Source: Catellatospora vulcania
GTDB lineage: Bacteria; Actinomycetota; Actinomycetes; Mycobacteriales; Micromonosporaceae
Length of the DNA stretch: 64,000 bases
Assembly: GCF_009720385.1 (NCBI RefSeq)
Contig: NZ_ML769301.1
Location: forward strand, 186,001 to 250,000
Reading direction: 5' to 3'
In this document: piece after piece, positions 1 through 64,000 of the stretch
Numbering within the stretch: the first letter of the stretch is position 1
Layout: each line of letters opens with the position of its first letter
Notes under the pieces: generated by a model
What the model was told of the DNA's origin: nothing
The model's database searches: none
What the model saw: only the letters and a program-made list of their open reading frames with translations
Made by a program: the position numbers and the translations under genes

Positions 1-423
1 GGCATCCCGACGCTGATCTTCGTCCACGTCGTCTACGGCATCCCGATCTGCACCCTGATCTTCCGCAACTACTACGCCACCACGGTGCCGGTGGAGCTGA
101 TCGAGGCCGGGCGTGTCGACGGCGCGGGACTGCTGCGCACGTTCCGGATGCTGATCCTGCCGCTGTCCGGGCCGGCCTTCGTCGTCACGGTCATCTGGCA
201 GTTCACGTCGTCGTGGAACGACTACCTGTTCGCGATCTTCCTGTCCAACACCCGCAACGGCCCGATCACCATCGCCCTCAACGCGCTGGCCGGTGCGCAG
301 TCACCGGACTACGCGGCGTCGATGGCCGGTGCGCTGATCACGTCGCTGCCCACCCTGCTGGTGTACGTCCTGCTGGGCAGGTGGTTCATCGGCGGCCTGA
401 TGGCCGGCGCGGTCAAGAGCTGA
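1..423 (+). CDS. Sugar ABC transporter permease, C-terminal part
   Basis: This is the last ~140 residues of an inner-membrane permease of the MalG-like (CUT1) sugar importers; the frame is open from base 1, so the 5' end lies outside the window. The EAA loop that docks on the ATPase is clear around residues 36-60 (EAGRVDGAG followed by ILPLSGPA). Hydrophobic helices flank it, and the protein ends in a last membrane helix followed by a short basic tail, as is normal for the family. A strong hairpin terminator follows at once, so it is the last gene of its operon. The substrate cannot be read from this fragment. The neighbouring secreted GH76 enzyme makes an oligosaccharide substrate plausible, which is inference only. 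Confidence 0.9.
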   Translation, partial: GIPTLIFVHVVYGIPICTLIFRNYYATTVPVELIEAGRVDGAGLLRTFRMLILPLSGPAFVVTVIWQFTSSWNDYLFAIFLSNTRNGPITIALNALAGAQSPDYAASMAGALITSLPTLLVYVLLGRWFIGGLMAGAVKS

Positions 424-424
424 G

Positions 425-449
425 GGGCGGCGCCGGGTCGGCGCCGCCC
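425..449 (+). terminator. Intrinsic terminator after the ABC permease
   Basis: A perfect stem (GGCGGCGCC, loop GGGTC, GGCGCCGCC; arms 426-434 and 440-448, extendable by one pair) starts two bases after the permease stop. It is followed by a T-rich stretch, CTCTTGCTTTTG. Confidence 0.85.
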
Positions 450-851
450 TCTTGCTTTTGCTGGAACATCGAAAACTTCTGTCGATCTCACGTAAACATC
501 TAGACATGTATACATAACAATCATATGGTGGCAGTTGCCGGGCAACGGCGTGCCGGGCCAACCAGGACATGGCAACGTTGTCCGATCGTTGACCAGGCAC
601 GCCGCTGCGTCGTGAGGGCTGCCGCCGGACGATCGCGCACGTTGCTCCGCTCTCCCGGAGGAGCCGTGTTGGCAACGTCCCACAGTGCGCACCGATGCTC
701 TGCCCCGTCCCTGGGCTGCGTGTACGTCCCGCAGGCCGGTGCCATGCCTTCCCTGGTCAGCGAACACGCCCACGACGCACCCGGCGCGGCGGCGCGCGCC
801 TGATCCACCGGCTCAGAGGAGAGAACCGCTCACCCACCATCGGAGACCGCC
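450..851. other. Non-coding upstream region of the first GH76 gene
   Basis: About 400 bases without a convincing gene. The left part (about 460-535) is unusually AT-rich for this genome and contains the perfect palindrome ATGTATACAT (506-515), so it is the likely promoter zone. The rest is GC-rich and holds three copies of GGCAACG (541, 571, 671). The copy at 571 lies in a near-palindrome, GGCAACGTTGTC, of the kind LacI-family repressors bind. No leader ORF or riboswitch is recognisable. Confidence 0.5.
541..682. promoter_or_regulatory. Possible LacI-type operator boxes (GGCAACG repeats)
   Basis: GGCAACG occurs at 541-547, 571-577 and 671-677. The middle copy continues as GGCAACGTTGTC (571-582), symmetric around AACGTT with a central CG as in LacI-family operators. 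The copies at 571 and 671 are exactly 100 bases apart. A role in sugar-dependent control of the GH76 gene starting at 852 is inferred from position only. Confidence 0.35.
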
Positions 852-2312
852 ATGTCCCGCTCCCTGCCCAGGTTCGCCGCGCTGTCGGCGACCTCGCTGC
901 TCGCCGCACTCGGTGTCGCGGCGCCCGCCCCTGCCGCGCCGACCGCCGCCGCACCACTGGCCGTCATCTGCAACCGCTACTGCGACGGGCGCGACGCCGC
1001 GCTCGCACCCACCGACCGGGTCCCGCTCACCGTGACCATCTACGGCCGCCAGATCAGCCTGCACTTCAACGACACCGACGCCATGTCCTGGGGCGTCATC
1101 GCCAACGGCAACCCCGGCGACCAGGTATGGCTGGACCGCTCGTTCGACGGCGGGCGCACCGTCACCGACAGCCGCCTCGGCGTGGCCACCACGCCCGGCG
1201 GCAGCCGCACCGCCCGCACCCCGATGTACAACGTCGACCAGTGGAGCACCAACGCCGTCGGCGCACTGCGGGCCTGCGGCAAGGCCGGCGACCGGCCCGA
1301 GTCGGTCTGCACCGCCTGGGCCCGCACCACCTGGAACGCGGGCAACCGGCGCACCGCCGCCGCGACCGGGCTGATGATGAGCTACCACAACGGCACCGGC
1401 CTGTTCGACACGACCGGCTGGTGGAACAGCGCCAACGCGCTCACCGCCGTCATCGACAACATCCGGATCTCGGGCATGGGCAGCTACCGCTACGCCATCG
1501 CCAACACCTACGACCGCAACGTCAACAGCCGGCTGGGCCAGTTCCGCAACGAGTACCTCGACGACACCGGCTGGTGGGCGATGGCCTGGATCTCGGCGTA
1601 CGACCTGACGGGGGAGAGCCGTTATCTGGCCACCGCGCGGGTCGCCGCCGACCACATGGCCGCGTACTGGGACGGCACCTGCGGTGGCGGCATCTGGTGG
1701 AGCACGGCGCGCACCTACAAGGCGGCCATCGCCAACAGCCTCTACCTGCAGGTCAGCGCGGCACTGCACAACCGCATCCCGGGTGACACGGTCTACCTGC
1801 AGCGCGCCCAGCAGGAATGGAACTGGTTCCAGGGCACCGGAATGATCAACAGCTCGAACCTGGTGAACGACGGCATCAGCCTGTCGACCTGCCGCAACAA
1901 CGGCTCGACGGTGTGGTCGTACAACCAGGGCGTGCTGCTGGCCGGCCTGGCCGAGCTGTACCGCGCGACCGGCGACGCGGCCCTGCTGACCCGGGCGCGC
2001 CAGCTCGCGAACGCCGCCACCACCACCTCGCAACTGCACTCCGGCGGCATCCTGCGGGACCCGTGCGAGAGCGGGAACTGCGGCGCCGACGGCACCTCGT
2101 TCAAGGGCGCGCACGTGCGCGGCCTCGGCCGGCTCAACGCCCTGCTGGCCGACCACCCCTACGACGCCTACCTGCGGCTGCAGGCCGACACGGCCTACAC
2201 CCGCGACCGCACCGCGCTGGACACCTACGGCCTGCGCTGGGCCGGACCGGTCGACACCACCGACGCCGCCCGCCAGCACAGCGCACTCGACCTGATGAAC
2301 GCCGCACCGTGA
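852..2312 (+). CDS. Secreted glycoside hydrolase family 76 protein
   Basis: A secreted protein of 486 aa, probably an endo-alpha-1,6-mannanase, the usual GH76 activity. An N-terminal signal peptide (about residues 1-30, ending in APAAP) sends it out of the cell. Residues ~35-160 form an accessory module beginning with a Cys motif ([12 protein letters not shown]) and containing VWLDRSFD; the second GH76 gene of this window carries two copies of it. The catalytic alpha/alpha barrel follows (~170-480) with the GH76 aspartate pair D237-D238 in YLDDTGWW and the downstream CGGGIWW motif. The start is the ATG preceded by GGAGA at 842-846. A long bidirectional terminator follows. The exact substrate is not shown by the sequence. 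Confidence 0.88.
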
Positions 2313-2373
2313 CAGCCCAGGCCCTGCGCCGCAGCCGCGAACCAGAGGTGGTCTCGCCGCTGACGCCATGAAC

Positions 2374-2439
2374 GTCCGCCCCGGGTCCCCGCTTCGCGAG
2401 CGTGCGCCGTACACGCCGCGAAGGGGACCCGGGGCGGAC
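2374..2439. terminator. Long inverted repeat, bidirectional terminator
   Basis: Perfect 17-base arms (2374-2390 and 2423-2439; GTCCGCCCCGGGTCCCC and its complement) enclose a 32-base loop that itself contains a smaller CTTCGCG/CGCGAAG stem. It lies between the convergent GH76 gene and the AsnC-type fragment and probably stops transcription from both sides. Confidence 0.75.
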
Positions 2440-2453
2440 CCCTTCGCCGGCGG

Positions 2454-2762
2454 TCAGCCGACGTCGACGGGTCGTTCGAAGCAGGTCTCCAGGACGACGA
2501 CGGTCTGGGTGCCGGTCACGCCGTCCACGGCGAAGATCTCCCGCAGCGTCGCCTGCAGGTCCTCGGTGGTCGCGGTGCGGATCCGCACCAGCAGCGACGC
2601 GGCTCCCGCGACGATGTGCGCCTCCTGGATGCCGGAGATGGCCGGCAGCGCGTCGCGGGTGGACGCGTCGCCCACCCACACGTTGGCGCTGACCATCACG
2701 AACGCGGACACGCCCCGGCCGACGGCCGCGGGGTCGACGTCGACGGTGGTGCGGCGGATCAC
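2454..2762 (-). CDS. Lrp/AsnC-type effector-binding domain protein without HTH
   Basis: This 102-residue product matches the C-terminal RAM (effector-binding, dimerising) domain of Lrp/AsnC regulators: beta-alpha-beta pattern, AFVMVSANVWVG, the central IQEAHIVAGAASLLVRIRT and the final GVTGTQTVVVLETCF. Full regulators have about 60 more N-terminal residues with a winged helix. Here the in-frame sequence upstream of the GTG start (2762) stays open only to about 2815 and does not resemble a HTH. It is therefore either a stand-alone RAM-domain protein or the remnant of a truncated regulator. The dehydrogenase fragment just beyond favours decay. Confidence 0.6.
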   Translation of the reverse strand: MIRRTTVDVDPAAVGRGVSAFVMVSANVWVGDASTRDALPAISGIQEAHIVAGAASLLVRIRTATTEDLQATLREIFAVDGVTGTQTVVVLETCFERPVDVG

Positions 2763-2828
2763 CGCGCGTTCGCTTGCTTGCGATGAGCGCGGCCCGCCCG
2801 GCCGGCTGAGCTGTCAGGCGGGCCAGCG

Positions 2829-3020
2829 TCGGCGGTTCAGCAGCCACCATGCGGTCAAATGCTGATCACCGGCACGGTCGGGCTGTCCGGCGTGCCGACA
2901 GCGTTCAGCGTGCTCGGCAGGCCCGACGACCACGCCAAGATCGTCATCGACCCGCGTCGCGCCGAGGCGGCTCTGCGGGGCGCCTGGATCGTGGGCGGAG
3001 GATCGGGCCCGGGTGCGTGA
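2829..3020 (+). pseudogene. C-terminal remnant of a medium-chain dehydrogenase
   Basis: The plus-strand frame ending at the TGA at 3018-3020 reads MLITGTVGLSGVPTAF, then LGRPDDHAKIVIDPR. That is the typical C-terminal end of zinc-type alcohol/threonine dehydrogenases (a 'DAF..L..P..HAKI.IDP' pattern). Only about 60 residues remain; the catalytic and Rossmann parts are absent upstream, where the minus-strand Lrp fragment begins. Identification rests on the pattern alone. Confidence 0.5.
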
Positions 3021-3085
3021 TCGACTTCACTCGCTTGCGATCAACGGAAGCCGCCCCACGCCGCGCGGCAATGGGAGACTCGGCC

Positions 3086-4357
3086 GTGGCGCCGAACGCG
3101 AAACGCAGTCATGTCCCCCGGGTCGGGCCGTCCCGCGGGCGGCACACCGGCGTGCCCGGCCGCGCGATCACGGTGCTGACGGGCCTGCTCACGACCATGG
3201 CAGCGATCGCCGTCGGGCTCGGCACCGCCGTGGCGGCCGACGGCAAGGCCGTCTGGACCGTCATCGTCGTCACGCTGGCCGCGGCGGTGGCAGTCGACCC
3301 GCTCCGCCGACGGTGGCAGCGCTGGCTGCTGCGGCGTGCCGATCCGCGCCGCCAGATCGCCGCCGCCCTGACCACCCAACATCTGCGCCGGATGATGGCA
3401 GACACCCCGTACGAACCACCGTCGGGCACCGCCGGGCATGTCGCCCAGGAGACGATCCGCGCGGCGTTCGACGATCCGCACGCGGTCCTGATGCTGGCGC
3501 TGCCGGACAACCGGGGCTGGGTCGACGTGGACGACCGGCCCGCGCCCGGGCCGCTGGAACGCCACGACGGGCACATCGAGCTGGTCGCGGGCGCGGGTGG
3601 GCAGGTCATCGCCTACTTCCTGCATGGCTCCGACACCGCGGCCGACCGGGCCGGCGCCGCCGGTGTGGTCGACGAACTGCGCGTGCTGATCGAACGGGCG
3701 GTCTTCCGCGCCACCGTACGCGACCAGGCCGAGCGGATAGTCCAGGAGCGGGAACGGGCCGAGCAGGCGGCCCTGGCCGAGCGGGTCCGGCTGGAACGCG
3801 ATCTGCACGACGGGGTCCAGGGCCGGCTCCTGGCGCTGGCGCTCAACCTGCAGATGGCCCGCCACACCGTCGCCGACCCCGCGACCGGCGACCTGCTCAA
3901 GACCTCCGTGCAGGACCTCCGGATCGCACTGGACGACCTGCGCGGCGTGGCGGCAGGACGGGCGCCGGTCCTGCTGACCCGGCGGGGCCTCGCCGCGGCC
4001 GTCGAAGATCTGGCATCCAAGCTGCCACGCCCGGTCGAGATCGACGTCGTCGACGAGAGGTTCGCACCCGGGGTCGAAGCGGTGGCGTACTTCGCCGTGG
4101 CGGAGGCGCTGACCAACGCCGTCAAGCACGCCGAGGCGCAGCGCATGAGGGTGCGCGTCACCGCGGAGCCGACCGCGTTGCGCATCGAGGTGGCCGACGA
4201 CGGCCGCGGTGGCGCGGATCCGGATGGCGCGGGCCTGCGCGGCTTGCGGACCCGCGTGGCTCTCGCCGGTGGTGCGATGCACGTCGAGGACCGGCCCGGT
4301 GGCGGCACGGCCATCCGGGTGGATCTGCCGCGTCGGCCGGGCGACCCGTCGGCGTAG
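3086..4357 (+). CDS. Orphan sensor histidine kinase (HisKA_3 type)
   Basis: A NarL-class two-component kinase of about 423 aa. Two hydrophobic segments near the N-terminus (TVLTGLLTTMAAIAVGLG and TVIVVTLAAAVAV) anchor it in the membrane. A coiled region (ERIVQERERAEQAALAERV) leads into the dimerisation/phosphoacceptor motif LERDLHDGVQGRL with the phosphorylated His near residue 241. The HATPase_c domain follows, with the N box EALTNAVKHAE and a glycine-rich box DDGRGGADPDGAGLRGL. I chose the GTG at 3086 because GGGAGA precedes it; an ATG at 3071 is the alternative. No response regulator is adjacent and the next gene is on the other strand, so its partner is elsewhere and the signal unknown. 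Confidence 0.85.
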   Translation: MAPNAKRSHVPRVGPSRGRHTGVPGRAITVLTGLLTTMAAIAVGLGTAVAADGKAVWTVIVVTLAAAVAVDPLRRRWQRWLLRRADPRRQIAAALTTQHLRRMMADTPYEPPSGTAGHVAQETIRAAFDDPHAVLMLALPDNRGWVDVDDRPAPGPLERHDGHIELVAGAGGQVIAYFLHGSDTAADRAGAAGVVDELRVLIERAVFRATVRDQAERIVQERERAEQAALAERVRLERDLHDGVQGRLLALALNLQMARHTVADPATGDLLKTSVQDLRIALDDLRGVAAGRAPVLLTRRGLAAAVEDLASKLPRPVEIDVVDERFAPGVEAVAYFAVAEALTNAVKHAEAQRMRVRVTAEPTALRIEVADDGRGGADPDGAGLRGLRTRVALAGGAMHVEDRPGGGTAIRVDLPRRPGDPSA

Positions 4358-4368
4358 GACGGTGCCGC

Positions 4369-5127
4369 TCAGCTCGCCAGGAAGGCGGCGACCGCGTGGT
4401 AGAACTCCTCCGGTCGGCGGCTGTGGACCAGATGTCCCGCCTCGATCGTCACCAGCTCCGCACCCGGCACCGCGGCGGCGACCAGTGCCAGCCGTTCAAG
4501 CGAGAGGTGGCTCGCGGGGCCGCCCCATACCACCAGCGTCCGGGCACGGATCGTCGTGAGCTGCCGCCACCACTCGGGCTGGGGCCGGCGCAACTGCCGC
4601 AGCGCCGACACGACAGCCCGCCGGTGGTAACCCCGCCGGAAGACGAGCAGCGCCAGGCTCTCCAGCAGGAACCGGGGTGCCAGCAGGCCGTCCTCGTCGG
4701 TGGCGTCTCGGGCCGGCACGGGCGGCTCCTCCAGGATGAGGTGACTGACCAGGTCCGGCCGCTCGTGGGCGACCAGCGACGCGACGTGTGCGCCCAGCGA
4801 GTGGCCGACCAGGGCCACCCGGTCGAGGGCGAGCGCGTCGAGCAGGCCGACGATGTCAGTGCGGTACGCGTCCAGCGGGTAGGAGACCGCGCGGGTGCTG
4901 CCGCCGTGCCCCCGCAGATCCACCGCGATGGTGCGCCAGCCCTCCGGCGCCAGCACCGATGCCAGCCGGTCCCAGGTCGCCGAGCTGCTGGCACCGCCGT
5001 GCAGCAGCACCAGCGCCGGGGCGTCGGGGCGGCCGTACTCGCGGTACCGCACGATGATGTTGCCGAGGGCCACGGTGACGACACGGGGCGCGACATCCGC
5101 CGTAAGGGGCGCAGAGACTTCGCTCAC
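4369..5127 (-). CDS. Alpha/beta hydrolase
   Basis: A 252-aa single-domain alpha/beta hydrolase, cytoplasmic (no signal peptide). It has the oxyanion motif LLHGG (41-45), the nucleophile elbow GHSLG (Ser110) and a C-terminal GHLVH supplying the catalytic His. The usual acid after strand 7 is missing (VVWGGPASHLS); the Asp/Glu role is probably taken by Glu133/Glu134 in LILEEPP after strand 6, an arrangement known in part of this superfamily. GTG start. The gene faces the sensor kinase tail-to-tail with 11 bases between. The substrate is unknown; the superfamily covers esterases, epoxide hydrolases, dehalogenases and C-C hydrolases. Confidence 0.85.
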   Translation of the reverse strand: MSEVSAPLTADVAPRVVTVALGNIIVRYREYGRPDAPALVLLHGGASSSATWDRLASVLAPEGWRTIAVDLRGHGGSTRAVSYPLDAYRTDIVGLLDALALDRVALVGHSLGAHVASLVAHERPDLVSHLILEEPPVPARDATDEDGLLAPRFLLESLALLVFRRGYHRRAVVSALRQLRRPQPEWWRQLTTIRARTLVVWGGPASHLSLERLALVAAAVPGAELVTIEAGHLVHSRRPEEFYHAVAAFLAS

Positions 5128-5154
5128 GCGCCCAACCTAGCGTCCGCGCGTGCT

Positions 5155-5556
5155 CTACGGGACTGCGCGCGCTGCGGATCCGTCGGCACGACCGCCAGGA
5201 CTCCGTCGAGCCCGGAGGAAGGCTGCCCGAGGCAGCATCCTCAACCCGGCGGGGCTCCACCACCAGTGACCGCGGCCGCCGTGCCAGTAAAGCCGGACCA
5301 GCCAGGTGCCGTCCGGCCGACGGACCTCCAGCCGCCCGATCGACGCGAGCCGGGCGGCCGCGGCCCGTACGGAGGCGGGCCGCGGAAGCTGGGCGAGCGC
5401 GAAGGCGGGATCCTCGAAGGTGACGACGACCGGTCCTCCGGCGGACGCCTCAAGCTTGCCCGCGGTTTCGCGCCCGTACGCCGCCACCGTGAGGTCCAAG
5501 GTGCCCGACAGGCCCACCCGGGGCGCCGGCGCCTCGCGCCTACCGTCGCGCCCCAT
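5155..5556 (-). CDS. Small protein of unknown function (downstream of a pair)
   Basis: 133 aa from an ATG at 5556 that lies inside the preceding gene (17-base overlap), so the two are probably translated together. I do not recognise a family. The protein opens with basic residues, has a predicted beta-rich stretch (LSGTLDLTVAAYG; PVVVTFEDPAFALAQL), then RLEVRRPDGTWLVRLYWHG and an odd WWWSPAG motif. It has no signal peptide, membrane helix or Cys cluster. A longer in-frame start at 5682 exists but would overlap the upstream gene almost completely. Confidence 0.5.
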   Translation of the reverse strand: MGRDGRREAPAPRVGLSGTLDLTVAAYGRETAGKLEASAGGPVVVTFEDPAFALAQLPRPASVRAAAARLASIGRLEVRRPDGTWLVRLYWHGGRGHWWWSPAGLRMLPRAAFLRARRSPGGRADGSAARAVP

Positions 5557-5758
5557 TGCCGCCGTCGCTGGTGGTGACGTCAAGCGTGCCGTTGAGCACC
5601 CACGTGGCTCTGGGTGAGTCGGCGCCGGTGCTGCGCGGGACGTGGATCTCCATGTCCCGGAAGTGGTAGGAGATACTGGCATTCCTGCCGGTCAGGAAGT
5701 CCCACATCTCCTTGCCGAAGTCGGCGAACTGAAGGTCGTCGCGAACTGCTGTGGTCAT
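5540..5758 (-). CDS. Small conserved-looking protein of unknown function
   Basis: 72 aa with an ordinary composition rather than a random GC-rich frame: FADFGKEMWDFLTG, SISYHFRDMEIHVPR, ATWVLNGTLDVTTS. The pattern looks like a small alpha/beta protein, perhaps related to the following gene, because both contain a 'GTLD(V/L)T' strand (VLNGTLDVTT here, LSGTLDLTV there). It is the first gene of a two-gene unit; the downstream ATG overlaps its end. No function can be assigned. Confidence 0.55.
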   Translation of the reverse strand: MTTAVRDDLQFADFGKEMWDFLTGRNASISYHFRDMEIHVPRSTGADSPRATWVLNGTLDVTTSDGGNGARR

Positions 5759-5915
5759 GGCCTCTTCCGTTCATGATCGTTGGGCCGGCTCTGGCTGACC
5801 CCTCACCATCGATCGTCGACCTCGGGCGGCTCTCCTGCGACCGGCGTGCCTGATTTGCGTCGATTCGTGCAGCGATTGAGCGCTCGGACCCGCGCTTCCA
5901 GGCGCAGCGCATACC

Positions 5916-6386
5916 ATGATGATCATGACTGAGAACGTGTGGGACTACCCACGGCCGCCCCGCTGGGAACGATGCGGGCGCAGAGTCGTGGCGATGCACG
6001 CGGACCAGACGGTCTTCGACACCCAGGAGGCGATCCGGGTGCTGGAGACGTCGCACCCGCCGGTGTACTACGTGCCGCGAAGCGCGGTGCGCCCGCCGCT
6101 GCGACCGGCGGGGCGGACCAGCCACTGCGAGTTCAAGGGCGTCGCGTCCTACTGGGACCTGATCGTCGACGGCGCCGTCGTCGGCGAAGCGGCGTGGTCC
6201 TACGAGGCTCCGACCGCCGGATACGAGCCGCTGGCGGGCATGCTGGCGTTCTATCCGTCCAAGCTCGACAGATGCTCGGTCGACGGCGAGCCCGTCACAC
6301 CGCAGTCCGGGGATTTCTACGGTGGCTGGATCACCGGTGAGGTGCTCGGGCCGTTCAAGGGCGGCCCGGGAACGTCCGGCTGGTGA
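5916..6386 (+). CDS. DUF427 family protein
   Basis: A 156-aa protein of the DUF427 family, small cytoplasmic beta-barrel proteins of unknown biochemical role, common in actinobacteria. Diagnostic features are the early WERCGRRVVA, the LETSHPPVYYVPR segment, SHCEFKGVASYWD and the final FYPSKLDRCSVDGEPV. Three in-frame ATGs lie close together (5916, 5919, 5925); the third gives MTENVWDYPRPP, which fits the family as well. The gene is divergent from the small two-gene unit at 5155-5758 and has its own short promoter region. Confidence 0.85.
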   Translation: MMIMTENVWDYPRPPRWERCGRRVVAMHADQTVFDTQEAIRVLETSHPPVYYVPRSAVRPPLRPAGRTSHCEFKGVASYWDLIVDGAVVGEAAWSYEAPTAGYEPLAGMLAFYPSKLDRCSVDGEPVTPQSGDFYGGWITGEVLGPFKGGPGTSGW

Positions 6387-6568
6387 GAGCTGCCACCGGG
6401 GCGCCCGCGCCCCGGATGGCCGACCCGCGGCGTGGCCGGACGTGAACTGAAGGCGACTGTGATCCAAAACCTTCGCGCCATGGGTTACCGCCACCGTCAC
6501 CCGCGGGTATGGCCAGCCTGCGTGCCCAGCGCAGCCCCTGGGTCGTCGGCATCACCGCGGAGGATGAC

Positions 6569-8173
6569 ATGGCATTGGCAAATCACACCGCAATCCTCCC
6601 TCGGCGGGCCGCGGACGGCCGCTACGACCTGGTCGTGCTGGCCAACCGGCTCCCCGTCGACCACGCGACGGACGACGACGGCCGACCATGCTGGCGGCGC
6701 AGCCCCGGTGGACTGGTCACGGCCCTGCACCCGATCATGAAGCGCCGGGCCGGGGCCTGGATCGGCTGGCACGGCCGGTCCGGACCCGCCCCCACGCCGT
6801 TCGTCCACGACGGCATCCACCTGCACCCGATCGCGCTCACCGACGACGACGTCGCCGGCTACTACGAGGGGCAGTCCAACGCGACGATCTGGCCGCTCTA
6901 CCACGACGCCGTGGAGCCGCCGTCGTTCGACCGGTCCTGGCAGGAGCACTACCGCGCGGTCAACCGCCGCTTCGCCGAGGCCGCGGCACGGGTGGCCGCG
7001 CCCGGTGCACTCGTCTGGGTGCACGACTACCACCTGCAGCTCGTTCCCGGGATGCTCCGCGACCTGCGCCCCGACCTGCGTATCGGGTTCTTCCTGCACA
7101 TCCCGTTCCCGCCGGTCGAGCTGTTCTGCCAGATGCCGATGCGGGAGGAGATCATGCGCGGTCTGCTCGGCGCCGACCTCGTCGGCTTCCAGCACGCGCA
7201 GGGGACCCGCAACTTCCGGATGCTCGCGGCGGACCTGGCCGGCGCGAAGGTCACCGACGGCGGGATCTGGTACGAGGGCCGTGACGTCGTGGCCGAGACG
7301 TTCCCGATCTCCATCGACGTGGCCGAGCAGCAGCGGCTCGCGGCCGACCCCGCGGTCCGTGCCCGTGCGGCGGAGATCCGGCGGGAGCTGGGCGACCCCC
7401 GGACGGTGATGCTGGCCGTGGACCGGCTCGACTACACCAAGGGCATCGAGTGCCGGCTGCGGGCGTACGGCGAGCTGCTGGCGCAGGGGCGGCTGGACCC
7501 GGCCGAGACGGTGATGGTGCAGGTCGCGGTGCCGACCCGGCAGCAGATCGACCAGTACCAGGCGCTGCGGGAACGGGTGGAGCGCGAGGTCAGCCGGATC
7601 AACGGCGACCACGCGGGAATCGGCCGGGTGTGTGTGCACTACCTGCACCAGTCCTTCGACCGGGCCGAGCTCGCGGCGCTGTACCTGGCCGCCGACGTCA
7701 TGGCGGTGACACCGCTGCGCGACGGGATGAACCTGGTCGCCAAGGAGTACGCCGCCACCCGCGCCGACGGGACGGGCGCGCTGGTGCTCAGCGAGTTCGC
7801 CGGCGCGGCCGCCGAGCTGGGGGAGGCCTGGCTGGTCAACCCGCACGACGTCGACGCGCTCAAGGACGCGTTCGCCGATGCCGCGGCTGCCGACGCCGCC
7901 GAGCAGCGCCGCAGGATGGAACCGATGCGGGCGCACCTGCGCCGCCACGACGTGAACGCGTGGGCCACCGGGTTCCTGAACCAGCTCGACCGGGCCCCGA
8001 GCGGATGCGCCTCTTCGGCCTCCCGCGCCAGGCACGTGGCGCGGGCGGGCGACGGGGCACGACCGCACCCGGTTCAGTGCGCTTGCCGGGTCGGCGGCTC
8101 TTCCTCGGCGGAGGCAAGGGGTGCCCGGTCGCGGACGAGCCACTTGGCGGCAGGGACACGGCCGATCGGCTGA
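6569..8173 (+). CDS. otsA: Alpha,alpha-trehalose-phosphate synthase
   Basis: A GT20 glycosyltransferase that joins a nucleotide-activated glucose and glucose-6-phosphate to trehalose-6-phosphate (osmoprotectant and storage sugar, cytoplasm). Motifs run in the expected order: LANRLPV and the SPGGL loop near the N-terminus, [10 protein letters not shown] (~151-160), [27 protein letters not shown] (~284-293), and [11 protein letters not shown] (~385-395) for nucleotide-sugar binding. The ATG at 6569 is set by GGAGG at 6559-6563. Family members end near FLNQLDRAP; here ~55 Ser/Ala/Arg-rich residues follow, so the natural stop may have been lost. No otsB phosphatase is adjacent. Confidence 0.93.
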
Positions 8174-8353
8174 GCGTGCCGCGCGGCGTCACCGATCCGG
8201 AGCTCAGGACACGTCGAGAAGCCGCCGGACCTGGACGACACCCTCTGGGGCGGCGTCCTCGGCGACGACGGCCCCGAGGGCACCCAGGCAGGTGGCCGGG
8301 GTGCCCCGCCAGCGAGAAGTCGTCGGTGGACGAGCGTTCGACGTAAGGTGAAC

Positions 8354-8382
8354 GCCGGGCACCGGCCCTGTCGGTGCCCGGC
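8354..8382 (+). terminator. Hairpin terminator between otsA and the thioesterase
   Basis: GCCGGGCACCG (8354-8364) and CGGTGCCCGGC (8372-8382) form a perfect 11-bp stem with a 7-base loop about 180 bases after the otsA stop. It has no T-run, as is common in actinobacteria. The upstream GTG at 8374 lies inside this stem, which argues against it as the start of the next gene. Confidence 0.6.
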
Positions 8383-8424
8383 GCAGCATGCATTGTGGCC
8401 GCTCGACGACGCTTGGGGAACCCG

Positions 8425-9204
8425 TTGACCGTACCTGGCATCGCCGCCTCGCCGTGGCTGCCGTTCCCGGCCGCCGGCCGTGGGGTGACGGTGTTCTGCC
8501 TGCCACATGCCGGTGGAGCTGCCCGCTCCTACTGGAGCTGGGCAAACTCCACGGCCTACCCCGGTGTGGACTTCGTTCCGGTGGAGTTGCCCGGCCGCGG
8601 CAGCCGGATCACCCAAGCGCCCGTCGCCGAACTCGAGGTGCTGACCGAACAGCTCGCCGAGGTGGTGGACGGCTACGCCGTCGAAACGGGCCGCCCGTAT
8701 GCGCTGTTCGGGCACAGCATGGGCGGCCTGCTGGCCTACCACCTGGCCGGCCGTCTCGCGGCGTCCGCCCGCCCCGGGCCGGTCTGCGTCTTCGTCTCCG
8801 GCTGCCGGCCGCCGAACCGGCAGTCCGCCGTCGATCTGCGCGGTCTCGACGACGGCGCGCTGGTGGCGACGCTGGTGCGCCTCGGCGGGCTGACGGCGGA
8901 GATGGCCGCGGAGACCGAGCTGATGGCGATGGTCCTCCCCGCGTTGCGGGCCGACCTGGCCCTGTTCGCCGGCTACCGGCCGCCTGCGGCTCCGCTCGCG
9001 ATTCCGATCATCGCGCTGGCGGGGACCGGGGATCCGCTGGCCGCACCGGATGATCAAAAGGGCTGGCAGGCCCACACCAGCCGGGGCCTGCTCCGGCGGG
9101 TGTTCGGCGGCGGCCACTTCTTCCTGCACGACGAGCCCGACCCGGTGCTGCGGGAGATCGCGCGGGTGGTGGCGACGGCAGCCGCCGTACAGAGCTGCCG
9201 CTGA
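8425..9204 (+). CDS. Type II thioesterase (GrsT/TEII family)
   Basis: A stand-alone alpha/beta-hydrolase thioesterase of ~259 aa. TEII enzymes clear wrongly loaded or stalled acyl groups from carrier proteins of NRPS/PKS assembly lines. Present are the family start FCLPHAGGAARSYW, VELPGRGSR, the nucleophile motif GHSMGG (Ser98 from this start), ALAGTGDPLAAPDD with the catalytic Asp, and GGHFFLHDEP with the catalytic His. Start uncertain: TTG 8425 follows GGGGAA, with GTG 8395 as alternative. No carrier-protein, NRPS or PKS gene lies in the window, so it must serve a cluster elsewhere or be a relic. Confidence 0.85.
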   Translation: MTVPGIAASPWLPFPAAGRGVTVFCLPHAGGAARSYWSWANSTAYPGVDFVPVELPGRGSRITQAPVAELEVLTEQLAEVVDGYAVETGRPYALFGHSMGGLLAYHLAGRLAASARPGPVCVFVSGCRPPNRQSAVDLRGLDDGALVATLVRLGGLTAEMAAETELMAMVLPALRADLALFAGYRPPAAPLAIPIIALAGTGDPLAAPDDQKGWQAHTSRGLLRRVFGGGHFFLHDEPDPVLREIARVVATAAAVQSCR

Positions 9205-9242
9205 TCCGATCACCGCGGCACTTTGCCGCCTACACTGAACCC

Positions 9243-9632
9243 GTGTCGATCAGGGCCGTACGCGGCGCCACCCAGCTTGAGGTCGACGAGCGCGAGCACC
9301 TGCTGGAGCGGGTAGCCGAGCTCGTCAAGGAAGTGCTGCACGCCAACGACCTCGCCGACGAGGACTTCGTGAGCGCGATCTTCACCGCGACCCCGGACAT
9401 CCACTCGGAGTTCCCGGCGTACGCGGCCCGCCAGATGGGGATGGCCGACGTGCCGCTGATCTGCGCACAGGAGCTGGACATCGCGGGCGCCATGCCCCGG
9501 GTCGTCCGCCTGATGGCGCATGTCGAGACCGACCTGGCCCGCGACGAGATCACCCACGTGTACCTGCACGGCGCGGCGATGCTGCGGCGGGATCTCACCC
9601 ACGTGTACGCCAAGTCCGACGACGCGGTTTAG
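9243..9632 (+). CDS. aroH: Chorismate mutase, AroH class
   Basis: A 129-aa monofunctional chorismate mutase of the AroH fold (trimeric, pseudo-alpha/beta barrel) that converts chorismate to prephenate for phenylalanine and tyrosine. Family landmarks are the N-terminal IRAVRGATQLE with the active-site Arg, FTATPDIHSEFPAYAAR, PLICAQELDIAGAMPRVVRLM with the Cys, Glu and Arg that hold the substrate, and the C-terminal HVYLHGAAMLRRDL. The length is as in Bacillus subtilis AroH. GTG start. It is a single gene with a terminator 25 bases after its stop. Confidence 0.93.
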   Translation: MSIRAVRGATQLEVDEREHLLERVAELVKEVLHANDLADEDFVSAIFTATPDIHSEFPAYAARQMGMADVPLICAQELDIAGAMPRVVRLMAHVETDLARDEITHVYLHGAAMLRRDLTHVYAKSDDAV

Positions 9633-9656
9633 GCGCCCGTCGGCGGTCGGGGACGA

Positions 9657-9684
9657 CGGAAGCCGGGCCGCGGCCCGGCTTCCG
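9657..9684. terminator. Palindromic terminator between aroH and the methyltransferase
   Basis: CGGAAGCCGGGCCG (9657-9670) is followed directly by its exact complement (9671-9684), giving a 28-base perfect palindrome between two convergent genes. It probably works in both directions. Confidence 0.75.
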
Positions 9685-9704
9685 TGTCGGTGCAACCGCC
9701 TGAA

Positions 9705-10457
9705 TCAGCTGACGCGTCGTGCCCCGACGACCAGCGAGCCGCCCATCGAGGGCAGCAGCCGGGCCAGTGACCTGCTCTGCAGCCAACGGCCGGTCGGCAA
9801 CTGCCAGCCGACGTAGTTGGACCGGAGCGCGGCCGGGGCGAATCCCGTGTTGCGCAGCAGCCGGCGCAGCGACGAAGCGGTGAAGGGCCGGATGTGCAGG
9901 CGCAGGTACGGGTGCTCGCAGTCGACCTGGCGTGGCGATCGGCCGAGCAGGAAACGCAGCCTGTCCTGCAGCGTGGCGAGGTTCGGGGTGGTGAGCACCA
10001 CGATCCCGCCCGGTTTCAGCACCCGGTGCAGTTCGCGCAGCACCGCCGGCGGCGCGACCAGGTGCTCGATGAGCTCGCCGAGGACGATGGCGCTGAGCGA
10101 GCCCGTGCCGAAGGGCAGCGGGCGTTCGACGTCGAGCTGCACGCCGCCGCCGGCGGGGACCGCGTCGGCGCTGATGTCGGCGGAGATCGGGAACCGGGCG
10201 GCGGGCAGCCGGTCCAGCAGCGTGTGGCCACCGGCGCCGATCTCCAGCACGGGTCCGGGCGGGCAGGCTGCCAGCATGGTGTGGAGCAGGCGGCGGGCGG
10301 CGTCGCGGCGAACCGCGTGGTAGGGGTCGCCCACGTACGCGGTGACGTGTCGGCCGTCGGCGTAGACCGCCACGTTCGCCTCGACGAAAGCCCTGCTCAG
10401 CAGGTTGGTGTCGGCCGCGGCAGGTGCCGGGCCTTGCCGGGTCAGCAGGGCCGTCAT
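9705..10457 (-). CDS. Class I SAM-dependent methyltransferase
   Basis: A 250-aa methyltransferase of the class I Rossmann type. Motif I VLEIGAGGHTLLDRL binds SAM; then come ISADISADAV, the acidic LDVERPLPF region, the post-motif IVLGELIEHL and LKPGGIVVLTTPN. The last third (PYLRLHIRPFTASSLRRLL) is the small C-terminal part seen in Methyltransf_11/23 enzymes acting on small molecules or sugars. Its ATG (10457-10455) overlaps the stop of the cupin gene upstream by four bases, so the two are translationally coupled and probably share a pathway. The substrate is unknown. Confidence 0.85.
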   Translation of the reverse strand: MTALLTRQGPAPAAADTNLLSRAFVEANVAVYADGRHVTAYVGDPYHAVRRDAARRLLHTMLAACPPGPVLEIGAGGHTLLDRLPAARFPISADISADAVPAGGGVQLDVERPLPFGTGSLSAIVLGELIEHLVAPPAVLRELHRVLKPGGIVVLTTPNLATLQDRLRFLLGRSPRQVDCEHPYLRLHIRPFTASSLRRLLRNTGFAPAALRSNYVGWQLPTGRWLQSRSLARLLPSMGGSLVVGARRVS

Positions 10458-11110
10458 GGCGTCAGCGCGCCTGTCGACATCCGGGCCAGCAGGTCGCGGA
10501 CGATCGTGACGGTGTCTTCGGCGTCGAACCGGATGCGGGGGCGGGCGGCCGGTGCGACGTCGAGGGCGCCCAGGCTGAGGTCGCTGGCGTGCTCGCGCAG
10601 CCTGCCCAGCACCACGGTCACCGATTCCGGGCTGCGGGTCAGCGAGGCGTGGAAATGGCCGGCCGGCAGCTCGTAGTATTCGCCGCTGCTGCGGATGTCG
10701 GCGTGGCCGGCGGTGATGCGAACCCGGCGGGCCGAGGTCAGGATCTCGTCGTGGCCGTCTGCCGACCGGATCTCGTATACCCGCAGCGGGCCTTCGGGGT
10801 CGTCGTCGACCTGGTAGGTCTGGTTCAGGATGGAGCCGCTGAGCAGGAAGCTGAGCAGGTCCCAACTGTGGCAGTGGACGGCCGAGGTGGTCCGGGTCGC
10901 GACGTCGGCATCCGACCAGACGTGCACGCAGACCCCGACGTCGGACTGGTCGCGGCTCAGCGGCAGGCAGATGAAACCCAGTGGGTGCCGTACGGCGCGC
11001 AGCTCGGAGCGTCCGTGGGCGATGTCCTGCAGGCCTCCGGCGAGAAGGAGGTCCAGGACGTCGTGTGCGGAGCGGTTTCGGATGGCCCGCTCCAGGCCCG
11101 AATGGTTCAT
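10454..11110 (-). CDS. Cupin-fold protein coupled to the methyltransferase
   Basis: 218 aa. The middle has two cupin-like histidine motifs, AVHCHSWDLLSFLL and later YYELPAGHFHASL, separated by beta strands (RVYEIRS, RRVRITAG), which suggests a single metal-binding beta barrel. The N-terminal ~60 residues are helical (RSAHDVLDLLLAGG) and the C-terminal segment (IRFDAEDTVTIVRDLLARM) is helical too. It has no HTH and no signal peptide. The start at 11110 is chosen because AGGAG precedes it by nine bases; an upstream in-frame ATG at 11164 has no such site. It could be a small-molecule dioxygenase, isomerase or binding protein. Confidence 0.65.
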   Translation of the reverse strand: MNHSGLERAIRNRSAHDVLDLLLAGGLQDIAHGRSELRAVRHPLGFICLPLSRDQSDVGVCVHVWSDADVATRTTSAVHCHSWDLLSFLLSGSILNQTYQVDDDPEGPLRVYEIRSADGHDEILTSARRVRITAGHADIRSSGEYYELPAGHFHASLTRSPESVTVVLGRLREHASDLSLGALDVAPAARPRIRFDAEDTVTIVRDLLARMSTGALTP

Positions 11111-11169
11111 AGACTGACATCTCCTCATAGGGCGGGGCGATTCCGCGCGCTCCGCATGATTCACTTCGC

Positions 11170-14100
11170 TCAGAACAGCGGCGCGTCCAGGTCGAGCTGC
11201 GTCACCTGGGGGATGTGGGCGGCCAGCTCGCCAGCCTCAAATCGGGACATACCAACGATATGCCAAAAATCGCCGGAATGTCCTTGTTTGCCTTTGTGTC
11301 GACCGTCGGGGGTGAACGCCACCCATTCGGCGTCACGCATACCGATCAAGGTGGCCACGGGGGTGACCGCGCCGTCCTCGACCGACCACAGCAAGGTCGT
11401 GCCGTCGCTGCTGCTACTGGCCATGAGCCCGCCGTCGGGGGAGAAGGCCACCGACCACACCCGGTTCAGGTGCACGGCGAGCTTCTGGCGGTGTGATCCG
11501 TCTGCGGCGTCCCAGATGTCGATGATCCCGCTGTCGCCGGCCGTGGCCAGGATCGCGCCCCCGGGGTGGTAGGCCACCGACCACAGCCGCCCCTGCCCGG
11601 GCTCGATCACCTTCTTGACCGTCTGGGTCTCCAGATCCCAGATCAGCACCGTCTCGTCGGTGCTGGCCGAGGCGAGTTCCGCGTGGTGCGGGTGGAACGC
11701 CAGGGCGTACACCCGGCCGGTGTGCCGCGACAGCACGGCCTTCGTGGTGCCCCGTTCCCAGTCCCACAGGCGGATCGCGGAATCGTCGCCCGCGGCGGCC
11801 AGCCGCCTGCCGTCCGGGCTGAACGCCAGCGCGCGTACGCGCCCCCGGTGCTCGCCCAGCGTGATGAAGGTGCGGCCGGTCTTGCGGTAGAGCACCTGGA
11901 TCGTGTTCTCGTCGGTAGCCGCGGCGATCATTGTGCCGTCCGGATTGAACACCGCGGCCCACACGTCGTCGGTCGCGATCTCGAGGTGCCGGCCCTCCTC
12001 GCCGGTCTCGGTGTCCCACAGCAGCACCCGGCCGTCGTTGGTCGCCGTCGCCAGCACCGAGGTCTCGGCGCTGAACACCGCGGAGATGAGGCGGTCGAGG
12101 GGGCGCCGGATCTCCCGCAGCAGCCGCCCGGTACGGGGATTCCACAGCCGGACCCGGCCGTCGTTGCTCGTGGTGGCGAGCATGGCGCCGTCGTTGCTGA
12201 ACGTCACGCTCCACACGCTGCGGTTGTGGCCGGTGATCGTGGACACGAGATTGCCGCTGACCGTGTTCCATACCTTCGTGGTGAAGTCGTTGCTGCTGGT
12301 GACGAGCCGCTCCCCGTCCGGCCGGAACATCATCGGCCACACCGAGGCATGGTGGCGGGTCAGTTCATAGTGGATGGAGCGCGGCTCGGCCTCCCACAGC
12401 CGCACCGCGCCCTCGCTGTCGCCGGAGGCGAAGTACTTGCCGGCGGGGCTGAACGTGATGCGGTACACCGAACCCTCGTGCCGGTCGAGCGGGCGCGGCG
12501 TCGACGAGGCGCTCAGATCCCAGCTCAGCACGGTGCCCTTGGTGTCCGCGCTGACGATCCCGCCACCGGTGGAGTCGAAGTCGAACGCGTAGATGGATCC
12601 GGTGTGCCCCACCAGTTCGTGGGTCAGCTCGCCGCTGTCCGGATTCCACACCCGCAGCACGCCGTCGTCGCCACCGCCGGCCAGCAGCATGCTGTCCCGG
12701 TCGAACCGCAGCCAGTACAGGATGCTGTTGTTGGTGTTGAGCTCATGGCGGACCGTGCCGGTCTCCAGGTCCCAGATCCGGCCGCCGCCGCCTTCGTCGC
12801 CGACGGCCAGCAGCCGGTTCGAGGCGTGGAAGGTCGCCGTCCAGATAGGCGCCCGGTGGTCGCGCAGCGTGGCCCGCAGGCTGCCGTCCGCCACGCTCCA
12901 GATCCGCATCGTGCCCTCGTCGTCGCCGGCGGCGAGCAGCGAACCGTCCGTGCTGAACAGCATCGGCCACACCCAGCCGGAGGATCCGGTCAGCACGTGC
13001 GTGCACTCGCCGGTGTCGGCGTTCCACAACCGTACGGTGCGGTCCAGCGAACCGGTCGCCAGCACCGGCTCCGTGGGGCTGTACATGACGGCGTAGGTGC
13101 GCTGCTCGTGGCCGACGAGCGACCGCAGCGGCTGGGACGACTCGGCGTCGCAGACCAGCACCGTGCCGTCCTCGTTGCCGATGGCCAGCAGGCCGCCGTC
13201 GGCGTCGAAGGCCACCGGTCGCGGCAGCCGGCCCTCCTGGAACCCGAACAGCACGCCGACCGTGGCCGGCATGGTCGCGTTCTCCACCCGCTGGCCGGGG
13301 ATGACCGCGGCCCCCGCCTGCTGCGCCGCGTCCAGCAGAGGCTGCTCGGCGAGCACGTTGACCAGCGCGGCGCGCCGCCACCGGGTGTCCTGCGCCGAGG
13401 CCGAGGCCAGCTGGGCGCGGATGAACCTGGCCCGCGCCAGCCGGGCGCCGTCCAGGCGCGCGCCGGTCAGCGTGGTCTCGACCAGGCTCGCCCCGGTCAG
13501 GTCGGCGCCGGTCAGGTCCGCGCCGGTCAGGTCCGCGCGGTCGAGCACGGCGCCGGCCAGGTTGGCCCGGCACAGGGTGGCCCCGCTCAGATCGGCCTCG
13601 GACAGCTGCGCGCCCGCGAGGTCGGCCTCGGTCAGGTCGATGCCGTGCCAGGATCGCAGCGTCAGATCCTGGCCGCTGAGCACCGCGCCGCGCATGTCGG
13701 ACTGCGGGTACGAGCTCAGCCGCGCGCTGATGCGGCTGGCGTTGGAGCGGGCGGCGTCGGTCGCGCCGGCGTCGCGGCGCACCCGCTGGATCCATTCCTG
13801 GCACAGCCGCGGATCGGCCAGGCCGGCCACGAAGTCGATGGTGAGCAGCGACAGCGGTTTCCACTCCAGCAGCTTGGGCAGCGCGTGGTCCGGATCGTGG
13901 TGCAGCAGGTCGGCGATGTGCCGCGCGATCAGCCACTCCATCACCGAGCCGTGGATGAAGCCGAACAGGCCCTCGTCGGTGCGCCACAGCAGCGAGCCCG
14001 CGCCGACCGCGTGCGCGATCTGCTCCGCGGACAGGTGCCCGGCAGCGAGCCCGGTGAGGGTCCGGGCCACGTCGCCCAGCTCGTCGAGCCCGATCAGCGC

Positions 14101-16716
14101 CTCGTCGCTCTCCCACATCCGGATCGCGAGGCGGGTCACGGCGACCCAGAGGTCGTCGAGGCCGAGACCCACCGGGACCCCGGCGATGTCCTGGGTGCGG
14201 GCCTCCTCGTGGCGCAGCCAGGAGTTGAGGATGTGCCCGTAGAGAGCGGCGGCGCTGACCGTGCCGCGCGCCGCGACGACCGCGCGCAGCTGGTCCTCGT
14301 CGAGGTCGGCGATGAAACCGAGCATGCGGGGGTTGCGGGCGAGGTTGACCAGGTCGCCGATCTGGCCGAGCAGGTCCAGGCGGCGCTGGGCGGCCTGCGC
14401 GTCACCGCCGTAGCGCTGTACGAGCAGGCTGCGGATCTGCTCGGGGGACAGGTCCTCCACGCTGAGGATGCGCCGCTGCGGCAGGCCGCGGGCGTCGCCG
14501 ATCGCGCTGAGCACCTGCGCGTGCGTCTGGAAGTGCTGGGTGCGGCTGGCCACCACGATCTTGGCCTGGCCCTCCGCGGCGGCCAGCAGCCGCTGCAGGT
14601 GCTCCGCGGCCCGCGCGTAGGTCGCGCGGGCGACGAGCTCGTCGAACCCGTCGAAGATCAGCACGATCCGCCCGTGGCTGAGCATGTAGCGGAAGGCCTT
14701 GAGGTCGATCTCGTCGTGGCGGTGGTTGGCCAGGTGCGCCGCGACCAGTCCCTCGATGGTGTGCGCCTTGTCGAGCGTGCGCAGCTCGATGAAGATCGGC
14801 GTCAGCCGCGGCAGCACCTCGGGGATCCGGCGGGCGAGCTCGCGCAGCGCGAACGTCTTGCCCCGGCCGAAGTCGCCAAGCAGCAGCAGGAAGCGGCCGT
14901 CGTCGGTGTCGAGCGTGCGCAGCATCTCCTTGACCAGGTCCTCGCGGACCGGGCGGTTCACCGCGCCGAGGTCGGTGTAGCGCTGCGGCACGTAACCGGC
15001 GGGCGGGTAGATGCGGTCGGTGCGCAGCTGCTCGGTCTGCGCCGCGACATAACTGCCGAGGTTGAGCAGCCCCTGGAACTGGGTGAAACTGCGCAGCCGG
15101 ACGCCGCGCCGCATGGCGTAGTCGCGCAGCGTCGCCGGCGGCTCGAAGACGCCGCTCTGGTAGACCAGTTCCGAATCGATCTCGGGGTCGGCGGCGTGCA
15201 CCCGGGCCAGGAACGCGTCGACGTCGGGCTGGTCGAACCGCCCCGCGCAGGCGCCGATCCGGAACTGGCGGGTGACGTCGCCGTCGGAATAGGTGACCCG
15301 CAGGTACGGCGGCTGCCCGTCGATACGCTGCACGACGGCCCCGGCATGCCGGGCGACGCAGACGTCGACGATCGAGTCCAGCAGCGTGCGACGCGCGTCC
15401 AGGCCGTGCGGCGGCGCGCTGCCGCGGTCCTCGGGCACGCTCGGCGCGTTCCCGTTGTGCCAGGTCGAGCTCGGTGCGGCCGGGGCGATCGCCGGCGGGT
15501 GGCCGGCCGAGCGCGGGAATGTGGCATGGGTGTCGGCCCAGGCGCGTTGCTGCCAGGCCGCAGGGCCGGCCATCCAGCGCTCGCGGGCCGTGTCGTACAG
15601 GCAGGCGACCCGCCGGAACCCGTCCTCGTGCACCCGCAGCAGCTGTGCGGTGTTGCGGTGGGCGGGCGGCCTGCCGGCCGCGGGCGCCGCCGGGCTGCCG
15701 GCGCCGAGCACGGGCAGCCCGGAGCGGGACTCCGCGGCGTCGTCGCCGTGCCCGTGGACCAGCAGGTTGAGGCCCCGGCCCAGGCGCTCGTCGAGATTCG
15801 CCGCGTCGCGCAGGTCCTCCTCGGGGCTGCCCGCCCGGCCCAGCGGGTGGTGGTGCACCATGCCCACGCGCAGCCAACCGCGGTGGCGATACCGCTCCAT
15901 CTGGTCGGCGAACCACTCGGCCTGCTGCTCGCCGACCCAGCCGAAGCGCTCGGTCTGCCGGTGGCTGTCCTTGATGGTGGAGTTGAGGCCCGCCACGACG
16001 ACCTTGAGCGGGGCGATCTCGAACAGGCTCCACGGCTGCTCAGCCTCGATGCGGACCTTGGCGCCCTGCTCCGGCCAGGACTGGAAGAGTTTCGTGAAGT
16101 GCCGCCACTTCGGCCAGTACGGCTCGACCGGCTCCATCTCGTCGGCGTCGCAGTCGGCGAAGTAGGCACGGCACGCCGCGAGGTTGACCTCGTGGTTGCC
16201 CGGCACCACGGCCACCCGGTCGAAGCCGATGCCGAGGTGGCGGGTGAGGCCCTCCAGGAACTCACGTGCCACGTCGAACTCGGCCGGCATGCCGCCGATG
16301 GTCAGGCCCCCGCTGACCAGGACCAGGTCGATCTTCGGCCCGAAGTCGCCGTTGTTGAGCTGGGTGTCGACGCAGCCGCAGAGGTCGTCCAGGACCTGCC
16401 GCCAGGGGCTGCTGTGTTCGGCGCCGAAGACCTTGCCGGGGCCGAGCATCAGGTCGGACAGGTGCAGGATGGTCAGGCCGTGCTCGGCGAGCAGCTCGTC
16501 GGGGGTGATGCCGAGGGCGCGGGCGAGGATCACCACCTCGTCGAGGGGCACCTTCGCCCGGCTGCCGGATTCGATCTTGGCGATGGTGCCCCGGGTGAGC
16601 GAACTCATGCCCAGGCGGGCGCACTCGTCGGCCAGCTTCTGCGCCGACCAGCCGCGCTCATGGCGTAGCTGGCGGATGCGGCTGCCGACGGTGCGGGCAT
16701 CGACGTGACTGTCCAC
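11170..16716 (-). CDS. HTH-phosphoesterase-NACHT-pentapeptide-WD40 protein
   Basis: A five-module protein of ~1848 aa. (1) XRE-type HTH, residues ~8-60 (GSRIRQLRHERGWSAQKLA). (2) Calcineurin-like phosphoesterase, ~81-340: GNHE (173-176), HHH (288-290) and HGH (321-323) are kept, but the DxH motif reads D88-L-M90 and the GD motif has Gly137, so two metal ligands are missing. (3) A linker module ending QFQGLLNLG...YVPQRY (~460-570). (4) NACHT NTPase: Walker A GDFGRGKT (614-621), Walker B LIFDGFDEL (Asp689), VVASRTQHF. (5) A/N-x-L pentapeptide repeats (~1009-1115), then 15 WD40 repeats (~1167-1815) and a tail SRFEAGELAAHIP. The GTG at 16716 follows GAGGAGG by five bases. It is divergent from the TIR gene. 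Probable STAND-type sensor or effector of a conflict system; function inferred. Confidence 0.88.
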   Translation of the reverse strand: MDSHVDARTVGSRIRQLRHERGWSAQKLADECARLGMSSLTRGTIAKIESGSRAKVPLDEVVILARALGITPDELLAEHGLTILHLSDLMLGPGKVFGAEHSSPWRQVLDDLCGCVDTQLNNGDFGPKIDLVLVSGGLTIGGMPAEFDVAREFLEGLTRHLGIGFDRVAVVPGNHEVNLAACRAYFADCDADEMEPVEPYWPKWRHFTKLFQSWPEQGAKVRIEAEQPWSLFEIAPLKVVVAGLNSTIKDSHRQTERFGWVGEQQAEWFADQMERYRHRGWLRVGMVHHHPLGRAGSPEEDLRDAANLDERLGRGLNLLVHGHGDDAAESRSGLPVLGAGSPAAPAAGRPPAHRNTAQLLRVHEDGFRRVACLYDTARERWMAGPAAWQQRAWADTHATFPRSAGHPPAIAPAAPSSTWHNGNAPSVPEDRGSAPPHGLDARRTLLDSIVDVCVARHAGAVVQRIDGQPPYLRVTYSDGDVTRQFRIGACAGRFDQPDVDAFLARVHAADPEIDSELVYQSGVFEPPATLRDYAMRRGVRLRSFTQFQGLLNLGSYVAAQTEQLRTDRIYPPAGYVPQRYTDLGAVNRPVREDLVKEMLRTLDTDDGRFLLLLGDFGRGKTFALRELARRIPEVLPRLTPIFIELRTLDKAHTIEGLVAAHLANHRHDEIDLKAFRYMLSHGRIVLIFDGFDELVARATYARAAEHLQRLLAAAEGQAKIVVASRTQHFQTHAQVLSAIGDARGLPQRRILSVEDLSPEQIRSLLVQRYGGDAQAAQRRLDLLGQIGDLVNLARNPRMLGFIADLDEDQLRAVVAARGTVSAAALYGHILNSWLRHEEARTQDIAGVPVGLGLDDLWVAVTRLAIRMWESDEALIGLDELGDVARTLTGLAAGHLSAEQIAHAVGAGSLLWRTDEGLFGFIHGSVMEWLIARHIADLLHHDPDHALPKLLEWKPLSLLTIDFVAGLADPRLCQEWIQRVRRDAGATDAARSNASRISARLSSYPQSDMRGAVLSGQDLTLRSWHGIDLTEADLAGAQLSEADLSGATLCRANLAGAVLDRADLTGADLTGADLTGASLVETTLTGARLDGARLARARFIRAQLASASAQDTRWRRAALVNVLAEQPLLDAAQQAGAAVIPGQRVENATMPATVGVLFGFQEGRLPRPVAFDADGGLLAIGNEDGTVLVCDAESSQPLRSLVGHEQRTYAVMYSPTEPVLATGSLDRTVRLWNADTGECTHVLTGSSGWVWPMLFSTDGSLLAAGDDEGTMRIWSVADGSLRATLRDHRAPIWTATFHASNRLLAVGDEGGGGRIWDLETGTVRHELNTNNSILYWLRFDRDSMLLAGGGDDGVLRVWNPDSGELTHELVGHTGSIYAFDFDSTGGGIVSADTKGTVLSWDLSASSTPRPLDRHEGSVYRITFSPAGKYFASGDSEGAVRLWEAEPRSIHYELTRHHASVWPMMFRPDGERLVTSSNDFTTKVWNTVSGNLVSTITGHNRSVWSVTFSNDGAMLATTSNDGRVRLWNPRTGRLLREIRRPLDRLISAVFSAETSVLATATNDGRVLLWDTETGEEGRHLEIATDDVWAAVFNPDGTMIAAATDENTIQVLYRKTGRTFITLGEHRGRVRALAFSPDGRRLAAAGDDSAIRLWDWERGTTKAVLSRHTGRVYALAFHPHHAELASASTDETVLIWDLETQTVKKVIEPGQGRLWSVAYHPGGAILATAGDSGIIDIWDAADGSHRQKLAVHLNRVWSVAFSPDGGLMASSSSDGTTLLWSVEDGAVTPVATLIGMRDAEWVAFTPDGRHKGKQGHSGDFWHIVGMSRFEAGELAAHIPQVTQLDLDAPLF

Positions 16717-16768
16717 CGGGGCCTCCTCGTGGCCGATGCCGGAGCCGAACCTATAGGAGAGCATCCAT

Positions 16769-16903
16769 CGGAGCACAACGCCATAGCTGAGGGAAAGTTG
16801 CTCCGATCATCCATTCGAGTGTGTCTCCAAGGCGGGGGAGCAGTGGATCGTGAACGGAGCAATCGCGGTCGTGACCGGAGCGCTGCTCGATCCAGGGCGG
16901 AGC
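16769..16903. promoter_or_regulatory. CGGAGC box cluster in the divergent control region
   Basis: The hexamer CGGAGC occurs at 16769-16774, 16855-16860, 16876-16881 and 16898-16903 on the plus strand and at 16800-16805 on the minus strand. The first and the minus-strand copy form an inverted repeat (ATCGGAGCA / TGCTCCGAT, 16767-16775 and 16799-16807). The last three are 21 and 22 bases apart, two turns of the helix. The region separates the start codons of the HTH-NACHT gene and the TIR gene, so an operator array is likely. Binding by the HTH of the NACHT protein is inference. Confidence 0.5.
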
Positions 16904-16984
16904 GATCTTCCCGGACATCCGCCGTGGTGACGCGAAGTGTTGAGAATGTTACGGATATGGTGGGTCGTCGGGCACACTGGCGAG

Positions 16985-18442
16985 ATGGACCGATCCGTCG
17001 ACCGCTATCGATCAAACCCGTTGCTCGACTTCTTCATCAGCTACTCGCCGATGGACGAGGCATGGGCGGTCTGGATCGCCTGGGAACTGGAGGTCGCCGG
17101 CTACCGGGTCATGCTGCAGGCGTGGGACTTCGTCGCCGGCTCCAACTTCATCGAGTTCATGGACCGCGGCGTCAGCCAGTCCGGCGCCGTGATCGCGGTG
17201 CTGTCGGAGAACTACCTGCGCTCCCGGTACGGGCGGATGGAATGGCAGGCGGCGCTGCGCTCCTCGCCCGACGCCCCGGAACAGCGGCTCATCACCGTCC
17301 GGATCGAGGAGTGCCGCCTGGTCGGGCTGCTGGCCACGATCACCTTCGTGGACCTGGCCTCGGCGACCGACCGCGCGCAGGCCCGCCGGCTGCTGCTCGA
17401 CCGGATCGGGCACGCCGTGCACGGCCGCGCCAAACCCGAGGTCGAGCCGGCCTTCCCTCCGCACCGGCCCGCGGCCGGGGCAGCCGGCACGGCCCGCGTC
17501 GAAGGTCCCGCGGACACGCGCCGGCGACACCCGCGGGGGCTCGCCGCCGACCAGGTGCCGTTCCCGCCGGCGGACCTTGAGTCACGGCGCTGCACCGTGC
17601 TGCACGTGGCCGGTCCCGGCTACGAGAAGGCCCACGTCGGCACCGGGGCCGGCGCCCGCGACGCGGACGACCTGGTCCGGGCTCTCGCCGACGGTGCCGG
17701 GCAGCCGAGACCCGACATCGTCGCGATCTCGGGCAGCCTCACCAACACCGGCAGCATCCGCGAGTTCGACGAGGCACGCGCCTTCGTCACCGGGCTGCGC
17801 GCCGGACTCGGCCTGCCCGCGCACCGGATCGCCGTGGTGCCGGGCCCGCGTGATGTCACCTGGGCGGCGTCGCAGGCGTACTTCGACAACTGCGAGGCCG
17901 ACCAGGTCGAGCCGGAACCGCCGTACTGGCCCAAGTGGCGCCATTATCGGCGGTTCTTCTCCGACGTCTACTCCAGCGTCGAAGGCGCCGATTTCGTCGC
18001 CGGTCAGCCCTGGAGCCTGTTCTCGATTCCCGATCTGCGGATCGTCGTGGCCGGACTCAATTCGACGATCGCCGAGAGCCATCGGGCTTCTGATCATTAC
18101 GGCTGGCTCGGCGTTCACCAGACGCGATGGTTCGCCGAGGAGATGAGCGAATTCGGGGCCGACAACTGGCTGCGGATCGGGCTGATCAGCCAGCCGCCGC
18201 AGCAGCTGCGCGACGAGGCCCGGGTGCGGCGCATGCTGGCTGACTCCTTCTCCGTCGTGTTGCACGGGTCGGAGGACCGGTTCGGCGACGAACAGCTCAC
18301 CCGTCCGCGGCCGACCGTCTGGAAAGCGGCCGCGGCGGCCTCGCCCGGCCGGGCGCAATTGGTCTCGGTGCGGATCTCGCCCGACGAGGGCGGGGTCGAG
18401 ATCGAGGATTCGACAATGCTGGGCGCCCCGTTCGGGCAATGA
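16985..18442 (+). CDS. TIR domain - degenerate phosphoesterase protein
   Basis: 485 aa. Residues 13-140 are a TIR domain: DFFISYSPMDEAWAVWIAWELE, AGYRVMLQAWDF, FIEFMDRGVSQSGAVIAVLS and YLRSRYGRMEWQAAL, where Glu86 is at the place of the catalytic Glu of NAD-cleaving TIR enzymes. Residues ~199-440 clearly match the phosphoesterase module of the two NACHT proteins nearby (PPYWPKWRHYRRFF; VVAGLNSTIAESH). Every metal-binding motif is lost, however: LHVAGPG for the DxH site, SGS for the GD site, GPRD for GNHD, ISQPP for the HH site and HGSED for GHGH. It is therefore a pseudo-phosphoesterase. ATG 16985 gives MDRSVDRYRSNP; a GTG at 16937 is possible. It is the first gene of the plus-strand unit with Trypco1 and the trypsin-NACHT gene. 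Confidence 0.85.
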   Translation: MDRSVDRYRSNPLLDFFISYSPMDEAWAVWIAWELEVAGYRVMLQAWDFVAGSNFIEFMDRGVSQSGAVIAVLSENYLRSRYGRMEWQAALRSSPDAPEQRLITVRIEECRLVGLLATITFVDLASATDRAQARRLLLDRIGHAVHGRAKPEVEPAFPPHRPAAGAAGTARVEGPADTRRRHPRGLAADQVPFPPADLESRRCTVLHVAGPGYEKAHVGTGAGARDADDLVRALADGAGQPRPDIVAISGSLTNTGSIREFDEARAFVTGLRAGLGLPAHRIAVVPGPRDVTWAASQAYFDNCEADQVEPEPPYWPKWRHYRRFFSDVYSSVEGADFVAGQPWSLFSIPDLRIVVAGLNSTIAESHRASDHYGWLGVHQTRWFAEEMSEFGADNWLRIGLISQPPQQLRDEARVRRMLADSFSVVLHGSEDRFGDEQLTRPRPTVWKAAAAASPGRAQLVSVRISPDEGGVEIEDSTMLGAPFGQ

Positions 18443-18536
18443 CATCTCGACAGCCGATCACGGTCTCTTATAGACTCGCGAAACGCTGTCACTTCAGCTA
18501 CCAGCGACGACGCATGTCCGACGGGTGGAGCAGCTT

Positions 18537-18881
18537 GTGACATACCTGATCGAGATCCCTGTCGACAGCGGCGGGCGGATGCTCGTCCAGCCCGCCAAGG
18601 CGATGATCGCGCGCGAGCCCGAACTCGCCGCGACCGGACCGTCCTCGATCGTCCGGGTGGCCGAGTCCCTCGAGAAGAGCCTGGCCAGACTGAAACCCGC
18701 GCTGGCCGCGCTGCACGCCAATCTGGTCGCACCCGGGGCGGCCGAAGTCTCCGTCGAGTTCGGCATCCTGCTCGGAGTCGAATCCGACCTGGTGGTGGCC
18801 TCGGGCAAGAGCGAGGTCCACTTCACCGTCCACGTGACGTGGCCGGGCACCCGCCCGGCGGCCACCGCAGACCAGGCGTGA
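18537..18881 (+). CDS. Trypco1 domain protein (CU044_2847 type)
   Basis: A 114-aa protein of the trypsin-co-occurring domain 1 family, found in actinobacteria next to trypsin-like proteases in NTPase-centred conflict systems. The pattern is MTYLIEIPVDSGG at the start, a central helix (VAESLEKSLARLKPALAALH) and the signature AAEVSVEFGILLGVESDLVV followed by FTVHVTW. Its stop is three bases before the TTG of the trypsin-NACHT gene, so the two are certainly cotranscribed and probably coupled. GTG 18537 is chosen because GGAG lies six bases before it; GTG 18525 is possible. A TATAGACT sequence near 18470 could be a -10 element. The molecular role is unknown; a partner or inhibitor of the protease domain is plausible. 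Confidence 0.85.
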   Translation: MTYLIEIPVDSGGRMLVQPAKAMIAREPELAATGPSSIVRVAESLEKSLARLKPALAALHANLVAPGAAEVSVEFGILLGVESDLVVASGKSEVHFTVHVTWPGTRPAATADQA

Positions 18882-18884
18882 CCC

Positions 18885-21800
18885 TTGGCCGTCACCATGC
18901 GGCCGGAAACCTTCGTCGTCGCCGTCCTCAACCGCGCCGGACGCGCGGTCGGCTGCGGTGTCCTGCTCGGGCCGCGCCAGATCGTCACCTGCGCGCACGT
19001 GGTCAATGCGGCGCTGGGCCGGCCCGCGAACGCGCAGGACCGGCCAGAGGGTCCGATCACCGTCGAGTTCCCCTTGCTGCGCCCCACCGGACGGCAGGCG
19101 GTGCGCCACTTCGAGGCGGTGCTCGACGTGTGGCATCCGCCCGCCGAGCGCGGCACCGACGGAGAGGACCTGGCCGGACTGATCCTGCAGGAGGACCCGG
19201 CCGCGGTCGGCGCGCTGCCCGGCCGGCTGGCGGCGGCCCATCCCGCCCCGGGCGACCAGGTCCGCCTCTTCGGCTACCCGGGCGTGCCCCCGCGGCCGGA
19301 CGGCGGCTGGGTCACCACCACCGTCCGCGGCCTCGTCGGCGGCCAGCGCATCCAGCTGGACTCCCCGCTCGACTCCGCGCTGCGGGTGCAGCCCGGATAC
19401 TCGGGCACGCCGCTGTGCGACGAGGCCACCGGGGCGGTGGACGGCCTGCTGGTCGCGGCCGCGCCCGGGCAGGACGACAACCGGGACAGCTACGCGATCA
19501 ACATCGACCGGATCAGGCACGCCTGGCCGCAGCTGTTCGACACCTCCGGCGGTCGCGTGCCGCATCCGCGCTCCGGCGGCGAGGCGCACCGCAACAACGA
19601 CCAGATCACCGTGCTGCACCTGTCGGACGCCAGGTTCGGCGAGGACAGCCTGTTCGGCGGCAACGGCGGCGCCAACCGCCGCGACCACGAGGACAGCCTG
19701 TTCGGGCAACTGCACGACGACCTCGACCAGCTGCGTGACGAGCGCGGCATCGCGCCGGACCTGATCGTCGTCACCGGGGACCTCGCCGAGCAGGGCCGCC
19801 CCAGTGAGCTGGCCAGAGCGATGGAGTTCATCGGGGCCGCGGCCGAGAAGGCCGGCGTGCCGCGCCGGCACGTGGCGATCGTGCCCGGCAACCACGACAT
19901 CAGCCGGCTGGCCTGCCAGGCCTACTTCGCCGAGCAGGCCAGCGCCGAGCGGGAACCGCACCGGCCGTACACCCCGAAGTGGCGCTTCTTCAAAGAGGCG
20001 TTCGAGGAGTTCTACGCCGGCGAAGCCGACTTCGCGTTCCCACCCGAAGAGCAGTGGACCCTGTTCGAAATGCCGGAGCTGCGGCTGGTCGTCGCGGGGA
20101 TGAACTCGACGATGGCGGAAAGCCACCTCGACTCCGACCACCACGGACTGGTCACCGAACGGCAGTTGCGCTGGTTCGCCCAGCGCCTGCGGGGGTACCG
20201 CAACCAGGGCTGGCTGCGCCTGGGCGCCGTCCACCACAACGTGCCCCGGGCGGCCGCGGACGACACGGAGAACCTGCGCGACGCGGCCGCGCTCGACCGG
20301 ATCCTCGGCCACGCCCACCTGCTCAACGTCCTGCTGCACGGGCACGGCCACAGCGGACGGCCGCTCCGGCTCGCCTCCGGGCTGCTGACCCTGTCGACCG
20401 GGAGCGCCGCGGTCGACGTCGCCGACCGCCTCGCCGAGGTGCCCAACCAGTATCAGCTCATCACCCTGCGACCCGGTGAGCTGACCCGGTACGCGCGCCA
20501 GTACGTCACCGGCCGCCGGCGCTGGATGGGTGACCCCCGCGTCAGCTCCACCGGCTTCGACACCTGGGCGAGCGAGCCGCACGAGCTGGTGGGGTGCCAG
20601 GTCACGTTCAGCGCCGCCGAGCCCGACACCGGCTCCGTCGAGGCCGACGCGCACACCGCGGCAGACGGTGCCGACCCGCTCGTGCCCGCGCCGCGCACAC
20701 CCACCGACAGCAGCCTGTTCGCCCAGGTCATCCGCGCGCTGCGGGCGCGGTTCCCGCACGCCCAGATCGAGGACCGGCCGGACGCGGGCTACCTGCGGGT
20801 CACCAATCCCGTCCCCGACGGCGGCGGGGTCCAGGTCTGGCCGGTCGGCATCGTCAACGGCACCGCCGACCAGGCCGCCGTCGACGCCTTCATCGCCGAC
20901 GTCCACTCGCAGTTCGAGTTCAACCGGCCGATGATCCTGTCCGAGCTGGTCCACACCGGGCCGCCCGTCTCGCGGTCCCTGACGGCGGCCGCCCGCCGCC
21001 GGGGGGTGTGGCTGCGCAGTTTCATCGAGTTCCAGGGGCTCATCGACCTGCGAGAACTGGTCGAGCGGCAGACCGCGCGGCTGGCCAACGACCAGGTGGA
21101 CTCGCCCGCCTTCTACATCCCGCAGCGGTACCGGCTGCTGACCTCCCGCGACCAGGGCGTCCGCGACGACCTCGCCGGCGCGATCACCACCTGGCTCGGC
21201 GCCAAGAACGCCCGGTTGATCATCGTCCTCGGCGACTTCGGACGCGGCAAGACCGCGCTGCTGCGCCAGCTCGCCCGTGCCCTGCCCGACGAGCTGCCGG
21301 ACCTGCTGCCGATCCTGGTGGAACTGCGGCACCTCAACCGGCGCAACACCATCGACGAGCTGCTGGCCCAGTTCCTCATCGAGAACAACGTCGAGGACAT
21401 CACCGCCACCCGGATCCACTACATGGTGGCCAGCGGCCGCCTGGCGCTGCTGTTCGACGGATTCGACGAGCTGGAACAGCGGGTGGGCTACGACAACGCC
21501 GCGGAGTACCTGCAGCGCCTGCTGGATTCGGTGACCGAGGACGCCAAGCTCGTCCTCACCAGCCGGACCCAGCATTTCCAGTCGACCGAGCAGGTCCGCA
21601 CCGCCTTCGGCGCCCGGGTCGCGAACCTGCCCGGCAGCCGCATCGTCTCGCTGGAGCCCTTCAGCCAGCAGCAGATCATGGCGTACCTGGAGCACCTCTA
21701 CGGCGGGGACACCGCCGCCGCCCGCACCCGCTTCCAGCTCCTCGACGAGGTCAAAGACCTGCTGCAATTGGCGCAGAACCCGCGGATGCTGGCTTTCATC

Positions 21801-24716
21801 GTCGAGCTGGACGAGCGCCGGCTCAGGGAGGTGCAGCGTCGCGAGGGCCGGCTGAGCGCCGCCGAACTCTACCGCGAGCTGATCGACTTCTGGCTCGGCG
21901 TCGAGCACGAGCGCGAGCAGGACGCGGTCCTGCGGCGCTTCGACAAGTCCCGCCGTGACGCCTGCGACCTGCTCGCCAGCCGGCTGTGGTCGTCGGGCCG
22001 GACCGGGGTGGGCGCCGACGAGCTCGCGGAGGTGGCCACGATGCTGACCGCGCTCACCGACCTGCGGATCCGGACCTCCCACGTGGCCCACGCGATCGGG
22101 ACGGGCAGCCTGCTCGTGCGCACCGACGACGGCCAGTTCAGCTTCGTGCACCAGTCGGTGATGGAGTGGTTGGTCGCGGACATGGCCGCGGGGGCGCTGC
22201 GCCGCTACCAGGCGCCGTCCGGTCTGCTGGACAACCAGGCCTCGGACCTGATGATCGACTTCTTCGTGGACCTCGCCGGCCCGCAGGTGGCCTCGGACTG
22301 GGCCCGCCGGAGCCTCGGCGACCCGCAGGCCTCCGAGGTCGCCAAGCAGAACGCGCTCAAGGTGCACAACCGCACCGCCGCACTGCTCGGCAACCCGCCG
22401 ACCGAGCAGCATCTGGTGGGCGTGGACCTGCGCGGGCAGGACCTCACCGGCCGCGACCTGAGCCAGGCTGATCTGCGGGAGGCGAATCTGCGCGGGATGA
22501 GACTGCTGCGGGTCGATCTCGCCGGGGCCAACCTGGACGGCGCAGACCTCACCGGGGTGCGCTTCATCGGCGGCAGCCTGCATGCCGCCCGGCTGGCCGA
22601 CAGCCGTTGGGAGATGGCCGCGATCCTCGGCGACGTGGGCCTGGACGTGGCCGCGCATCCGCACCTGCGCGACGTGGCGCTGCCCGGCCGGGATCCGGCC
22701 GAGGTGCAGATCGCCTCCGGCGGTGCCGCCGCGGCCGTGGCCGTCTCACCCGACGGCCGGTTCCTCGCCGTCGCGCGGATGAACACCGTGGAGTTCGTCG
22801 ACCGCGCGTCCGGCCGTACGCTGCGCAACTTCACCGGCCACGCCGGTTTCGTCTCGGCGGTCGCGTTCTCACCCGACGGCCGCAAGCTCGCCAGCGTGGC
22901 CGACGACCGTACGGCCCGACTGTGGGACGTGTTCGGTGACGAGGGGCCGCTGGTGCTGCGCGGGCACGACGCCATCGTGACGGCCGTGGCCTACTCCCCG
23001 GACGGCCGGCTGCTGGCCACGGGCTCGCATGACCGCACCGTGTACCTCTGGGAGACCGGCACCGGTGCGGTTCGGGCCACCATCGCCGGGCACGGCCGGC
23101 CGATCAGCGGCGTCGCCTTCTCCCCGGACGGCCGGCTGCTGGCGACCGCGTCCCACGACCGCACGGCACGGATCTGGCACCTCGGCAGCGGCCGGACCGT
23201 GCACGTGCTCAAGGGCCACTCCGGGCTCGTCACCGCGGTGGCCTTCGCCCCGGCGGGCAATCGCATCGTGACGGCGTCGCAGGACCGCACCGCGCGGCTC
23301 TGGGACGTCAGTTCCGGCACGTCGCGACTGACCCTGGTCGGCCACACCGACGCGGTGAGCGCGGTGGCGTTCCATCCCACCGGTCGCACGGTCGCGACCG
23401 CCTCCTACGACGCGACGGTGCAGGTCTGGGACGCGGCCTCGGGCCAGCGCCAGTCCACGCTGGTGGCGCACACGGGCGCGGTGAAATCGCTCGCCCTCAC
23501 CCGCGACGGCGCGCTGCTGGTCAGCGCATCGGCCGACCAGACGGTGCGGGTCTGGGACCTGCCGACGGGCCAGGTCCGCTCGACGGTCTCGGCGACGGCC
23601 GACTCACTGTCCGGGGTGGCGTTCACCGCCGACGGCCGGACGCTGCTGACCGTGTCGCGTGACGGGCCGGCCCGCACCTGGGACGTGGCCACCGGCCGCC
23701 TGCGCAGCACGTTCGCCGGGCACGCGGCGCGGGCGGCTTCGGCGGCGTTCGCACCGGCCGGCGACCGGCTGGCAGTCGGCATGCCCGATCACCGCGTGCA
23801 GGTGTGGGACGTCAACGGGGGCAGCGGCAACACCGCGCGGCAGGAGCTGCGTGGCCATTCCGGCACCGTCACGGCCGCGGCCTTCTCCACCGACGGCACC
23901 ATGCTGGCCACCGCCTCCGACGACCACACGGCACGCGTCTGGTTCCTGGGCGGCGCGGCGGCGCCGCTCTCCCTGGACCACCACGGCGCGGTGACCGCGA
24001 TCGCCTTCGCGGCCGACTCCACGCGGGTGGCGACGGCGGCCGACGACCGGTCGGTGCGGGTGTGGGACGTCGCGACGGGTCAGCCGACCGCCACCATGCC
24101 CGGTCACACCGGCTTCATCACCGCGGTCGCCTTCTCCTCCGACGGAACGAAGCTGGCCACCGCCTCCTATGACGACACCGCCCGGATCTGGGACGCCGTC
24201 ACCGGAACGGTGGTCCACCTCCTCAAGGGCCACACCGGACCGGTCACGGCGGTGTCCTTCTGCGGTGACGGCCGCCGCGTCGCCACCGCCTCCCACGACA
24301 AGACGGCCCGGATCTGGGACGTCCGAACCGGCGAGGTGCTGGCCGAACTCGCCGGCCACACCGGCTTCGTGACCGGCGTCGCGTTCTCCCCGGACGGCAG
24401 CCTGCTGGCCACGGTGTCCGCCGACCGCACCGCCCGGATCTGGGACGTCGCCACGGGCGCCGAGCGGGCGGCACTGCTCGGACTGCGCGACGACGACTAC
24501 GCCGTGCTGCTGCCGAACGGCTCCTACAAGCTCGACGGCGACCCCCGGGACACGCTGTGGTGGAGCCTGCGGCTGTGCCGGTTCGAGCCGGGCGAACTCG
24601 ACGACTACGTGCCCTCGCTCCGCCGGCTCGAGGCCGACGAGGTGATCATCGACGTCGTCCGGCGCACGTCCGGCGGCAGAAGGTCGCGATCAGGACCGCG
24701 GCCGACGAGCGAGTAG
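18885..24716 (+). CDS. Trypsin-phosphoesterase-NACHT-pentapeptide-WD40 protein
   Basis: 1943 aa. (1) Trypsin-like serine protease, ~5-220: TCAHVV (His38), EDLAGL (Asp95) and QPGYSGTP (Ser173) form a complete triad. (2) Calcineurin-like phosphoesterase, ~243-520: GD (Asp299), GNHD (335-338), HH (450-451) and HGHGH (485-489) are intact; only the His of DxH is replaced (D248-A-R250). (3) Linker module with EFQGLIDLRELV and YIPQRY (~600-745). (4) NACHT: Walker A GDFGRGKT (783-790), Walker B LLFDGFDEL (Asp858), LTSRTQHF. (5) Pentapeptide repeats (~1179-1242). (6) 14 WD40 repeats (~1287-1865), enough for two seven-bladed propellers, then CRFEPGELDDYVP as in the divergent NACHT protein. TTG 18885 or ATG 18897 is the start. 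A ligand-triggered NTPase switch that activates a protease is the likely design. Confidence 0.88.
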   Translation: MAVTMRPETFVVAVLNRAGRAVGCGVLLGPRQIVTCAHVVNAALGRPANAQDRPEGPITVEFPLLRPTGRQAVRHFEAVLDVWHPPAERGTDGEDLAGLILQEDPAAVGALPGRLAAAHPAPGDQVRLFGYPGVPPRPDGGWVTTTVRGLVGGQRIQLDSPLDSALRVQPGYSGTPLCDEATGAVDGLLVAAAPGQDDNRDSYAINIDRIRHAWPQLFDTSGGRVPHPRSGGEAHRNNDQITVLHLSDARFGEDSLFGGNGGANRRDHEDSLFGQLHDDLDQLRDERGIAPDLIVVTGDLAEQGRPSELARAMEFIGAAAEKAGVPRRHVAIVPGNHDISRLACQAYFAEQASAEREPHRPYTPKWRFFKEAFEEFYAGEADFAFPPEEQWTLFEMPELRLVVAGMNSTMAESHLDSDHHGLVTERQLRWFAQRLRGYRNQGWLRLGAVHHNVPRAAADDTENLRDAAALDRILGHAHLLNVLLHGHGHSGRPLRLASGLLTLSTGSAAVDVADRLAEVPNQYQLITLRPGELTRYARQYVTGRRRWMGDPRVSSTGFDTWASEPHELVGCQVTFSAAEPDTGSVEADAHTAADGADPLVPAPRTPTDSSLFAQVIRALRARFPHAQIEDRPDAGYLRVTNPVPDGGGVQVWPVGIVNGTADQAAVDAFIADVHSQFEFNRPMILSELVHTGPPVSRSLTAAARRRGVWLRSFIEFQGLIDLRELVERQTARLANDQVDSPAFYIPQRYRLLTSRDQGVRDDLAGAITTWLGAKNARLIIVLGDFGRGKTALLRQLARALPDELPDLLPILVELRHLNRRNTIDELLAQFLIENNVEDITATRIHYMVASGRLALLFDGFDELEQRVGYDNAAEYLQRLLDSVTEDAKLVLTSRTQHFQSTEQVRTAFGARVANLPGSRIVSLEPFSQQQIMAYLEHLYGGDTAAARTRFQLLDEVKDLLQLAQNPRMLAFIVELDERRLREVQRREGRLSAAELYRELIDFWLGVEHEREQDAVLRRFDKSRRDACDLLASRLWSSGRTGVGADELAEVATMLTALTDLRIRTSHVAHAIGTGSLLVRTDDGQFSFVHQSVMEWLVADMAAGALRRYQAPSGLLDNQASDLMIDFFVDLAGPQVASDWARRSLGDPQASEVAKQNALKVHNRTAALLGNPPTEQHLVGVDLRGQDLTGRDLSQADLREANLRGMRLLRVDLAGANLDGADLTGVRFIGGSLHAARLADSRWEMAAILGDVGLDVAAHPHLRDVALPGRDPAEVQIASGGAAAAVAVSPDGRFLAVARMNTVEFVDRASGRTLRNFTGHAGFVSAVAFSPDGRKLASVADDRTARLWDVFGDEGPLVLRGHDAIVTAVAYSPDGRLLATGSHDRTVYLWETGTGAVRATIAGHGRPISGVAFSPDGRLLATASHDRTARIWHLGSGRTVHVLKGHSGLVTAVAFAPAGNRIVTASQDRTARLWDVSSGTSRLTLVGHTDAVSAVAFHPTGRTVATASYDATVQVWDAASGQRQSTLVAHTGAVKSLALTRDGALLVSASADQTVRVWDLPTGQVRSTVSATADSLSGVAFTADGRTLLTVSRDGPARTWDVATGRLRSTFAGHAARAASAAFAPAGDRLAVGMPDHRVQVWDVNGGSGNTARQELRGHSGTVTAAAFSTDGTMLATASDDHTARVWFLGGAAAPLSLDHHGAVTAIAFAADSTRVATAADDRSVRVWDVATGQPTATMPGHTGFITAVAFSSDGTKLATASYDDTARIWDAVTGTVVHLLKGHTGPVTAVSFCGDGRRVATASHDKTARIWDVRTGEVLAELAGHTGFVTGVAFSPDGSLLATVSADRTARIWDVATGAERAALLGLRDDDYAVLLPNGSYKLDGDPRDTLWWSLRLCRFEPGELDDYVPSLRRLEADEVIIDVVRRTSGGRRSRSGPRPTSE

Positions 24717-24992
24717 CCGCCCCTAATCGTCCTGTGCGGGTCCACCGAATAACCATTGCGGCCGTCTTTTCGTGTATCCCTTTCGGCTGTCCTGTCGTGC
24801 CGACTCGGGTTCTCAGACCGGCTCGGCAGTGTGTACGGACAGAAAGCGCCTCCGCCGCTGGACGGCGGATGACCGGTGCCGGAGGGTGTGCATTGCGCCA
24901 TACCCCGCCCGGGTCCTTTGTGGTGTGACGGCTGCGACCGCAACCGTCTCACCGCAGGTTCGCCGGTCTTCCGCGTCATATCGGAGTTGCCC

Positions 24993-27524
24993 ATGCCTGA
25001 TCGTTCGACGCTGACCCGTCGTGTCCTGGCGGCGCTGACCGCGGTCGCCGTCACCGCCGTCGGCCTCACCGCCGCCGGGCCGGCCACCGCCGCGCCCGAT
25101 CACACCACGGTGGTCACGGCGGTGCCCTCCGCCGCCTCGCCGGACATCAAGAACGGCACCGTCTACGCCGTCCACGACGCCGGCACGAAGATCATCGCCG
25201 CCGGTGACTTCACCACCGTCCGCAACCGCGGCAGCGAGGTGGACATCACCCGCAACTACATCCTCGCCTTCGACAAGGCCACCGGCACGGTGGACACCGC
25301 CTTCGCGCCGACCGTCAGCGACGAGGTCTCCGCGGTCATCGCCGGGCCCACCGCGGGCACGGTCTTCATCGCGGGCAAGTTCAACACCGTCAACGGCGTG
25401 ACCCGGCGCAAGGTGGCCCTGCTCAACGTCAGCACCGGCGCGCTGGTCACGGGCTTCGCCGGACCTGCCTTCAACGGGGCGGTCAAGGACATCGCCCTGG
25501 CCGGCAGCCGGCTGCTGGTCGGCGGCATCTTCACCAACGCGGGCAACGCGACCCTCGCGCGCGGCGGGCTCGCCTCGGTGAACGCCTCCACCGGCGCGCT
25601 GGACAGCTACCTGACCACCAGCCTGACCGAGAACCACAACTACGACGGGGTCAGCGGCGCCAGCGCCGGGGTCGGCGCGACCAAGCTGGCACTGTCCCCG
25701 AACGGTCAGCAGCTGGTCGTGATCGGTAACTTCAAGAAGGCCAACGGGGTGCTCCACGACCAGATCGTGAAGCTGGACCTGGGCGCGAGCGCCGCCGTCG
25801 CCGACTGGAACACCAGCCGGTACACCCCGCGCTGTGCCTGGTGGGCGTTCGACTCCTACATGCGGGACCTGGCGTACTCGCCTGACGGCAGCTACTTCGT
25901 GGTGGTGACCACCGGCGCGCCGAACTCGGGCACGCTGTGCGACGCCGCCGCCCGCTGGGAGAACGCCGCCACCGGCACCGAACTCCAGCCGACCTGGGTC
26001 GACTACGCGGGTGGCGACACCCTGCTCTCCGTCGGCATCAGTGAGCAGGCGGTCTACGTCGGCGGTCACATCCGCTGGCTCAACAACAGCTTCGGCGGCG
26101 ACAGCGCCGGCCCCGGCGCGGTCGGCCGGGCCAGCATCGCCGCCCTTGATCCGCTCAACGGCCTGCCGATGTCCTGGAACCCGGGCCGGCACCCGCGCGG
26201 CGTCGGCGTCGCCGAGATCCTGGTCACCCCGGCCGGGGTGTGGCTGGGCTCCGACACCCAGTGGATCGGCAACTACCAGTACCGCCGGGAGCGGATCGCG
26301 TTCTTCTCGACGGCCGGTGGCAACGCCCCGCATGCGACCACCACGGCCACCCTGCCCGGCAACGTGTACCAGGCCGGCGTCCCGGTGCCGACCAACGTGC
26401 TCTACCGGATCAACGCCGGCGGGTCGGCGGTCGCCGCGTCGGACGGCGGACCGGACTGGGCGGCCGATGACAGCGGCCCGAGCGCCTACCACAACAACGT
26501 CAGCAACACCGCCGGGTACGGCACGGTGCCCAGCGTGGACAGCACGGTGCCGGCAGGCACGCCGGCGGCGCTGTACTCCTCGGAGCGCTGGGATTCCGGT
26601 GGCGCGCCGGAGATGAGCTGGCAGTTCCCGGTGCCGGTCGGCACCGAGGTCGAGGTCCGGCTGTACCTGGCCAACCGCTACGACGGCACCGCGTCGCCCG
26701 GCTCCCGGGTCTTCAACGTGGCGCTGGACGGCACGACCGTGCTGGCCAACCTGGACCTGTCCGGTGCGGTCGGGCACAACGTCGGCACCATGCGCTCGTT
26801 CACCGTCGTCAGCGACGGCTCGGTGGACCTCGACTTCGGGCACGTGGTGGAGAACCCGCTGATCAACGGCATCGAGATCGTCAAGACCGGGCCGCCGCCG
26901 GCCGGCAACGGCGACGAGGCGCAGGTCCGGTCGTACGACGGGGCGACCACGGTCGGCGCGGCGAGCGCCGTGGCCAACCCGGACAGCACGGCCTGGTCGA
27001 CCGCCCGGGGCGGCTTCTGGGTGGGCGGCACGCTGTTCTACGGCATGAACGGCGCGCTGTGGCGGCGTACCTTCAACGGCTCGGCCTTCGGCACGGCGGC
27101 GCTGGTCGACCCGTACCACGACGCCTACTGGGACACCGTCGAATCGGGCACCGACTCTCCGACGTACGCCGGGGTGACGCCGGACTTCTACGCCGAGATC
27201 CCGAACGTGTCCGCCATGTTCTACAACGCGGGCCGGGTGTACTACACCCTCGTCGGGCAGAGCGGGCTCCACTGGCGCTGGTTCACCCCGGACAGCGGGG
27301 TCGTCGGCGCGGAGAAGTTCACCGTCGCCGGGGTCGGCGGCATGGGTGACGCAGGCGGGCTCTTCCTGGCCGGCAGCACCCTCTACAAGGTCAACCGGAG
27401 CACCGGTGAGCTGGCTGCCACCGCCTGGGCCGGCGGGCTGCCGACCGGGTCGTTCACGCTGCGCAGCGGGCCGTCCGTCGACGGCGTCGACTGGCGGGCG
27501 AAGGTGGTGTTCGTCGGCCCGTGA
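24993..27524 (+). CDS. Secreted beta-propeller / malectin-domain protein
   Basis: 843 aa, exported by a standard signal peptide (RRVLAALTAVAVTAVGLTAAGPATAAP). Residues ~40-430 hold repeated units of the delta-60/propeller type, each with a 'G.FTTV' or 'G.FNTVNG' turn (AGDFTTVRN, AGKFNTVNGV, GGIFTNAGN, IGNFKKANGV). Residues ~460-630 are a malectin-like carbohydrate-binding domain (VLYRINAGGSAV, VEVRLYLANRYDG, FNVALDGTTVLANLDL, NPLINGIEIVK). The C-terminal ~200 residues form another repeat-rich domain. GGAG at 24983-24986 fixes the ATG. It probably binds extracellular glycans; no catalytic motif is recognised. The 276 bases upstream show no clear regulatory motif. A strong terminator follows. 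Confidence 0.82.
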   Translation: MPDRSTLTRRVLAALTAVAVTAVGLTAAGPATAAPDHTTVVTAVPSAASPDIKNGTVYAVHDAGTKIIAAGDFTTVRNRGSEVDITRNYILAFDKATGTVDTAFAPTVSDEVSAVIAGPTAGTVFIAGKFNTVNGVTRRKVALLNVSTGALVTGFAGPAFNGAVKDIALAGSRLLVGGIFTNAGNATLARGGLASVNASTGALDSYLTTSLTENHNYDGVSGASAGVGATKLALSPNGQQLVVIGNFKKANGVLHDQIVKLDLGASAAVADWNTSRYTPRCAWWAFDSYMRDLAYSPDGSYFVVVTTGAPNSGTLCDAAARWENAATGTELQPTWVDYAGGDTLLSVGISEQAVYVGGHIRWLNNSFGGDSAGPGAVGRASIAALDPLNGLPMSWNPGRHPRGVGVAEILVTPAGVWLGSDTQWIGNYQYRRERIAFFSTAGGNAPHATTTATLPGNVYQAGVPVPTNVLYRINAGGSAVAASDGGPDWAADDSGPSAYHNNVSNTAGYGTVPSVDSTVPAGTPAALYSSERWDSGGAPEMSWQFPVPVGTEVEVRLYLANRYDGTASPGSRVFNVALDGTTVLANLDLSGAVGHNVGTMRSFTVVSDGSVDLDFGHVVENPLINGIEIVKTGPPPAGNGDEAQVRSYDGATTVGAASAVANPDSTAWSTARGGFWVGGTLFYGMNGALWRRTFNGSAFGTAALVDPYHDAYWDTVESGTDSPTYAGVTPDFYAEIPNVSAMFYNAGRVYYTLVGQSGLHWRWFTPDSGVVGAEKFTVAGVGGMGDAGGLFLAGSTLYKVNRSTGELAATAWAGGLPTGSFTLRSGPSVDGVDWRAKVVFVGP

Positions 27525-27532
27525 CCGTGGTC

Positions 27533-27573
27533 GACGTCGGGGCCCCGCCTGGTGCAGGCGGGGCCCCGACGTC
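27533..27573 (+). terminator. Strong intrinsic terminator
   Basis: Perfect 19-bp stem: arms 27533-27551 and 27555-27573 (GACGTCGGGGCCCCGCCTG and complement) with a GTG loop, nine bases after the stop of the malectin-domain gene. Confidence 0.9.
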
Positions 27574-27622
27574 TGTGGGCATCGTTAGGCTTTGGCGCGT
27601 ACACCTGCCGGGGAGGCCGATC

Positions 27623-28345
27623 ATGCCGGGATACCTGTGGGTCGACCATGCCGCTCCGGAGCATGAGCGTGCGGCCCGGGTCGGCGGCCGGGTCCGCATG
27701 CCCACGATGTCGCCGCCGTGGCTGGTGGTGTACGAGACGCCGGGCCGGATCCTGGTGAACCGGTGGCCGGGGCGGCTGCTGCGGGTGGACGTGGTGCCCG
27801 CGGCGTCGGAGCAGGAGTCGGCGGCCCTGGCCGCGATGGTGGCCGGCATCTCGCTGGGTGCGGGCCACACCAACGCCACCTGTGTCGAGGTGGTGGCGGA
27901 GCTGTCCCCGGCGCTGCTGTTCGGGGCGCACGGCGACGCGGTGGTGCGGGTGGTCGAAGCCGCGCAGACCCTGGACGAACCCACCGCGCACCGGCTGGCC
28001 GGGGCCCGGGACCGCGACGCCCCGGAGTTCTTCCGGGCCGCGTGGCGACACTGGCTGGCCGAGCCGCGAGCAGCCGGTGCGGGTTCGCCGATCGGGTCCG
28101 GCTTCGGGCTGCTGCACCAGGTGGTACGGCACAGTGCGCGATCCCGTGGCGGCCCGCGGGCCTGGCTCGTGGACGCCGACGGCGAGGACGTGGTGGCCGA
28201 GCCGTGGGAGTCCGCGTACTGCGCGTTGCGGGAGGCGGCGATGGCCTACGGCGCACCGGATCTGCGGGACGGCGCCGCCCGGGCTGCCATGTCGACAGCG
28301 TGGAACACCGTGTACGGCTCGATGCTGGTAAGAAGGCAGGCGTGA
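27623..28345 (+). CDS. Protein of unknown function, coupled to a methyltransferase
   Basis: 240 aa from the ATG at 27623, preceded by GGGGAGG. I do not recognise the family. The sequence starts MPGYLWVDHAAPEHE, continues with beta-type segments (PPWLVVYETPGRILVNRWPGRLLRVDV), has an Ala-rich helical middle with a small GAGHTNATCVEVV motif, and a late WLVDADGEDVVAEPWESAYCALREAA. No signal peptide and no membrane helix. Its stop overlaps the GTG of the next gene (GTGA), so the pair is translated together. The partner is a methyltransferase, which suggests a shared small-molecule or modification pathway, nothing more. Confidence 0.65.
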   Translation: MPGYLWVDHAAPEHERAARVGGRVRMPTMSPPWLVVYETPGRILVNRWPGRLLRVDVVPAASEQESAALAAMVAGISLGAGHTNATCVEVVAELSPALLFGAHGDAVVRVVEAAQTLDEPTAHRLAGARDRDAPEFFRAAWRHWLAEPRAAGAGSPIGSGFGLLHQVVRHSARSRGGPRAWLVDADGEDVVAEPWESAYCALREAAMAYGAPDLRDGAARAAMSTAWNTVYGSMLVRRQA

Positions 28346-29082
28346 ATGATCCTTACCGGACTTTGGGCACCGGCTACGCGGGGCAGCGTCGACCGGACCC
28401 ACGCCTGGCCGCGCTCATCGACGACGCGCTGGGTAGGGCGCGCACCGTGGTCAACGTCGGGGCCGGGGCAGGCTCCTACGAGCCGGCCGACCGGAGCGTG
28501 CTCGCCGTGGAGCCCTCACCGGTCATGATCGCGCAGCGGCCGCAGGGCAGCGCGCCCGTGGTGCGCGCCGTCGCGGAGCGGCTGCCCTTCGCCGACAAGT
28601 GCTTCGACGTCGGGCTGGCGATCCTCACCGTGCATCACTGGACCGATCCCGCGCGCGGTCTGGCCGAATTGCGCCGCGTCTCGCACCGACAGGTGGTGCT
28701 CACCTGGGATCACGCGGTCATGTCGCGCTTCTGGCTGGTCGCCGATTATCTGCCGGAGATCGCCGAGGCGGAGCGCGAACTGCCCGAGAGAGACTTCATC
28801 GCCGAGCACCTGGCTCCGGCGCGGGTGACAGAGGTGCCGGTGCCGCACGACTGCAGCGACGGCTTTCTGGCCGCGTACTGGAACCGGCCGCACGCCTATC
28901 TCGACCCGGCGGCGCGGGCCTCGATCTCCTCGCTGGCCAAGCTCGACCCCTCCCGGGTCGAGCAGGCGATGCGGCGGCTGCGAGCCGATCTGGCCGACGG
29001 GACCTGGCAGGAGCGCCACGGCCGGCCGGGTGCGGCTGACACGGCGGACGTCGGCTATCGGCTCGTGAGTTCGCCGGGGTGA
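28342..29082 (+). CDS. Class I SAM-dependent methyltransferase
   Basis: 246 aa of the Methyltransf_11 type: motif I VVNVGAGAGSYEPADR, acidic loop VLAVEPSPVM, then VAERLPFADKCFDVGLAILTVHHW (positions of motifs II-III) and LRRVSHRQVVLTWDH. The GTG at 28342 overlaps the previous stop by four bases. The protein keeps all SAM-binding elements, so it should be active; the acceptor is unknown. It meets the minus-strand oxidoreductase gene tail-to-tail with three bases between them. Confidence 0.85.
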   Translation: MNDPYRTLGTGYAGQRRPDPRLAALIDDALGRARTVVNVGAGAGSYEPADRSVLAVEPSPVMIAQRPQGSAPVVRAVAERLPFADKCFDVGLAILTVHHWTDPARGLAELRRVSHRQVVLTWDHAVMSRFWLVADYLPEIAEAERELPERDFIAEHLAPARVTEVPVPHDCSDGFLAAYWNRPHAYLDPAARASISSLAKLDPSRVEQAMRRLRADLADGTWQERHGRPGAADTADVGYRLVSSPG

Positions 29083-29085
29083 CCG

Positions 29086-30078
29086 TCATGGGCCGTCCGG
29101 CGCGGTGAGCACGACGAGTTTGCCGGTGACGGCATTGTTCTCCATGTCACGGTGCGCCTGGCGGACCTGGTCCAGCCGGTAGACATGGGTGGGCCCGAGA
29201 ATCACCGTGTCGTCGGCGATCCGGTCGAGGACCTTTTGCAGGACCTCGGCGGGCAGGTCGGAGGCGTCGCCGCCGTACGCGGTGAGCCGCACTCCGCGCG
29301 GTAGGTACGCGATCGGGTAGAAGTCCGGGACGGTCCACTGGTTGGACAGCATCCCGGCGAAGCAGACGGTGCCGTGGACCCGGGTCGCGGCCAGGGTGTC
29401 GGGCAGGGTCGGCGTGCCGACCAGTTCCAGGGCGGCGTCCACGCCACCGGGGACGATCCGGCGGACCTGCTCGGCGATCGACCCGTCGTCCAGGATCGGG
29501 TGCTCGACGCCATGTGCCGCGAGGGTGTCCAGCCGCTCCTGCTGCCGGGTGGTGGCCAGCACCGTGGCGCCGAGATCGCGGGCGAGTGCGGCGGTGGCGT
29601 AGCCGAGCGCGGAGGTGCCGCCACGGATCAGCAGGGTCTGCCCGGCTCGCAGGTCCAGTCCGGTGGTCAGGGAGCCGTACGCGGTCTGCAGTGTCTCGGG
29701 GACCGTGCCCAGGGCCGCCCACGGCAGGTCCGAGCTGAACGGGATGACCTGGCTGCGGGGCACGACGGTGTACTCGGCGTAGCCGCCGTCGAAGGTGCGG
29801 CCCATCCCGCCCATCAGCGCTGCGACCTGCTGTCCGGGGCGAAGATCGCTGCCGGGTGCGCTGTCGACCACGCCGACCGCCTCGATGCCGGGCACGATCG
29901 GCAGCCGTGCCCCCTCGGCCAGGCCGAGGCGCAGGTGCAGTTCGGAGCGGTTGAGCCCGAATGCCCGCACCGCGATCCGCACCCAGCCGGGTCGCGGTTC
30001 CGGGACCGGCAGCTCGCGGATCTCCAGGTTCTCCACCGGGCCTGGCCCGGTCAGCACGACCGCGCGCATCGTCGTCAT
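29086..30078 (-). CDS. Zinc-independent medium-chain dehydrogenase (quinone oxidoreductase-like)
   Basis: 330 aa, MDR superfamily. The N-terminal GroES-like domain has VRIAVRAFGLNRSELHLR and PGIEAVGVV but lacks the catalytic and structural zinc ligands, as in NADPH:quinone oxidoreductases and enoyl reductases. The Rossmann domain follows, with LLIRGGTSALGYATAALA as nucleotide-binding motif and VDAALELVG. A second ATG three codons in (MRAVVLTGPG) is an equally good start. The gene is divergent from the PadR-GyrI regulator at 30200; the two starts are 121 bases apart, so it is a natural target of that regulator. Likely role: reduction of quinones or reactive enones with NADPH. Confidence 0.88.
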   Translation of the reverse strand: MTTMRAVVLTGPGPVENLEIRELPVPEPRPGWVRIAVRAFGLNRSELHLRLGLAEGARLPIVPGIEAVGVVDSAPGSDLRPGQQVAALMGGMGRTFDGGYAEYTVVPRSQVIPFSSDLPWAALGTVPETLQTAYGSLTTGLDLRAGQTLLIRGGTSALGYATAALARDLGATVLATTRQQERLDTLAAHGVEHPILDDGSIAEQVRRIVPGGVDAALELVGTPTLPDTLAATRVHGTVCFAGMLSNQWTVPDFYPIAYLPRGVRLTAYGGDASDLPAEVLQKVLDRIADDTVILGPTHVYRLDQVRQAHRDMENNAVTGKLVVLTAPDGP

Positions 30079-30176
30079 TTGCCCGGTCCCTTGCGCCTGG
30101 AGTCGTCTTGCGGCATTCGTTGCACTGCACCATCTTGCCCGATGTTCCTCACCGGGGCCCGTGTCGAGCAGGGCCG

Positions 30177-30199
30177 TATTCTGGCACTAGAATATCGCC
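30177..30199 (+). promoter_or_regulatory. -10 element with overlapping dyad before the PadR-GyrI gene
   Basis: TATTCT (30177-30182) and AGAATA (30189-30194) form an inverted repeat around GGCACT. The right arm includes TAGAAT, a fitting -10 hexamer about seven bases before the ATG at 30200, which implies a leaderless mRNA. A regulator bound to the dyad would cover the -10, so autorepression is likely. Confidence 0.5.
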
Positions 30200-31363
30200 A
30201 TGCCGCCGATCCTGACCGATGCCGAGCTGACCGTCCTCGGCTTGCTGCTGGAACAGCCGCGCCACGGGTACGAGCTGGAGCGCGTCATCGAGGAGCGGGG
30301 CGTGCGCACCTGGACGGCGCTCGGTTTCTCGTCCATCTACTACCTGCTCGACAAGCTCGCCGGGCGCGGCCTGATCGAGGCGGCCACGACGCCGGCCGAG
30401 CGGCCGTCGGCGAAGTCGCGCGCCACGTACCGGGTGACGGCGGCGGGCCGCGACCTGTGCGCGGAAGCCACCAGGGACGCGCTGGCAGCGCTGACACCGG
30501 TGCGCTCCCGGGTGCTGGTCGGCATGGCCAACAGTCCGGGCCTGCCGGAGGAGGACGTGGCAGCGGGACTGAGCCGGCGTCTGGCGGCTCTGCGGGACCA
30601 GCTCGCCGAGGTGCGCGCGGCCAGGGCCGGGCAGGAGCCGCTGCCCACCGCGGCCGTGGCGATCTTCGACTACTGCGAAGCCATGTTGCTCGCCGACTCC
30701 GCCTGGACCGAGGCCACGCTCGGCGCGCTGACGAAGGAGAACTCGATGGACAAGTACGACATCAAGAAGGCACGTCGCGAGCTGTACGCGCCGTCGGCGA
30801 AGGACTTCTCCGTCGTCGACGTGCCCGAGCTGCGATACATCGCGGTCGACGGCCACGGCGACCCGAACACGTCCGAGGCCTACACCGCCGCCGTCGAGGC
30901 GCTGTTCACGGTGGCGTACACGCTGAAGTTCGCGAGCAAGAAGACCCTCGACCGCGACTTCGTGGTCGGGCCGCTGGAAGGGCTGTGGCGGGCCGACGAC
31001 CCCACCGCGTTCGTCACGCGGGACAAGGGCGCGTGGGCGTGGACGATGATGATCAGCCAGCCGGACTGGATCACCGAGGACATGGTCCGGGCAGCCGTCA
31101 CCTCGGCTGCGGGGAAGAAGGACAACCCGGCGCTGGCCGACGTCCGGCTGATCAGCCTCACCGAGGGCCGGTGTGTGCAGATCCTGCACATCGGCTCCTA
31201 CGACGACGAGGGGCCGACCCTGGACCGGCTGCACCACCGCTATCTGCCCGAGCACGGACTGACCTTCAACGGCGATCATCACGAGGTCTACCTCAGCGAC
31301 GTGCGGCGCACCGAGCCTGCCAAGCTCAAGACGATCCTCAGGCAGCCCGTCAAAGCCGTCTGA
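30200..31363 (+). CDS. PadR-type regulator fused to a GyrI-like domain
   Basis: 387 aa. Residues 1-~85 are a PadR winged helix (LTVLGLLLEQPRHGYELERVIEERG, SIYYLLDKLAGRGLIE, KSRATYRVTAAG). Residues ~90-175 are the helical dimerisation part (GLSRRLAALRDQLAEVRAA). From about residue 181 (MDKYDIKKARRELYAPS) the product is a complete GyrI-like small-molecule-binding domain (YIAVDGHGDPNTSEAYTAAV, AWTMMISQPDWIT, CVQILHIGSYDDEGPT). Stand-alone GyrI-like proteins begin with just such a MDKYD, so this looks like an in-frame fusion of two neighbouring genes. It probably senses a hydrophobic compound and controls itself and the divergent oxidoreductase gene. Confidence 0.88.
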   Translation: MPPILTDAELTVLGLLLEQPRHGYELERVIEERGVRTWTALGFSSIYYLLDKLAGRGLIEAATTPAERPSAKSRATYRVTAAGRDLCAEATRDALAALTPVRSRVLVGMANSPGLPEEDVAAGLSRRLAALRDQLAEVRAARAGQEPLPTAAVAIFDYCEAMLLADSAWTEATLGALTKENSMDKYDIKKARRELYAPSAKDFSVVDVPELRYIAVDGHGDPNTSEAYTAAVEALFTVAYTLKFASKKTLDRDFVVGPLEGLWRADDPTAFVTRDKGAWAWTMMISQPDWITEDMVRAAVTSAAGKKDNPALADVRLISLTEGRCVQILHIGSYDDEGPTLDRLHHRYLPEHGLTFNGDHHEVYLSDVRRTEPAKLKTILRQPVKAV

Positions 31364-31432
31364 ATTCGATGACCGCACGGCACAACCGTCCGGCGGGATG
31401 CTCCGGTCAGGGGTACGGACGAGAGGGGTCGC

Positions 31433-31933
31433 ATGCGGGCCGACGAGGAACAGGCGTTCACCGAGTACGCGCAGGCGCGGGTGCTGGACCTGCGCCGCAC
31501 GGCGTACCGGCTGTGCGGTGACTGGGACGAGGCGCACGACCTGACGCAGGCCGCCCTGATCCGGCTGTACCGGCACTGGGCGCGGGTCAGCGCGGCCGAC
31601 TCGCCTGACGCCTACGTGCGCCGCATGCTCGTCAACACCTTCCTCGACCAGCGGCAGACCTGGTGGGCGCGGCGGGTCAGGCCGTTCCCCGAACCGCCGG
31701 ACGTGCCCACCCCGGCCGAGGACGTCGCCGACCGCCTCGACCTGATGGCCGCGCTGGCCAGGCTCGCGCCCGGCCAGCGTGCCGTGATCGTGCTGCGCTA
31801 CTGGGAAGGCATGGACGTCGCCGAGACCGCCCGGACGCTGGGCTGCTCCCCGGGCACCGTCAAGAGCCAGACGTCGCATGCCATCGCCGCGCTGCGGCGC
31901 CTGCTGCCCAACTACGTAGGAGACCGCGCATGA
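31433..31933 (+). CDS. SigE-family RNA polymerase sigma factor (ECF)
   Basis: A 166-aa ECF sigma factor of the actinobacterial SigE-like group. Region 2 spans ~8-75 (FTEYAQARVLDLRRTAYRL, DEAHDLTQAALIRLYRHW, AYVRRMLVNTFLD). Region 4 spans ~110-160 (MAALARLAPGQRAVIVLRYW, VAETARTLGCSPGTVKSQTS) and contacts the -35 box. No extra C-terminal domain. The stop overlaps the ATG of the following membrane protein (ATGA), so the sigma factor and its neighbour are made together; this group is often paired with a membrane-bound partner that restrains or senses for it. Confidence 0.92.
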   Translation: MRADEEQAFTEYAQARVLDLRRTAYRLCGDWDEAHDLTQAALIRLYRHWARVSAADSPDAYVRRMLVNTFLDQRQTWWARRVRPFPEPPDVPTPAEDVADRLDLMAALARLAPGQRAVIVLRYWEGMDVAETARTLGCSPGTVKSQTSHAIAALRRLLPNYVGDRA

Positions 31934-33318
31934 ACGACCAGCAGCTCGCGGCCCTGCTGTCCGCCGCCCCGCGCGACCCCGAACCGCCGCTGCCGCCCGG
32001 CCTGCTCGAAGGCCTGGTCCCGGCGGCCCGGCGCGACATCCGCCGCCGCCGCGCCACTGCCGCGCTGTGCACCGTCGTCGCCCTGCTGCTCGGCACCGGC
32101 GTTCTGCTGCTGCCCACCGGCGGCCGCGACGCCGGGCCCGCCGAGCCGTCGCCGAGCGCGGCCGCACTGCCCGATGAGGTTGCCGGCTACTCGCCGCTCA
32201 CCGGCCTGGTCAGCGACGCCCCGCCGGGGCGGGCGCTGCTGCTCTACGGGTACGGCAACAGCGAGACGCTGCGCACCTACCAGACGCTGGTGCTGTCCGC
32301 CGACGGCGACGTCTACCGGCAGCTCGACGCCAGGCCCGACCGGTCCGGGTCGTGGCTGCTGGCCCCGGACGGGCGCACCGTGGTGCTGTCCACGCCCGGC
32401 GCCGCGGTGGCCGAGGTGCAGGTCGTGGAACTGCAGACCGGGCAGACCCGGCAGGTGCGCCTGCCGCGCGCCGGGGGAGTCGTCCCGCTGGCGCTGTCCC
32501 CGGACGGCAACACCCTGGCGTACTCGATCATCGACACCGAGCCGATCGCCGGGGACCTGGCGATGGGGGTCGGCAACGTCATCGAGCAGCGCTCCACCGA
32601 GCACAGCGAGCTGGTGCTGCTGGACCTGCGTACCGGGCAGGCCACCGCGACGGGGGTCGGGCCGGTGGCCGCGGCCGCGTTCGCGCCGGACGGGCAGCGG
32701 CTGGTGGTGCAGTCCCGGCTGCAGACGTGGCTGGTCGGCCTCGACGGCAGCCGGCAGCAGGAGGTGATGGTGCCGCAGGGCTACGGCCTCACCATGCACA
32801 ACGCCTGGTCGCCGTCGGGGCGGTTGCTGGCCGTGGTGCCGTGGGCGGTCGAGGACTGGGGGACCGATCGCGCCTACGTCCGCGACTACTCGAAGCAGGG
32901 CGCGGTGCGCACGGTCAGCCTGGACGAGCCGTCCGTGCTGCGCGGCACCGCCGACACCGAGACGTTCCTGGGCTGGCTGTCCGACACGGAGATCCTCGGC
33001 CAGTCCTGGGACTACGGCTCCGACACCGGCGCGTTGTGGGCTGTGCCTCTCGACGGGGCGGCACCGCGGGTGCTCAGCCGTTTCGACGACTCCTACCGGT
33101 GCGAGCTGGGGATGCAGCGCTGTGTGCCGTGGGAGATGTCGGTCGCGGCGGGATTGCTGCCCGGCCTGTCCGTACGGGAGGCCGGGTCACCTGACCGCGG
33201 TCCGTGGCCGCCCCGCTTCCGGTACGCGGCGCTGGTGGTTTTCACCGTCCTCGCCGGGGTGGGCTGGCTGGTGCGGCGTCGCATCAGGCGCCGGGCGGGC
33301 GGCGGAGGTGCGCGGTGA
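31930..33318 (+). CDS. Membrane-anchored beta-propeller protein, partner of the sigma factor
   Basis: 462 aa. A short cytoplasmic N-terminus (~40 aa, with AARRDIRRRRAT) is followed by one membrane helix (ALCTVVALLLGTGVLLL), a large external domain with repeated YVTN/WD40-like blades (WLLAPDGRTVVLSTPG; LALSPDGNTLAYSI; AAFAPDGQRLVVQS; NAWSPSGRLLAVVP), then a second helix near the C-terminus (YAALVVFTVLAGVGWLV) and a basic tail. It lacks the zinc anti-sigma motif HxxxCxxC. Coupling to the sigma factor suggests a regulatory or sensory role, with the N-terminal segment contacting the sigma factor; this is inference. Confidence 0.75.
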   Translation: MNDQQLAALLSAAPRDPEPPLPPGLLEGLVPAARRDIRRRRATAALCTVVALLLGTGVLLLPTGGRDAGPAEPSPSAAALPDEVAGYSPLTGLVSDAPPGRALLLYGYGNSETLRTYQTLVLSADGDVYRQLDARPDRSGSWLLAPDGRTVVLSTPGAAVAEVQVVELQTGQTRQVRLPRAGGVVPLALSPDGNTLAYSIIDTEPIAGDLAMGVGNVIEQRSTEHSELVLLDLRTGQATATGVGPVAAAAFAPDGQRLVVQSRLQTWLVGLDGSRQQEVMVPQGYGLTMHNAWSPSGRLLAVVPWAVEDWGTDRAYVRDYSKQGAVRTVSLDEPSVLRGTADTETFLGWLSDTEILGQSWDYGSDTGALWAVPLDGAAPRVLSRFDDSYRCELGMQRCVPWEMSVAAGLLPGLSVREAGSPDRGPWPPRFRYAALVVFTVLAGVGWLVRRRIRRRAGGGGAR

Positions 33319-33366
33319 GGAAGGTGGCGTCGCGGTCACCTTACGGGCGGCATATGGTGGAGCGGA

Positions 33367-33744
33367 GTGTCCAGATCGGAGGTCGCCGAGGTGCTGCCCG
33401 ATCCTGTGTGGCCGGTCGTCGTGCTGGCCGTGATCCAGGTGGCCGACGGGGCGCTGTGCCTGCGGCCGGTGCGGTTCATCGCCGAGTGCCTGCGTGACGT
33501 CGGCTGGCCGCGGCGATACTGGTGGCTGATGTCGCCGGTGAAGTTCGCCGCCGCGGCAGGTCTCACTGTCGGGATATGGGTGCCGTACCTGGGTGTGCTG
33601 ACGTGCGCCGCGCTCGTCGGCTATTTCGTGACGGCGATCGCGATGCACGTCCGTGCCCGCGACTTCGGACGCAACCTGTTCGTCAACGCCGCAGGCATGC
33701 TGGTGGTGTGCATCGCGACGCTGGTCTACAGCTTCGTCGTCTGA
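33367..33744 (+). CDS. DoxX-like integral membrane protein
   Basis: 125 aa with four hydrophobic helices (PVWPVVVLAVIQVADGA, SPVKFAAAAGLTVGIWV, LGVLTCAALVGYFVTAIAMH, LFVNAAGMLVVCIATLVYSF). The pattern 'PVKfAAA.GL..G' in helix 2 and 'YF..A...H.RA' after helix 3 is that of DoxX-like family members. GTG start at 33367, preceded by GGAG. No partner enzyme is adjacent. Function in this organism is unknown; relatives take part in thiosulfate or redox membrane modules. Confidence 0.75.
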   Translation: MSRSEVAEVLPDPVWPVVVLAVIQVADGALCLRPVRFIAECLRDVGWPRRYWWLMSPVKFAAAAGLTVGIWVPYLGVLTCAALVGYFVTAIAMHVRARDFGRNLFVNAAGMLVVCIATLVYSFVV

Positions 33745-34000
33745 CGCCGTGGGCGGGTGACGCCGGCGAGGATGAGGTCGATGCCGGCGAGGAACTGCTC
33801 TCGGTCGTCGTGGTCGCGTAACTGGTCGGCGACGTCACGGGTGAAGGGGTAGCGGCCGGGATCGAGGTTCGCCCAGATCGCAGCCTCGGTCTCCAGGACG
33901 TCGGTGCGGTTGGTGCCCGGTTTCCTGGGCGCGGCCGTTCGCGGCGTGCTGCCCGGCGACGCCGAGGATGTAGTTCAACAGCGCGGACGCCGCGTCGGCC
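33726..34000 (-). pseudogene. TetR regulator remnant (C-terminal half, frameshifted)
   Basis: On the minus strand the reading AASALLNYILGVAGQHAANG (about 33910-33970), then after one extra base in a GGG run, TNRTDVLETEAAIWANL and YPFTRDVADQLRDHDD, EQFLAGIDLILAG, is the C-terminal ligand-binding part of a TetR-family regulator of the TetR_C type. The frame breaks near 33920. The N-terminal HTH half is missing where the monooxygenase fragment begins at about 34000. The remnant ends at the TAG complement at 33726, overlapping the end of the DoxX-like gene. Confidence 0.7.
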
Positions 34001-34204
34001 ATGTACGACGGCGCCGAACTCGGCAAGGCCATCGCCGCACACCCCGGTGACCTAGCGGTCGCGCTCGGCGAGTACGAGCGGACGCTGTTCCCCCGCAGCG
34101 CCGAGGCCGCTGCCGAGGCCGCCCGCGACTTCGCGCTGTGCTTCGGCGACGGCGCTCCCCACACCCTCATCGGTCTGCTCCCCGGCCACCCGCAGACCGC
34201 ATGA
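33992..34204 (+). pseudogene. FAD-dependent monooxygenase remnant (C-terminal end)
   Basis: The plus-strand frame reads MYDGAELGKAIAAHP, LAVALGEYERTLFPRSAEAA and ARDFALCFGD, the typical C-terminal end of PHBH/TetX-type flavin monooxygenases ('DGAELA.A....D...AL..YE..LFPRS'). About 67 codons remain; the FAD-binding N-terminal two thirds are gone. It abuts the truncated TetR fragment in the orientation expected for a divergent regulator/target pair, so one deletion probably removed both 5' halves and their promoters. Confidence 0.7.
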
Positions 34205-34260
34205 ACACCTGGGCGCCGAGCAGCCGGCGCAGGTCGCGCACGGTACGTGAGGCGGAAAGC

Positions 34261-34325
34261 AAGATCGCTGTCTCCGGTCATGATCTGGCGTCACACCGCA
34301 GATCATGATCGGAAACAGCGATCTT
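34261..34325. repeat. Large imperfect inverted repeat (26-bp arms)
   Basis: Left arm 34261-34286 and right arm 34300-34325 are complementary with only two mismatches over 26 bases, around a 13-base spacer. The sequence (AAGATCGCTGT...TCATGATCT) is far more AT-rich than its surroundings. It lies between the monooxygenase remnant and secA2, and could be a dispersed palindromic element or a terminator. Confidence 0.75.
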
Positions 34326-34330
34326 CCACC

Positions 34331-34350
34331 CGGCCTCCGGACGGAGGCCG
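34331..34350 (-). terminator. Hairpin downstream of secA2
   Basis: CGGCCTCCG (34331-34339), GA, CGGAGGCCG (34342-34350): a 9-bp perfect stem 17 bases beyond the secA2 stop on the minus strand. Confidence 0.55.
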
Positions 34351-34366
34351 CACCGCGACGGGTACG

Positions 34367-36832
34367 TCAGCGGCCCAGCAGCGCCTTGGCCATGCCGGAG
34401 ATCAGGCGCTCGATCTCCGAACCGAACGGGTTGTCGTGCACCATGTACGTCCACGTGGCGCTCGGCCGCTCCAGGCCCGCCTCGGCAGGCGTCCAGTCCG
34501 GGTTGTCGATCCGCGCGGCCATGAATGTCTCGGCCGTGGCCTTGTCGACGTCGGCCAGCATCCGGCTGAACGCGGGCACCGCCAGGCGGTGGAACTCGTC
34601 CAGCGGATCCTGCCGCCCCAGCGCGCGCAGGTGCACGCCGTCGCGCACGTCGGCCAGCATGCCCAGGTGGTCGGCCCAACCGCGGTCCAGGTGGTACAGC
34701 GCGATCTGCCGCGCGGCCTCCGCGGCCGCCTCCTCGCCGATCGTCTCCACGACCTCGGCATACCGCTCCGCGACCGTGATCATCTCCAGCCCGGCGTGGG
34801 TCATGTCGTCGGCGTCGGCGTCGTCCGGGAGATCCGCGGCGCTGACCGCGTCGGGGTCGGCGGGCATCGGCATCTCGTCGTCGCGCAGCAACTGCGCCGC
34901 CGCGTCGGTGGTCAGCAGCGCCTTGCGGCGCAGCGCGAGCACCTGGCGCTGCTGCTCGACCAGCACGCCGTACCGCCAGGTGTTGCGGTGGATCTCGAAG
35001 TCGACCCCTTCGGCGACGCGCTGGGCGTGCCCGACCGCCCAGTGCACGGCCGGGCCGGTCACCCGGCCGTCCCCGGCGGTCGTGCCGCCGATGCCGTCGC
35101 CGTGCCGCATGATCAGCTCGTCCTCGCGGCTGACGAAGAACATCGAGCCGCCCGGGTCGCCCTGCCGGCCTGCCCGGCCGCGCAGCTGGTCGTCGACCCG
35201 GCGGCTGTCGTGCCGGCCCGCCCCGATGACGTAGAGGCCGCCGAGCTCGGCGACCGCCGCCCGGTCCTGCCCGTCGCTGCCGCCGAGGCGGATGTCGGTG
35301 CCCCGCCCGGCCATCTGGGTGGACACGGTGACCGCGCCCCTGCTTCCGGCCTCGGCGATGATGGCGGCCTCGTGCGCGTCGTTCTTCGCGTTGAGCACCG
35401 CGCACGCGATGCCCTGTTCCTGTAGGGCCGCGGCGAGCCGCTCCGACTCGGCCACGTCCAGCGTGCCGATCAGCACCGGCCGTCCCGTCTCGTGCGCCGC
35501 GGCCACCTCGGCCATCAGCGCCTCTTCCTTCTCCTCGACGGTCGCGTACACCCGGTCCGGCTCGTCGACCCGGACGTTGGCCGTGTTCGGCGGGATGACC
35601 GCGACCTCGAGGCGGTAGAACTCGCGCAGCTCGTCACCGATGGTGGAGGCGGTGCCGGTCATGCCCGCCTTGGTGGGGTAGAGCGCGATGAACGCCTGCA
35701 CGGTGATCGTGGCCAGGATCTCGCCCTCGTCGGTCGCCGCGAGCCCCTCCTTGGCCTCGACCGCCGCCTGCAGCCCGTCGGGCCAGCGGCGGCGGCGGGC
35801 GACCCGGCCCCGGAACTCGTCGACCAGCGCGATCCGGCCGTCCTTGACGATGTAGTCCACGTCCACGGCCAGCAGCGCCCGCGCGTGCAGGGCCTGGTTG
35901 ACGGCGGTGAGCTTGTGCAGGTTGTCCTGCGCGTACAGGTGGATGCCGCCCCAGGCGCGCTCGACCAGCGCCGCGCCGGCATCAGTCAGCTGCACGTTGC
36001 GGCCCTCGTCGACCACCTCGAAGTCGCGGCCCGGCCGCATCCCCGCCACCAGCAGCGCCGCGGCGCTCGCGTCCGACCCGCCGTCGGCGAGGCTGCCCGC
36101 CACCACCAACGGCACCCGCGCCTCGTCGATCAGGATCGAGTCCGCCTCGTCGATGATCACGGTGTACAGGCCGGGCATGACCGCGTCCTCGGCGCGCAGC
36201 ACCAGCTGGTCGCGCAGGAAGTCGAAGCCCGCCTCGCTCACCGACACGTACGTGACGTCGCACCGGTACGCGGCAGCGCGCTCGTCGTGGCCGGTGCTCT
36301 CGCCGACCGCGTCCACGGTCAGGCCGAGCAGCCGGTACGCCGGTCCCATCCAGCGGGCGTCGCGGTCGGCGAGGTAGTCGTTGACGGTCAGCACCTGCAC
36401 CCGCGAACCGCGCACGACGTAGCCGAAGGCGGCGACGACCGCGGCCAGCGTCTTGCCCTCGCCGGTGGCCATCTCCACGACGTTGCCCTGCAGCATCGCC
36501 ATCGCCCCGAGCAGCTGCACGTCGAAGGCACGCTCGCCGAGGGCGCGGCGACCGGCCTCGCGGCCCATCGCGCAGATCTCGATCAGGTCCCGCTCGTCGA
36601 TGGGCCGCGGCTCGGTCAGGGTCACCAGCGGCTCGCCGTCGACCGGCCCGCTCACGTCGTCGCGCAGCGACAGCGCCCGCTCGGTGAACTCCGCGTCGGT
36701 CAACGCGGCCAGCTCATCCTCCAGGTCCCGGATCCTCGGGAGGATTGCCTCATAACGGTCCAGACTGACCGTCGTACCGGGGCGCTGCATGAACGTGCGC
36801 AGCTTCTGCTTCAACCGAACACCGAAACCCAT
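34367..36832 (-). CDS. secA2: Accessory Sec translocase SecA2
   Basis: An 821-aa SecA-family ATPase that pushes selected proteins through the SecYEG channel. Walker A is MATGEGKT (121-128), the DEAD-type Walker B is IIDEADSILIDEARVPL (~226-241), followed by the preprotein cross-linking region and the second RecA domain with MAGRGTDIRLGG and QLRGRAGRQGDPGGSMFFVS. The sequence is shorter than canonical SecA and has no C-terminal zinc-binding tail, which fits the actinobacterial SecA2 paralogue. No secY2 or glycosylated substrate gene is adjacent. A hairpin follows. Confidence 0.9.
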   Translation of the reverse strand: MGFGVRLKQKLRTFMQRPGTTVSLDRYEAILPRIRDLEDELAALTDAEFTERALSLRDDVSGPVDGEPLVTLTEPRPIDERDLIEICAMGREAGRRALGERAFDVQLLGAMAMLQGNVVEMATGEGKTLAAVVAAFGYVVRGSRVQVLTVNDYLADRDARWMGPAYRLLGLTVDAVGESTGHDERAAAYRCDVTYVSVSEAGFDFLRDQLVLRAEDAVMPGLYTVIIDEADSILIDEARVPLVVAGSLADGGSDASAAALLVAGMRPGRDFEVVDEGRNVQLTDAGAALVERAWGGIHLYAQDNLHKLTAVNQALHARALLAVDVDYIVKDGRIALVDEFRGRVARRRRWPDGLQAAVEAKEGLAATDEGEILATITVQAFIALYPTKAGMTGTASTIGDELREFYRLEVAVIPPNTANVRVDEPDRVYATVEEKEEALMAEVAAAHETGRPVLIGTLDVAESERLAAALQEQGIACAVLNAKNDAHEAAIIAEAGSRGAVTVSTQMAGRGTDIRLGGSDGQDRAAVAELGGLYVIGAGRHDSRRVDDQLRGRAGRQGDPGGSMFFVSREDELIMRHGDGIGGTTAGDGRVTGPAVHWAVGHAQRVAEGVDFEIHRNTWRYGVLVEQQRQVLALRRKALLTTDAAAQLLRDDEMPMPADPDAVSAADLPDDADADDMTHAGLEMITVAERYAEVVETIGEEAAAEAARQIALYHLDRGWADHLGMLADVRDGVHLRALGRQDPLDEFHRLAVPAFSRMLADVDKATAETFMAARIDNPDWTPAEAGLERPSATWTYMVHDNPFGSEIERLISGMAKALLGR

Positions 36833-37043
36833 CCCGCAAAGGTACGTCGTCCGCGGCGAGACGGCGGCCCGCCCGGCGCGTCGGCGAACAACCGCCAGGT
36901 AGGCGGCGTAAAGCTGTGGGACAAGCGTTCGTCCTGCGGTGTGATGTCACCCGGATGAGCGGAGGCGCCGTAGCATACCGGAGCGCGAGCCGGACGATCT
37001 AGTGTCCGCACGGTGGGGGACCCCGTGATCAGCTCCGGGCAGG

Positions 37044-38081
37044 TCAGCGGCCTCGTCGGCGTGGCCCGGCGGTGGCGGTCGACTGGCGCACCACCAGCTG
37101 CGGCTGGAAGACGACGTGCCGGTGGCCGTGGGCGGCGTCGGTGTCGGCCTCCTCGAGCAGCAGCTGGGCTGCGGTGCGGCCGAGCTGCTCGCGGGGCTGG
37201 CGTACGGACGTCAGCGGCACCGCGGCCGCGGCGGCGAACTCGATGTCGTCGTAGCCGACCAGGGCCATGTCCTCGGGCACCCGCAGCCCGCCGATGGTCA
37301 GCCCCTGCAGCACGCCCAGCGCGAGCAGGTCGTTGGCGCAGAAGATCGCGGTGGGCCGCCTGCTGTGCGGCAGGGCGCAGATGTCCTCGGCGGCCTGCCG
37401 CCCGGCGGTCACCGACAGCGACTTCGTCTCGAAGACCTCCAGATCGACGCCGCCGCCGTGCTCGGCGAGGGCGGCCGCCGCCCCGGCGTGCCGGTCGGCG
37501 ACCTGCGGGATGGCGACCGGCCCGCCGACGAACGCGATGTGCCGGTGGCCGAGTTCGGCCAGGTGGGTGGCCGCGAGCCGACCGCCGAGCACGTCGTCGA
37601 CCGCGACCGAGCACCGGTTGAGCTGGCCGGAGCCGCGGTCCACCAGCACCACCGGGATGCCGCGGTCCACCAGGCGTTCCAGGCGTTCGTGGCGGCCGTT
37701 CTCGACCGGGGTGATGAGCAGGCCGCGGACCCGCTGCTCCTCGAGGGTGGCAAGGTGGCGGCCCTCGCGGGCGGGGTCCTGCCCGCTGTTGCAGACGACC
37801 AGCATCCCGCCCGCGGCCTCGACGACGGCCTCGGCGCCCTGCACGACGTCGGTGAAGAACGGGTTGGACACGTCCAGCACCACGATCGCGACCGTACGGC
37901 TGCTGCCCGCGCGCAGGTGGCGGGCGGAGTCGTTGCGCACGTAGCCGAGTTCGTCGATCGCGTCGAGCACCCGTTTGCGGGTGGCGGGGGCGACGGAGTC
38001 GGGGCGGTTGAGCACGTTGCTGACGGTGCCCAGGGACACTCCCGCCCGCCGTGCCACCTCCTTGATGCCGGTCACCGCCAT
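37044..38081 (-). CDS. LacI-family regulator of the rhamnose locus
   Basis: 345 aa from the ATG at 38081, preceded by GAGGAA (an upstream in-frame ATG at 38111 would overlap lutC). The N-terminal LacI HTH (IKEVARRAGVSLGTVSNVLNRP) and hinge helix (RHLRAGSSRTVAIV) are followed by a periplasmic-binding-protein fold sensing a sugar (NPFFTDVVQGAE, PVVLVDRG, GHRHIAFVGG, AIFCANDLLALGVLQGL, VGYDDIEFA). It is the last gene of the lutABC-lacI unit. The perfect LacI-type palindrome in the divergent promoter at 41128-41141 is its most likely operator. Sensing of rhamnose or a catabolite is inferred from context. Confidence 0.88.
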   Translation of the reverse strand: MAVTGIKEVARRAGVSLGTVSNVLNRPDSVAPATRKRVLDAIDELGYVRNDSARHLRAGSSRTVAIVVLDVSNPFFTDVVQGAEAVVEAAGGMLVVCNSGQDPAREGRHLATLEEQRVRGLLITPVENGRHERLERLVDRGIPVVLVDRGSGQLNRCSVAVDDVLGGRLAATHLAELGHRHIAFVGGPVAIPQVADRHAGAAAALAEHGGGVDLEVFETKSLSVTAGRQAAEDICALPHSRRPTAIFCANDLLALGVLQGLTIGGLRVPEDMALVGYDDIEFAAAAAVPLTSVRQPREQLGRTAAQLLLEEADTDAAHGHRHVVFQPQLVVRQSTATAGPRRRGR

Positions 38082-38088
38082 CGCTTCC

Positions 38089-38733
38089 TCATCCCTGCTC
38101 ACGGTGGACATTATTGCCAGTCGTGCCGGCCGGCCCGACGACGACGGCGATGAGCGTGCGCGGCCCGTGCACGCCCTCGACCCGGTCGAGTTCGATGTCG
38201 CTGGTCGCGGACGGGCCGCTGATGAACGTCAGCGGCCGCCGCGGGTCCAGCCGCCGCAGCAGTTCGGGGACGGTCTGCACGACCTGGTCGGCGTGGATGA
38301 CGCAGACGTGCCGGTCGGGGACGAGTGTCAGCGCCCGCCGGCCCTGGTCCGCGCCGCCGTCCAGCGCGATGGTGCCGGTGTCGGCGCAGGCCGCCGCGCA
38401 GCCGGTGAGGACCGCGTCGACGCCGTCGAGGTCGGCGTGGCTGAGGGCGGGCCGGTCGGCGACCGCGCCCGGCACGGTGATCGCCGAGGAGTCCGGCACT
38501 GCCACCCGCCAGCCCCGGGTCACCTCGGCGAGGGTGGCGTCGAGGTCGCCCGGCGTACAACGGTGCACGGTTGCCCGGTAGTCCCGCAGGCGTTCGGCGA
38601 GCAGGTCCAGCAGTTCGGGCGCGCCCGGGGCGTGAGCGCCGGCGACGGCGTAATCGCGGGGGACCGGCCGGATCACCGGGGAGGGGCCGGTCGCGGTGCG
38701 GATCCGGCTCAGGATCTCGTCGCGGGCGTTCAC
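38089..38733 (-). CDS. lutC: Lactate utilization protein C (LUD domain)
   Basis: 214 aa with a single LUD domain (ARDEILSRIRTATGP at the start; SSAITVPGAVADRPALSHADLDGVD, then TGTIALDGG, HVCVIHADQVV and SATSDIELDRVEGVHGP, the family's C-terminal signature). LutA, LutB and LutC together form the iron-sulfur enzyme complex that oxidises L-lactate to pyruvate. The GTG at 38733 overlaps the lutB stop by four bases; the regulator gene follows after seven bases. Confidence 0.88.
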   Translation of the reverse strand: MNARDEILSRIRTATGPSPVIRPVPRDYAVAGAHAPGAPELLDLLAERLRDYRATVHRCTPGDLDATLAEVTRGWRVAVPDSSAITVPGAVADRPALSHADLDGVDAVLTGCAAACADTGTIALDGGADQGRRALTLVPDRHVCVIHADQVVQTVPELLRRLDPRRPLTFISGPSATSDIELDRVEGVHGPRTLIAVVVGPAGTTGNNVHREQG

Positions 38734-40199
38734 CGGCGGCCGTCCCCGGGCCGGGTGCGCCACCACTGCCGGAACGTCTGCGCGGGCGGTTCCGGCAGGT
38801 CCCGGGCGGCGGTCCAGGCCGACAGCGGCGGCGGCAGGCGGCGGATACGGCCGCCGCGGGCGAGCAGGCGCCCGAGCCGCAGCAGGCGCTCGCCGAGCCG
38901 GAACCGGCGCGGACCGGCCATCGTCCACGCGGCGGCCGCCATGGCCAGCGCCTCGGGGGAGGGCAGCGCTCGCTGGGCACGCGCGTCGACGTGCTCGCCG
39001 CGCAGGTGCACGAGGATCGAAGGAATGTCGATGCGGACGGGGCACACGTCGTAGCAGGCGCCGCAGAGGCTGGACGCGTACGGCAGGGAGGCGTTGTCCT
39101 CGATGCCGGTCAGCTGCGGGGACAGGATCGCCCCGATCGGTCCGGGGTAGACGCTGCCGTAGGCGTGCCCGCCGGTGCGTTCGTACACGGGGCACACGTT
39201 CAGGCAGGCCGAGCAGCGGATGCAGTGCAGCGCGCTGCGTCCGGCCTCGTCGGCGAGCACCGCGGTGCGCCCGTTGTCGAGCAGCACGAGGTGGAACTCC
39301 TGCGGGCCGTCACCGGGGGTGACGCCGGTCCAGGTCGAGGTGTAGGGGTTCATCCGCTCGCCGGTCGAGGACCGGGGCAGCAGTTGGAGGAAGACTTCCA
39401 GGTCGGTCCAGGCGGGTACGACCTTCTCGATGCCCATGACCGTGATGAGGGTGTCGGGCAGGGTCAGGCACATGCGGCCGTTGCCCTCGGACTCCACGAC
39501 GGTGACGGTGCCGGTCTCGGCGACGGCGAAGTTCGCTCCGGAGATCGCGACCCGGGCGGTGAGGAACTTGGCGCGCAGGTGGGCGCGGGCGGCCATGGCC
39601 AGCCGGCGCGGGTCGTCGGTGAGGTCGGGGTCGACGCCGGGCATGTGCCGCAGGAAGATGTCGCGGATCTCGGTGCGGTTGCGGTGGATGGCCGGGACCA
39701 GGATGTGGCTGGGTTTGTCGTGTCCGAGCTGGACGATGAGTTCGGCCAGGTCGGTCTCGACGGCGGTGATGCCCGCGGACTCCAGGGCCTCGTTGAGCCC
39801 GATCTCCTGGGTCGCCATCGACTTGACCTTGACGACTTCGGTGGCGCCGGTGGCGCGGACCAGGTCGGTGACGATCCGGTTGGCCTCGACGGCGTCGCGG
39901 GCCCAGTGCACGTGCCCGCCGCGGGCGGTGACCGCGGCCTCCAGCTCGATGAGGTGTTCGCCGAGCCGGGCCATGGTCGCGGCCTTGATCGCCTCACCGG
40001 CGAGGCGGAGCTGCTCCCAGTCGGCGACCTCGGCGACGGCGCGGGCGCGTTTGTCGCGGATGGTGGCGGTGGCGTGGCCGAGGTTGCGGCGCAGCTGCCG
40101 GTCGGCCAGGGCCTTGTCGGCGGCGGCGGGGAAGGGTTCGTCGCCGCGGAGCTGCCCGACGCCGCGGGGCGCGTGCGGCATACCCAGGAACGTGGTCAT
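38730..40199 (-). CDS. lutB: Lactate utilization iron-sulfur protein B
   Basis: 489 aa. The N-terminal two thirds is a LUD domain (ATEVVKVKSMATQEIGLNEAL; HILVPAIHRNRTEI; GANFAVAETGTVTVVESEGN). The last part carries two 4Fe-4S binding motifs, CIRCSACLNVCPVY and LCGACYDVCPVRIDIP, followed by the usual helical C-terminal domain. It is the electron-transfer core of LutABC. The ATG (40199) overlaps the lutA stop, and its own stop overlaps the lutC GTG, so the three are strictly coupled. Confidence 0.92.
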   Translation of the reverse strand: MTTFLGMPHAPRGVGQLRGDEPFPAAADKALADRQLRRNLGHATATIRDKRARAVAEVADWEQLRLAGEAIKAATMARLGEHLIELEAAVTARGGHVHWARDAVEANRIVTDLVRATGATEVVKVKSMATQEIGLNEALESAGITAVETDLAELIVQLGHDKPSHILVPAIHRNRTEIRDIFLRHMPGVDPDLTDDPRRLAMAARAHLRAKFLTARVAISGANFAVAETGTVTVVESEGNGRMCLTLPDTLITVMGIEKVVPAWTDLEVFLQLLPRSSTGERMNPYTSTWTGVTPGDGPQEFHLVLLDNGRTAVLADEAGRSALHCIRCSACLNVCPVYERTGGHAYGSVYPGPIGAILSPQLTGIEDNASLPYASSLCGACYDVCPVRIDIPSILVHLRGEHVDARAQRALPSPEALAMAAAAWTMAGPRRFRLGERLLRLGRLLARGGRIRRLPPPLSAWTAARDLPEPPAQTFRQWWRTRPGDGRR

Positions 40200-40936
40200 G
40201 GCCTGCTCCCGTCGGTGGCGGCGAGGACCTCGGCCAGGTGCAGGGGGCGGACTGCGGATTCCAGCCGGGACAGGCCGCCGCCGATGTGCATCAGGCAGGA
40301 CGCGTCGCCGGCGGTGACGACCTCGGCGTCGGTGGCCAGCACGTGGCCCATCTTGTCGGCGAGCATCGCGGCCGACGTTCCGGCGTTCTTGAGGGCGAAC
40401 GTGCCGCCGAAGCCGCAGCACTGGTCGGCGGCGGGCAGCTCGACCAGGTCGATGCCGCGTACGGCGCGCAGCAACCGCAGCGGCTTGTCGCCAACCCGCA
40501 GCATCCGCAGGCTGTGGCAGGTGGGGTGGTAGGTGACCCGGTGCGGGAAGTACGCGCCGACGTCCTCCACGCCGAGCACGTCGATCAGGAACTCCGACAG
40601 CTCCCAGGTCCGGGTGGCGAGCTGCGCGGCGCGGTCGGCGAGGCGCTCGTCGCCCACGCCGCGCGCGATCACGGCGTGCTGGTGGCGGACCGAGCCGACG
40701 CACGAGCCGGACGGGGCGACGATCGCGTCGTAGGGCTCGAACACGTCGGTGTGGTGGCGGACCAGGTTGCGGGCCTGGCGGCGGTAGCCGGTGTTGATGT
40801 GCATCTGCCCGCAGCAGGTCTGCGCGTCGGGGAAGACCACGTCGTGGCCGAGCCGTTCGAGCAGTGTCACGGTGGCCTGGGCGGCCTGCGGGAACATCGC
40901 GTCGGCCAGGCAGGTGGCGAACAGGGCTACCCGCAT
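40196..40936 (-). CDS. lutA: Lactate utilization Fe-S oxidoreductase A
   Basis: 246 aa with two CCG (cysteine-rich) domains: QTCCGQMHINTGY, then CHSLRMLRVGDKPLRLL and DQCCGFGGTFALKN, the cluster-binding motifs of LutA/GlpC/HdrB-type proteins. It is the first gene of the minus-strand lutABC-lacI unit and divergent from the rhamnose transporter genes. L-lactate is the expected end product of the lactaldehyde branch of rhamnose breakdown, so the location gives a clear physiological reason. Confidence 0.9.
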   Translation of the reverse strand: MRVALFATCLADAMFPQAAQATVTLLERLGHDVVFPDAQTCCGQMHINTGYRRQARNLVRHHTDVFEPYDAIVAPSGSCVGSVRHQHAVIARGVGDERLADRAAQLATRTWELSEFLIDVLGVEDVGAYFPHRVTYHPTCHSLRMLRVGDKPLRLLRAVRGIDLVELPAADQCCGFGGTFALKNAGTSAAMLADKMGHVLATDAEVVTAGDASCLMHIGGGLSRLESAVRPLHLAEVLAATDGSRP

Positions 40937-40992
40937 GCGGGCACCGGCTCCCCGCTCGCGATCGGACGGTCGGGCCAGGACGGCCTGTCGTC

Positions 40993-41008
40993 GTTGAAAT
41001 GAATCAAC
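40993..41008. promoter_or_regulatory. Dyad GTTGA-N6-TCAAC upstream of lutA
   Basis: Inverted repeat with 5-base arms (40993-40997, 41004-41008) about 60 bases upstream of the lutA start on the minus strand. It could be a second operator for the rhamnose regulator or part of the lutA promoter; it does not closely match the main palindrome at 41128. Confidence 0.3.
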
Positions 41009-41082
41009 TTTCGAGCCTCCTCGGGCCGACCAGCACTCCGTGGTCGATCGAACGTAACAACTCGGTAACTGCGGAGAAACCC

Positions 41083-41110
41083 TTGACGGGGTGTCGGCCC
41101 GACTTCTAAC
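41083..41110 (+). promoter_or_regulatory. Promoter of the rhamnose transport/catabolism operon
   Basis: TTGACG (41083-41088), a 16-base spacer and TCTAAC (41105-41110) form a good vegetative-type promoter 60 bases before the ATPase start. Transcription would begin near 41117, immediately before the operator palindrome. Confidence 0.6.
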
Positions 41111-41127
41111 GTCATCGTAACCACGGG

Positions 41128-41141
41128 GTGAAACGTTTCAC
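41128..41141. promoter_or_regulatory. LacI-type operator palindrome
   Basis: GTGAAACGTTTCAC is a perfect 14-base palindrome with the central CG typical of LacI-family operators. It sits just downstream of the predicted transcription start, where a bound repressor would block elongation or open-complex formation. The LacI-family gene at 37044-38081 is the obvious candidate protein. Confidence 0.7.
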
Positions 41142-41168
41142 AAGCTGGTGATCCGAAAAGAGGTCCGC

Positions 41169-42668
41169 GTGCCGACACCACTGCTCACGCTCGACGGCGT
41201 CAGCAAATCCTTCGGCGCCGTCGCGGCACTGCAGGACGTGCGCCTGGAGCTGCACGCGGGCGAGGCGCACGCCTTGGTCGGCGAGAACGGCGCGGGCAAG
41301 TCGACGCTGGTGAAGATCCTCGCCGGGGTGCACGGCCCGGACGCCGGCACGATCAGCCTCGACGGGCGGCCGCTGCAGCTGTCCGGCCCCGCCGACGCCC
41401 GCGCCGCCGGGATCGCCGTCATCTACCAGGAACCGACGCTGTTTCCCGACCTCAGCGTCGCCGAGAACATCTTCATGGGCCGCCAGCCGCTGCGCAGCCT
41501 GCGCCGCGTCGACTACGCGGCGATGCGCACCCGCGCGGCCGAACTGTTCGCCCGGCTCGGCGTGCGCCTCGACCCGGACCGGCCCGCTCGCGGACTGTCC
41601 ATCGCCGACCAGCAGCTCGTCGAGATCGCCAAAGCCATCTCCCTCGACGCGCGGGTCCTGGTCATGGATGAGCCGACCGCGGCCCTGTCGGGAATCGAGG
41701 TCGAGCGGCTGTTCGCCGTCGCCCGGTCGCTGCGCGACGCCGGCACCGCCGTGCTGTTCATCTCGCACCGCTTCGACGAGGTCTTCGCGCTGTGCCAGCG
41801 CATCACGATCATGCGCGACGGCCGGTGGGTCTCCACCGACCCGGCCGGCACGCTGACCGTCGACGAGGTCGTCCGCCGCATGGTCGGCCGCGAGGTCTCC
41901 GCGATGTACCCCAAGCAGGACACCACCCCGGGTGACCCACTGCTCCAGGTAAGCGGCCTGACCCGGCACGGCAGCTTCACCGACGTCACCTTCACCGTGC
42001 ACGCCGGGGAGATCGTCGCGCTCGCCGGGCTGGTCGGCGCGGGACGCAGCGAGGTCAGCCGGGCCATCTTCGGCGTCGACCGCCATGACGCGGGCGAGGT
42101 CCTGCTCGACGGTGTACGGCTGCCCAACGGCGACACCGCCGCCGCGATCCGGGCCGGACTCGCCCTGGTCCCCGAGGACCGCCGCCAGCAGGGCCTGGTC
42201 ATGGAACTGTCGGTGGAACGCAACACCAACCTGCCGCGCCGCTGGTCGCTCGCCCGTGCCGGGCTGCTGTTCGGCGGCGCCGAACGCAGCGCCGCCGCGA
42301 CCTGGGCGCAGCGCCTCCAGGTGAAAGCGGGACGGCTCACCGACCCGGTGTCCACCCTGTCCGGCGGCAACCAGCAGAAGGTCGTCCTGGCCAAGTGGCT
42401 GGCCACCGCGCCCCGCGTGCTGATCGTCGACGAACCCACCCGCGGCATCGACGTCGGCACCAAGGCCGAGGTGCACCGGCTGCTGTCGCAGCTGGCCGCC
42501 GACGGCGTCGCGGTGCTCATGGTCTCCAGCGAACTTCCGGAGGTGCTCGGTATGGCAGACCGCGTCCTGGTGATGCACGAGGGACGGCTGACCGCCGACA
42601 TCCCCCGCACCCGGGCCGACGAGCAGTCGGTCATGCTCGCCGCTACGGGGCAGGCGGCCGCCGCATGA
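41169..42668 (+). CDS. Rhamnose ABC importer, ATP-binding protein
   Basis: 499 aa with two ABC domains in tandem, as in the CUT2 (RbsA-like) importers for monosaccharides. Domain 1: [47 protein letters not shown]. Domain 2 has a degenerate Walker A (GLVGAGRSE), then [27 protein letters not shown] and [15 protein letters not shown]. The GTG at 41169 follows AGAGG. It is the first gene of a nine-gene coupled operon; the rhamnose specificity is taken from the following mutarotase, isomerase and kinase genes. Confidence 0.9.
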
Positions 42669-43699
42669 CCGCCCTCGACACCGCCCCCGCCGAGACGGCC
42701 ACCACCGGCGGCGCCCGGCTGGCCAGGCGCGCCTTCGCGGTACGCGAACTCGGCATCGCCCTGGCCCTGGTGCTGCTGGTCGTGGTCACCACGGTCGTCA
42801 ACCCGCGGTTCCTCAGCGCGCAGAACCTCAAGGACCTGCTGCTGGGCTCCACGATCCTGGCGATCCTGGCCGTCGGGCAGGCGGTCGTCGTCATCACCCG
42901 CAACGTCGACCTGTCCGTCGGGTCCGTCCTCGGGCTGTCGGCGTTCGCGACCGGGGCGGTGTTCGTCGCCGTACCCGGCCTGCCGATCCCGCTGATGCTG
43001 GTCATCGGCGCGGCCCTCGGGGCGGTGCTGGGCGCGGTCAACGGCGGGCTCATCGCGGCGGCCCGGGTACCCGCGCTCGTGGTCACCCTCGGCACCCTGT
43101 ACGTGTTCCGGGGCCTGGACTACATGTGGGCCACCGGCCGCCAGATCAACGCCGCCGACATGCCCGCCGCCTTCCTGCGGATGGGCACCGCGACCGTGCT
43201 CGGCGTGCCGGTGCTGGCCCTGTTCGCCGCGGCCGTGCTGGTCGCCGTCGGCTACGTGCTGCGCAACCACCGCAGCGGCCGCGAGCTGTACGCCATCGGC
43301 TCCGACCCCGCCGCGGCCCGGCTTTCGGGCATCCCCAGCGGACGGCGCGTGTTCTACGCGTTCGTCACCAGCGGCGCGCTCGCCGGCCTGGCCGGTGTCC
43401 TGCACGCGGCCCGGTTCGGCACCCTCGACGCCAACGCGGGCCTGGGCACCGAGCTCAACGTCGTCGCCGCGGTCGTCGTCGGCGGCGTGGCGATCTTCGG
43501 CGGCAGCGGCTCGGTGTACGGCGCGGCCCTGGGCGCGGTCCTGCTGACCACGATCCGGGCCGCCCTGCCGGTGCTCGGCATCAACCCGTTCTGGCAGGAC
43601 GCCGCGGTCGGCGCGCTGATCCTCGCCGCGATCGGCCTCGACCGGGCGCTGTCGGCCCGCGTCGCGCGCAGCCTGCGAGAGAGGAAGGCCCATGTCTGA
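42665..43699 (+). CDS. Rhamnose ABC importer, permease 1
   Basis: 344 aa, a BPD_transp_2 (RbsC-like) inner-membrane permease with about nine hydrophobic helices. Typical segments are [40 protein letters not shown], the coupling-region motif [17 protein letters not shown], and [20 protein letters not shown]. Its ATG overlaps the ATPase stop by four bases and its end overlaps the next permease by eight. The two permeases are presumably the two halves of one channel. Confidence 0.92.
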
Positions 43700-44705
43700 G
43701 CCCGTCGCCCGGATCCGCCGTGCCCTGGGCACCTGGGACGCGGTGGTGCTGCTCGCGCTGGTGGCCGTCGCCGTCGTCGGCGCGCTGACCATCGAAGGCG
43801 TCGCCAGCCCACGGTTCTGGCGGTTCGTGGTCCTGGAGGCGATCCCGATCGCCCTGATCGCTCTGCCGATGACCTTGATCGTCATCACCGGCGAGATCGA
43901 CCTGTCGGTGGCCAGCGTGCTCGGGCTGACCTGCTCGGTCATGGGACAGCTGTGGGTGTCGGGGGTGACCTCGCTGCCCGTGCTGATCCTGCTCAGCCTG
44001 CTGCTGGGCGGCGCGCTCGGGGCCGTCAACGGGCTGTTCATCACCGGGTTCGGCCTGCCGTCGCTGGCGGTCACCATCGGCACCCTGGCCCTCTACCGCG
44101 GCCTGGCCTACGTCGTGCTCGGCGACCGGGCCGTGGCGAACTACCCGACGACCTGGACCACCTCGGCGATCCAGCCGCTGCCCGGCACCACCATCCCGTG
44201 GATGATCCTGGTCGTCGCCGCGCTGGCCGTCGTGTTCGCGGTCGTCCTGCACGCCATGCCGATCGGCCGCGGCCTGTACGCGATGGGCAACAACGCCGAG
44301 GCGGCCCGCTTCGCCGGGGTCGACGTCCGGCTCACCAAGTTCTGGCTGTTCGTCGCGTCCGGTGCGATGTCCGCGCTGGCCGGGGTGTTCTGGACGCTGC
44401 GCTTCGCCAGCGCCCGCGCCGACAACGGCAGTGGTCTGGAACTGGCCGTCGTCGCCGCGGTCCTGCTCGGCGGCGTATCGATCTTCGGCGGCCGGGGTGC
44501 GCTGCTCGGCGTGCTGGCCGCCGTCGCCCTGCTCGGGGTGCTGCGTAACGCGCTGCAGCTGGCGTACGTGCCGGCCAACACGTTGACGGTCATCACCGGC
44601 TCACTGCTGATCGCCTCGGTCGTCGGACCGAATGTCGCCGGGATGCTGCGCGAGCGGCTGCGCCGGCGGCGAACCACCGCACCAACAGTTTCGCCCTCCT
44701 CCTGA
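43692..44705 (+). CDS. Rhamnose ABC importer, permease 2
   Basis: 337 aa, a second RbsC-like permease: LPMTLIVITGEIDLSVASVL, VNGLFITGFGLPSLAVTIGT, YAMGNNAEAARFAGVDV (EAA-like coupling region) and LLGGVSIFGGRGALLG. The basic C-terminus (LRERLRRRR) is cytoplasmic. ATG at 43692, inside the end of permease 1. A 44-base gap with AAAGGA before the next ATG separates it from the binding protein, which usually needs a higher expression level. Confidence 0.92.
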   Translation: MSEPVARIRRALGTWDAVVLLALVAVAVVGALTIEGVASPRFWRFVVLEAIPIALIALPMTLIVITGEIDLSVASVLGLTCSVMGQLWVSGVTSLPVLILLSLLLGGALGAVNGLFITGFGLPSLAVTIGTLALYRGLAYVVLGDRAVANYPTTWTTSAIQPLPGTTIPWMILVVAALAVVFAVVLHAMPIGRGLYAMGNNAEAARFAGVDVRLTKFWLFVASGAMSALAGVFWTLRFASARADNGSGLELAVVAAVLLGGVSIFGGRGALLGVLAAVALLGVLRNALQLAYVPANTLTVITGSLLIASVVGPNVAGMLRERLRRRRTTAPTVSPSS

Positions 44706-44749
44706 CGCCGCCGTGACTCGCGGCTTCCCCCGATGAAAGGAATCTCCCC

Positions 44750-45805
44750 ATGAGAGCAGGCACGAAGCGGGTACGCCTGGTGGCGATGGCCGCGCTGACG
44801 GTGCTCACGTTCGCCACGGCGGCGTGCGCCGAGGACGGCGCCGACGGCACCACCACCCCCGGCGCGTCGACCGGCACCATGAAGAGCGGCCTGAAGATCG
44901 CCTTCCTGCCCAAGCAGGTCAACAACCCGTACTTCACCACCTCCGACAACGGCGGCAAGGCCGCGGTCGAGGAGATCAAGGGCAACTACAGTGAGACCGG
45001 GCCGTCCGAGGCCAGCCCGTCGGCGCAGGTCAGCTACATCAACACGCTGTCGCAGCAGAGCACCGACGTGATCGTGGTGTCCGCCAACGACAAGGACGCC
45101 ATCTGCGGCGCGCTCAACGAGGCCCGCCAGGCCGGCGCGAAGGTCGTCACCTTCGACTCCGACACCAACCCGACCTGCCGCGACCTGTTCATCAACCAGG
45201 CGACCGCCGAAGGCATCGCCGCCAACCAGGTGAAGCTGATCTCCGAGGCGGTCGGCGCGGACGGCGGCGAGATCGCGATCCTGTCGGCGACCGCCAACGC
45301 CACGAACCAGAACGCCTGGATCGAGCTGATGAAGACCGAGCTGGCCAAGCCCGAGTACGCCAAGCTCAAGCTCGTCGACACCGTCTACGGCGACGACCAG
45401 GACCAGAAGTCGTTCACCGAGACCCAGGCGCTGCTGGCCAAGCACCCCAACCTCAAGGGCATCATCTCGCCGACCACCGTCGGCGTCGCCGCGGCCGCCC
45501 GCTACCTGTCCGGCTCCACGTACAAGGGCAAGGTGCAGCTGACCGGCCTGGGCACGCCCAACCAGATGCGCGCCTTCGTCAAGGACGGCACCGTCAAGGC
45601 GTTCGCACTGTGGAACCCGGCCGACCTGGGCTACCTGGCCGCGTACGCCGGTGGCGCGCTGGCCTCCGGGCTGATCACCGGCAAGGAGGGTGACAAGTTC
45701 ACCGCGGGCAAGCTCGGCGAGTACACCGTCGGCAAGGACGCCACCGTGCTGCTCGGCGACCCGTTCAGCTTCAACGCGTCCAACGTCGACCAGTTCAACT
45801 TCTGA
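44750..45805 (+). CDS. rhaS: Rhamnose ABC importer, substrate-binding lipoprotein
   Basis: 351 aa. A lipoprotein signal peptide ends in the lipobox TAAC (Cys26), anchoring it outside the membrane. The mature part is a periplasmic-binding-protein fold of the RbsB/LsrB/RhaS type: KIAFLPKQVNNPYFTTSDNG, TDVIVVSANDKDAICGAL, KVVTFDSDTNPTCRDLF, GEIAILSATANATNQNAW, IISPTTVGVAAAARYL, AFALWNPADLGYLAAYAG. The residues KQ.NNPYF and the WNPADLGYL segment are those kept in rhamnose-binding members. It delivers the sugar to the two permeases. Confidence 0.92.
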   Translation: MRAGTKRVRLVAMAALTVLTFATAACAEDGADGTTTPGASTGTMKSGLKIAFLPKQVNNPYFTTSDNGGKAAVEEIKGNYSETGPSEASPSAQVSYINTLSQQSTDVIVVSANDKDAICGALNEARQAGAKVVTFDSDTNPTCRDLFINQATAEGIAANQVKLISEAVGADGGEIAILSATANATNQNAWIELMKTELAKPEYAKLKLVDTVYGDDQDQKSFTETQALLAKHPNLKGIISPTTVGVAAAARYLSGSTYKGKVQLTGLGTPNQMRAFVKDGTVKAFALWNPADLGYLAAYAGGALASGLITGKEGDKFTAGKLGEYTVGKDATVLLGDPFSFNASNVDQFNF

Positions 45806-45830
45806 CCCGACCGCGTAAAGGAGGCATGGC

Positions 45831-46163
45831 GTGCGCCGGATCTGCTTCACCCTGCAGGTCAGACCCGACCGGCTGGAAGAGTACCGGCGCCGCCATGCCC
45901 AGGTCTGGCCCGACATGCTCGCGGCACTGCGCGACACCGGCTGGCACGACTACAGCCTGTTCCTGCGCGAGGACGGCCTGCTGGTGGGCTACCTGCTCAC
46001 CGACGACTTCGACGCCGCCCTGGCGGCCATGGACGACACCGACGTCAACGCCCGCTGGCAGGCGCAGATGGCCGAGTTCTTCGACACCGGCCGCCCCGAC
46101 CAGCACATGCACGTGCTCACCGAAGTGTTCCACCTTGCAGATCAGCTAGGAGACCCACGATGA
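45831..46163 (+). CDS. rhaM: L-rhamnose mutarotase
   Basis: 110 aa, a dimeric alpha+beta-barrel mutarotase that interconverts the alpha and beta anomers of L-rhamnose so the isomerase gets its preferred form. Family marks: ICFTLQVRPDRLEEYRRRH with the active-site Tyr and His, WPDMLAALRDTGWHDYSLFL, DVNARWQAQMAEFF and a late acidic/aromatic end. The GTG at 45831 lies after AAAGGAGG; a nearby ATG is in another frame. The stop overlaps the rhaI ATG. Confidence 0.93.
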   Translation: MRRICFTLQVRPDRLEEYRRRHAQVWPDMLAALRDTGWHDYSLFLREDGLLVGYLLTDDFDAALAAMDDTDVNARWQAQMAEFFDTGRPDQHMHVLTEVFHLADQLGDPR

Positions 46164-47335
46164 CCGACCTCCCGCCGCAGTCGCGCGTGCTTTCGACCCT
46201 GCGCGGGCAGCGCATCGAGACGGCCTCCTGGGCATACGGCAACTCGGGCACCCGGTTCAAGGTGTTCGCCCAGCAGGGCGTGCCCCGCGACCCGTACGAG
46301 AAGATCGCCGACGCGGCCACCGTGCACCGCTTCACCGGCGTAGCCCCGACGGTCGCGCTGCACATCCCCTGGGACAAGGTCGACGACTACGCCGACCTGG
46401 CCCGCCACGCCGCCGAGCTGGGCATCGCGCTGGGCACCATCAACGCCAACGTCTTCCAGGACGACGACTACAAGCTCGGCAGCGTCACCAACGCCGACCC
46501 GGGCGTACGCCGCAAAGCCATCGGCCACCTGCTCGAATGCATCGACATCATGGACCGCACCGGCTCGCGCGACCTGAAACTGTGGTTCTCCGACGGCACC
46601 AACTACCCCGGCCAGGACGACGTGCGCACCCGGCAGGACCGCCTCGCCGACGCGCTGCGCGAGACCTATGACCGGCTGGGGGCCGAGCAGCGGATGCTGC
46701 TGGAGTACAAGCTGTTCGAACCCGCCTTCTACATGACCGACGTGCCCGACTGGGGCACCGCCTACCTGCACTGCACGCAGCTCGGCGAGCGCGCCCAGGT
46801 CGTCATCGACACCGGCCACCACGCGCCGGGCACCAACATCGAGTTCATCGTCGCGATGCTGCTGCGCGCGGGCCGGCTCGGCGGGTTCGACTTCAACTCC
46901 CGCTTCTACGCCGACGACGACCTGATGGTCGGCTCCGCCGACCCGTTCCAGCTGTTCCGGATCATGCACGAGATCGTGCTGGCCGGTGCACTGGAGGAGT
47001 CCGCCGGGATCGCGTTCATGCTCGACCAGTGCCACAACATCGAACCGAAGATCCCCGCGGTGATCCGGTCGGTGATGAACGTGCAGGAGGCCACCGCCAA
47101 GGCGCTGCTCGTCGACCACGCAGCCCTGCGCGCCGCACAGCAGTCCGGCGACGTGCTGGAAGCCAACGCCGCCCTGATGGACGCGTACCACACCGACGTC
47201 CGCCCGATGCTGCGTGACCTGCGCGAGGACATGGGCCTGGACCCGGACCCGATCGCCGCGTACCGGCGCTCGGGCTACTTCGAGCAGATCCGCAACGCGC
47301 GGGCCGACGGCCAGGCCGCGGGCTGGGGTGCGTGA
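46160..47335 (+). CDS. rhaI: L-rhamnose isomerase
   Basis: 391 aa, TIM-barrel aldose-ketose isomerase (the shorter RhaI type, not E. coli RhaA) converting L-rhamnose to L-rhamnulose with divalent metal. Characteristic segments are ASWAYGNSGTRFKVFAQQG, VALHIPWDKVDDY, KLWFSDGTNYPGQDD, LLEYKLFEPAFY with a metal-binding Glu, VVIDTGHHAPGTNIEF and FDFNSRFYADDDLMVGS. Four-base overlaps join it to rhaM before it and to the aldolase gene after it. Confidence 0.93.
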   Translation: MTDLPPQSRVLSTLRGQRIETASWAYGNSGTRFKVFAQQGVPRDPYEKIADAATVHRFTGVAPTVALHIPWDKVDDYADLARHAAELGIALGTINANVFQDDDYKLGSVTNADPGVRRKAIGHLLECIDIMDRTGSRDLKLWFSDGTNYPGQDDVRTRQDRLADALRETYDRLGAEQRMLLEYKLFEPAFYMTDVPDWGTAYLHCTQLGERAQVVIDTGHHAPGTNIEFIVAMLLRAGRLGGFDFNSRFYADDDLMVGSADPFQLFRIMHEIVLAGALEESAGIAFMLDQCHNIEPKIPAVIRSVMNVQEATAKALLVDHAALRAAQQSGDVLEANAALMDAYHTDVRPMLRDLREDMGLDPDPIAAYRRSGYFEQIRNARADGQAAGWGA

Positions 47336-49365
47336 TGGCGGCCAAGGACGAGCTGCTCGCCCGGTCCCACCGGCTCGGCGCGGACCCGCGGTTCACCAAC
47401 TACGCCGGCGGCAACACCTCCGCCAAGGGCGAGGAGACCGATCCGGCGACGGGCCGGCCGGTACGGCTGCTGTGGGTCAAGGGCTCCGGCGGCGACCTCG
47501 GCACCCTGACCGAGGTCGGGCTCGCCGCGCTGCGCCTGGACCGGCTGCGGGCCCTGGCCGACGTGTACCCGGGAGTCGACCGCGAGGACGAGATGGTCGC
47601 CCTGTTCGACTACTGCCTGCACGGGCGCGGCGGCGCGGCGCCGTCGATCGACACCGCGATGCACGGGCTGCTCGACGCCGAACACGTCGATCACCTGCAC
47701 CCCGACGCGGGGATCGCGCTCGCGACCGCGGCCGACGGACCGGCGCTGACCAAGGAGTGCTACGGCGACCGGGTGGTCTGGGTGCCGTGGCGGCGGCCCG
47801 GCTTCCAGCTCGGCCTGGACATCGCCGCGGTACGCCGCGCCCACCCCGACGCGATCGGGGTCATCCTCGGCGGCCACGGCATCACCGCCTGGGGCGACAC
47901 CAGCGACGAGTGCGAGCAGCGCTCCACGGAGATGATCCGCACCGCGCAGGCGTTCCTCGACGAACGCGGCCGCCCCGAGCCGTTCGGGGCACGGCTGGCC
48001 GGGTACGAGCCGCTGCCCGAACCGGAGCGGCACGCCCGCGCGGCGGCGCTCGCCCCGGTGCTGCGCGGCCTGGCCTCCACCGACCGTCGCCAGGTCGGCC
48101 ACTACACCGACACCGATGAGGTGCTGGACTTCCTCGCCGGGGCCGAGCACCCGCGGCTGGCCGCGCTGGGCACCTCCTGCCCGGACCACTTCCTGCGTAC
48201 CAAGGTCCGCCCGATGGTGCTGGACCTGCCGCCCACGTCCGGGCTCGACGAGACCGTCGCCCGGCTCAAGGAGCTGCACGCCGCCTACCGCGACGACTAC
48301 GCCGCCTACTACCACCGCCACGCCACCGCCGACTCGCCGCCGATGCGGGGCGCGGACCCGGCGATCGTGCTCGTGCCCGGCGTCGGCATGTTCAGCTTCG
48401 GCCGCGACAAGCAGACCGCCCGGGTGGCCGGCGAGTTCTACGTCAACGCGATCAACGTCATGCGCGGCGCGGAAGCGGTCTCCCGCTACGAGCCGATCGC
48501 CGAGGCGGAGAAGTTCCGGATCGAGTACTGGGCCCTGGAAGAGGCGAAACTGGCCCGGATGCCGCAGCCCAAGCCGCTCGCGGCGAGGGTCGCGCTGGTC
48601 ACCGGCGGCGGCTCGGGCATCGGCCGCGCGGTCGCGCTGCGCCTGGCCGCCGAGGGCGCCTGCGTCGTGGTCGCCGACCGCGACACCGACGCCGCCGTTC
48701 GGGTCGCCGCCGAGATCGGCACGGCCGACGCCGCCGTCGCGGCCGGGGTCGACGTCACCGACGAGGAGCAGATCCGCGCCGGGTTCGCGGCGGCGGCGCT
48801 GGCGTTCGGCGGCGTCGACCTGGTGGTCAACAACGCGGGCCTGTCGGTGTCCAAGCCGCTGCTGGAGACCACGTCCCACGACTGGGACCGGCAGCACGAC
48901 GTGATGGCGCGCGGCTCGTTCCTCGTCTCACGGGAGGCCGCCCGGACCATGACCGCCCAGGGCACCGGTGGCGACATCATCTACATCGCCAGCAAGAACG
49001 CGGTCTTCGCCGGCCCGAACAACGTCGCCTACGGCGCGGCCAAAGCCGACCAGGCCCACCAGGTCCGGCTGCTCGCCGCCGAACTCGGCGGGCACGGCAT
49101 CCGGGTCAACGGCGTCAACCCCGACGGGGTCGTCCGCGGCTCGGGCATCTTCGCCGCCGGCTGGGGCGCGCAGCGCGCCGCCGTCTACGGCGTGCCCGAG
49201 GAGAAGCTGGGGGAGTACTACGCCCAACGCACCCTGCTCAAACGCGAGGTCCTGCCCGAGCACGTCGCCAACGCGGTCTTCGTGCTCGCGGGCGCGGAAC
49301 TGTCCCACACCACCGGCCTGCACGTCCCCGTCGACGCCGGGGTCGCCGCGGCGTTCCTGCGATGA
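47332..49365 (+). CDS. Bifunctional rhamnulose-1-phosphate aldolase / lactaldehyde dehydrogenase
   Basis: A 677-aa fusion. Residues 1-~400 are a class II (AraD-like) aldolase with the zinc-binding HVDHLHPDAG, GGHGITAWGDT and EFYVNAINVMRGAE; it splits L-rhamnulose-1-phosphate into DHAP and L-lactaldehyde. Residues ~425-677 are a short-chain dehydrogenase with VALVTGGGSGIGRA for NAD binding, NNAGLSVSKPL and the catalytic pair Tyr-x3-Lys in YGAAKA; it should oxidise L-lactaldehyde to L-lactate. The fusion passes the reactive aldehyde on directly. GTG 47332 and ATG 47335 are both possible starts. Known as RhaD- or RhaE-type fusion in bacteria. Confidence 0.93.
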   Translation: MMAAKDELLARSHRLGADPRFTNYAGGNTSAKGEETDPATGRPVRLLWVKGSGGDLGTLTEVGLAALRLDRLRALADVYPGVDREDEMVALFDYCLHGRGGAAPSIDTAMHGLLDAEHVDHLHPDAGIALATAADGPALTKECYGDRVVWVPWRRPGFQLGLDIAAVRRAHPDAIGVILGGHGITAWGDTSDECEQRSTEMIRTAQAFLDERGRPEPFGARLAGYEPLPEPERHARAAALAPVLRGLASTDRRQVGHYTDTDEVLDFLAGAEHPRLAALGTSCPDHFLRTKVRPMVLDLPPTSGLDETVARLKELHAAYRDDYAAYYHRHATADSPPMRGADPAIVLVPGVGMFSFGRDKQTARVAGEFYVNAINVMRGAEAVSRYEPIAEAEKFRIEYWALEEAKLARMPQPKPLAARVALVTGGGSGIGRAVALRLAAEGACVVVADRDTDAAVRVAAEIGTADAAVAAGVDVTDEEQIRAGFAAAALAFGGVDLVVNNAGLSVSKPLLETTSHDWDRQHDVMARGSFLVSREAARTMTAQGTGGDIIYIASKNAVFAGPNNVAYGAAKADQAHQVRLLAAELGGHGIRVNGVNPDGVVRGSGIFAAGWGAQRAAVYGVPEEKLGEYYAQRTLLKREVLPEHVANAVFVLAGAELSHTTGLHVPVDAGVAAAFLR

Positions 49366-50801
49366 GCACGGACACGGTGCGGATCGCCGCCGTCGACCTC
49401 GGCGCGTCCAGCGGCCGCGTGATGGCCGCCCGCGTCGGCCCCGACACCCTCGACCTGACCGAGGTCACCCGCTTCGCCAACATCCCCGTACGGGCCGGTG
49501 GCACCCTGCACTGGGACGTGCTGAGCCTGTACCGATGCACCCTCGACGGGCTGCGCGAAGCCGGACCCGTCGACTCGATCGGGATCGACTCGTGGGCCGT
49601 CGACTACGGGCTGCTCGACGCCGACGGACGGCTGCTGGGCAACCCGGTGCACTACCGGGACTCCCGCACCGACGGCGTCATCGACAAGGTGCTGCGTGAT
49701 GTGCCGGCCGGTCGGCTGTACGCGACCACCGGCCTGCAACTCCAGCCGTTCAACACACTGTTCCAGCTGGTCGCCGCCCGTGACACGGCGCAGCTCGCGT
49801 CGGCGCGCACGCTGCTGCTGATACCCGACCTGCTCGCGTACTGGCTGACCGGCGAGATCGGCGCGGAACGCACCAACGCCTCGACGACCCAGCTGCTCGA
49901 CGTGAGCACCGGAACCTGGACGGCGGACCTGGCCGCGCAGGTCGGCATCCCGGCCGCGATCCTGCCGCCGCTGCGCGAGCCCGGCACGGCCGTCGGCGTG
50001 CTGAACCCGGACGTCGACCGGCACACCGGACTCGGGCCGACCCAGGTCACCGCCGTGGCCTCGCACGACACCGCGTCGGCTGTCGTCGGCGTGCCTGCCC
50101 GCGGTGACCGGTTCGCCTACATCTCCTGCGGCACGTGGTCGCTGGTCGGCGTCGAGCTGGACCGGCCCGTGCTGACCGAGCAGAGCCGCGCGGCGAACTT
50201 CACCAACGAGATCGGCGTCGACGGCACCGTCCGCTACCTGCGCAACGTGATGGGCCTGTGGCTGCTGCAGGAGTGCCAGCGGGTATGGGGCGTCGACGAC
50301 GTCGAGCCCCTGCTGCGAGCGGCCGCCCGCAGCCCCGCGTTCCGGTCCGTCGTCGACCCCGACGACCCGGTCTTCCTGCCGCCGGGAGACATGCCCGCCC
50401 GGATCGGCGAAGCCTGCCGCCGCACGGGGCAACCGGTGCCGGGCACCCCGGCCGAGATGGTGCGCTGCATCCTCGACAGCCTCGCGCTGGCCCACCGCGC
50501 GGCCGTCCTCGATGCCCAGCGCCTGTCCGGCAGGGAGGTCGACGTCGTCCACATCGTCGGCGGGGGAGCGCGCAACGAGCTGCTGTGCCAGCTCACCGCC
50601 GACGCCTGCGGGCTGCCGGTGCTCGCCGGTCCGGTCGAGGCGACCGCGCTGGGCAACATCCTGGTCCAGGCCCGCGCGCTGGGCGTGGTCGGTGCCGGGC
50701 TCGCGGACCTGCGGTCGCTGATCCGCGACACCCAGCCGGTACGCCAACACACCCCGCGGGGCGTCGCCGTAGCCTGGACGGCGACGCGCCTGGCCCGCTG
50801 A
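49362..50801 (+). CDS. rhaB: L-rhamnulokinase
   Basis: A 479-aa FGGY-family kinase: VDLGASSGRVMAARVG (phosphate-binding loop 1), SIGIDSWAVDYGLLD, HYRDSRTDG, AVASHDTASAVVGVP, ISCGTWSLVGVE and VHIVGGGARNELLCQLTADA (adenosine site). It phosphorylates L-rhamnulose at O1 with ATP. It is the last gene of the nine-gene unit that starts with the ATPase at 41169; the start overlaps the aldolase-dehydrogenase stop by four bases. Confidence 0.94.
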   Translation: MSTDTVRIAAVDLGASSGRVMAARVGPDTLDLTEVTRFANIPVRAGGTLHWDVLSLYRCTLDGLREAGPVDSIGIDSWAVDYGLLDADGRLLGNPVHYRDSRTDGVIDKVLRDVPAGRLYATTGLQLQPFNTLFQLVAARDTAQLASARTLLLIPDLLAYWLTGEIGAERTNASTTQLLDVSTGTWTADLAAQVGIPAAILPPLREPGTAVGVLNPDVDRHTGLGPTQVTAVASHDTASAVVGVPARGDRFAYISCGTWSLVGVELDRPVLTEQSRAANFTNEIGVDGTVRYLRNVMGLWLLQECQRVWGVDDVEPLLRAAARSPAFRSVVDPDDPVFLPPGDMPARIGEACRRTGQPVPGTPAEMVRCILDSLALAHRAAVLDAQRLSGREVDVVHIVGGGARNELLCQLTADACGLPVLAGPVEATALGNILVQARALGVVGAGLADLRSLIRDTQPVRQHTPRGVAVAWTATRLAR

Positions 50802-50811
50802 GCGCATCCCG

Positions 50812-51336
50812 TCAGTCGAGGCCGGTGCGGCCCTCGGCCCAGTACGCCTTGCCCTTCACCTGGCCGGGTGTCCGTGGCCAGGCACGGCTGTCGCGCCGAA
50901 CGGCGTGCACCGTCGCCGCGTCGCCGGTGACGACCAGGGTGGACGGTGCCTGAGCTGCGGCTTCGCGTGCCTGGCCGAGCAGTTCGACGCGGTCGTGGGC
51001 CTTCGCGACCACCGTCACCCGTCCGGTGACACCCAGCCCGGCCAGCACGTCTGCCAGCCTGGCGGGATCGCGCGCCTCGAAGACAAGGGACACGTCGCCG
51101 GTGACCGTGCGCAGCGCGCAGGCAAGCGCGACGCTGGACTCGTCCCCGACGAAGACCACGGGACCAGCGGGGCCACGCAGATCGATGGAGCGGCGCGGCC
51201 CGAGCACCTCGCACACGTCGCCGACCGCCACCCGCCCGAACCACTCCGACGCGGGACCGTCCCCATGCGTGAACGCGATCAGCTCTGTCACACCACGGTC
51301 GGTGTCCCAGCTGATCGGCGGGTAGGTGCGCAGGGT
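50812..51336 (-). pseudogene. Siderophore-interacting protein, 5'-truncated
   Basis: The frame encodes the C-terminal SIP domain of ferric-siderophore reductases: RTYPPISWDTDRGVTELIAF, HGDGPASEWFGRVAVGDVCE, VVFVGDESSVALACALR, and the NAD(P)H-binding tail ending GQVKGKAYWAEGRTGLD, a family signature. Complete proteins begin 80-100 residues earlier with an FAD-binding barrel. Here the in-frame codon just before TLRTYPP is TAG (complement at 51337-51339), exactly where the TnpB-type element begins. Translation could restart at the GTG at 51291, but the FAD-binding part would be absent, so a functional reductase is unlikely. Confidence 0.8.
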
Positions 51337-51339
51337 CTA

Positions 51340-53496
51340 AACAGTCATCCCGTTTGGGTAAGCGATCCTCCGTTTTGCGTAGGACGCATGGACATTTGCT
51401 CGTCTGGCGGTTTGTTGTCGGTGGTGTCGCTTAGCCTTTCCCACAGTCTTGTTCTGGTCGTGTCGGCGAGGAGCGTGGTGGCGCAGTTGTCGTGGGCTGC
51501 AGTCGGCGCGGGCGGTGGTGGTGGCTGAGCTGACCGCGACTGCGTCGTGTGTCGCGATGTCAGCGGTCGTGGAGTCCAGTGGCCTTGGCGTGAGCGAGCG
51601 GCTGCTTGTGCAGCGGGTGGGTTGGCTGTGCGGGCTGGTCTCGGCCATGGCGGGGCGGATCGTGGCCGAGCATTGGAACAGCCCGGATCTGGACGTCCTC
51701 GCGGCAGGGCTCGGTGCGGACGGGCGTGGGTTGCCGGCCAAGGGCTGGATGGCGCTGCGGCGGCTTGACTGGGCCGCGACCGTGCCCGAAGGCGTCTACG
51801 TCAACGACCGGGTGCGCCGGTGCTCGCAGGAGGAAGCCGCCCGGGCGTTGCGTCTGGCCGTGCACCGCCGCCAGATCCTGACCGCGATCGTCACAACGTG
51901 GCCGCAGGGCGCCAGGCGCGACGACGCCGACTGGCGCGCCCTACGCGCCCTGCTCCCACCCGGGGTCTCGGCAGCGCAGATCGCCAACCGCACCCGGCAG
52001 GTCCACGCATACCGGCACTCCCACCACGGCGAACTACCGCACGACCTGGCCGACCTGGAGACAGCACCCGCGGTCGCAGCGCAGGTGCTGCTGGCCGCCG
52101 CCGACCGGCAACTGACCACCATCACCCGCCACGACGGCCAGGCGGTGCTGCGGGTACAACTGCCGCTGACCGCCCAGCCCCGTGGCCGCGCCGACTGGGC
52201 CTGGCACGTCCTGCCGGTCGCCCTGCCACCGACCGTCGCCGCCGACGCGAAGATCTGCGCGCCGACGCTGCGGATATCAGGGCACCGGGTCCGGGTCGAC
52301 CTACCCCACCGGGTCACCGTCACGGCCACCAAACCTTCCGGGCACCGGCTCGCACTGGGTCTGGACTGGGGCGTCAACACGCTGATGACCGGCGTGGCCG
52401 GCCGCCTCACCGACCAGGGTCGGGTGGTGACCGACGGACGGATGCTGCGCTACGACGCCACCGCCATCTCCGCGAAACTCCACCGCCTACGCGGACACCG
52501 CGAACACCTGGCCGCCCGACGCGACCACCACGCCGCCCTGGCCGCCGGCCTGCCCGCCACCGACCCCCGCACCCCGCGGCTGCACGCGCTGGCCGAACGG
52601 GCCCGGGTCGAGCACGAGCGGGTATGCGCCCGCATCCGCCACCTCAACAAAACCCTGGCCTGGTCCGCCGCACGATGGGCCGTCGACCACGCCACCGCCC
52701 TGCACGCCACTGTCATCTACATCGAAGACCTGTCCACGCTGCAGGCACGCGGCACCCGCAAAGGCAACGCCCGACTGTCCGGCCAGGTCCGCGGCGTGGT
52801 CTTCGAAGCGATCCACCACCTCGCCGCGAAAACCGGCATCACGGTGGTGACCGTGCCCGCCCGCGGGACCAGCAAATACTGCCCACGCTGCGGCAACGGC
52901 AGCACCGAACTCGCCCACACCCCCGCCCCGGACCGGTCAGATCAACGGGGCTGGAAGTGGGCTGGCTGCCCCCGCTGCGGCCTGTCCACCGACCGCGACC
53001 ACGCCGCAGCCATGCGCATCACCGCCCGCGGCCTCCTCGCCCAGAACCACGTCCGCACCGACCGCAAAACCGGCCGACACACCACCACCACGACCGTCGA
53101 AGGCAACGTCGCCACCGTACGACGCCCAAAACCGTGCCCGGCCAAGCAGCCTGCCGCCGGGCGCGGACCGAAGAGCACGCCGACCCCCAAACGACCACCA
53201 GCACCAGCATCCAAGCTTTCCCACCGCGTGCCCGACCGGCGCACGGCCCCCGCCCCACCTTCGGGTGGCCAGCGTCCGGCGGGGCAGGAACCCAAGAACC
53301 ACCACCCCCGGGCGGCGGCGTCAGGTCCTGCACACGAACTCCTGAACCCCCGACACCACCCGACGGGCTTCCACCACGTCCACGCCACCCCCGTCACCGC
53401 CCTCAGCGGAGACTTCGGACCCGGCACGACACGGCCACGCCCAGACCGGAATGTCTAGAACACCCAGACAAACTCAGGAAATCAGAGACGCTTACC
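51340..53496 (+). mobile_element. TnpB-only (IS200/IS605-related) element
   Basis: A ~2.15-kb insertion carrying one tnpB-like gene and no tnpA transposase. The left junction is placed where the siderophore-interacting-protein frame stops (51337-51340). The right end is placed at CGCTTACC (53489-53496), the inverse of GGTAAGCG at 51357-51364 near the left end. Such 8-base end similarity may be chance. Ends of this family normally show subterminal hairpins rather than inverted repeats and no target duplication, so the borders are approximate. Confidence 0.55.
51515..53458 (+). CDS. TnpB-family RNA-guided-nuclease-like protein
   Basis: ~647 aa. RuvC I: LGLDWGVNTLMTG with Asp284; RuvC II: VIYIEDLSTL with Glu404; a zinc ribbon (YCPRCGNGSTE, then GCPRCGLS); RuvC III: STDRDHAAAMRI (Asp493/Asp495). 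All catalytic positions are present, so it should be an active nuclease of the TnpB type, which in studied members is guided by an RNA made from the element's right end. It is longer than usual (~400 aa): ~280 residues precede RuvC I, and a ~140-residue Pro/Arg/Thr-rich tail follows RuvC III. The tail DNA probably overlaps the guide-RNA region (inference). Start uncertain: three GTGs at 51515-51521 or a TTG at 51449. Confidence 0.8.
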   Translation: MVVAELTATASCVAMSAVVESSGLGVSERLLVQRVGWLCGLVSAMAGRIVAEHWNSPDLDVLAAGLGADGRGLPAKGWMALRRLDWAATVPEGVYVNDRVRRCSQEEAARALRLAVHRRQILTAIVTTWPQGARRDDADWRALRALLPPGVSAAQIANRTRQVHAYRHSHHGELPHDLADLETAPAVAAQVLLAAADRQLTTITRHDGQAVLRVQLPLTAQPRGRADWAWHVLPVALPPTVAADAKICAPTLRISGHRVRVDLPHRVTVTATKPSGHRLALGLDWGVNTLMTGVAGRLTDQGRVVTDGRMLRYDATAISAKLHRLRGHREHLAARRDHHAALAAGLPATDPRTPRLHALAERARVEHERVCARIRHLNKTLAWSAARWAVDHATALHATVIYIEDLSTLQARGTRKGNARLSGQVRGVVFEAIHHLAAKTGITVVTVPARGTSKYCPRCGNGSTELAHTPAPDRSDQRGWKWAGCPRCGLSTDRDHAAAMRITARGLLAQNHVRTDRKTGRHTTTTTVEGNVATVRRPKPCPAKQPAAGRGPKSTPTPKRPPAPASKLSHRVPDRRTAPAPPSGGQRPAGQEPKNHHPRAAASGPAHELLNPRHHPTGFHHVHATPVTALSGDFGPGTTRPRPDRNV

Positions 53497-53586
53497 TACG
53501 ATAGAGTGGCCGGCGCGCGTATGGCGGCCATCTGATACCCCGCAACGGCCAACCCTGCGAACGCGCGGGCAGAAGGGACCAGCGCC

Positions 53587-54357
53587 GTGAGCAGCTCGCC
53601 GGCTGACCCGCTGAACTCGCCGATCCTGACCGTCTACCACGGTGAGATGGCGTCGTTCGTCCAGCTGGAGGCGCATGCGCACGCCGAGCCCATCCTGATG
53701 TCGAGTGCGACCGCGACACTGGCAGTCCTCTCACAGGAACGCGACTGGCTGGTCCCGCCCGGATACGGGTTGTGGGTTCCCGGCGGAGTCGAGCATGCCG
53801 CTTCCGCGGTACGCGGTGGCGAGGTATCCGTGATCATGTTCGACCCCGACCGCTGCCCGATCACCTGGACCGAGCCCACCGGCGTGCCGGTCGGGCGGCT
53901 GCTGCACGAACTCGTCGTGCACCTGCACCAGGTCGGCCCCGAACATCCGAGCCGACCGCACGCCGAGGCGCTGGTATTCGCCCTGCTCACCCCGCTGCCG
54001 GCGCACCACATCCAGATCTCGATGCCGACCGACCCGCGGGTGGCCGCCGTCGCCGAACGGCTCATCGCCGACCCGGCGGACCCGCGCGAACTCGCCGCCT
54101 GGGCGGACCACGTGCACACCAGCGTGCGGACCCTGTCGCGGCTCTTCCTCAGCGAGACCGGGCTGAGCTTCGCCCGCTGGCGCACCCAGGTCCGCGTACG
54201 CGCGGCGATCCAGCTGCTCGCCGACGGGACGACGGTCGACAGCGTCGCCCGCGCCGTCGGCTACCGCAAGACCAGCGCCTTCATCGCCGCATTCCGCCGC
54301 GCCACCGGCCACACCCCCGGCACCTACTCGCCCGGGGGCACCCCGCCCGGCGTCTAG
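53587..54357 (+). CDS. AraC-family transcriptional regulator
   Basis: 256 aa. The N-terminal cupin-like sensor domain has HAHAEPILMSS, WLVPPGYGLWVPGGVEHAASA (metal/effector-binding barrel). The C-terminal ~100 residues hold two HTH motifs: LAAWADHVHTSVRTLSRLF, GLSFARWRTQVRVRAAIQLL, and SVARAVGYRKTSAFIAAFRR followed by TGHTPGTYSP. GTG start. It stands just right of the TnpB element; before the insertion it would have faced the siderophore-interacting-protein gene, so iron-linked control is a reasonable guess. Confidence 0.88.
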   Translation: MSSSPADPLNSPILTVYHGEMASFVQLEAHAHAEPILMSSATATLAVLSQERDWLVPPGYGLWVPGGVEHAASAVRGGEVSVIMFDPDRCPITWTEPTGVPVGRLLHELVVHLHQVGPEHPSRPHAEALVFALLTPLPAHHIQISMPTDPRVAAVAERLIADPADPRELAAWADHVHTSVRTLSRLFLSETGLSFARWRTQVRVRAAIQLLADGTTVDSVARAVGYRKTSAFIAAFRRATGHTPGTYSPGGTPPGV

Positions 54358-54512
54358 CGCGTGTATCGAAAGCGCCGGTCACAGCCACCCGTTGCGCTGA
54401 GGCATGGGAAAACCGCTACTTCACCGGTGGAGGCGGCGAGTACGGTGTGGCCGTGGTCGGTGATCGCGTGCAGCGGAGGCTCACGGAGACCGATGCGGAC
54501 GCGAAGGAGCGA

Positions 54513-54878
54513 ATGGTGCCAGGCGCCGTACTGCGAGGGGTGACTCTGGACTGCGCCGACCCGCAGACGCTGGCGGGCTTCTACGCCGCGCTGACCGGGA
54601 TGCGCGAACTGTTCAGCGCGGACGGGTTCGTCGCTCTGACGGACGACTCCGGCTGTGATCTGGGTTTCCAGCGGGTTGACGGATACCGGGCCCCGCAGTG
54701 GCCGGGTCAGGACGTGCCACAACAGTTCCACCTGGATTTCCGCGCCGACGACCTCGACGCGACGGAAGAGCTGGCCCTGGAACTCGGCGCGGCCAAACCG
54801 GACCATCAGCCCGGCGACGGACGCTGGCGGGTACTCCTGGATCCGGCCGGCCACCCCTTCTGCCTGACGTCCTCCTGA
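54513..54878 (+). CDS. VOC (glyoxalase-like) family protein
   Basis: 121 aa with one VOC beta-alpha-beta-beta-beta pair: LRGVTLDCADPQTLAGFYAAL, FVALTDDSGCDLGFQRV, QQFHLDFRADDLDATEELAL, WRVLLDPAGHPFCLT. The ending 'V..DPAGHPFCL' is standard for this glyoxalase-like group. GGAG four bases before the ATG sets the start. The group holds dioxygenases, resistance proteins and isomerases; metal ligands are partly present (His in FHLDF, Asp near the end) and the function is open. Confidence 0.82.
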   Translation: MVPGAVLRGVTLDCADPQTLAGFYAALTGMRELFSADGFVALTDDSGCDLGFQRVDGYRAPQWPGQDVPQQFHLDFRADDLDATEELALELGAAKPDHQPGDGRWRVLLDPAGHPFCLTSS

Positions 54879-54988
54879 CATCACCGGTGTTGACAGGCAT
54901 CTCCCGTCAGACGCCGTAGCGCTCAGGCTTGGGCGATCGGTCCATCAGTTGCCGGCCGCCTCGGAGAGCGCGGAACCCGGCCGCACGG

Positions 54989-57037
54989 TCAGGGCGCGCC
55001 CGTCAGCCTTCGTACGGTAGCCCGCACCTCATCGAGGTACACCTCGTCCGGGGTGCAGGGGTCGCCGGAATGGATCCCGTTGCGGGCGGACAGGCGGCGG
55101 ACCTCGGCCAGCTCCTCCTGCAGCAGGGGCAGGCAGTCCGCGGCAGCCGGGCCCATCGCCGCCCACACCCGCACGATCGTGGTGCGGGTGAGCGGATGCG
55201 CGTGCCACTGCCGGGTGAGGACCGGTTGGACATCGGCCATGTCGCCGGTGACCCGCCACAGTGCACGGGCCACGTCGACATGCAGCCATCCGGCCGCGGT
55301 GTCCCGGCGGCGCAGCAACCGCCGCAGCGCGGTGACGGCAGCAGGCTCCGCCGTGCCGATCTCGGCGAGGGCTTCGGCGGCGTTGCGGACCGCGCCGACG
55401 TCTCCGGCCAGGTAGGGCGTCAGCCACGAGGCCGCCCGTGCCGCGTCGCCGTCGACGCGCCACGACGCCACCGCGGCGGCCGGGGCCAGCCGGTGGTCCT
55501 CGGCCGCGGCGACCCGGTGCAGCAGCGGCAGGGCGTCGGCGGCGGCCTGGCCGAACGACCCGATCGCGGCCAGCGTCCACCGATCAGGAGCCTTTGCGAG
55601 CAGCTCGGGCAGCGCCTCGACGCCGCGCGGGCCGACCGACCGCAGCGCTGACGCGAGCGGGACGATCCGCTCGTCGCCATCCGGCAGCGTGGCCAGCCGC
55701 CGCCGGACGAGCGGCACCAGGTCGGCGGCACGCTCGCCGAGTCCGGCGATCAGGTAGCCGGTGTTGCGGGGCGTCGCCTCCTGCTCCAGCGCCCAGGCCA
55801 GGACCGGGAGCACGCGCGCGTCGCCGACACCGGCGAGCGCGGCCGGGACCGGGCCGAGGGTGGGCAGGCCGCGCGCCCAGCGCACCACCCACGCCGTGTG
55901 CCGGTCGTCGTGGTCCCAGGTCGCCTCCCGAGCGGCGCAGGCGAGCACGTCCGCCAGCGCGTCGGCGGCCGGCGCGGCCAGACATCCGAATCCGCTCAGG
56001 ACACTCACGGCACGACGGCGCAGTTCCTCGTACGGGCTGGTGAGCTGCTCGCCGACGAGCCGGGCCAGGTTCCCGTACGACCCGCGCCAGCCCTGCGCGA
56101 GGTTGAGCGCCGGGTACATGGCGTCGAGGCGGCGTTCCCAGTCGTCCGCGGCGAGCAGGTGCGCCAGCAGCGCGGTGCGCTCGTCGACCCTGTCGCCGAA
56201 CGAGTTCGCGACAGCACGGACCAGCCCGTCCAGGGCGGCCCGGCTGCGGTGGCGGTCGACGGACTCCCGGCGCTCCCGGAGCGCCCCGATGAGGGTCGGG
56301 GTGCTGAACCCGGCCGGGACGGGCGGCTCGCCGTGCTCGGCGTACCCGGCGTCGACCAGGTCCAGGGCGGCGGCGAGGCCGAGCCGCCCCGTCGCCGCGG
56401 GCAGTGTGTTGAGCTCGGCGAACAGGGTCAGCCGGACGCGGGCGTCCGGTTCGCTCGCCAGCAGGTCGGCCACCCACCCGGCGACGCCCGCGGCGTGGCG
56501 TGCCCGGCCCAGGTCGGCGACGGCGGCGACGATCGCGGCACGCACCGCCGGGTCCGGCTCGTCGGCGTAGCGCGCGCGCAGGAACAAGGCGGCATCGGAG
56601 CCGCGCGAGCGGCAGGACCGCAAAGCGTTCACGGCCGCGGCGCGTACCGCCGGCTCGTCGTCGACGGCCAGCGCACACCAGAACGGGAACCGGGCGGTGA
56701 CCAGCTCCCGTGCCTGCCCGAAGAGCCCGCGCAGGTGGCCGTCGCCGCTGCCGCCGCCGATGCTCGCGACGAGCTCGACGACCTTGTCGCGGCCCGGCCG
56801 GTCCGAGCCGCAGATCCGCAGCAGGAACGGGATCGCCTCGACGGTGCAGCGGTATACGTCACCCTGGTGGTGCACCGCGCCGTACATCGCGTCGAGCGCC
56901 TGCTCGCGTACCGCCGGGTCGGCGTCGGCCAGCCCGCGGATCAGCTCGGGCACGCCCCCGGCCCGCCCGTACGCGTGCTTCATCCGGCCCCACGGGACGG
57001 TGTCCAGCCCAGCGAACAACCGTGTGTCGTCGATCAT
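54989..57037 (-). CDS. HEAT-repeat protein
   Basis: 682 aa built almost wholly of HEAT-like helical repeats with 'D.d..VR..A..AL' patterns (DADPAVREQALDAMYGAV; DDEPAVRAAAVNALRS; EPDPAVRAAIVAAVADLG; TSPYEELRRRAVSVLSGFG; VGAVRNAAEALAEIG). No enzymatic motif, signal peptide or membrane helix was found, so it is probably a cytoplasmic scaffold for protein or nucleic-acid binding. The ATG at 57037 is preceded by GGAGG at five bases; the open frame extends further upstream but without coding character. Confidence 0.8.
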   Translation of the reverse strand: MIDDTRLFAGLDTVPWGRMKHAYGRAGGVPELIRGLADADPAVREQALDAMYGAVHHQGDVYRCTVEAIPFLLRICGSDRPGRDKVVELVASIGGGSGDGHLRGLFGQARELVTARFPFWCALAVDDEPAVRAAAVNALRSCRSRGSDAALFLRARYADEPDPAVRAAIVAAVADLGRARHAAGVAGWVADLLASEPDARVRLTLFAELNTLPAATGRLGLAAALDLVDAGYAEHGEPPVPAGFSTPTLIGALRERRESVDRHRSRAALDGLVRAVANSFGDRVDERTALLAHLLAADDWERRLDAMYPALNLAQGWRGSYGNLARLVGEQLTSPYEELRRRAVSVLSGFGCLAAPAADALADVLACAAREATWDHDDRHTAWVVRWARGLPTLGPVPAALAGVGDARVLPVLAWALEQEATPRNTGYLIAGLGERAADLVPLVRRRLATLPDGDERIVPLASALRSVGPRGVEALPELLAKAPDRWTLAAIGSFGQAAADALPLLHRVAAAEDHRLAPAAAVASWRVDGDAARAASWLTPYLAGDVGAVRNAAEALAEIGTAEPAAVTALRRLLRRRDTAAGWLHVDVARALWRVTGDMADVQPVLTRQWHAHPLTRTTIVRVWAAMGPAAADCLPLLQEELAEVRRLSARNGIHSGDPCTPDEVYLDEVRATVRRLTGAP

Positions 57038-57141
57038 CTCGTCCTCCGCCGCGGAGCATAGTGGCGAGGACCGACAGCGGACCGCGGTCTTCATGATCTC
57101 CAGGCGGGGCAGCATCATGCAGTGTGCACGAGGATGTACTG

Positions 57142-57501
57142 ATGAACACGAACTGGCACGGTGTGCCGCGAGAGTGGGATGTGCTCTGGGGAGACGTGTT
57201 CGAGGCGTCCGAGGAGGGTTCTCGTCTGGCCGCACCATGTCCCGTGTGTGGCTCACCGGCACTGCGCAGGTGGTTCGATCTGCATGACCCGACACCCCGA
57301 CTGTATGCCGGGATCCGCTGGGCGGGCAGGGGAAGCCAGTGGCAGTGGTGTGCTGACTGCCGAAGCTATCTGCACACCAGCGGCGTGGTGCCCATGTGGT
57401 GGCACACCGACCTGGTGGTCGATCCCAAGACGCTCATGCACGATCCCGGTCCCATTCAAGCAGTGATGGACACATCGGAGCCAGGCGGCACAAGCTCATG
57501 A
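57142..57501 (+). CDS. Small zinc-ribbon protein of unknown function
   Basis: 119 aa. A zinc ribbon is suggested by CPVCGSPALRRWFDLHD and, ~40 residues later, WCADCRSY, giving four Cys. The rest is rich in Trp (WAGRGSQWQWC, PMWWHTDLVVDP). I recognise no named family. ATG 57142 (MNTNWHG) is preferred over the upstream GTG at 57124 because GAGGAT lies before it. Its codons are less GC-biased than the neighbours'. It stands alone between the HEAT and TPR genes, divergent from the first and convergent with the second. Confidence 0.65.
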   Translation: MNTNWHGVPREWDVLWGDVFEASEEGSRLAAPCPVCGSPALRRWFDLHDPTPRLYAGIRWAGRGSQWQWCADCRSYLHTSGVVPMWWHTDLVVDPKTLMHDPGPIQAVMDTSEPGGTSS

Positions 57502-57578
57502 GCGCAACGAAGCGCCTACAGGTGTCAAGGGGGATGTGCCGGCTGGGAACTCGTCGTGGTGACCGTGGTGAGTTCGCC

Positions 57579-58307
57579 TCAGTCGCGACGTTCGCCGAAC
57601 GCCTCGCGCGGGTCGAGCGCCCGACCCTGCGCGTACTGCTCGGCGAAGACCGACTCGCCCAGCGCCTCGACCGCGGCCGCGCGGACGGCGGCGAGATCGG
57701 CCGCGTCATCGGGATCGGGCACCTGTCCGCGTGCGGCGAACGCGGTATCGGCGACACCGACCATCCGCGCCGCCCGCGCGTGATCACCCTCGGCCGACGC
57801 GAGCGCGGCACCGGCCACGCCGACGTACGGCACGAACTCGGCCCAGCCGTTGCGGAAGACCCGCTCGCGACCCGCCGCGAACAGCGTCCTGGCCGCGTCG
57901 AGGTTGCCGAGACCCAGCTCGCAGAACGCGAGGTTGTGATACTCCGAGTTGACCGTCTCGGGCCGGTCGAGGGCCTCGTTGAGCGCGATGCTTTCCCGGT
58001 ACAGGTCCCGGGCCCGGGCCAGGTCACCCGACATCCGCGCCACGGCCGCCAGCACATGCCGGGGCCGTTCCTCCAGCGCACGGTCACCGGATCGCAGCGC
58101 GACCGCGAGCGCCTCCTCGGCGCGGACCTGCCCGCCTGACAGGTCGCCGCCGCGGATGGCAACCCGGGCCAGGGCATACCTGGCCTCCACCTCGCCGGCC
58201 AGGTCCCCGGCCGCCTGCGCCCGGTCGATCTCGGCCTGGCTCAAGCGGACCACGGCGTCGGTTTCACCGCGCCGGAAAGCCGAGCGCACCTCGTTGCTGA
58301 AGCTCAT
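57579..58307 (-). CDS. TPR-repeat protein
   Basis: 242 aa with four to five tetratricopeptide-like helical pairs (GDLAGEVEARYALARVAIRGGDL; ALEERPRHVLAAVARMSGDL; ETVNSEYHNLAFCELGLGNL; ARTLFAAGRERVF; AALASAEGDHARAARMVG). The C-terminal half resembles the end of the bacterial transcriptional activator/LuxR-associated TPR domains, but there is no DNA-binding part. The ATG at 58307 (MSFSNEVRSAF) is chosen because coding character starts there. Role unknown, probably protein-protein interaction. Confidence 0.72.
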   Translation of the reverse strand: MSFSNEVRSAFRRGETDAVVRLSQAEIDRAQAAGDLAGEVEARYALARVAIRGGDLSGGQVRAEEALAVALRSGDRALEERPRHVLAAVARMSGDLARARDLYRESIALNEALDRPETVNSEYHNLAFCELGLGNLDAARTLFAAGRERVFRNGWAEFVPYVGVAGAALASAEGDHARAARMVGVADTAFAARGQVPDPDDAADLAAVRAAAVEALGESVFAEQYAQGRALDPREAFGERRD

Positions 58308-58529
58308 CGGAAGTGTCCGCCTCCGTACGTCGTGGTCGCGGTCTTCGCGCCTACTACCAGCCCAGACTCGCAACGGGTGGGTCGGGCACAGTATGCGGCG
58401 CGCTTGACCGAGACGGCCGTCACAGGAAGCGGATCGGCCGATGCCGCCGTTCGTGGGACGGCGAGGTCACCGCCATCGGCCGGCACTCGGGCCATCGCTG
58501 CTCCCACAGGTCGGTCAAAGTCTGCGGGT

Positions 58530-59432
58530 TCAGCGTGCCTCCGCGGCCAGGATGCGGGCCAGGGTGCGCCGGCCCATCAGGCTCATGGCCGGATTGCTGT
58601 CGACGTAGTACCAGGCCGCGCCGATGGCCTGCTGGAACGCCCAGGCCATGCCGCGCTCCCAGGTCGCGGCATCGTCGCCGAGCTCCTCGCGCAGCACGGC
58701 CCGTGGTCCCGCTTCGAGTAGGTGCCACGCGCCGACCAGGTCCAGCGCGGGGTCGGCCGGCCTGAGGTCGCCGACGTCGAGCACCCCGGCGAGGCGCCCG
58801 CCGGAGACGAGCACGTTGCCGGGGATGAGGTCGCTGTGGTTCATCACGTCCGGGGTGTCGCCGCGGGGCAGGTCACGCAGCCGCTCCCACAGCCGGCGCA
58901 GTCGTGGCACGTCGAACAGCTGCTCACTCCTGTCGAGGCAGGTCTGCACCCATTCGTCGTGCCCGCGCAGCACCCCGCCGCGGCCGCCGCCGGTGAACCG
59001 TCGGCCGCCGGTGTCGATGGCGCGCACGTCGGTGATGAACCGGGCCAGGTCACGCGCGAACGGCACCGAGTCGCCCGGGTCGTCGTCGGTGGCGATTACG
59101 CCGGGCACCCAGGTCTGCACCGACCACGGCAGCGGGTATCCGGCCCCGGGCTCGCCGATGGCGACGGGTTCAGGCGTCGGGAACCGGGTACGCGATGCCA
59201 GCTCGCGCCCTGCCGTGGCTTCGGCAACCAGGTCGCGGCGTACCGCCCCGGGGTCGCCCGGCTGCAGCGGGAAGCGGGCGGTGAGGCCGTCGCCGATCCG
59301 GAAGATGGCGTTGACCGTGCCCTGCGACCGCAGCCCGGTCACCGGCAGGTCCCGCCACTGCGGGAACTGCTCGGCGATCAGCGCCCGGACCGTCTCCGCT
59401 GTCACGGTGAGCTGGTTGTCATGCATCTGCAC
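58530..59432 (-). CDS. Aminoglycoside phosphotransferase (APH)-like kinase
   Basis: 300 aa of the APH/choline-kinase fold. The N-lobe has VTGLRSQGTVNAIFRIGDGL with the nucleotide-binding loop. The catalytic loop is MNHSDLIPGNVLVSGGRLAG with the HxDxxxxN pattern, followed by the metal-binding VLDVGDLRPADPALDL. Catalytic residues are complete. The family phosphorylates aminoglycosides, macrolides, homoserine or small alcohols, so resistance cannot be claimed. ATG at 59432 or three codons later. Confidence 0.85.
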   Translation of the reverse strand: MQMHDNQLTVTAETVRALIAEQFPQWRDLPVTGLRSQGTVNAIFRIGDGLTARFPLQPGDPGAVRRDLVAEATAGRELASRTRFPTPEPVAIGEPGAGYPLPWSVQTWVPGVIATDDDPGDSVPFARDLARFITDVRAIDTGGRRFTGGGRGGVLRGHDEWVQTCLDRSEQLFDVPRLRRLWERLRDLPRGDTPDVMNHSDLIPGNVLVSGGRLAGVLDVGDLRPADPALDLVGAWHLLEAGPRAVLREELGDDAATWERGMAWAFQQAIGAAWYYVDSNPAMSLMGRRTLARILAAEAR

Positions 59433-59481
59433 CGGGGCAGCATTCCCTTAACCGATGCTGAGCGGCAACTTCTTTGCCGCG

Positions 59482-60783
59482 TCAGCGGCGGGCCGACGGG
59501 TCGCTGACGCGGCCGATGAACAGCGGGATGTGCTCCTTCCCGCCGACGATGGCGAACGCGAACGGACGATCCGCGATGAACCTGGCCGTCGGGCTCGGCG
59601 GGGCGCTGAGCGCCATCGCGATGCCCGTGACCGCGGCCGCCTCCGAGCCCCACTCGTCCACGGTGATGTTCGCCTTGTGCACCGCATCGGTGATGAACAG
59701 CCCGGAGCTGATGCCGCTGAAGTCCGCTCCGCCGCTGAAGGCGGACTTGAGGCCGAGCCCCGCGAGCACCGGCTTGAGGTCGATCGAGGACTCGAAGTCC
59801 CACTTGGGGACGGCGACGTCGACCCGCCGCGTGGTGAACGAGTCGCGCAACCGGGCCAGCGCCTGCTGCGACAGCGCGTCCTCCGGCTTCGCGCCGGGCG
59901 GCGCAAGCATCAGCCACATGGCGTACGGGCCTTCGGCGTAGGGGAGTTCGATCGCGGTGGTGCCGCCGGTCTCGGCATACCGGATCTCGATGGCGTTGCG
60001 CATCGTCGGCGTGCGCACGACGGTGCCGTCGGCCTTGGTGAACGCGGCGTCGGCGATGTCGAGGAAGTAGCTGCGCCAGTCGGCTTTGAAGTAGACGGTG
60101 TTGGCCAGCACCAGCTGCGTGTCCGCGGCGAGTTTCTCGAAGACCTTCTCGATCCGGCCCGCTGTCTGGCGCTTCACCCAGGCGTTGATCTGCTCGACCG
60201 CGTCGCCGCCGAAGTCGACCGGGCGCACGCCGGCCCCGTACTGCTCGGTGAGCGTACGCAGGAAGTCGGCTCCGACCGTGAGGCCCTGCTGCGGGAACAG
60301 CGCGTTGCCGATGCTCACCACCGGCGGATGGGGCTTGGCGCTCCCGTCGCGTTCGCCGCCCGTCGGCTTCGGCGGGATGTCGACGTTGGCGAGCTGCCCG
60401 CTGACGGCGTTGTACGCCCCGTCGCGCCCGTTGGCCGGATAGCCGAAGACGGTGTCCAGCTCTTTCGCGGTCAGACCGCCCGCACCGGCCCGCACCATCG
60501 CGAACGCGAGCGCCATGCTCAGCGGCGAGGCGACGAAGTTCGTCCCGGGTGCGGCGGCCGCCTGGAAGAAGCGGTGGCCGAACGCGGTCAGCCCGTCCAC
60601 GGCGGCGGCGATCGGCGCGTCGGCGGGCGGCTCGATCCGGCTCACCCCCGCCGCGCTGACCAGCTCCGGCGCGTCGCCGTCCGCCCCGCCACAGCCGACC
60701 AGCGGCACCGCGGCGGCCGCGGCCAGTCCCAGTAGCAGCGCCCGCCGGGTGACGGTGGCGGTGTCCGGTTGTCCGTTGTGCAT
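59482..60783 (-). CDS. Secreted serpin (serine protease inhibitor) lipoprotein
   Basis: 433 aa. The N-terminus has twin arginines (TVTRRALLLGLAAAAAVPLVGC) and a lipobox ending in Cys, so export by Tat and anchoring as a lipoprotein are likely. The rest is a full serpin fold: NFVASPLSMALAFAMVRAGA, QLVLANTVYFKADW, ELPYAEGPYAMWLMLAPPG, VAVPKWDFES, and the hinge and reactive-centre region VHKANITVDEWGSEAAAVTG ending before FIADRPFAFAIV. The Ala-rich hinge (GSEAAAVTG) predicts an inhibitory serpin. Counting from the hinge Gly as P15 puts the scissile bond near Leu-Ser-Ala. GGGGAGA precedes the ATG at 60783. Divergent from the second GH76 gene. Confidence 0.9.
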   Translation of the reverse strand: MHNGQPDTATVTRRALLLGLAAAAAVPLVGCGGADGDAPELVSAAGVSRIEPPADAPIAAAVDGLTAFGHRFFQAAAAPGTNFVASPLSMALAFAMVRAGAGGLTAKELDTVFGYPANGRDGAYNAVSGQLANVDIPPKPTGGERDGSAKPHPPVVSIGNALFPQQGLTVGADFLRTLTEQYGAGVRPVDFGGDAVEQINAWVKRQTAGRIEKVFEKLAADTQLVLANTVYFKADWRSYFLDIADAAFTKADGTVVRTPTMRNAIEIRYAETGGTTAIELPYAEGPYAMWLMLAPPGAKPEDALSQQALARLRDSFTTRRVDVAVPKWDFESSIDLKPVLAGLGLKSAFSGGADFSGISSGLFITDAVHKANITVDEWGSEAAAVTGIAMALSAPPSPTARFIADRPFAFAIVGGKEHIPLFIGRVSDPSARR

Positions 60784-60877
60784 GTTCGTCTCCCCGTGGC
60801 TCGTCGTCGGGTCATACGACGTGGCCGTCCGCGGGATCGGTTCCGCGTTGGCACGGGCACACCATGGACAGTCAACG

Positions 60878-60892
60878 GTTAAGTTTGTTAAC
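60878..60892. promoter_or_regulatory. Dyad GTTAA-N5-TTAAC between serpin and GH76 genes
   Basis: GTTAA (60878-60882) and TTAAC (60888-60892) form an AT-rich inverted repeat in the GC-rich divergent intergenic region, about 95 bases from the serpin ATG and 113 from the GH76 ATG. A nested AAGTT/AACTT repeat shares the same centre region. Likely an operator or promoter for one or both genes. Confidence 0.45.
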
Positions 60893-61004
60893 TTCGATCC
60901 CGCAAACATCGACAGGTACCAACGCGAATCTTTCGGTACGTGCTGGAACCCGTGCGAGCACGGATCCGGGCGGCCCGGCGGGCGGCCTGAGCGAGGTGGA
61001 TCCC

Positions 61005-62999
61005 ATGCGCAAGCTGACAGTCCTCATCACGGTGTTGCTCGCCGCGGTGGCGGGCACGGTGGTGGCGACCCCGGCGACCGCCGCACCGACGGTGTGCGCG
61101 CTCTACTGTGACTCCCGCGACCCGTCCCTGGTCCGCCAGGAGATCTTCCCCGTGCCCGAGGTCAACCTCAACGGGCGGCGTCTGGTGCTGCACGTCTCCG
61201 ACACCGACCGGATGGCCTGGGGCAGCATCGACAACGGCGTGCTCGGCGACTCCGTGTGGCTCGACCGAAGTTGGACCGACGGCTCCAGCTGGGACGGACT
61301 GCTCGGCAGGGCGAGCATCCCGGCGTCCTGGACCGGCACCCGCACCCTGATGTACAACCTGAGCGACCCCGCCGCCCACCGGCGCGGCATGGTCCGCGCC
61401 TGCGGCGACGCGGGCGGCGTCACCTGCACCGCCTGGGCGTACCCGAAGGTCTGCGACGCCGTATGCGACGGAGCCGACGCGGCGACCGCCATCGGCGACA
61501 ACCAGCCGGTGCCGGGGACGACGATCAGCAACCGGCGCATCGACCTGCACGTCGACAACCGCGGCCTGGCCTGGGCGACGCTCGGCTCGGGCACGGCGGG
61601 CGACGAGGTGTGGCTGGACCGCTCGTGGGACGAGGGCGCGTCCTGGCCCGGCGGCTCGTCACTGGGCCGGATCAGCGTGCCGGGCGGGGCGACGTCGGTG
61701 CGTACCACGATGGTCAACACCCGTGACCCGCGCTCGCTGCTCTACGGCGGAGCGGTGCGCGCCTGCGGGCGGGCCACCGGCGGCGCGAGCGGCAGTTGCA
61801 CGGCCTGGGCACGGCCAGCCGCCGACCGTCCGGCCGCCGCCGCGGACGCGCTGGCCCACGCCTACCGCATCGACACCGCGTGGTGGCCGTCGAGCTGGTG
61901 GAACTCCGCGGTCGCGGTCACCGCGCTCGGCGACTGGTCGGCGCGCACCGGCCGCACCGACTACCGCTGGCTGATCGACCGGACGTTCGAGCTGAACAAG
62001 GGTGTGATGCCGGCCGGGCAGAAGAGCACCGACGCGATCGAGGGCAACTTCATCAGCCGCGCGATCGACGACACCGGCTGGTGGGCGCTGGCCTGGGTGC
62101 AGGCCTACGACCTGACCCGCGACGCCAAGTACCTGAACATGGCCGTGACGATCGGCAACTACATGCACTCGTACTGGGACGGCGTCTGCGGCGGCGGGAT
62201 CTGGTGGAACCGCGAGCGCACGTACAAGAACGCGGTCACCATCGGCCTGTACGTCCGGCTCACCGCCGTGCTGCACAACCGCATCCCCGGCGACACGGTG
62301 TGGCTGGGCCGGGCGACCGCGGGCTGGAACTGGTTCGCCGGGAGTGGGATGATCAACGGCTCGGGGCTGGTCAACGACGGGATCACCGGTGGCTGCGCCA
62401 ACAACGGGCAGACCGTGTGGACGTACAACCAGGGGCTGGCCATCGGCGGGGCGGTCGAGCTGTGGCGGGCCACCGGCAACGCGGCGCTGCTGGCCTCGGC
62501 GCGGCAGCTGGCCGACGCGGCGATGAACTCGGCGGTGCTGACCCGGTCGGGGATCCTCACCGAGTCCTGCGACCCGGCCAACAGCTGCGACGACAACCAG
62601 AAGCAGTTCAAGGGCATCTTCATGCGGTACCTGATGGACCTGGCCGACGCCTCGGGTGTGGCCGCGTACCGGACCTACGCGCAGCGGCAGGCCGACTCGA
62701 TCTGGCAGTCCGACCGCGACAGCCTCAACCGGATCGGGCAGCGCTGGACCGGCGCGACGCCGAACGCGCGCGACTGGCGTACCCAGGCCTCCGGACTCGG
62801 CGGGCTGCTGGCCGCGACGGCGTCCCCGTCGGGTCCGCCGACCCCGCCGCCGACCGAGTCCGCCTGGGCGCCGAACGTGTCGTACACGACCGGGACGGTC
62901 GTGACGTACGCCGGGGCACGCTGGCAGTGCCGCCAGCCGCACCTGTCCCAGGTCGGCTGGGAGCCGCCGAACGTGGCCGCTCTCTGGTTGCGGCTATGA
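61005..62999 (+). CDS. Secreted GH76 enzyme with CBM5/12-like module
   Basis: 664 aa, secreted (signal peptide MRKLTVLITVLLAAVAGTVV, cut near ATAAP). Two copies of the accessory Cys module seen once in the first GH76 gene follow (~28-145, CALYCDSRDPSL...VWLDRSWTDG; ~148-268, CDAVCDGADAAT...VWLDRSWDEG). The GH76 catalytic domain spans ~280-610 with the Asp pair D355-D356 in AIDDTGWW and CGGGIWWN. A Pro-rich linker then leads to a ~45-residue chitin-binding module of the CBM5/12 type (AWAPNVSYTTGTVVTYAG, WQC, GWEPPNVAALW). Expected activity: alpha-1,6-mannan or related cell-wall glycan hydrolysis, perhaps fungal walls given the chitin module (inference). Confidence 0.9.
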   Translation: MRKLTVLITVLLAAVAGTVVATPATAAPTVCALYCDSRDPSLVRQEIFPVPEVNLNGRRLVLHVSDTDRMAWGSIDNGVLGDSVWLDRSWTDGSSWDGLLGRASIPASWTGTRTLMYNLSDPAAHRRGMVRACGDAGGVTCTAWAYPKVCDAVCDGADAATAIGDNQPVPGTTISNRRIDLHVDNRGLAWATLGSGTAGDEVWLDRSWDEGASWPGGSSLGRISVPGGATSVRTTMVNTRDPRSLLYGGAVRACGRATGGASGSCTAWARPAADRPAAAADALAHAYRIDTAWWPSSWWNSAVAVTALGDWSARTGRTDYRWLIDRTFELNKGVMPAGQKSTDAIEGNFISRAIDDTGWWALAWVQAYDLTRDAKYLNMAVTIGNYMHSYWDGVCGGGIWWNRERTYKNAVTIGLYVRLTAVLHNRIPGDTVWLGRATAGWNWFAGSGMINGSGLVNDGITGGCANNGQTVWTYNQGLAIGGAVELWRATGNAALLASARQLADAAMNSAVLTRSGILTESCDPANSCDDNQKQFKGIFMRYLMDLADASGVAAYRTYAQRQADSIWQSDRDSLNRIGQRWTGATPNARDWRTQASGLGGLLAATASPSGPPTPPPTESAWAPNVSYTTGTVVTYAGARWQCRQPHLSQVGWEPPNVAALWLRL

Positions 63000-63108
63000 A
63001 GCCGACACGCCCGACACGGCCCGGCGCACGTACTTTGCGCTGATTTCCCGATATGGTGTGGTCGGTGTTGAACGAGCCCGTCTTCGGATGGGGCCGGTTC
63101 GCGCTCTG

Positions 63109-63145
63109 CTGAGGGGACGGTCCTGAGGGGTGGCCGTCCCCTCAG
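63109..63145. terminator. Bidirectional terminator between GH76 and the flavin oxidoreductase
   Basis: CTGAGGGGACGG (63109-63120) and CCGTCCCCTCAG (63134-63145) form a perfect 12-bp stem between two convergent genes, with a 13-base loop. Confidence 0.75.
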
Positions 63146-63161
63146 TCATTCCCGCCCCGGC

Positions 63162-64000
63162 TCAGAAGTACCTGTCCTCATCGGACTTTCGGTAGTCCCG
63201 GATCAGGTCGAGCCGCCCGGCCGCCGCATGCGTCACCCACTCCGGGTTGCCGAGCAGGACACGGCCGAGTGCGACCAGGTCGAACTCGCCTGCATCGAGC
63301 CGGTCGACCAGCTCGCGCTGCGTGGCGGAGCCCAGGAAGCCGCGGGTCAGGCCGACCGAGCCGACGGTGATGGACGGCAGCCCGGTGAGGTGCTTGGCCC
63401 AGCCGGCCAGGTTGCGCGGCGAGCCCGCGAACGCCGGAGCGGCGAAGTCGCGCTGGGAGGCGTGCAGCACGTCGGCGCCGGCCGTGGCGAAGGCGTTGAG
63501 GATCACCGCCAGTTCGGCGGGGGAGTCCGCGATCCGGGCGGCGTAGTCCCGCTCCTTGAACTGGGAGAACCGCACGATGAGCGGCAGGTCGGCGGGGATC
63601 GCCGCGCGGACCGCCGAGATCACCTCCGCCGGGAACGCCGCACGCGCGGCCGGCGACCCGCCGAAGCGGTCGGTGCGGCGGTTGGTGTGCGGCCAGAGGA
63701 ACTCGTCGAGCAGGTAGCCGTGCGCGGCGTGGATCTCCAGGGCGTCGAAGCCCGCCCGGACCGCGACGGCGGCGGCATCGGCGTACGCGGCGAGCAGCAC
63801 GTCGGCCTCGGCGAGGGTGATCGGGTGGGTGTCGCCGGGCACGCCGGACGGGGTCCAGGCCGCGATTCCGTCCACGGGTTCGCGTGCGCTGCCCAGGTGC
63901 CACAGTTGCGCGGCGATCCGGCCGCCCGCGGCGTGCACCTGCTCGGTCACCGACCGCCAGCCCTGCTCGGCCGGGCCGGCGGTCAACCGCGGCACGGTCG
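63162..64000 (-). CDS. NADH:flavin oxidoreductase (Old Yellow Enzyme family), partial
   Basis: The C-terminal ~279 residues of an FMN-dependent ene-reductase; the 5' end lies beyond base 64000. Family marks are GGRIAAQLWHLG with the FMN-contacting Gln, FDALEIHAAHGYLLDEFLWP (substrate-binding His pair HAAH), TNRRTDRFGGS, VGSVGLTRGF for the FMN phosphate and FDLVALGRVLLGNPEW. The enzyme reduces activated C=C bonds with NAD(P)H. The protein ends RDYRKSDEDRYF as relatives do. Natural substrate unknown. Confidence 0.92.
   Translation of the reverse strand, partial: TVPRLTAGPAEQGWRSVTEQVHAAGGRIAAQLWHLGSAREPVDGIAAWTPSGVPGDTHPITLAEADVLLAAYADAAAVAVRAGFDALEIHAAHGYLLDEFLWPHTNRRTDRFGGSPAARAAFPAEVISAVRAAIPADLPLIVRFSQFKERDYAARIADSPAELAVILNAFATAGADVLHASQRDFAAPAFAGSPRNLAGWAKHLTGLPSITVGSVGLTRGFLGSATQRELVDRLDAGEFDLVALGRVLLGNPEWVTHAAAGRLDLIRDYRKSDEDRYF

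What the first reader, a model, noticed from the sequence alone, without database searches (positions are those of the whole stretch)
11170..24716. Four-gene NACHT / TIR / trypsin / Trypco1 cluster: candidate immune (conflict) system
Seen: two giant NACHT-pentapeptide-WD40 proteins, one with an HTH and one with an intact serine-protease triad, both with a calcineurin-like phosphoesterase; between them a TIR protein carrying the same phosphoesterase module, and a Trypco1 protein three bases before the protease gene. Known: NACHT/STAND NTPases, TIR NAD-cleaving domains and Trypco1-protease pairs are components of bacterial defence and self-killing systems. Inference: one locus combines a TIR, a protease and two NTPase switches, linked by a common phosphoesterase module that may bind a shared ligand or hold the complex together. 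I do not know this exact combination as a described system.
Basis: partly seen in the sequence, partly recalled or inferred. Interest (0 to 1): 0.93.

Follow-up and report, generated by a model that had tools for sequence, protein, structure and literature searches.

The report
Split TIR immune switch with cupin
What looked like one four-gene bacterial immune cluster is two neighbouring systems of the same NLR-like family, and one of them pairs a probable TIR cell-death enzyme with a small cupin protein that accompanies it from genome to genome, a partnership I could not find described.

Summary
All four genes are real and the domain calls hold. The single four-gene system does not: the window joins two units of one actinobacterial family. 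These occur together at all 4 HTH-CPE-NACHT loci found; the other 3 lack the protease. Unit B, Trypco1 plus trypsin-CPE-NACHT, occurs at 4 other loci without unit A. The common relative of A is a fused TIR-CPE-iREase-NACHT-WD40 protein. The cupin accompanies TIR-CPE in 16 of 16 genomes (0 of 184 others at that strength) and 19 of 19 in a second, overlapping sample (3 of 375 others), but is absent from 7 genomes with a divergent TIR-CPE. Its predicted fold is nearest thiol dioxygenases. No phosphoesterase of 125 keeps its metal site, so I infer docking or ligand binding, not catalysis. Proposed mechanism: the NACHT switch recruits and clusters the TIR through paired dead-phosphoesterase domains. 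Defence is inferred, not shown.

The parts
9705..10457 (-). Unit A: class I SAM methyltransferase, 250 aa; start read at ATG 10457, which overlaps the cupin stop
   Evidence: Pfam Methyltransf_23 1.3e-17; in all 4 HTH loci and in 15 of 16 TIR-CPE genomes of the family sample, 0 of 4 control genomes
10454..11164 (-). Unit A: cupin, predicted fold nearest thiol dioxygenases, 236 aa; invariant H97, H99, H172
   Evidence: No Pfam hit; AlphaFold pLDDT 89.5; Foldseek first hits bacterial cysteine and mercaptosuccinate dioxygenases, E about 1e-5, prob 1.0, low TM; other cupins follow; co-occurrence 16/16 and 19/19
11170..16776 (-). Unit A: HTH - metal-less phosphoesterase (CPE) - NA-iREase3 - NACHT - pentapeptide - WD40 - conserved C-tail, 1868 aa; proposed sensor and switch
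   Evidence: Walker A and B motifs present
16777..16936 (.). Divergent intergenic region between HTH-CPE-NACHT and TIR-CPE; holds one GGAGCAAC half-site at 16797-16804 like the palindromes at the relatives' HTH genes (suggestive only)
   Evidence: 2 such words in 64 kb, 1.8 expected by chance
16937..18442 (+). Unit A: stand-alone TIR - metal-less phosphoesterase, 501 aa; proposed NAD-cleaving effector (TIR about 17024-17461, phosphoesterase about 17591-18304)
   Evidence: TIR_2 8.5e-34; model of moderate confidence (pLDDT 69.7) with Foldseek hits Rv0805 TMt 0.72 and isolated TIR domains TMt 0.49-0.84; E102 invariant in 25 of 25 rows
18525..18881 (+). Unit B (separate system): Trypco1 protein, 118 aa
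   Evidence: PF19493 1.1e-15
18885..24716 (+). Unit B (separate system): trypsin - CPE - NA-iREase3 - NACHT - pentapeptide - WD40 - conserved C-tail, 1943 aa
   Evidence: groups with L068 and L069 in the NACHT (99/97) and CPE (99/93) trees

Best explanation
The region holds two independent modules of one actinobacterial STAND/NLR-like family that happen to lie side by side. SHOWN: unit A is HTH-CPE-iREase-NACHT-WD40 + cupin + methyltransferase + stand-alone TIR-CPE, a split form of a common one-chain TIR-CPE-iREase-NACHT-WD40 protein; the cupin accompanies one TIR-CPE line across genomes; the phosphoesterase domain has lost metal-site residues in every one of 125 proteins examined; unit B is Trypco1 + trypsin-CPE-iREase-NACHT-WD40. 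INFERRED: the WD40/pentapeptide part senses a cue; the NACHT domain, with Walker motifs kept, oligomerises on ATP; the phosphoesterase domain, present in both the switch and the separate TIR protein, docks the two (and may bind a nucleotide-like ligand); clustering turns on TIR cleavage of NAD and stops growth or kills the cell. The HTH probably autoregulates the operon through palindromes at its promoter. Cupin and methyltransferase probably make or modify a small molecule that arms or gates the switch; this last step is the least certain.
For: Separateness. Split versus fused: TIR-CPE matches lie in frames of 1910-2670 aa in most relatives, 503 in the window and 476 and 654 in G088 and G001. 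NACHT of the 4 HTH proteins groups with the TIR-fused line (28 rows: 23 fused TIR, 4 HTH, 1 without TIR; 100/99); CPE of the 4 stand-alone TIR-CPEs joins the fused TIR line (28 rows, 97/95), while the 4 HTH CPEs form their own clade (100/99). So one gene behaves as the missing half of the other. Cupin: 16 of 16 versus 0 of 184 in the family sample at E <= 1e-79; 19 of 19 versus 3 of 375 in the class sample at about E <= 1e-45; 62 of 62 named fused loci with at least 8 kb upstream, in more than one chromosomal setting (43 of 62 have coaE, uvrB or rpsA in the stretch, 19 do not), and 0 of 13 CPE loci without TIR. Methyltransferase 15 of 16, two-TM protein 13 of 16 and missing exactly in the 3 split genomes; both 0 of 4 in control genomes. 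Metal site: no protein of 125 keeps all ligands, and the His of DxH is in 0 of 125. Intact parts: Walker A/B in 4 of 4 HTH proteins and 90 of 90 fused ones; TIR E102 in 25 of 25. Operator-like palindromes: 5 sites scoring 20 or more in 2.45 Mb, all within about 220 bp of the start of the HTH gene in L057, L064 and L071 (next best 15.4, elsewhere); three of the five built the matrix, so only two are independent, and two lie inside the longest frame, upstream of a later start codon.
Against: No functional data. Docking of CPE on CPE was not modelled. The palindrome is not found in the window at comparable strength (best intergenic score 2.8). Seven class-sample genomes carry a divergent TIR-CPE (36-48% identity) with no cupin match, and three carry the cupin without such a TIR-CPE, two more having weak cupins at about 1e-14; I drew the line at about 46% identity after seeing the hits, and it is not clean: G007 of the family sample is at 43% and has the cupin. 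In G512 and G520 the cupin match holds an in-frame stop. Few candidates per genome were scored (3, 7), so absences are not exhaustive. Related genomes are not independent, so the Fisher values overstate the case. Much of the fused form sits at one chromosomal place, which is unusual for a defence island. The split form is rare: 4 loci in all, and no HTH-CPE relative at E <= 1e-100 besides the window among 343 genomes of the order.
Confidence: 0.5

Rival explanations
1. One four-gene immune complex: TIR, protease and two NACHT switches act together through the shared phosphoesterase.
For: All are adjacent, and three of the four proteins carry homologous CPE domains. The two large proteins are 39% identical over 1740 aligned residues.
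Against: HTH/TIR units without protease at 3 of 3 other loci; Trypco1-protease pairs without HTH/TIR-CPE at 4 of 4 other loci. The window's own genome holds a second Trypco1-trypsin-CPE-NACHT locus on another contig with no TIR-CPE in its 20 kb (L066).
Confidence: 0.06
2. The phosphoesterase is an enzyme, as in the tested system DS-8, where phosphoesterase and NACHT in one protein both matter for defence; it would degrade a cyclic nucleotide.
For: Same fold family as Rv0805; NCBIfam DS9_1 phosphoesterase model hits all three CPE proteins, 2.9e-13 to 4.1e-26, below its cut-off; DS-8 catalytic mutants lose defence (PMC13092281, passages). The trypsin protein keeps GD, GNHD, HH and GHxH.
Against: The first motif's His is absent in 125 of 125 and no protein keeps all ligands; the stand-alone TIR-CPE of the window lacks most of them.
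Confidence: 0.1
3. The TIR-CPE-NACHT/cupin set is not a phage-defence system but a vertically inherited stress or metabolite sensor that controls growth or development.
For: 43 of 62 fused loci with full upstream sequence have coaE, uvrB or rpsA in the fetched stretch; no plasmid record except a chromosome-sized Nonomuraea one holds the TIR-CPE over most of its length; no relative in viral contigs at the scan's sensitivity; partners are metabolic (cupin, methyltransferase, inositol-monophosphatase family protein).
Against: TIR, NACHT, WD40 and inactive REase are standard parts of bacterial NLR-like defence (recalled); the split form is patchy: no HTH-CPE relative at E <= 1e-20 in the 10 other genomes of the genus searched.
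Confidence: 0.28

Closest known systems
VMAP/MoxR-vWA ternary systems and the EAD principle (Kaur et al. 2020, PMC7159879; 2021, PMC8195603; passages seen)
   Same: Trypco1-trypsin pairing; exchangeable N-terminal effectors (TIR, trypsin, calcineurin-type); effectors recruited by a domain shared with the core protein
   Different: No MoxR, vWA or VMAP found among the window proteins scanned; the shared domain here is a metal-less phosphoesterase of about 250 aa, not a small adaptor; no cupin or methyltransferase partner appeared in the passages I saw
DS-8 and DS-9 of DefensePredictor (PMC13092281, passages seen)
   Same: Metallophosphatase-fold domain; in DS-8 it is joined to a NACHT domain in one defence protein
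   Different: Their predicted catalytic residues are required; here the metal site is lost; extra TIR/HTH/trypsin, NA-iREase3 and WD40 parts; NCBIfam cut-offs not reached
Antiviral STAND (Avs) and bNACHT proteins (recalled; mentioned in passages of PMC10907252)
   Same: N-terminal effector, central STAND/NACHT, C-terminal repeat sensor
   Different: No Avs model hit in PADLOC; effector can be a separate gene; cupin partner
Thoeris, short-pAgo/SPARTA and other TIR systems (recalled; SPARTA TIRs are Foldseek hits; PADLOC pAgo-linked TIR and bSEFIR models match the TIR part only)
   Same: TIR fold, probable NAD cleavage
   Different: No SIR2, SLOG or Argonaute hit among the window proteins scanned; activation by a NACHT protein with the same CPE domain is inferred here

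Membership tests
Bacterial NLR-like STAND (NACHT) proteins | NACHT ATPase with Walker A and B, N-terminal effector, C-terminal repeats | tested here: met
   NACHT 2.8e-9 and 5.4e-15; Walker motifs in both large proteins; WD40 in both, pentapeptide over cut-off in protein 1
DS-8 phosphoesterase-NACHT defence protein | Intact phosphoesterase active site | tested here: not met
   0 of 125 proteins keep all ligands
DS-8 phosphoesterase-NACHT defence protein | NCBIfam equivalog score | tested here: not met
   21.0 and 32.1 bits for the two large proteins against a cut-off of 790
DS-9 two-gene system | NCBIfam DS9_1 cut-off, HAD phosphatase partner | tested here: not met
   49.5-91.9 bits against 420; no HAD domain in Pfam results of the window proteins scanned, not all ORFs scanned
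VMAP/MoxR-vWA ternary system | MoxR AAA+ and vWA proteins beside the Trypco1-trypsin pair | tested here: inconclusive
   None among the window proteins scanned; not every ORF was scanned and one search lists only 25 families for each large protein
Avs antiviral STAND | Match to PADLOC Avs models | tested here: not met
   No Avs model at E <= 0.01; the hits were to TIR, HTH, trypsin, phosphoesterase, repeat and ATPase parts of other models
Effector recruited by a shared (EAD-like) domain | Same domain on effector and on core switch, in neighbouring genes | tested here: met
   CPE on both HTH-CPE-NACHT and TIR-CPE at 4 of 4 loci
Effector recruited by a shared (EAD-like) domain | Homotypic binding of the shared domain | not testable with these tools
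   No complex prediction offered
Thiol dioxygenase-type cupin | Cupin fold with three-His iron site | tested here: inconclusive
   Foldseek prob 1.0 but TMq 0.26-0.41 and TMt 0.19-0.59 in the 50 rows listed, which also hold quercetinases, seed-storage and other cupins; H97, H99 and H172 invariant in 25 of 25; that they are the ligands is inferred; no sequence hit in the PDB at E <= 1
TIR NADase | Conserved catalytic Glu | tested here: met
   E102 invariant in 25 of 25 rows; that it is the catalytic Glu is recalled from the family
TIR NADase | NAD cleavage | not testable with these tools
   Needs an assay

The most novel reading that the evidence does not exclude
A bacterial TIR-NLR pathway with a dedicated small-molecule branch: a thiol-dioxygenase-like cupin, a methyltransferase and, in the one-chain form, an inositol-monophosphatase family protein and a two-TM protein control the switch, while a phosphoesterase that has lost its metals became a docking domain that lets sensor and TIR effector live in separate genes. 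It would be a dead-enzyme counterpart of animal and plant adaptor domains, coupling redox or sulfur metabolism to immune cell death.
Probability: 0.33. Interest if true: 0.86.

Novelty: new variant of a known kind. Interest (0 to 1): 0.7.

Why it matters
It names a partner gene that follows one line of TIR switches in every genome of that line in two samples, yet the window copy matches no Pfam or NCBIfam model, so it gives a direct handle on what such a switch senses or needs. It also offers a natural experiment: the same switch and effector occur fused in most relatives and split at four loci, with the metal-less phosphoesterase kept on both halves, which makes the docking idea testable by deleting that domain. 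The correction matters too: the Trypco1-protease pair next door is a separate unit.

Tried and rejected
Rejected: the four genes as one system (neighbourhoods). Rejected: phosphoesterase as a working enzyme in TIR-CPE. Considered and left open: the operator. The palindrome shared by L057, L064 and L071 scores poorly in the window; one GGAGCAAC half-site lies in the divergent promoter region, but two such words occur in 64 kb with 1.8 expected. Considered: cupin linkage as mere synteny; weakened because 19 of 62 full fused loci lack coaE, uvrB and rpsA, and because in 9 of 16 family genomes the cupin lies 9-30 kb off (G045, G058, G082, G096, G127, G140, G192) or on another contig (G113, G116) yet is still present. 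Led nowhere: sequence search of the cupin and of the two-TM protein against the PDB, Pfam for the two-TM protein (nothing over cut-off), PHROGs (only weak hits of unknown function), viral contigs, plasmids, empty-site test in the genus (the flanks were not found as direct neighbours in the congeners; only in G016 are the two on one contig, about 17 kb apart, so nothing can be said about insertion).

Literature searches for this combination; none showed the TIR-CPE/cupin pairing, but the library is partial and I saw listings only, plus passages of four papers (PMC7159879, PMC8195603, PMC10907252, PMC13092281).

Rows dropped or set apart: the named loci are the best 80 of 119 found by a scan with the HTH-CPE alignment, so they are a biased sample; 72 are TIR-fused and only 62 of these had 8 kb upstream; the 13 TIR-less control loci were those fetched from the family (one further, L072, has no cupin either). 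In the trees, 4 loci cut at contig starts and short domain slices were left out and 23 fused rows were kept. Three cut or frameshifted TIR-CPE proteins are counted apart, one of them (L160) with masked residues. Class-sample TIR-CPE genomes were chosen at about 46% identity over both domains after seeing the table, and G448 was counted from pieces at contig ends. Other short TIR-CPE frames in the class sample (G448:C429, G340:C180, G457:C157) were not followed; the one at G370 was fetched (L160).
Full report
WHAT IS THERE. The four reading frames exist at the stated coordinates with coding-type base composition. Pfam confirms HTH, calcineurin-type phosphoesterase, NACHT, pentapeptide and WD40 in 11170-16776 (-); TIR in 16937-18442 (+); Trypco1 in 18525-18881 (+); trypsin, phosphoesterase, NACHT and WD40 in 18885-24716 (+). 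Both large proteins also carry NA-iREase3 (PF22739), an inactive restriction-endonuclease domain named for NACHT proteins, and a C-terminal tail of about 64 residues shared by most of the family. I call the phosphoesterase domain CPE.

ONE FAMILY, MANY FRONT ENDS. I fetched stretches of up to 20 kb around matches in the window's taxonomic family and 80 named loci (the best 80 of 119 from one scan) and annotated them with profiles built from the window proteins. The core CPE-iREase-NACHT-WD40-tail recurs with different front ends: TIR, HTH, trypsin, or others. Of the 80 named loci, 72 are one-chain TIR-CPE-iREase-NACHT-WD40 proteins, in Actinomadura, Streptomyces, Nonomuraea, Microbispora, Streptosporangium, Frankia and others.

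TWO UNITS, NOT ONE. HTH-CPE-NACHT proteins were found at four loci: the window, L057 (G088), L064 (G001) and L071 (Micromonospora sp. ATCC 39149). In the three relatives the order is HTH-CPE-NACHT, cupin, methyltransferase, TIR-CPE on one strand; in the window the TIR-CPE gene lies on the other side, divergently, yet all four are kept. None of the three relatives has a trypsin-CPE or Trypco1 gene in the stretch fetched, and G001 and G088 have no Trypco1 match in the whole genome. Conversely Trypco1 next to trypsin-CPE-NACHT is found at four other loci (L042, L066 in the window's own genome, L068, L069) without HTH-CPE-NACHT or TIR-CPE in 20 kb; six further trypsin-CPE proteins (in L040, L041, L049) lack Trypco1.

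SPLIT VERSUS FUSED. Trees of the NACHT and CPE domains (45 and 51 rows, a chosen subset of the fused proteins) put the NACHT of the four HTH proteins with the TIR-fused line (100/99, with one TIR-less row), and the CPE of the four stand-alone TIR-CPEs with the fused TIR line (97/95; the four group together with 91/82). The CPE of the HTH proteins forms its own clade (100/99). The simplest reading is that the split pair derives from, or shares an origin with, the one-chain protein, with effector and switch now in separate genes that each keep a CPE. Identities between loci are of like size for all four genes (G001 against Micromonospora: 82, 77, 78 and 77% for switch, TIR-CPE, cupin and methyltransferase; the window against the others: 37-56%).

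A FAITHFUL PARTNER. The cupin was searched across the same genome samples. Family sample (200 genomes): TIR-CPE over both domains in 16 (43-57% identity besides the window itself), cupin at E <= 1e-79 in the same 16 and in none of the other 184; at E <= 1e-5 six more genomes have weaker cupins. In seven of the 16 the cupin is 9-30 kb away and in two on another contig. Class sample (394 genomes, sharing G000 and G045 with the first): 19 genomes with this TIR-CPE line, cupin in 19 of 19 at about E <= 1e-45 (an in-frame stop in two), and in three others (G349, G430, G456), two more having weak cupins at about 1e-14; seven genomes with divergent TIR-CPE proteins (36-48%) have no cupin match. Fetched stretches of G349, G430 and G456 show the cupin beside the two-TM gene there too. 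The line between the two TIR-CPE groups was drawn after seeing the data and does not follow identity strictly (G007, 43%, has the cupin); few candidates per genome were scored; the Fisher values ignore kinship. Among 72 named fused loci 68 have the cupin; of the 62 with at least 8 kb upstream, 62 of 62; these also have a protein with, in 5 of 6 examined, two hydrophobic segments (61) and an inositol-monophosphatase family protein (58; Pfam 3e-37 to 8e-42 in the three scanned). 43 of the 62 have coaE, uvrB or rpsA in the stretch and 19 do not. None of 13 CPE loci without TIR has the cupin. In the family sample the methyltransferase is in 15 of 16 and the two-TM protein in 13 of 16, missing exactly in the three split genomes; neither is in four control genomes.

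WHAT THE PARTNER IS. The window cupin matches no Pfam or NCBIfam model. Its predicted structure is confident (pLDDT 89.5), and Foldseek's first hits are bacterial cysteine, mercaptosuccinate and mercaptopropionate dioxygenases, E 1e-5 to 2e-4, probability 1.0, though TM-scores are modest and other cupins follow closely. H97, H99 and H172 are invariant in 25 rows, as a three-histidine iron site would need. Substrate unknown.

A METAL-LESS PHOSPHOESTERASE. The fold is that of Rv0805-type phosphodiesterases (model of moderate confidence). Across 125 proteins none keeps all metal ligands and the His of the first motif is never present; the stand-alone TIR-CPE of the window has lost most of them. 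By contrast Walker A/B motifs are kept in all 4 HTH and 90 fused TIR proteins, and the TIR glutamate E102 in 25 of 25. A domain kept in sequence and fold but not in its metal site, on both the switch and the separate effector, suggests docking or ligand binding. This resembles the principle described for effector-associated domains (PMC8195603, passages) but uses a former enzyme.

MECHANISM, WITH STEPS MARKED. Shown: gene sets, domain make-up, residue loss and retention, co-occurrence. Inferred from family knowledge: WD40 sensing, NACHT oligomerisation, TIR cleavage of NAD. Inferred here: CPE-CPE docking; HTH autoregulation, for which palindromes at the start of the HTH gene in L057, L064 and L071 speak (five sites, three of which built the matrix) but the window gives only a half-site; cupin and methyltransferase acting on a small molecule that arms or gates the switch. 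Phage defence itself is unproved. One chromosomal place for many fused loci and no find in plasmid and viral collections leave room for a stress-response role.

NOVELTY. Parts of this are known: NACHT switches with exchangeable effectors, Trypco1-trypsin pairs (PMC7159879, passages), phosphoesterase-NACHT defence (DS-8, PMC13092281, passages). I found no description of the TIR-CPE/cupin association or of a metal-less phosphoesterase shared between a switch and a separate TIR protein in searches, within a library that lacks most subscription journals. I rate it a new variant of a known kind.

Noticed in passing
window 59482-60909 (-): A serpin gene (Pfam Serpin 1.6e-81) about 35 kb from the trypsin-NACHT gene; whether it restrains that protease is untested.
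   Followed up: no
window 34367-36832 (-): A SecA-like gene of 821 aa, possibly an accessory SecA2.
   Followed up: no
window 37044-50801: A sugar uptake and breakdown cluster (LacI regulator, ABC importer, TIM-barrel isomerase-like protein, aldolase-dehydrogenase fusion, FGGY kinase), rhamnose-like (the sugar is a guess).
   Followed up: no
L066 (G000:C5): The window's own genome has a second Trypco1 plus trypsin-CPE-NACHT locus, 39% identical over 1834 aligned residues.
   Followed up: partly
named loci such as L075, L083, L138: The one-chain TIR-CPE-NACHT gene sits between uvrB and coaE/rpsA with a two-TM protein and a cupin, often with an inositol-monophosphatase family protein and, in some, a CitMHS/ArsB-type transporter.
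   Followed up: partly
L043 7833-8780 and 8821-14094: A CPE-NACHT protein without TIR has a distant relative of the two-TM protein directly upstream (6.7e-32).
   Followed up: no
L039 and L070: Two CPE-NACHT genes face each other tail to tail with a separate trypsin gene nearby.
   Followed up: no
L151, L152, L153: Two-TM protein and cupin beside each other without TIR-CPE (L151 also has an inositol-monophosphatase family gene and a weak TIR match), so this pair may have a wider role.
   Followed up: no
L096 9335-15192: The TIR-CPE and iREase-NACHT parts lie in two overlapping frames in Actinomadura sp. J1-007, which may be a frameshift or a sequencing error.
   Followed up: no
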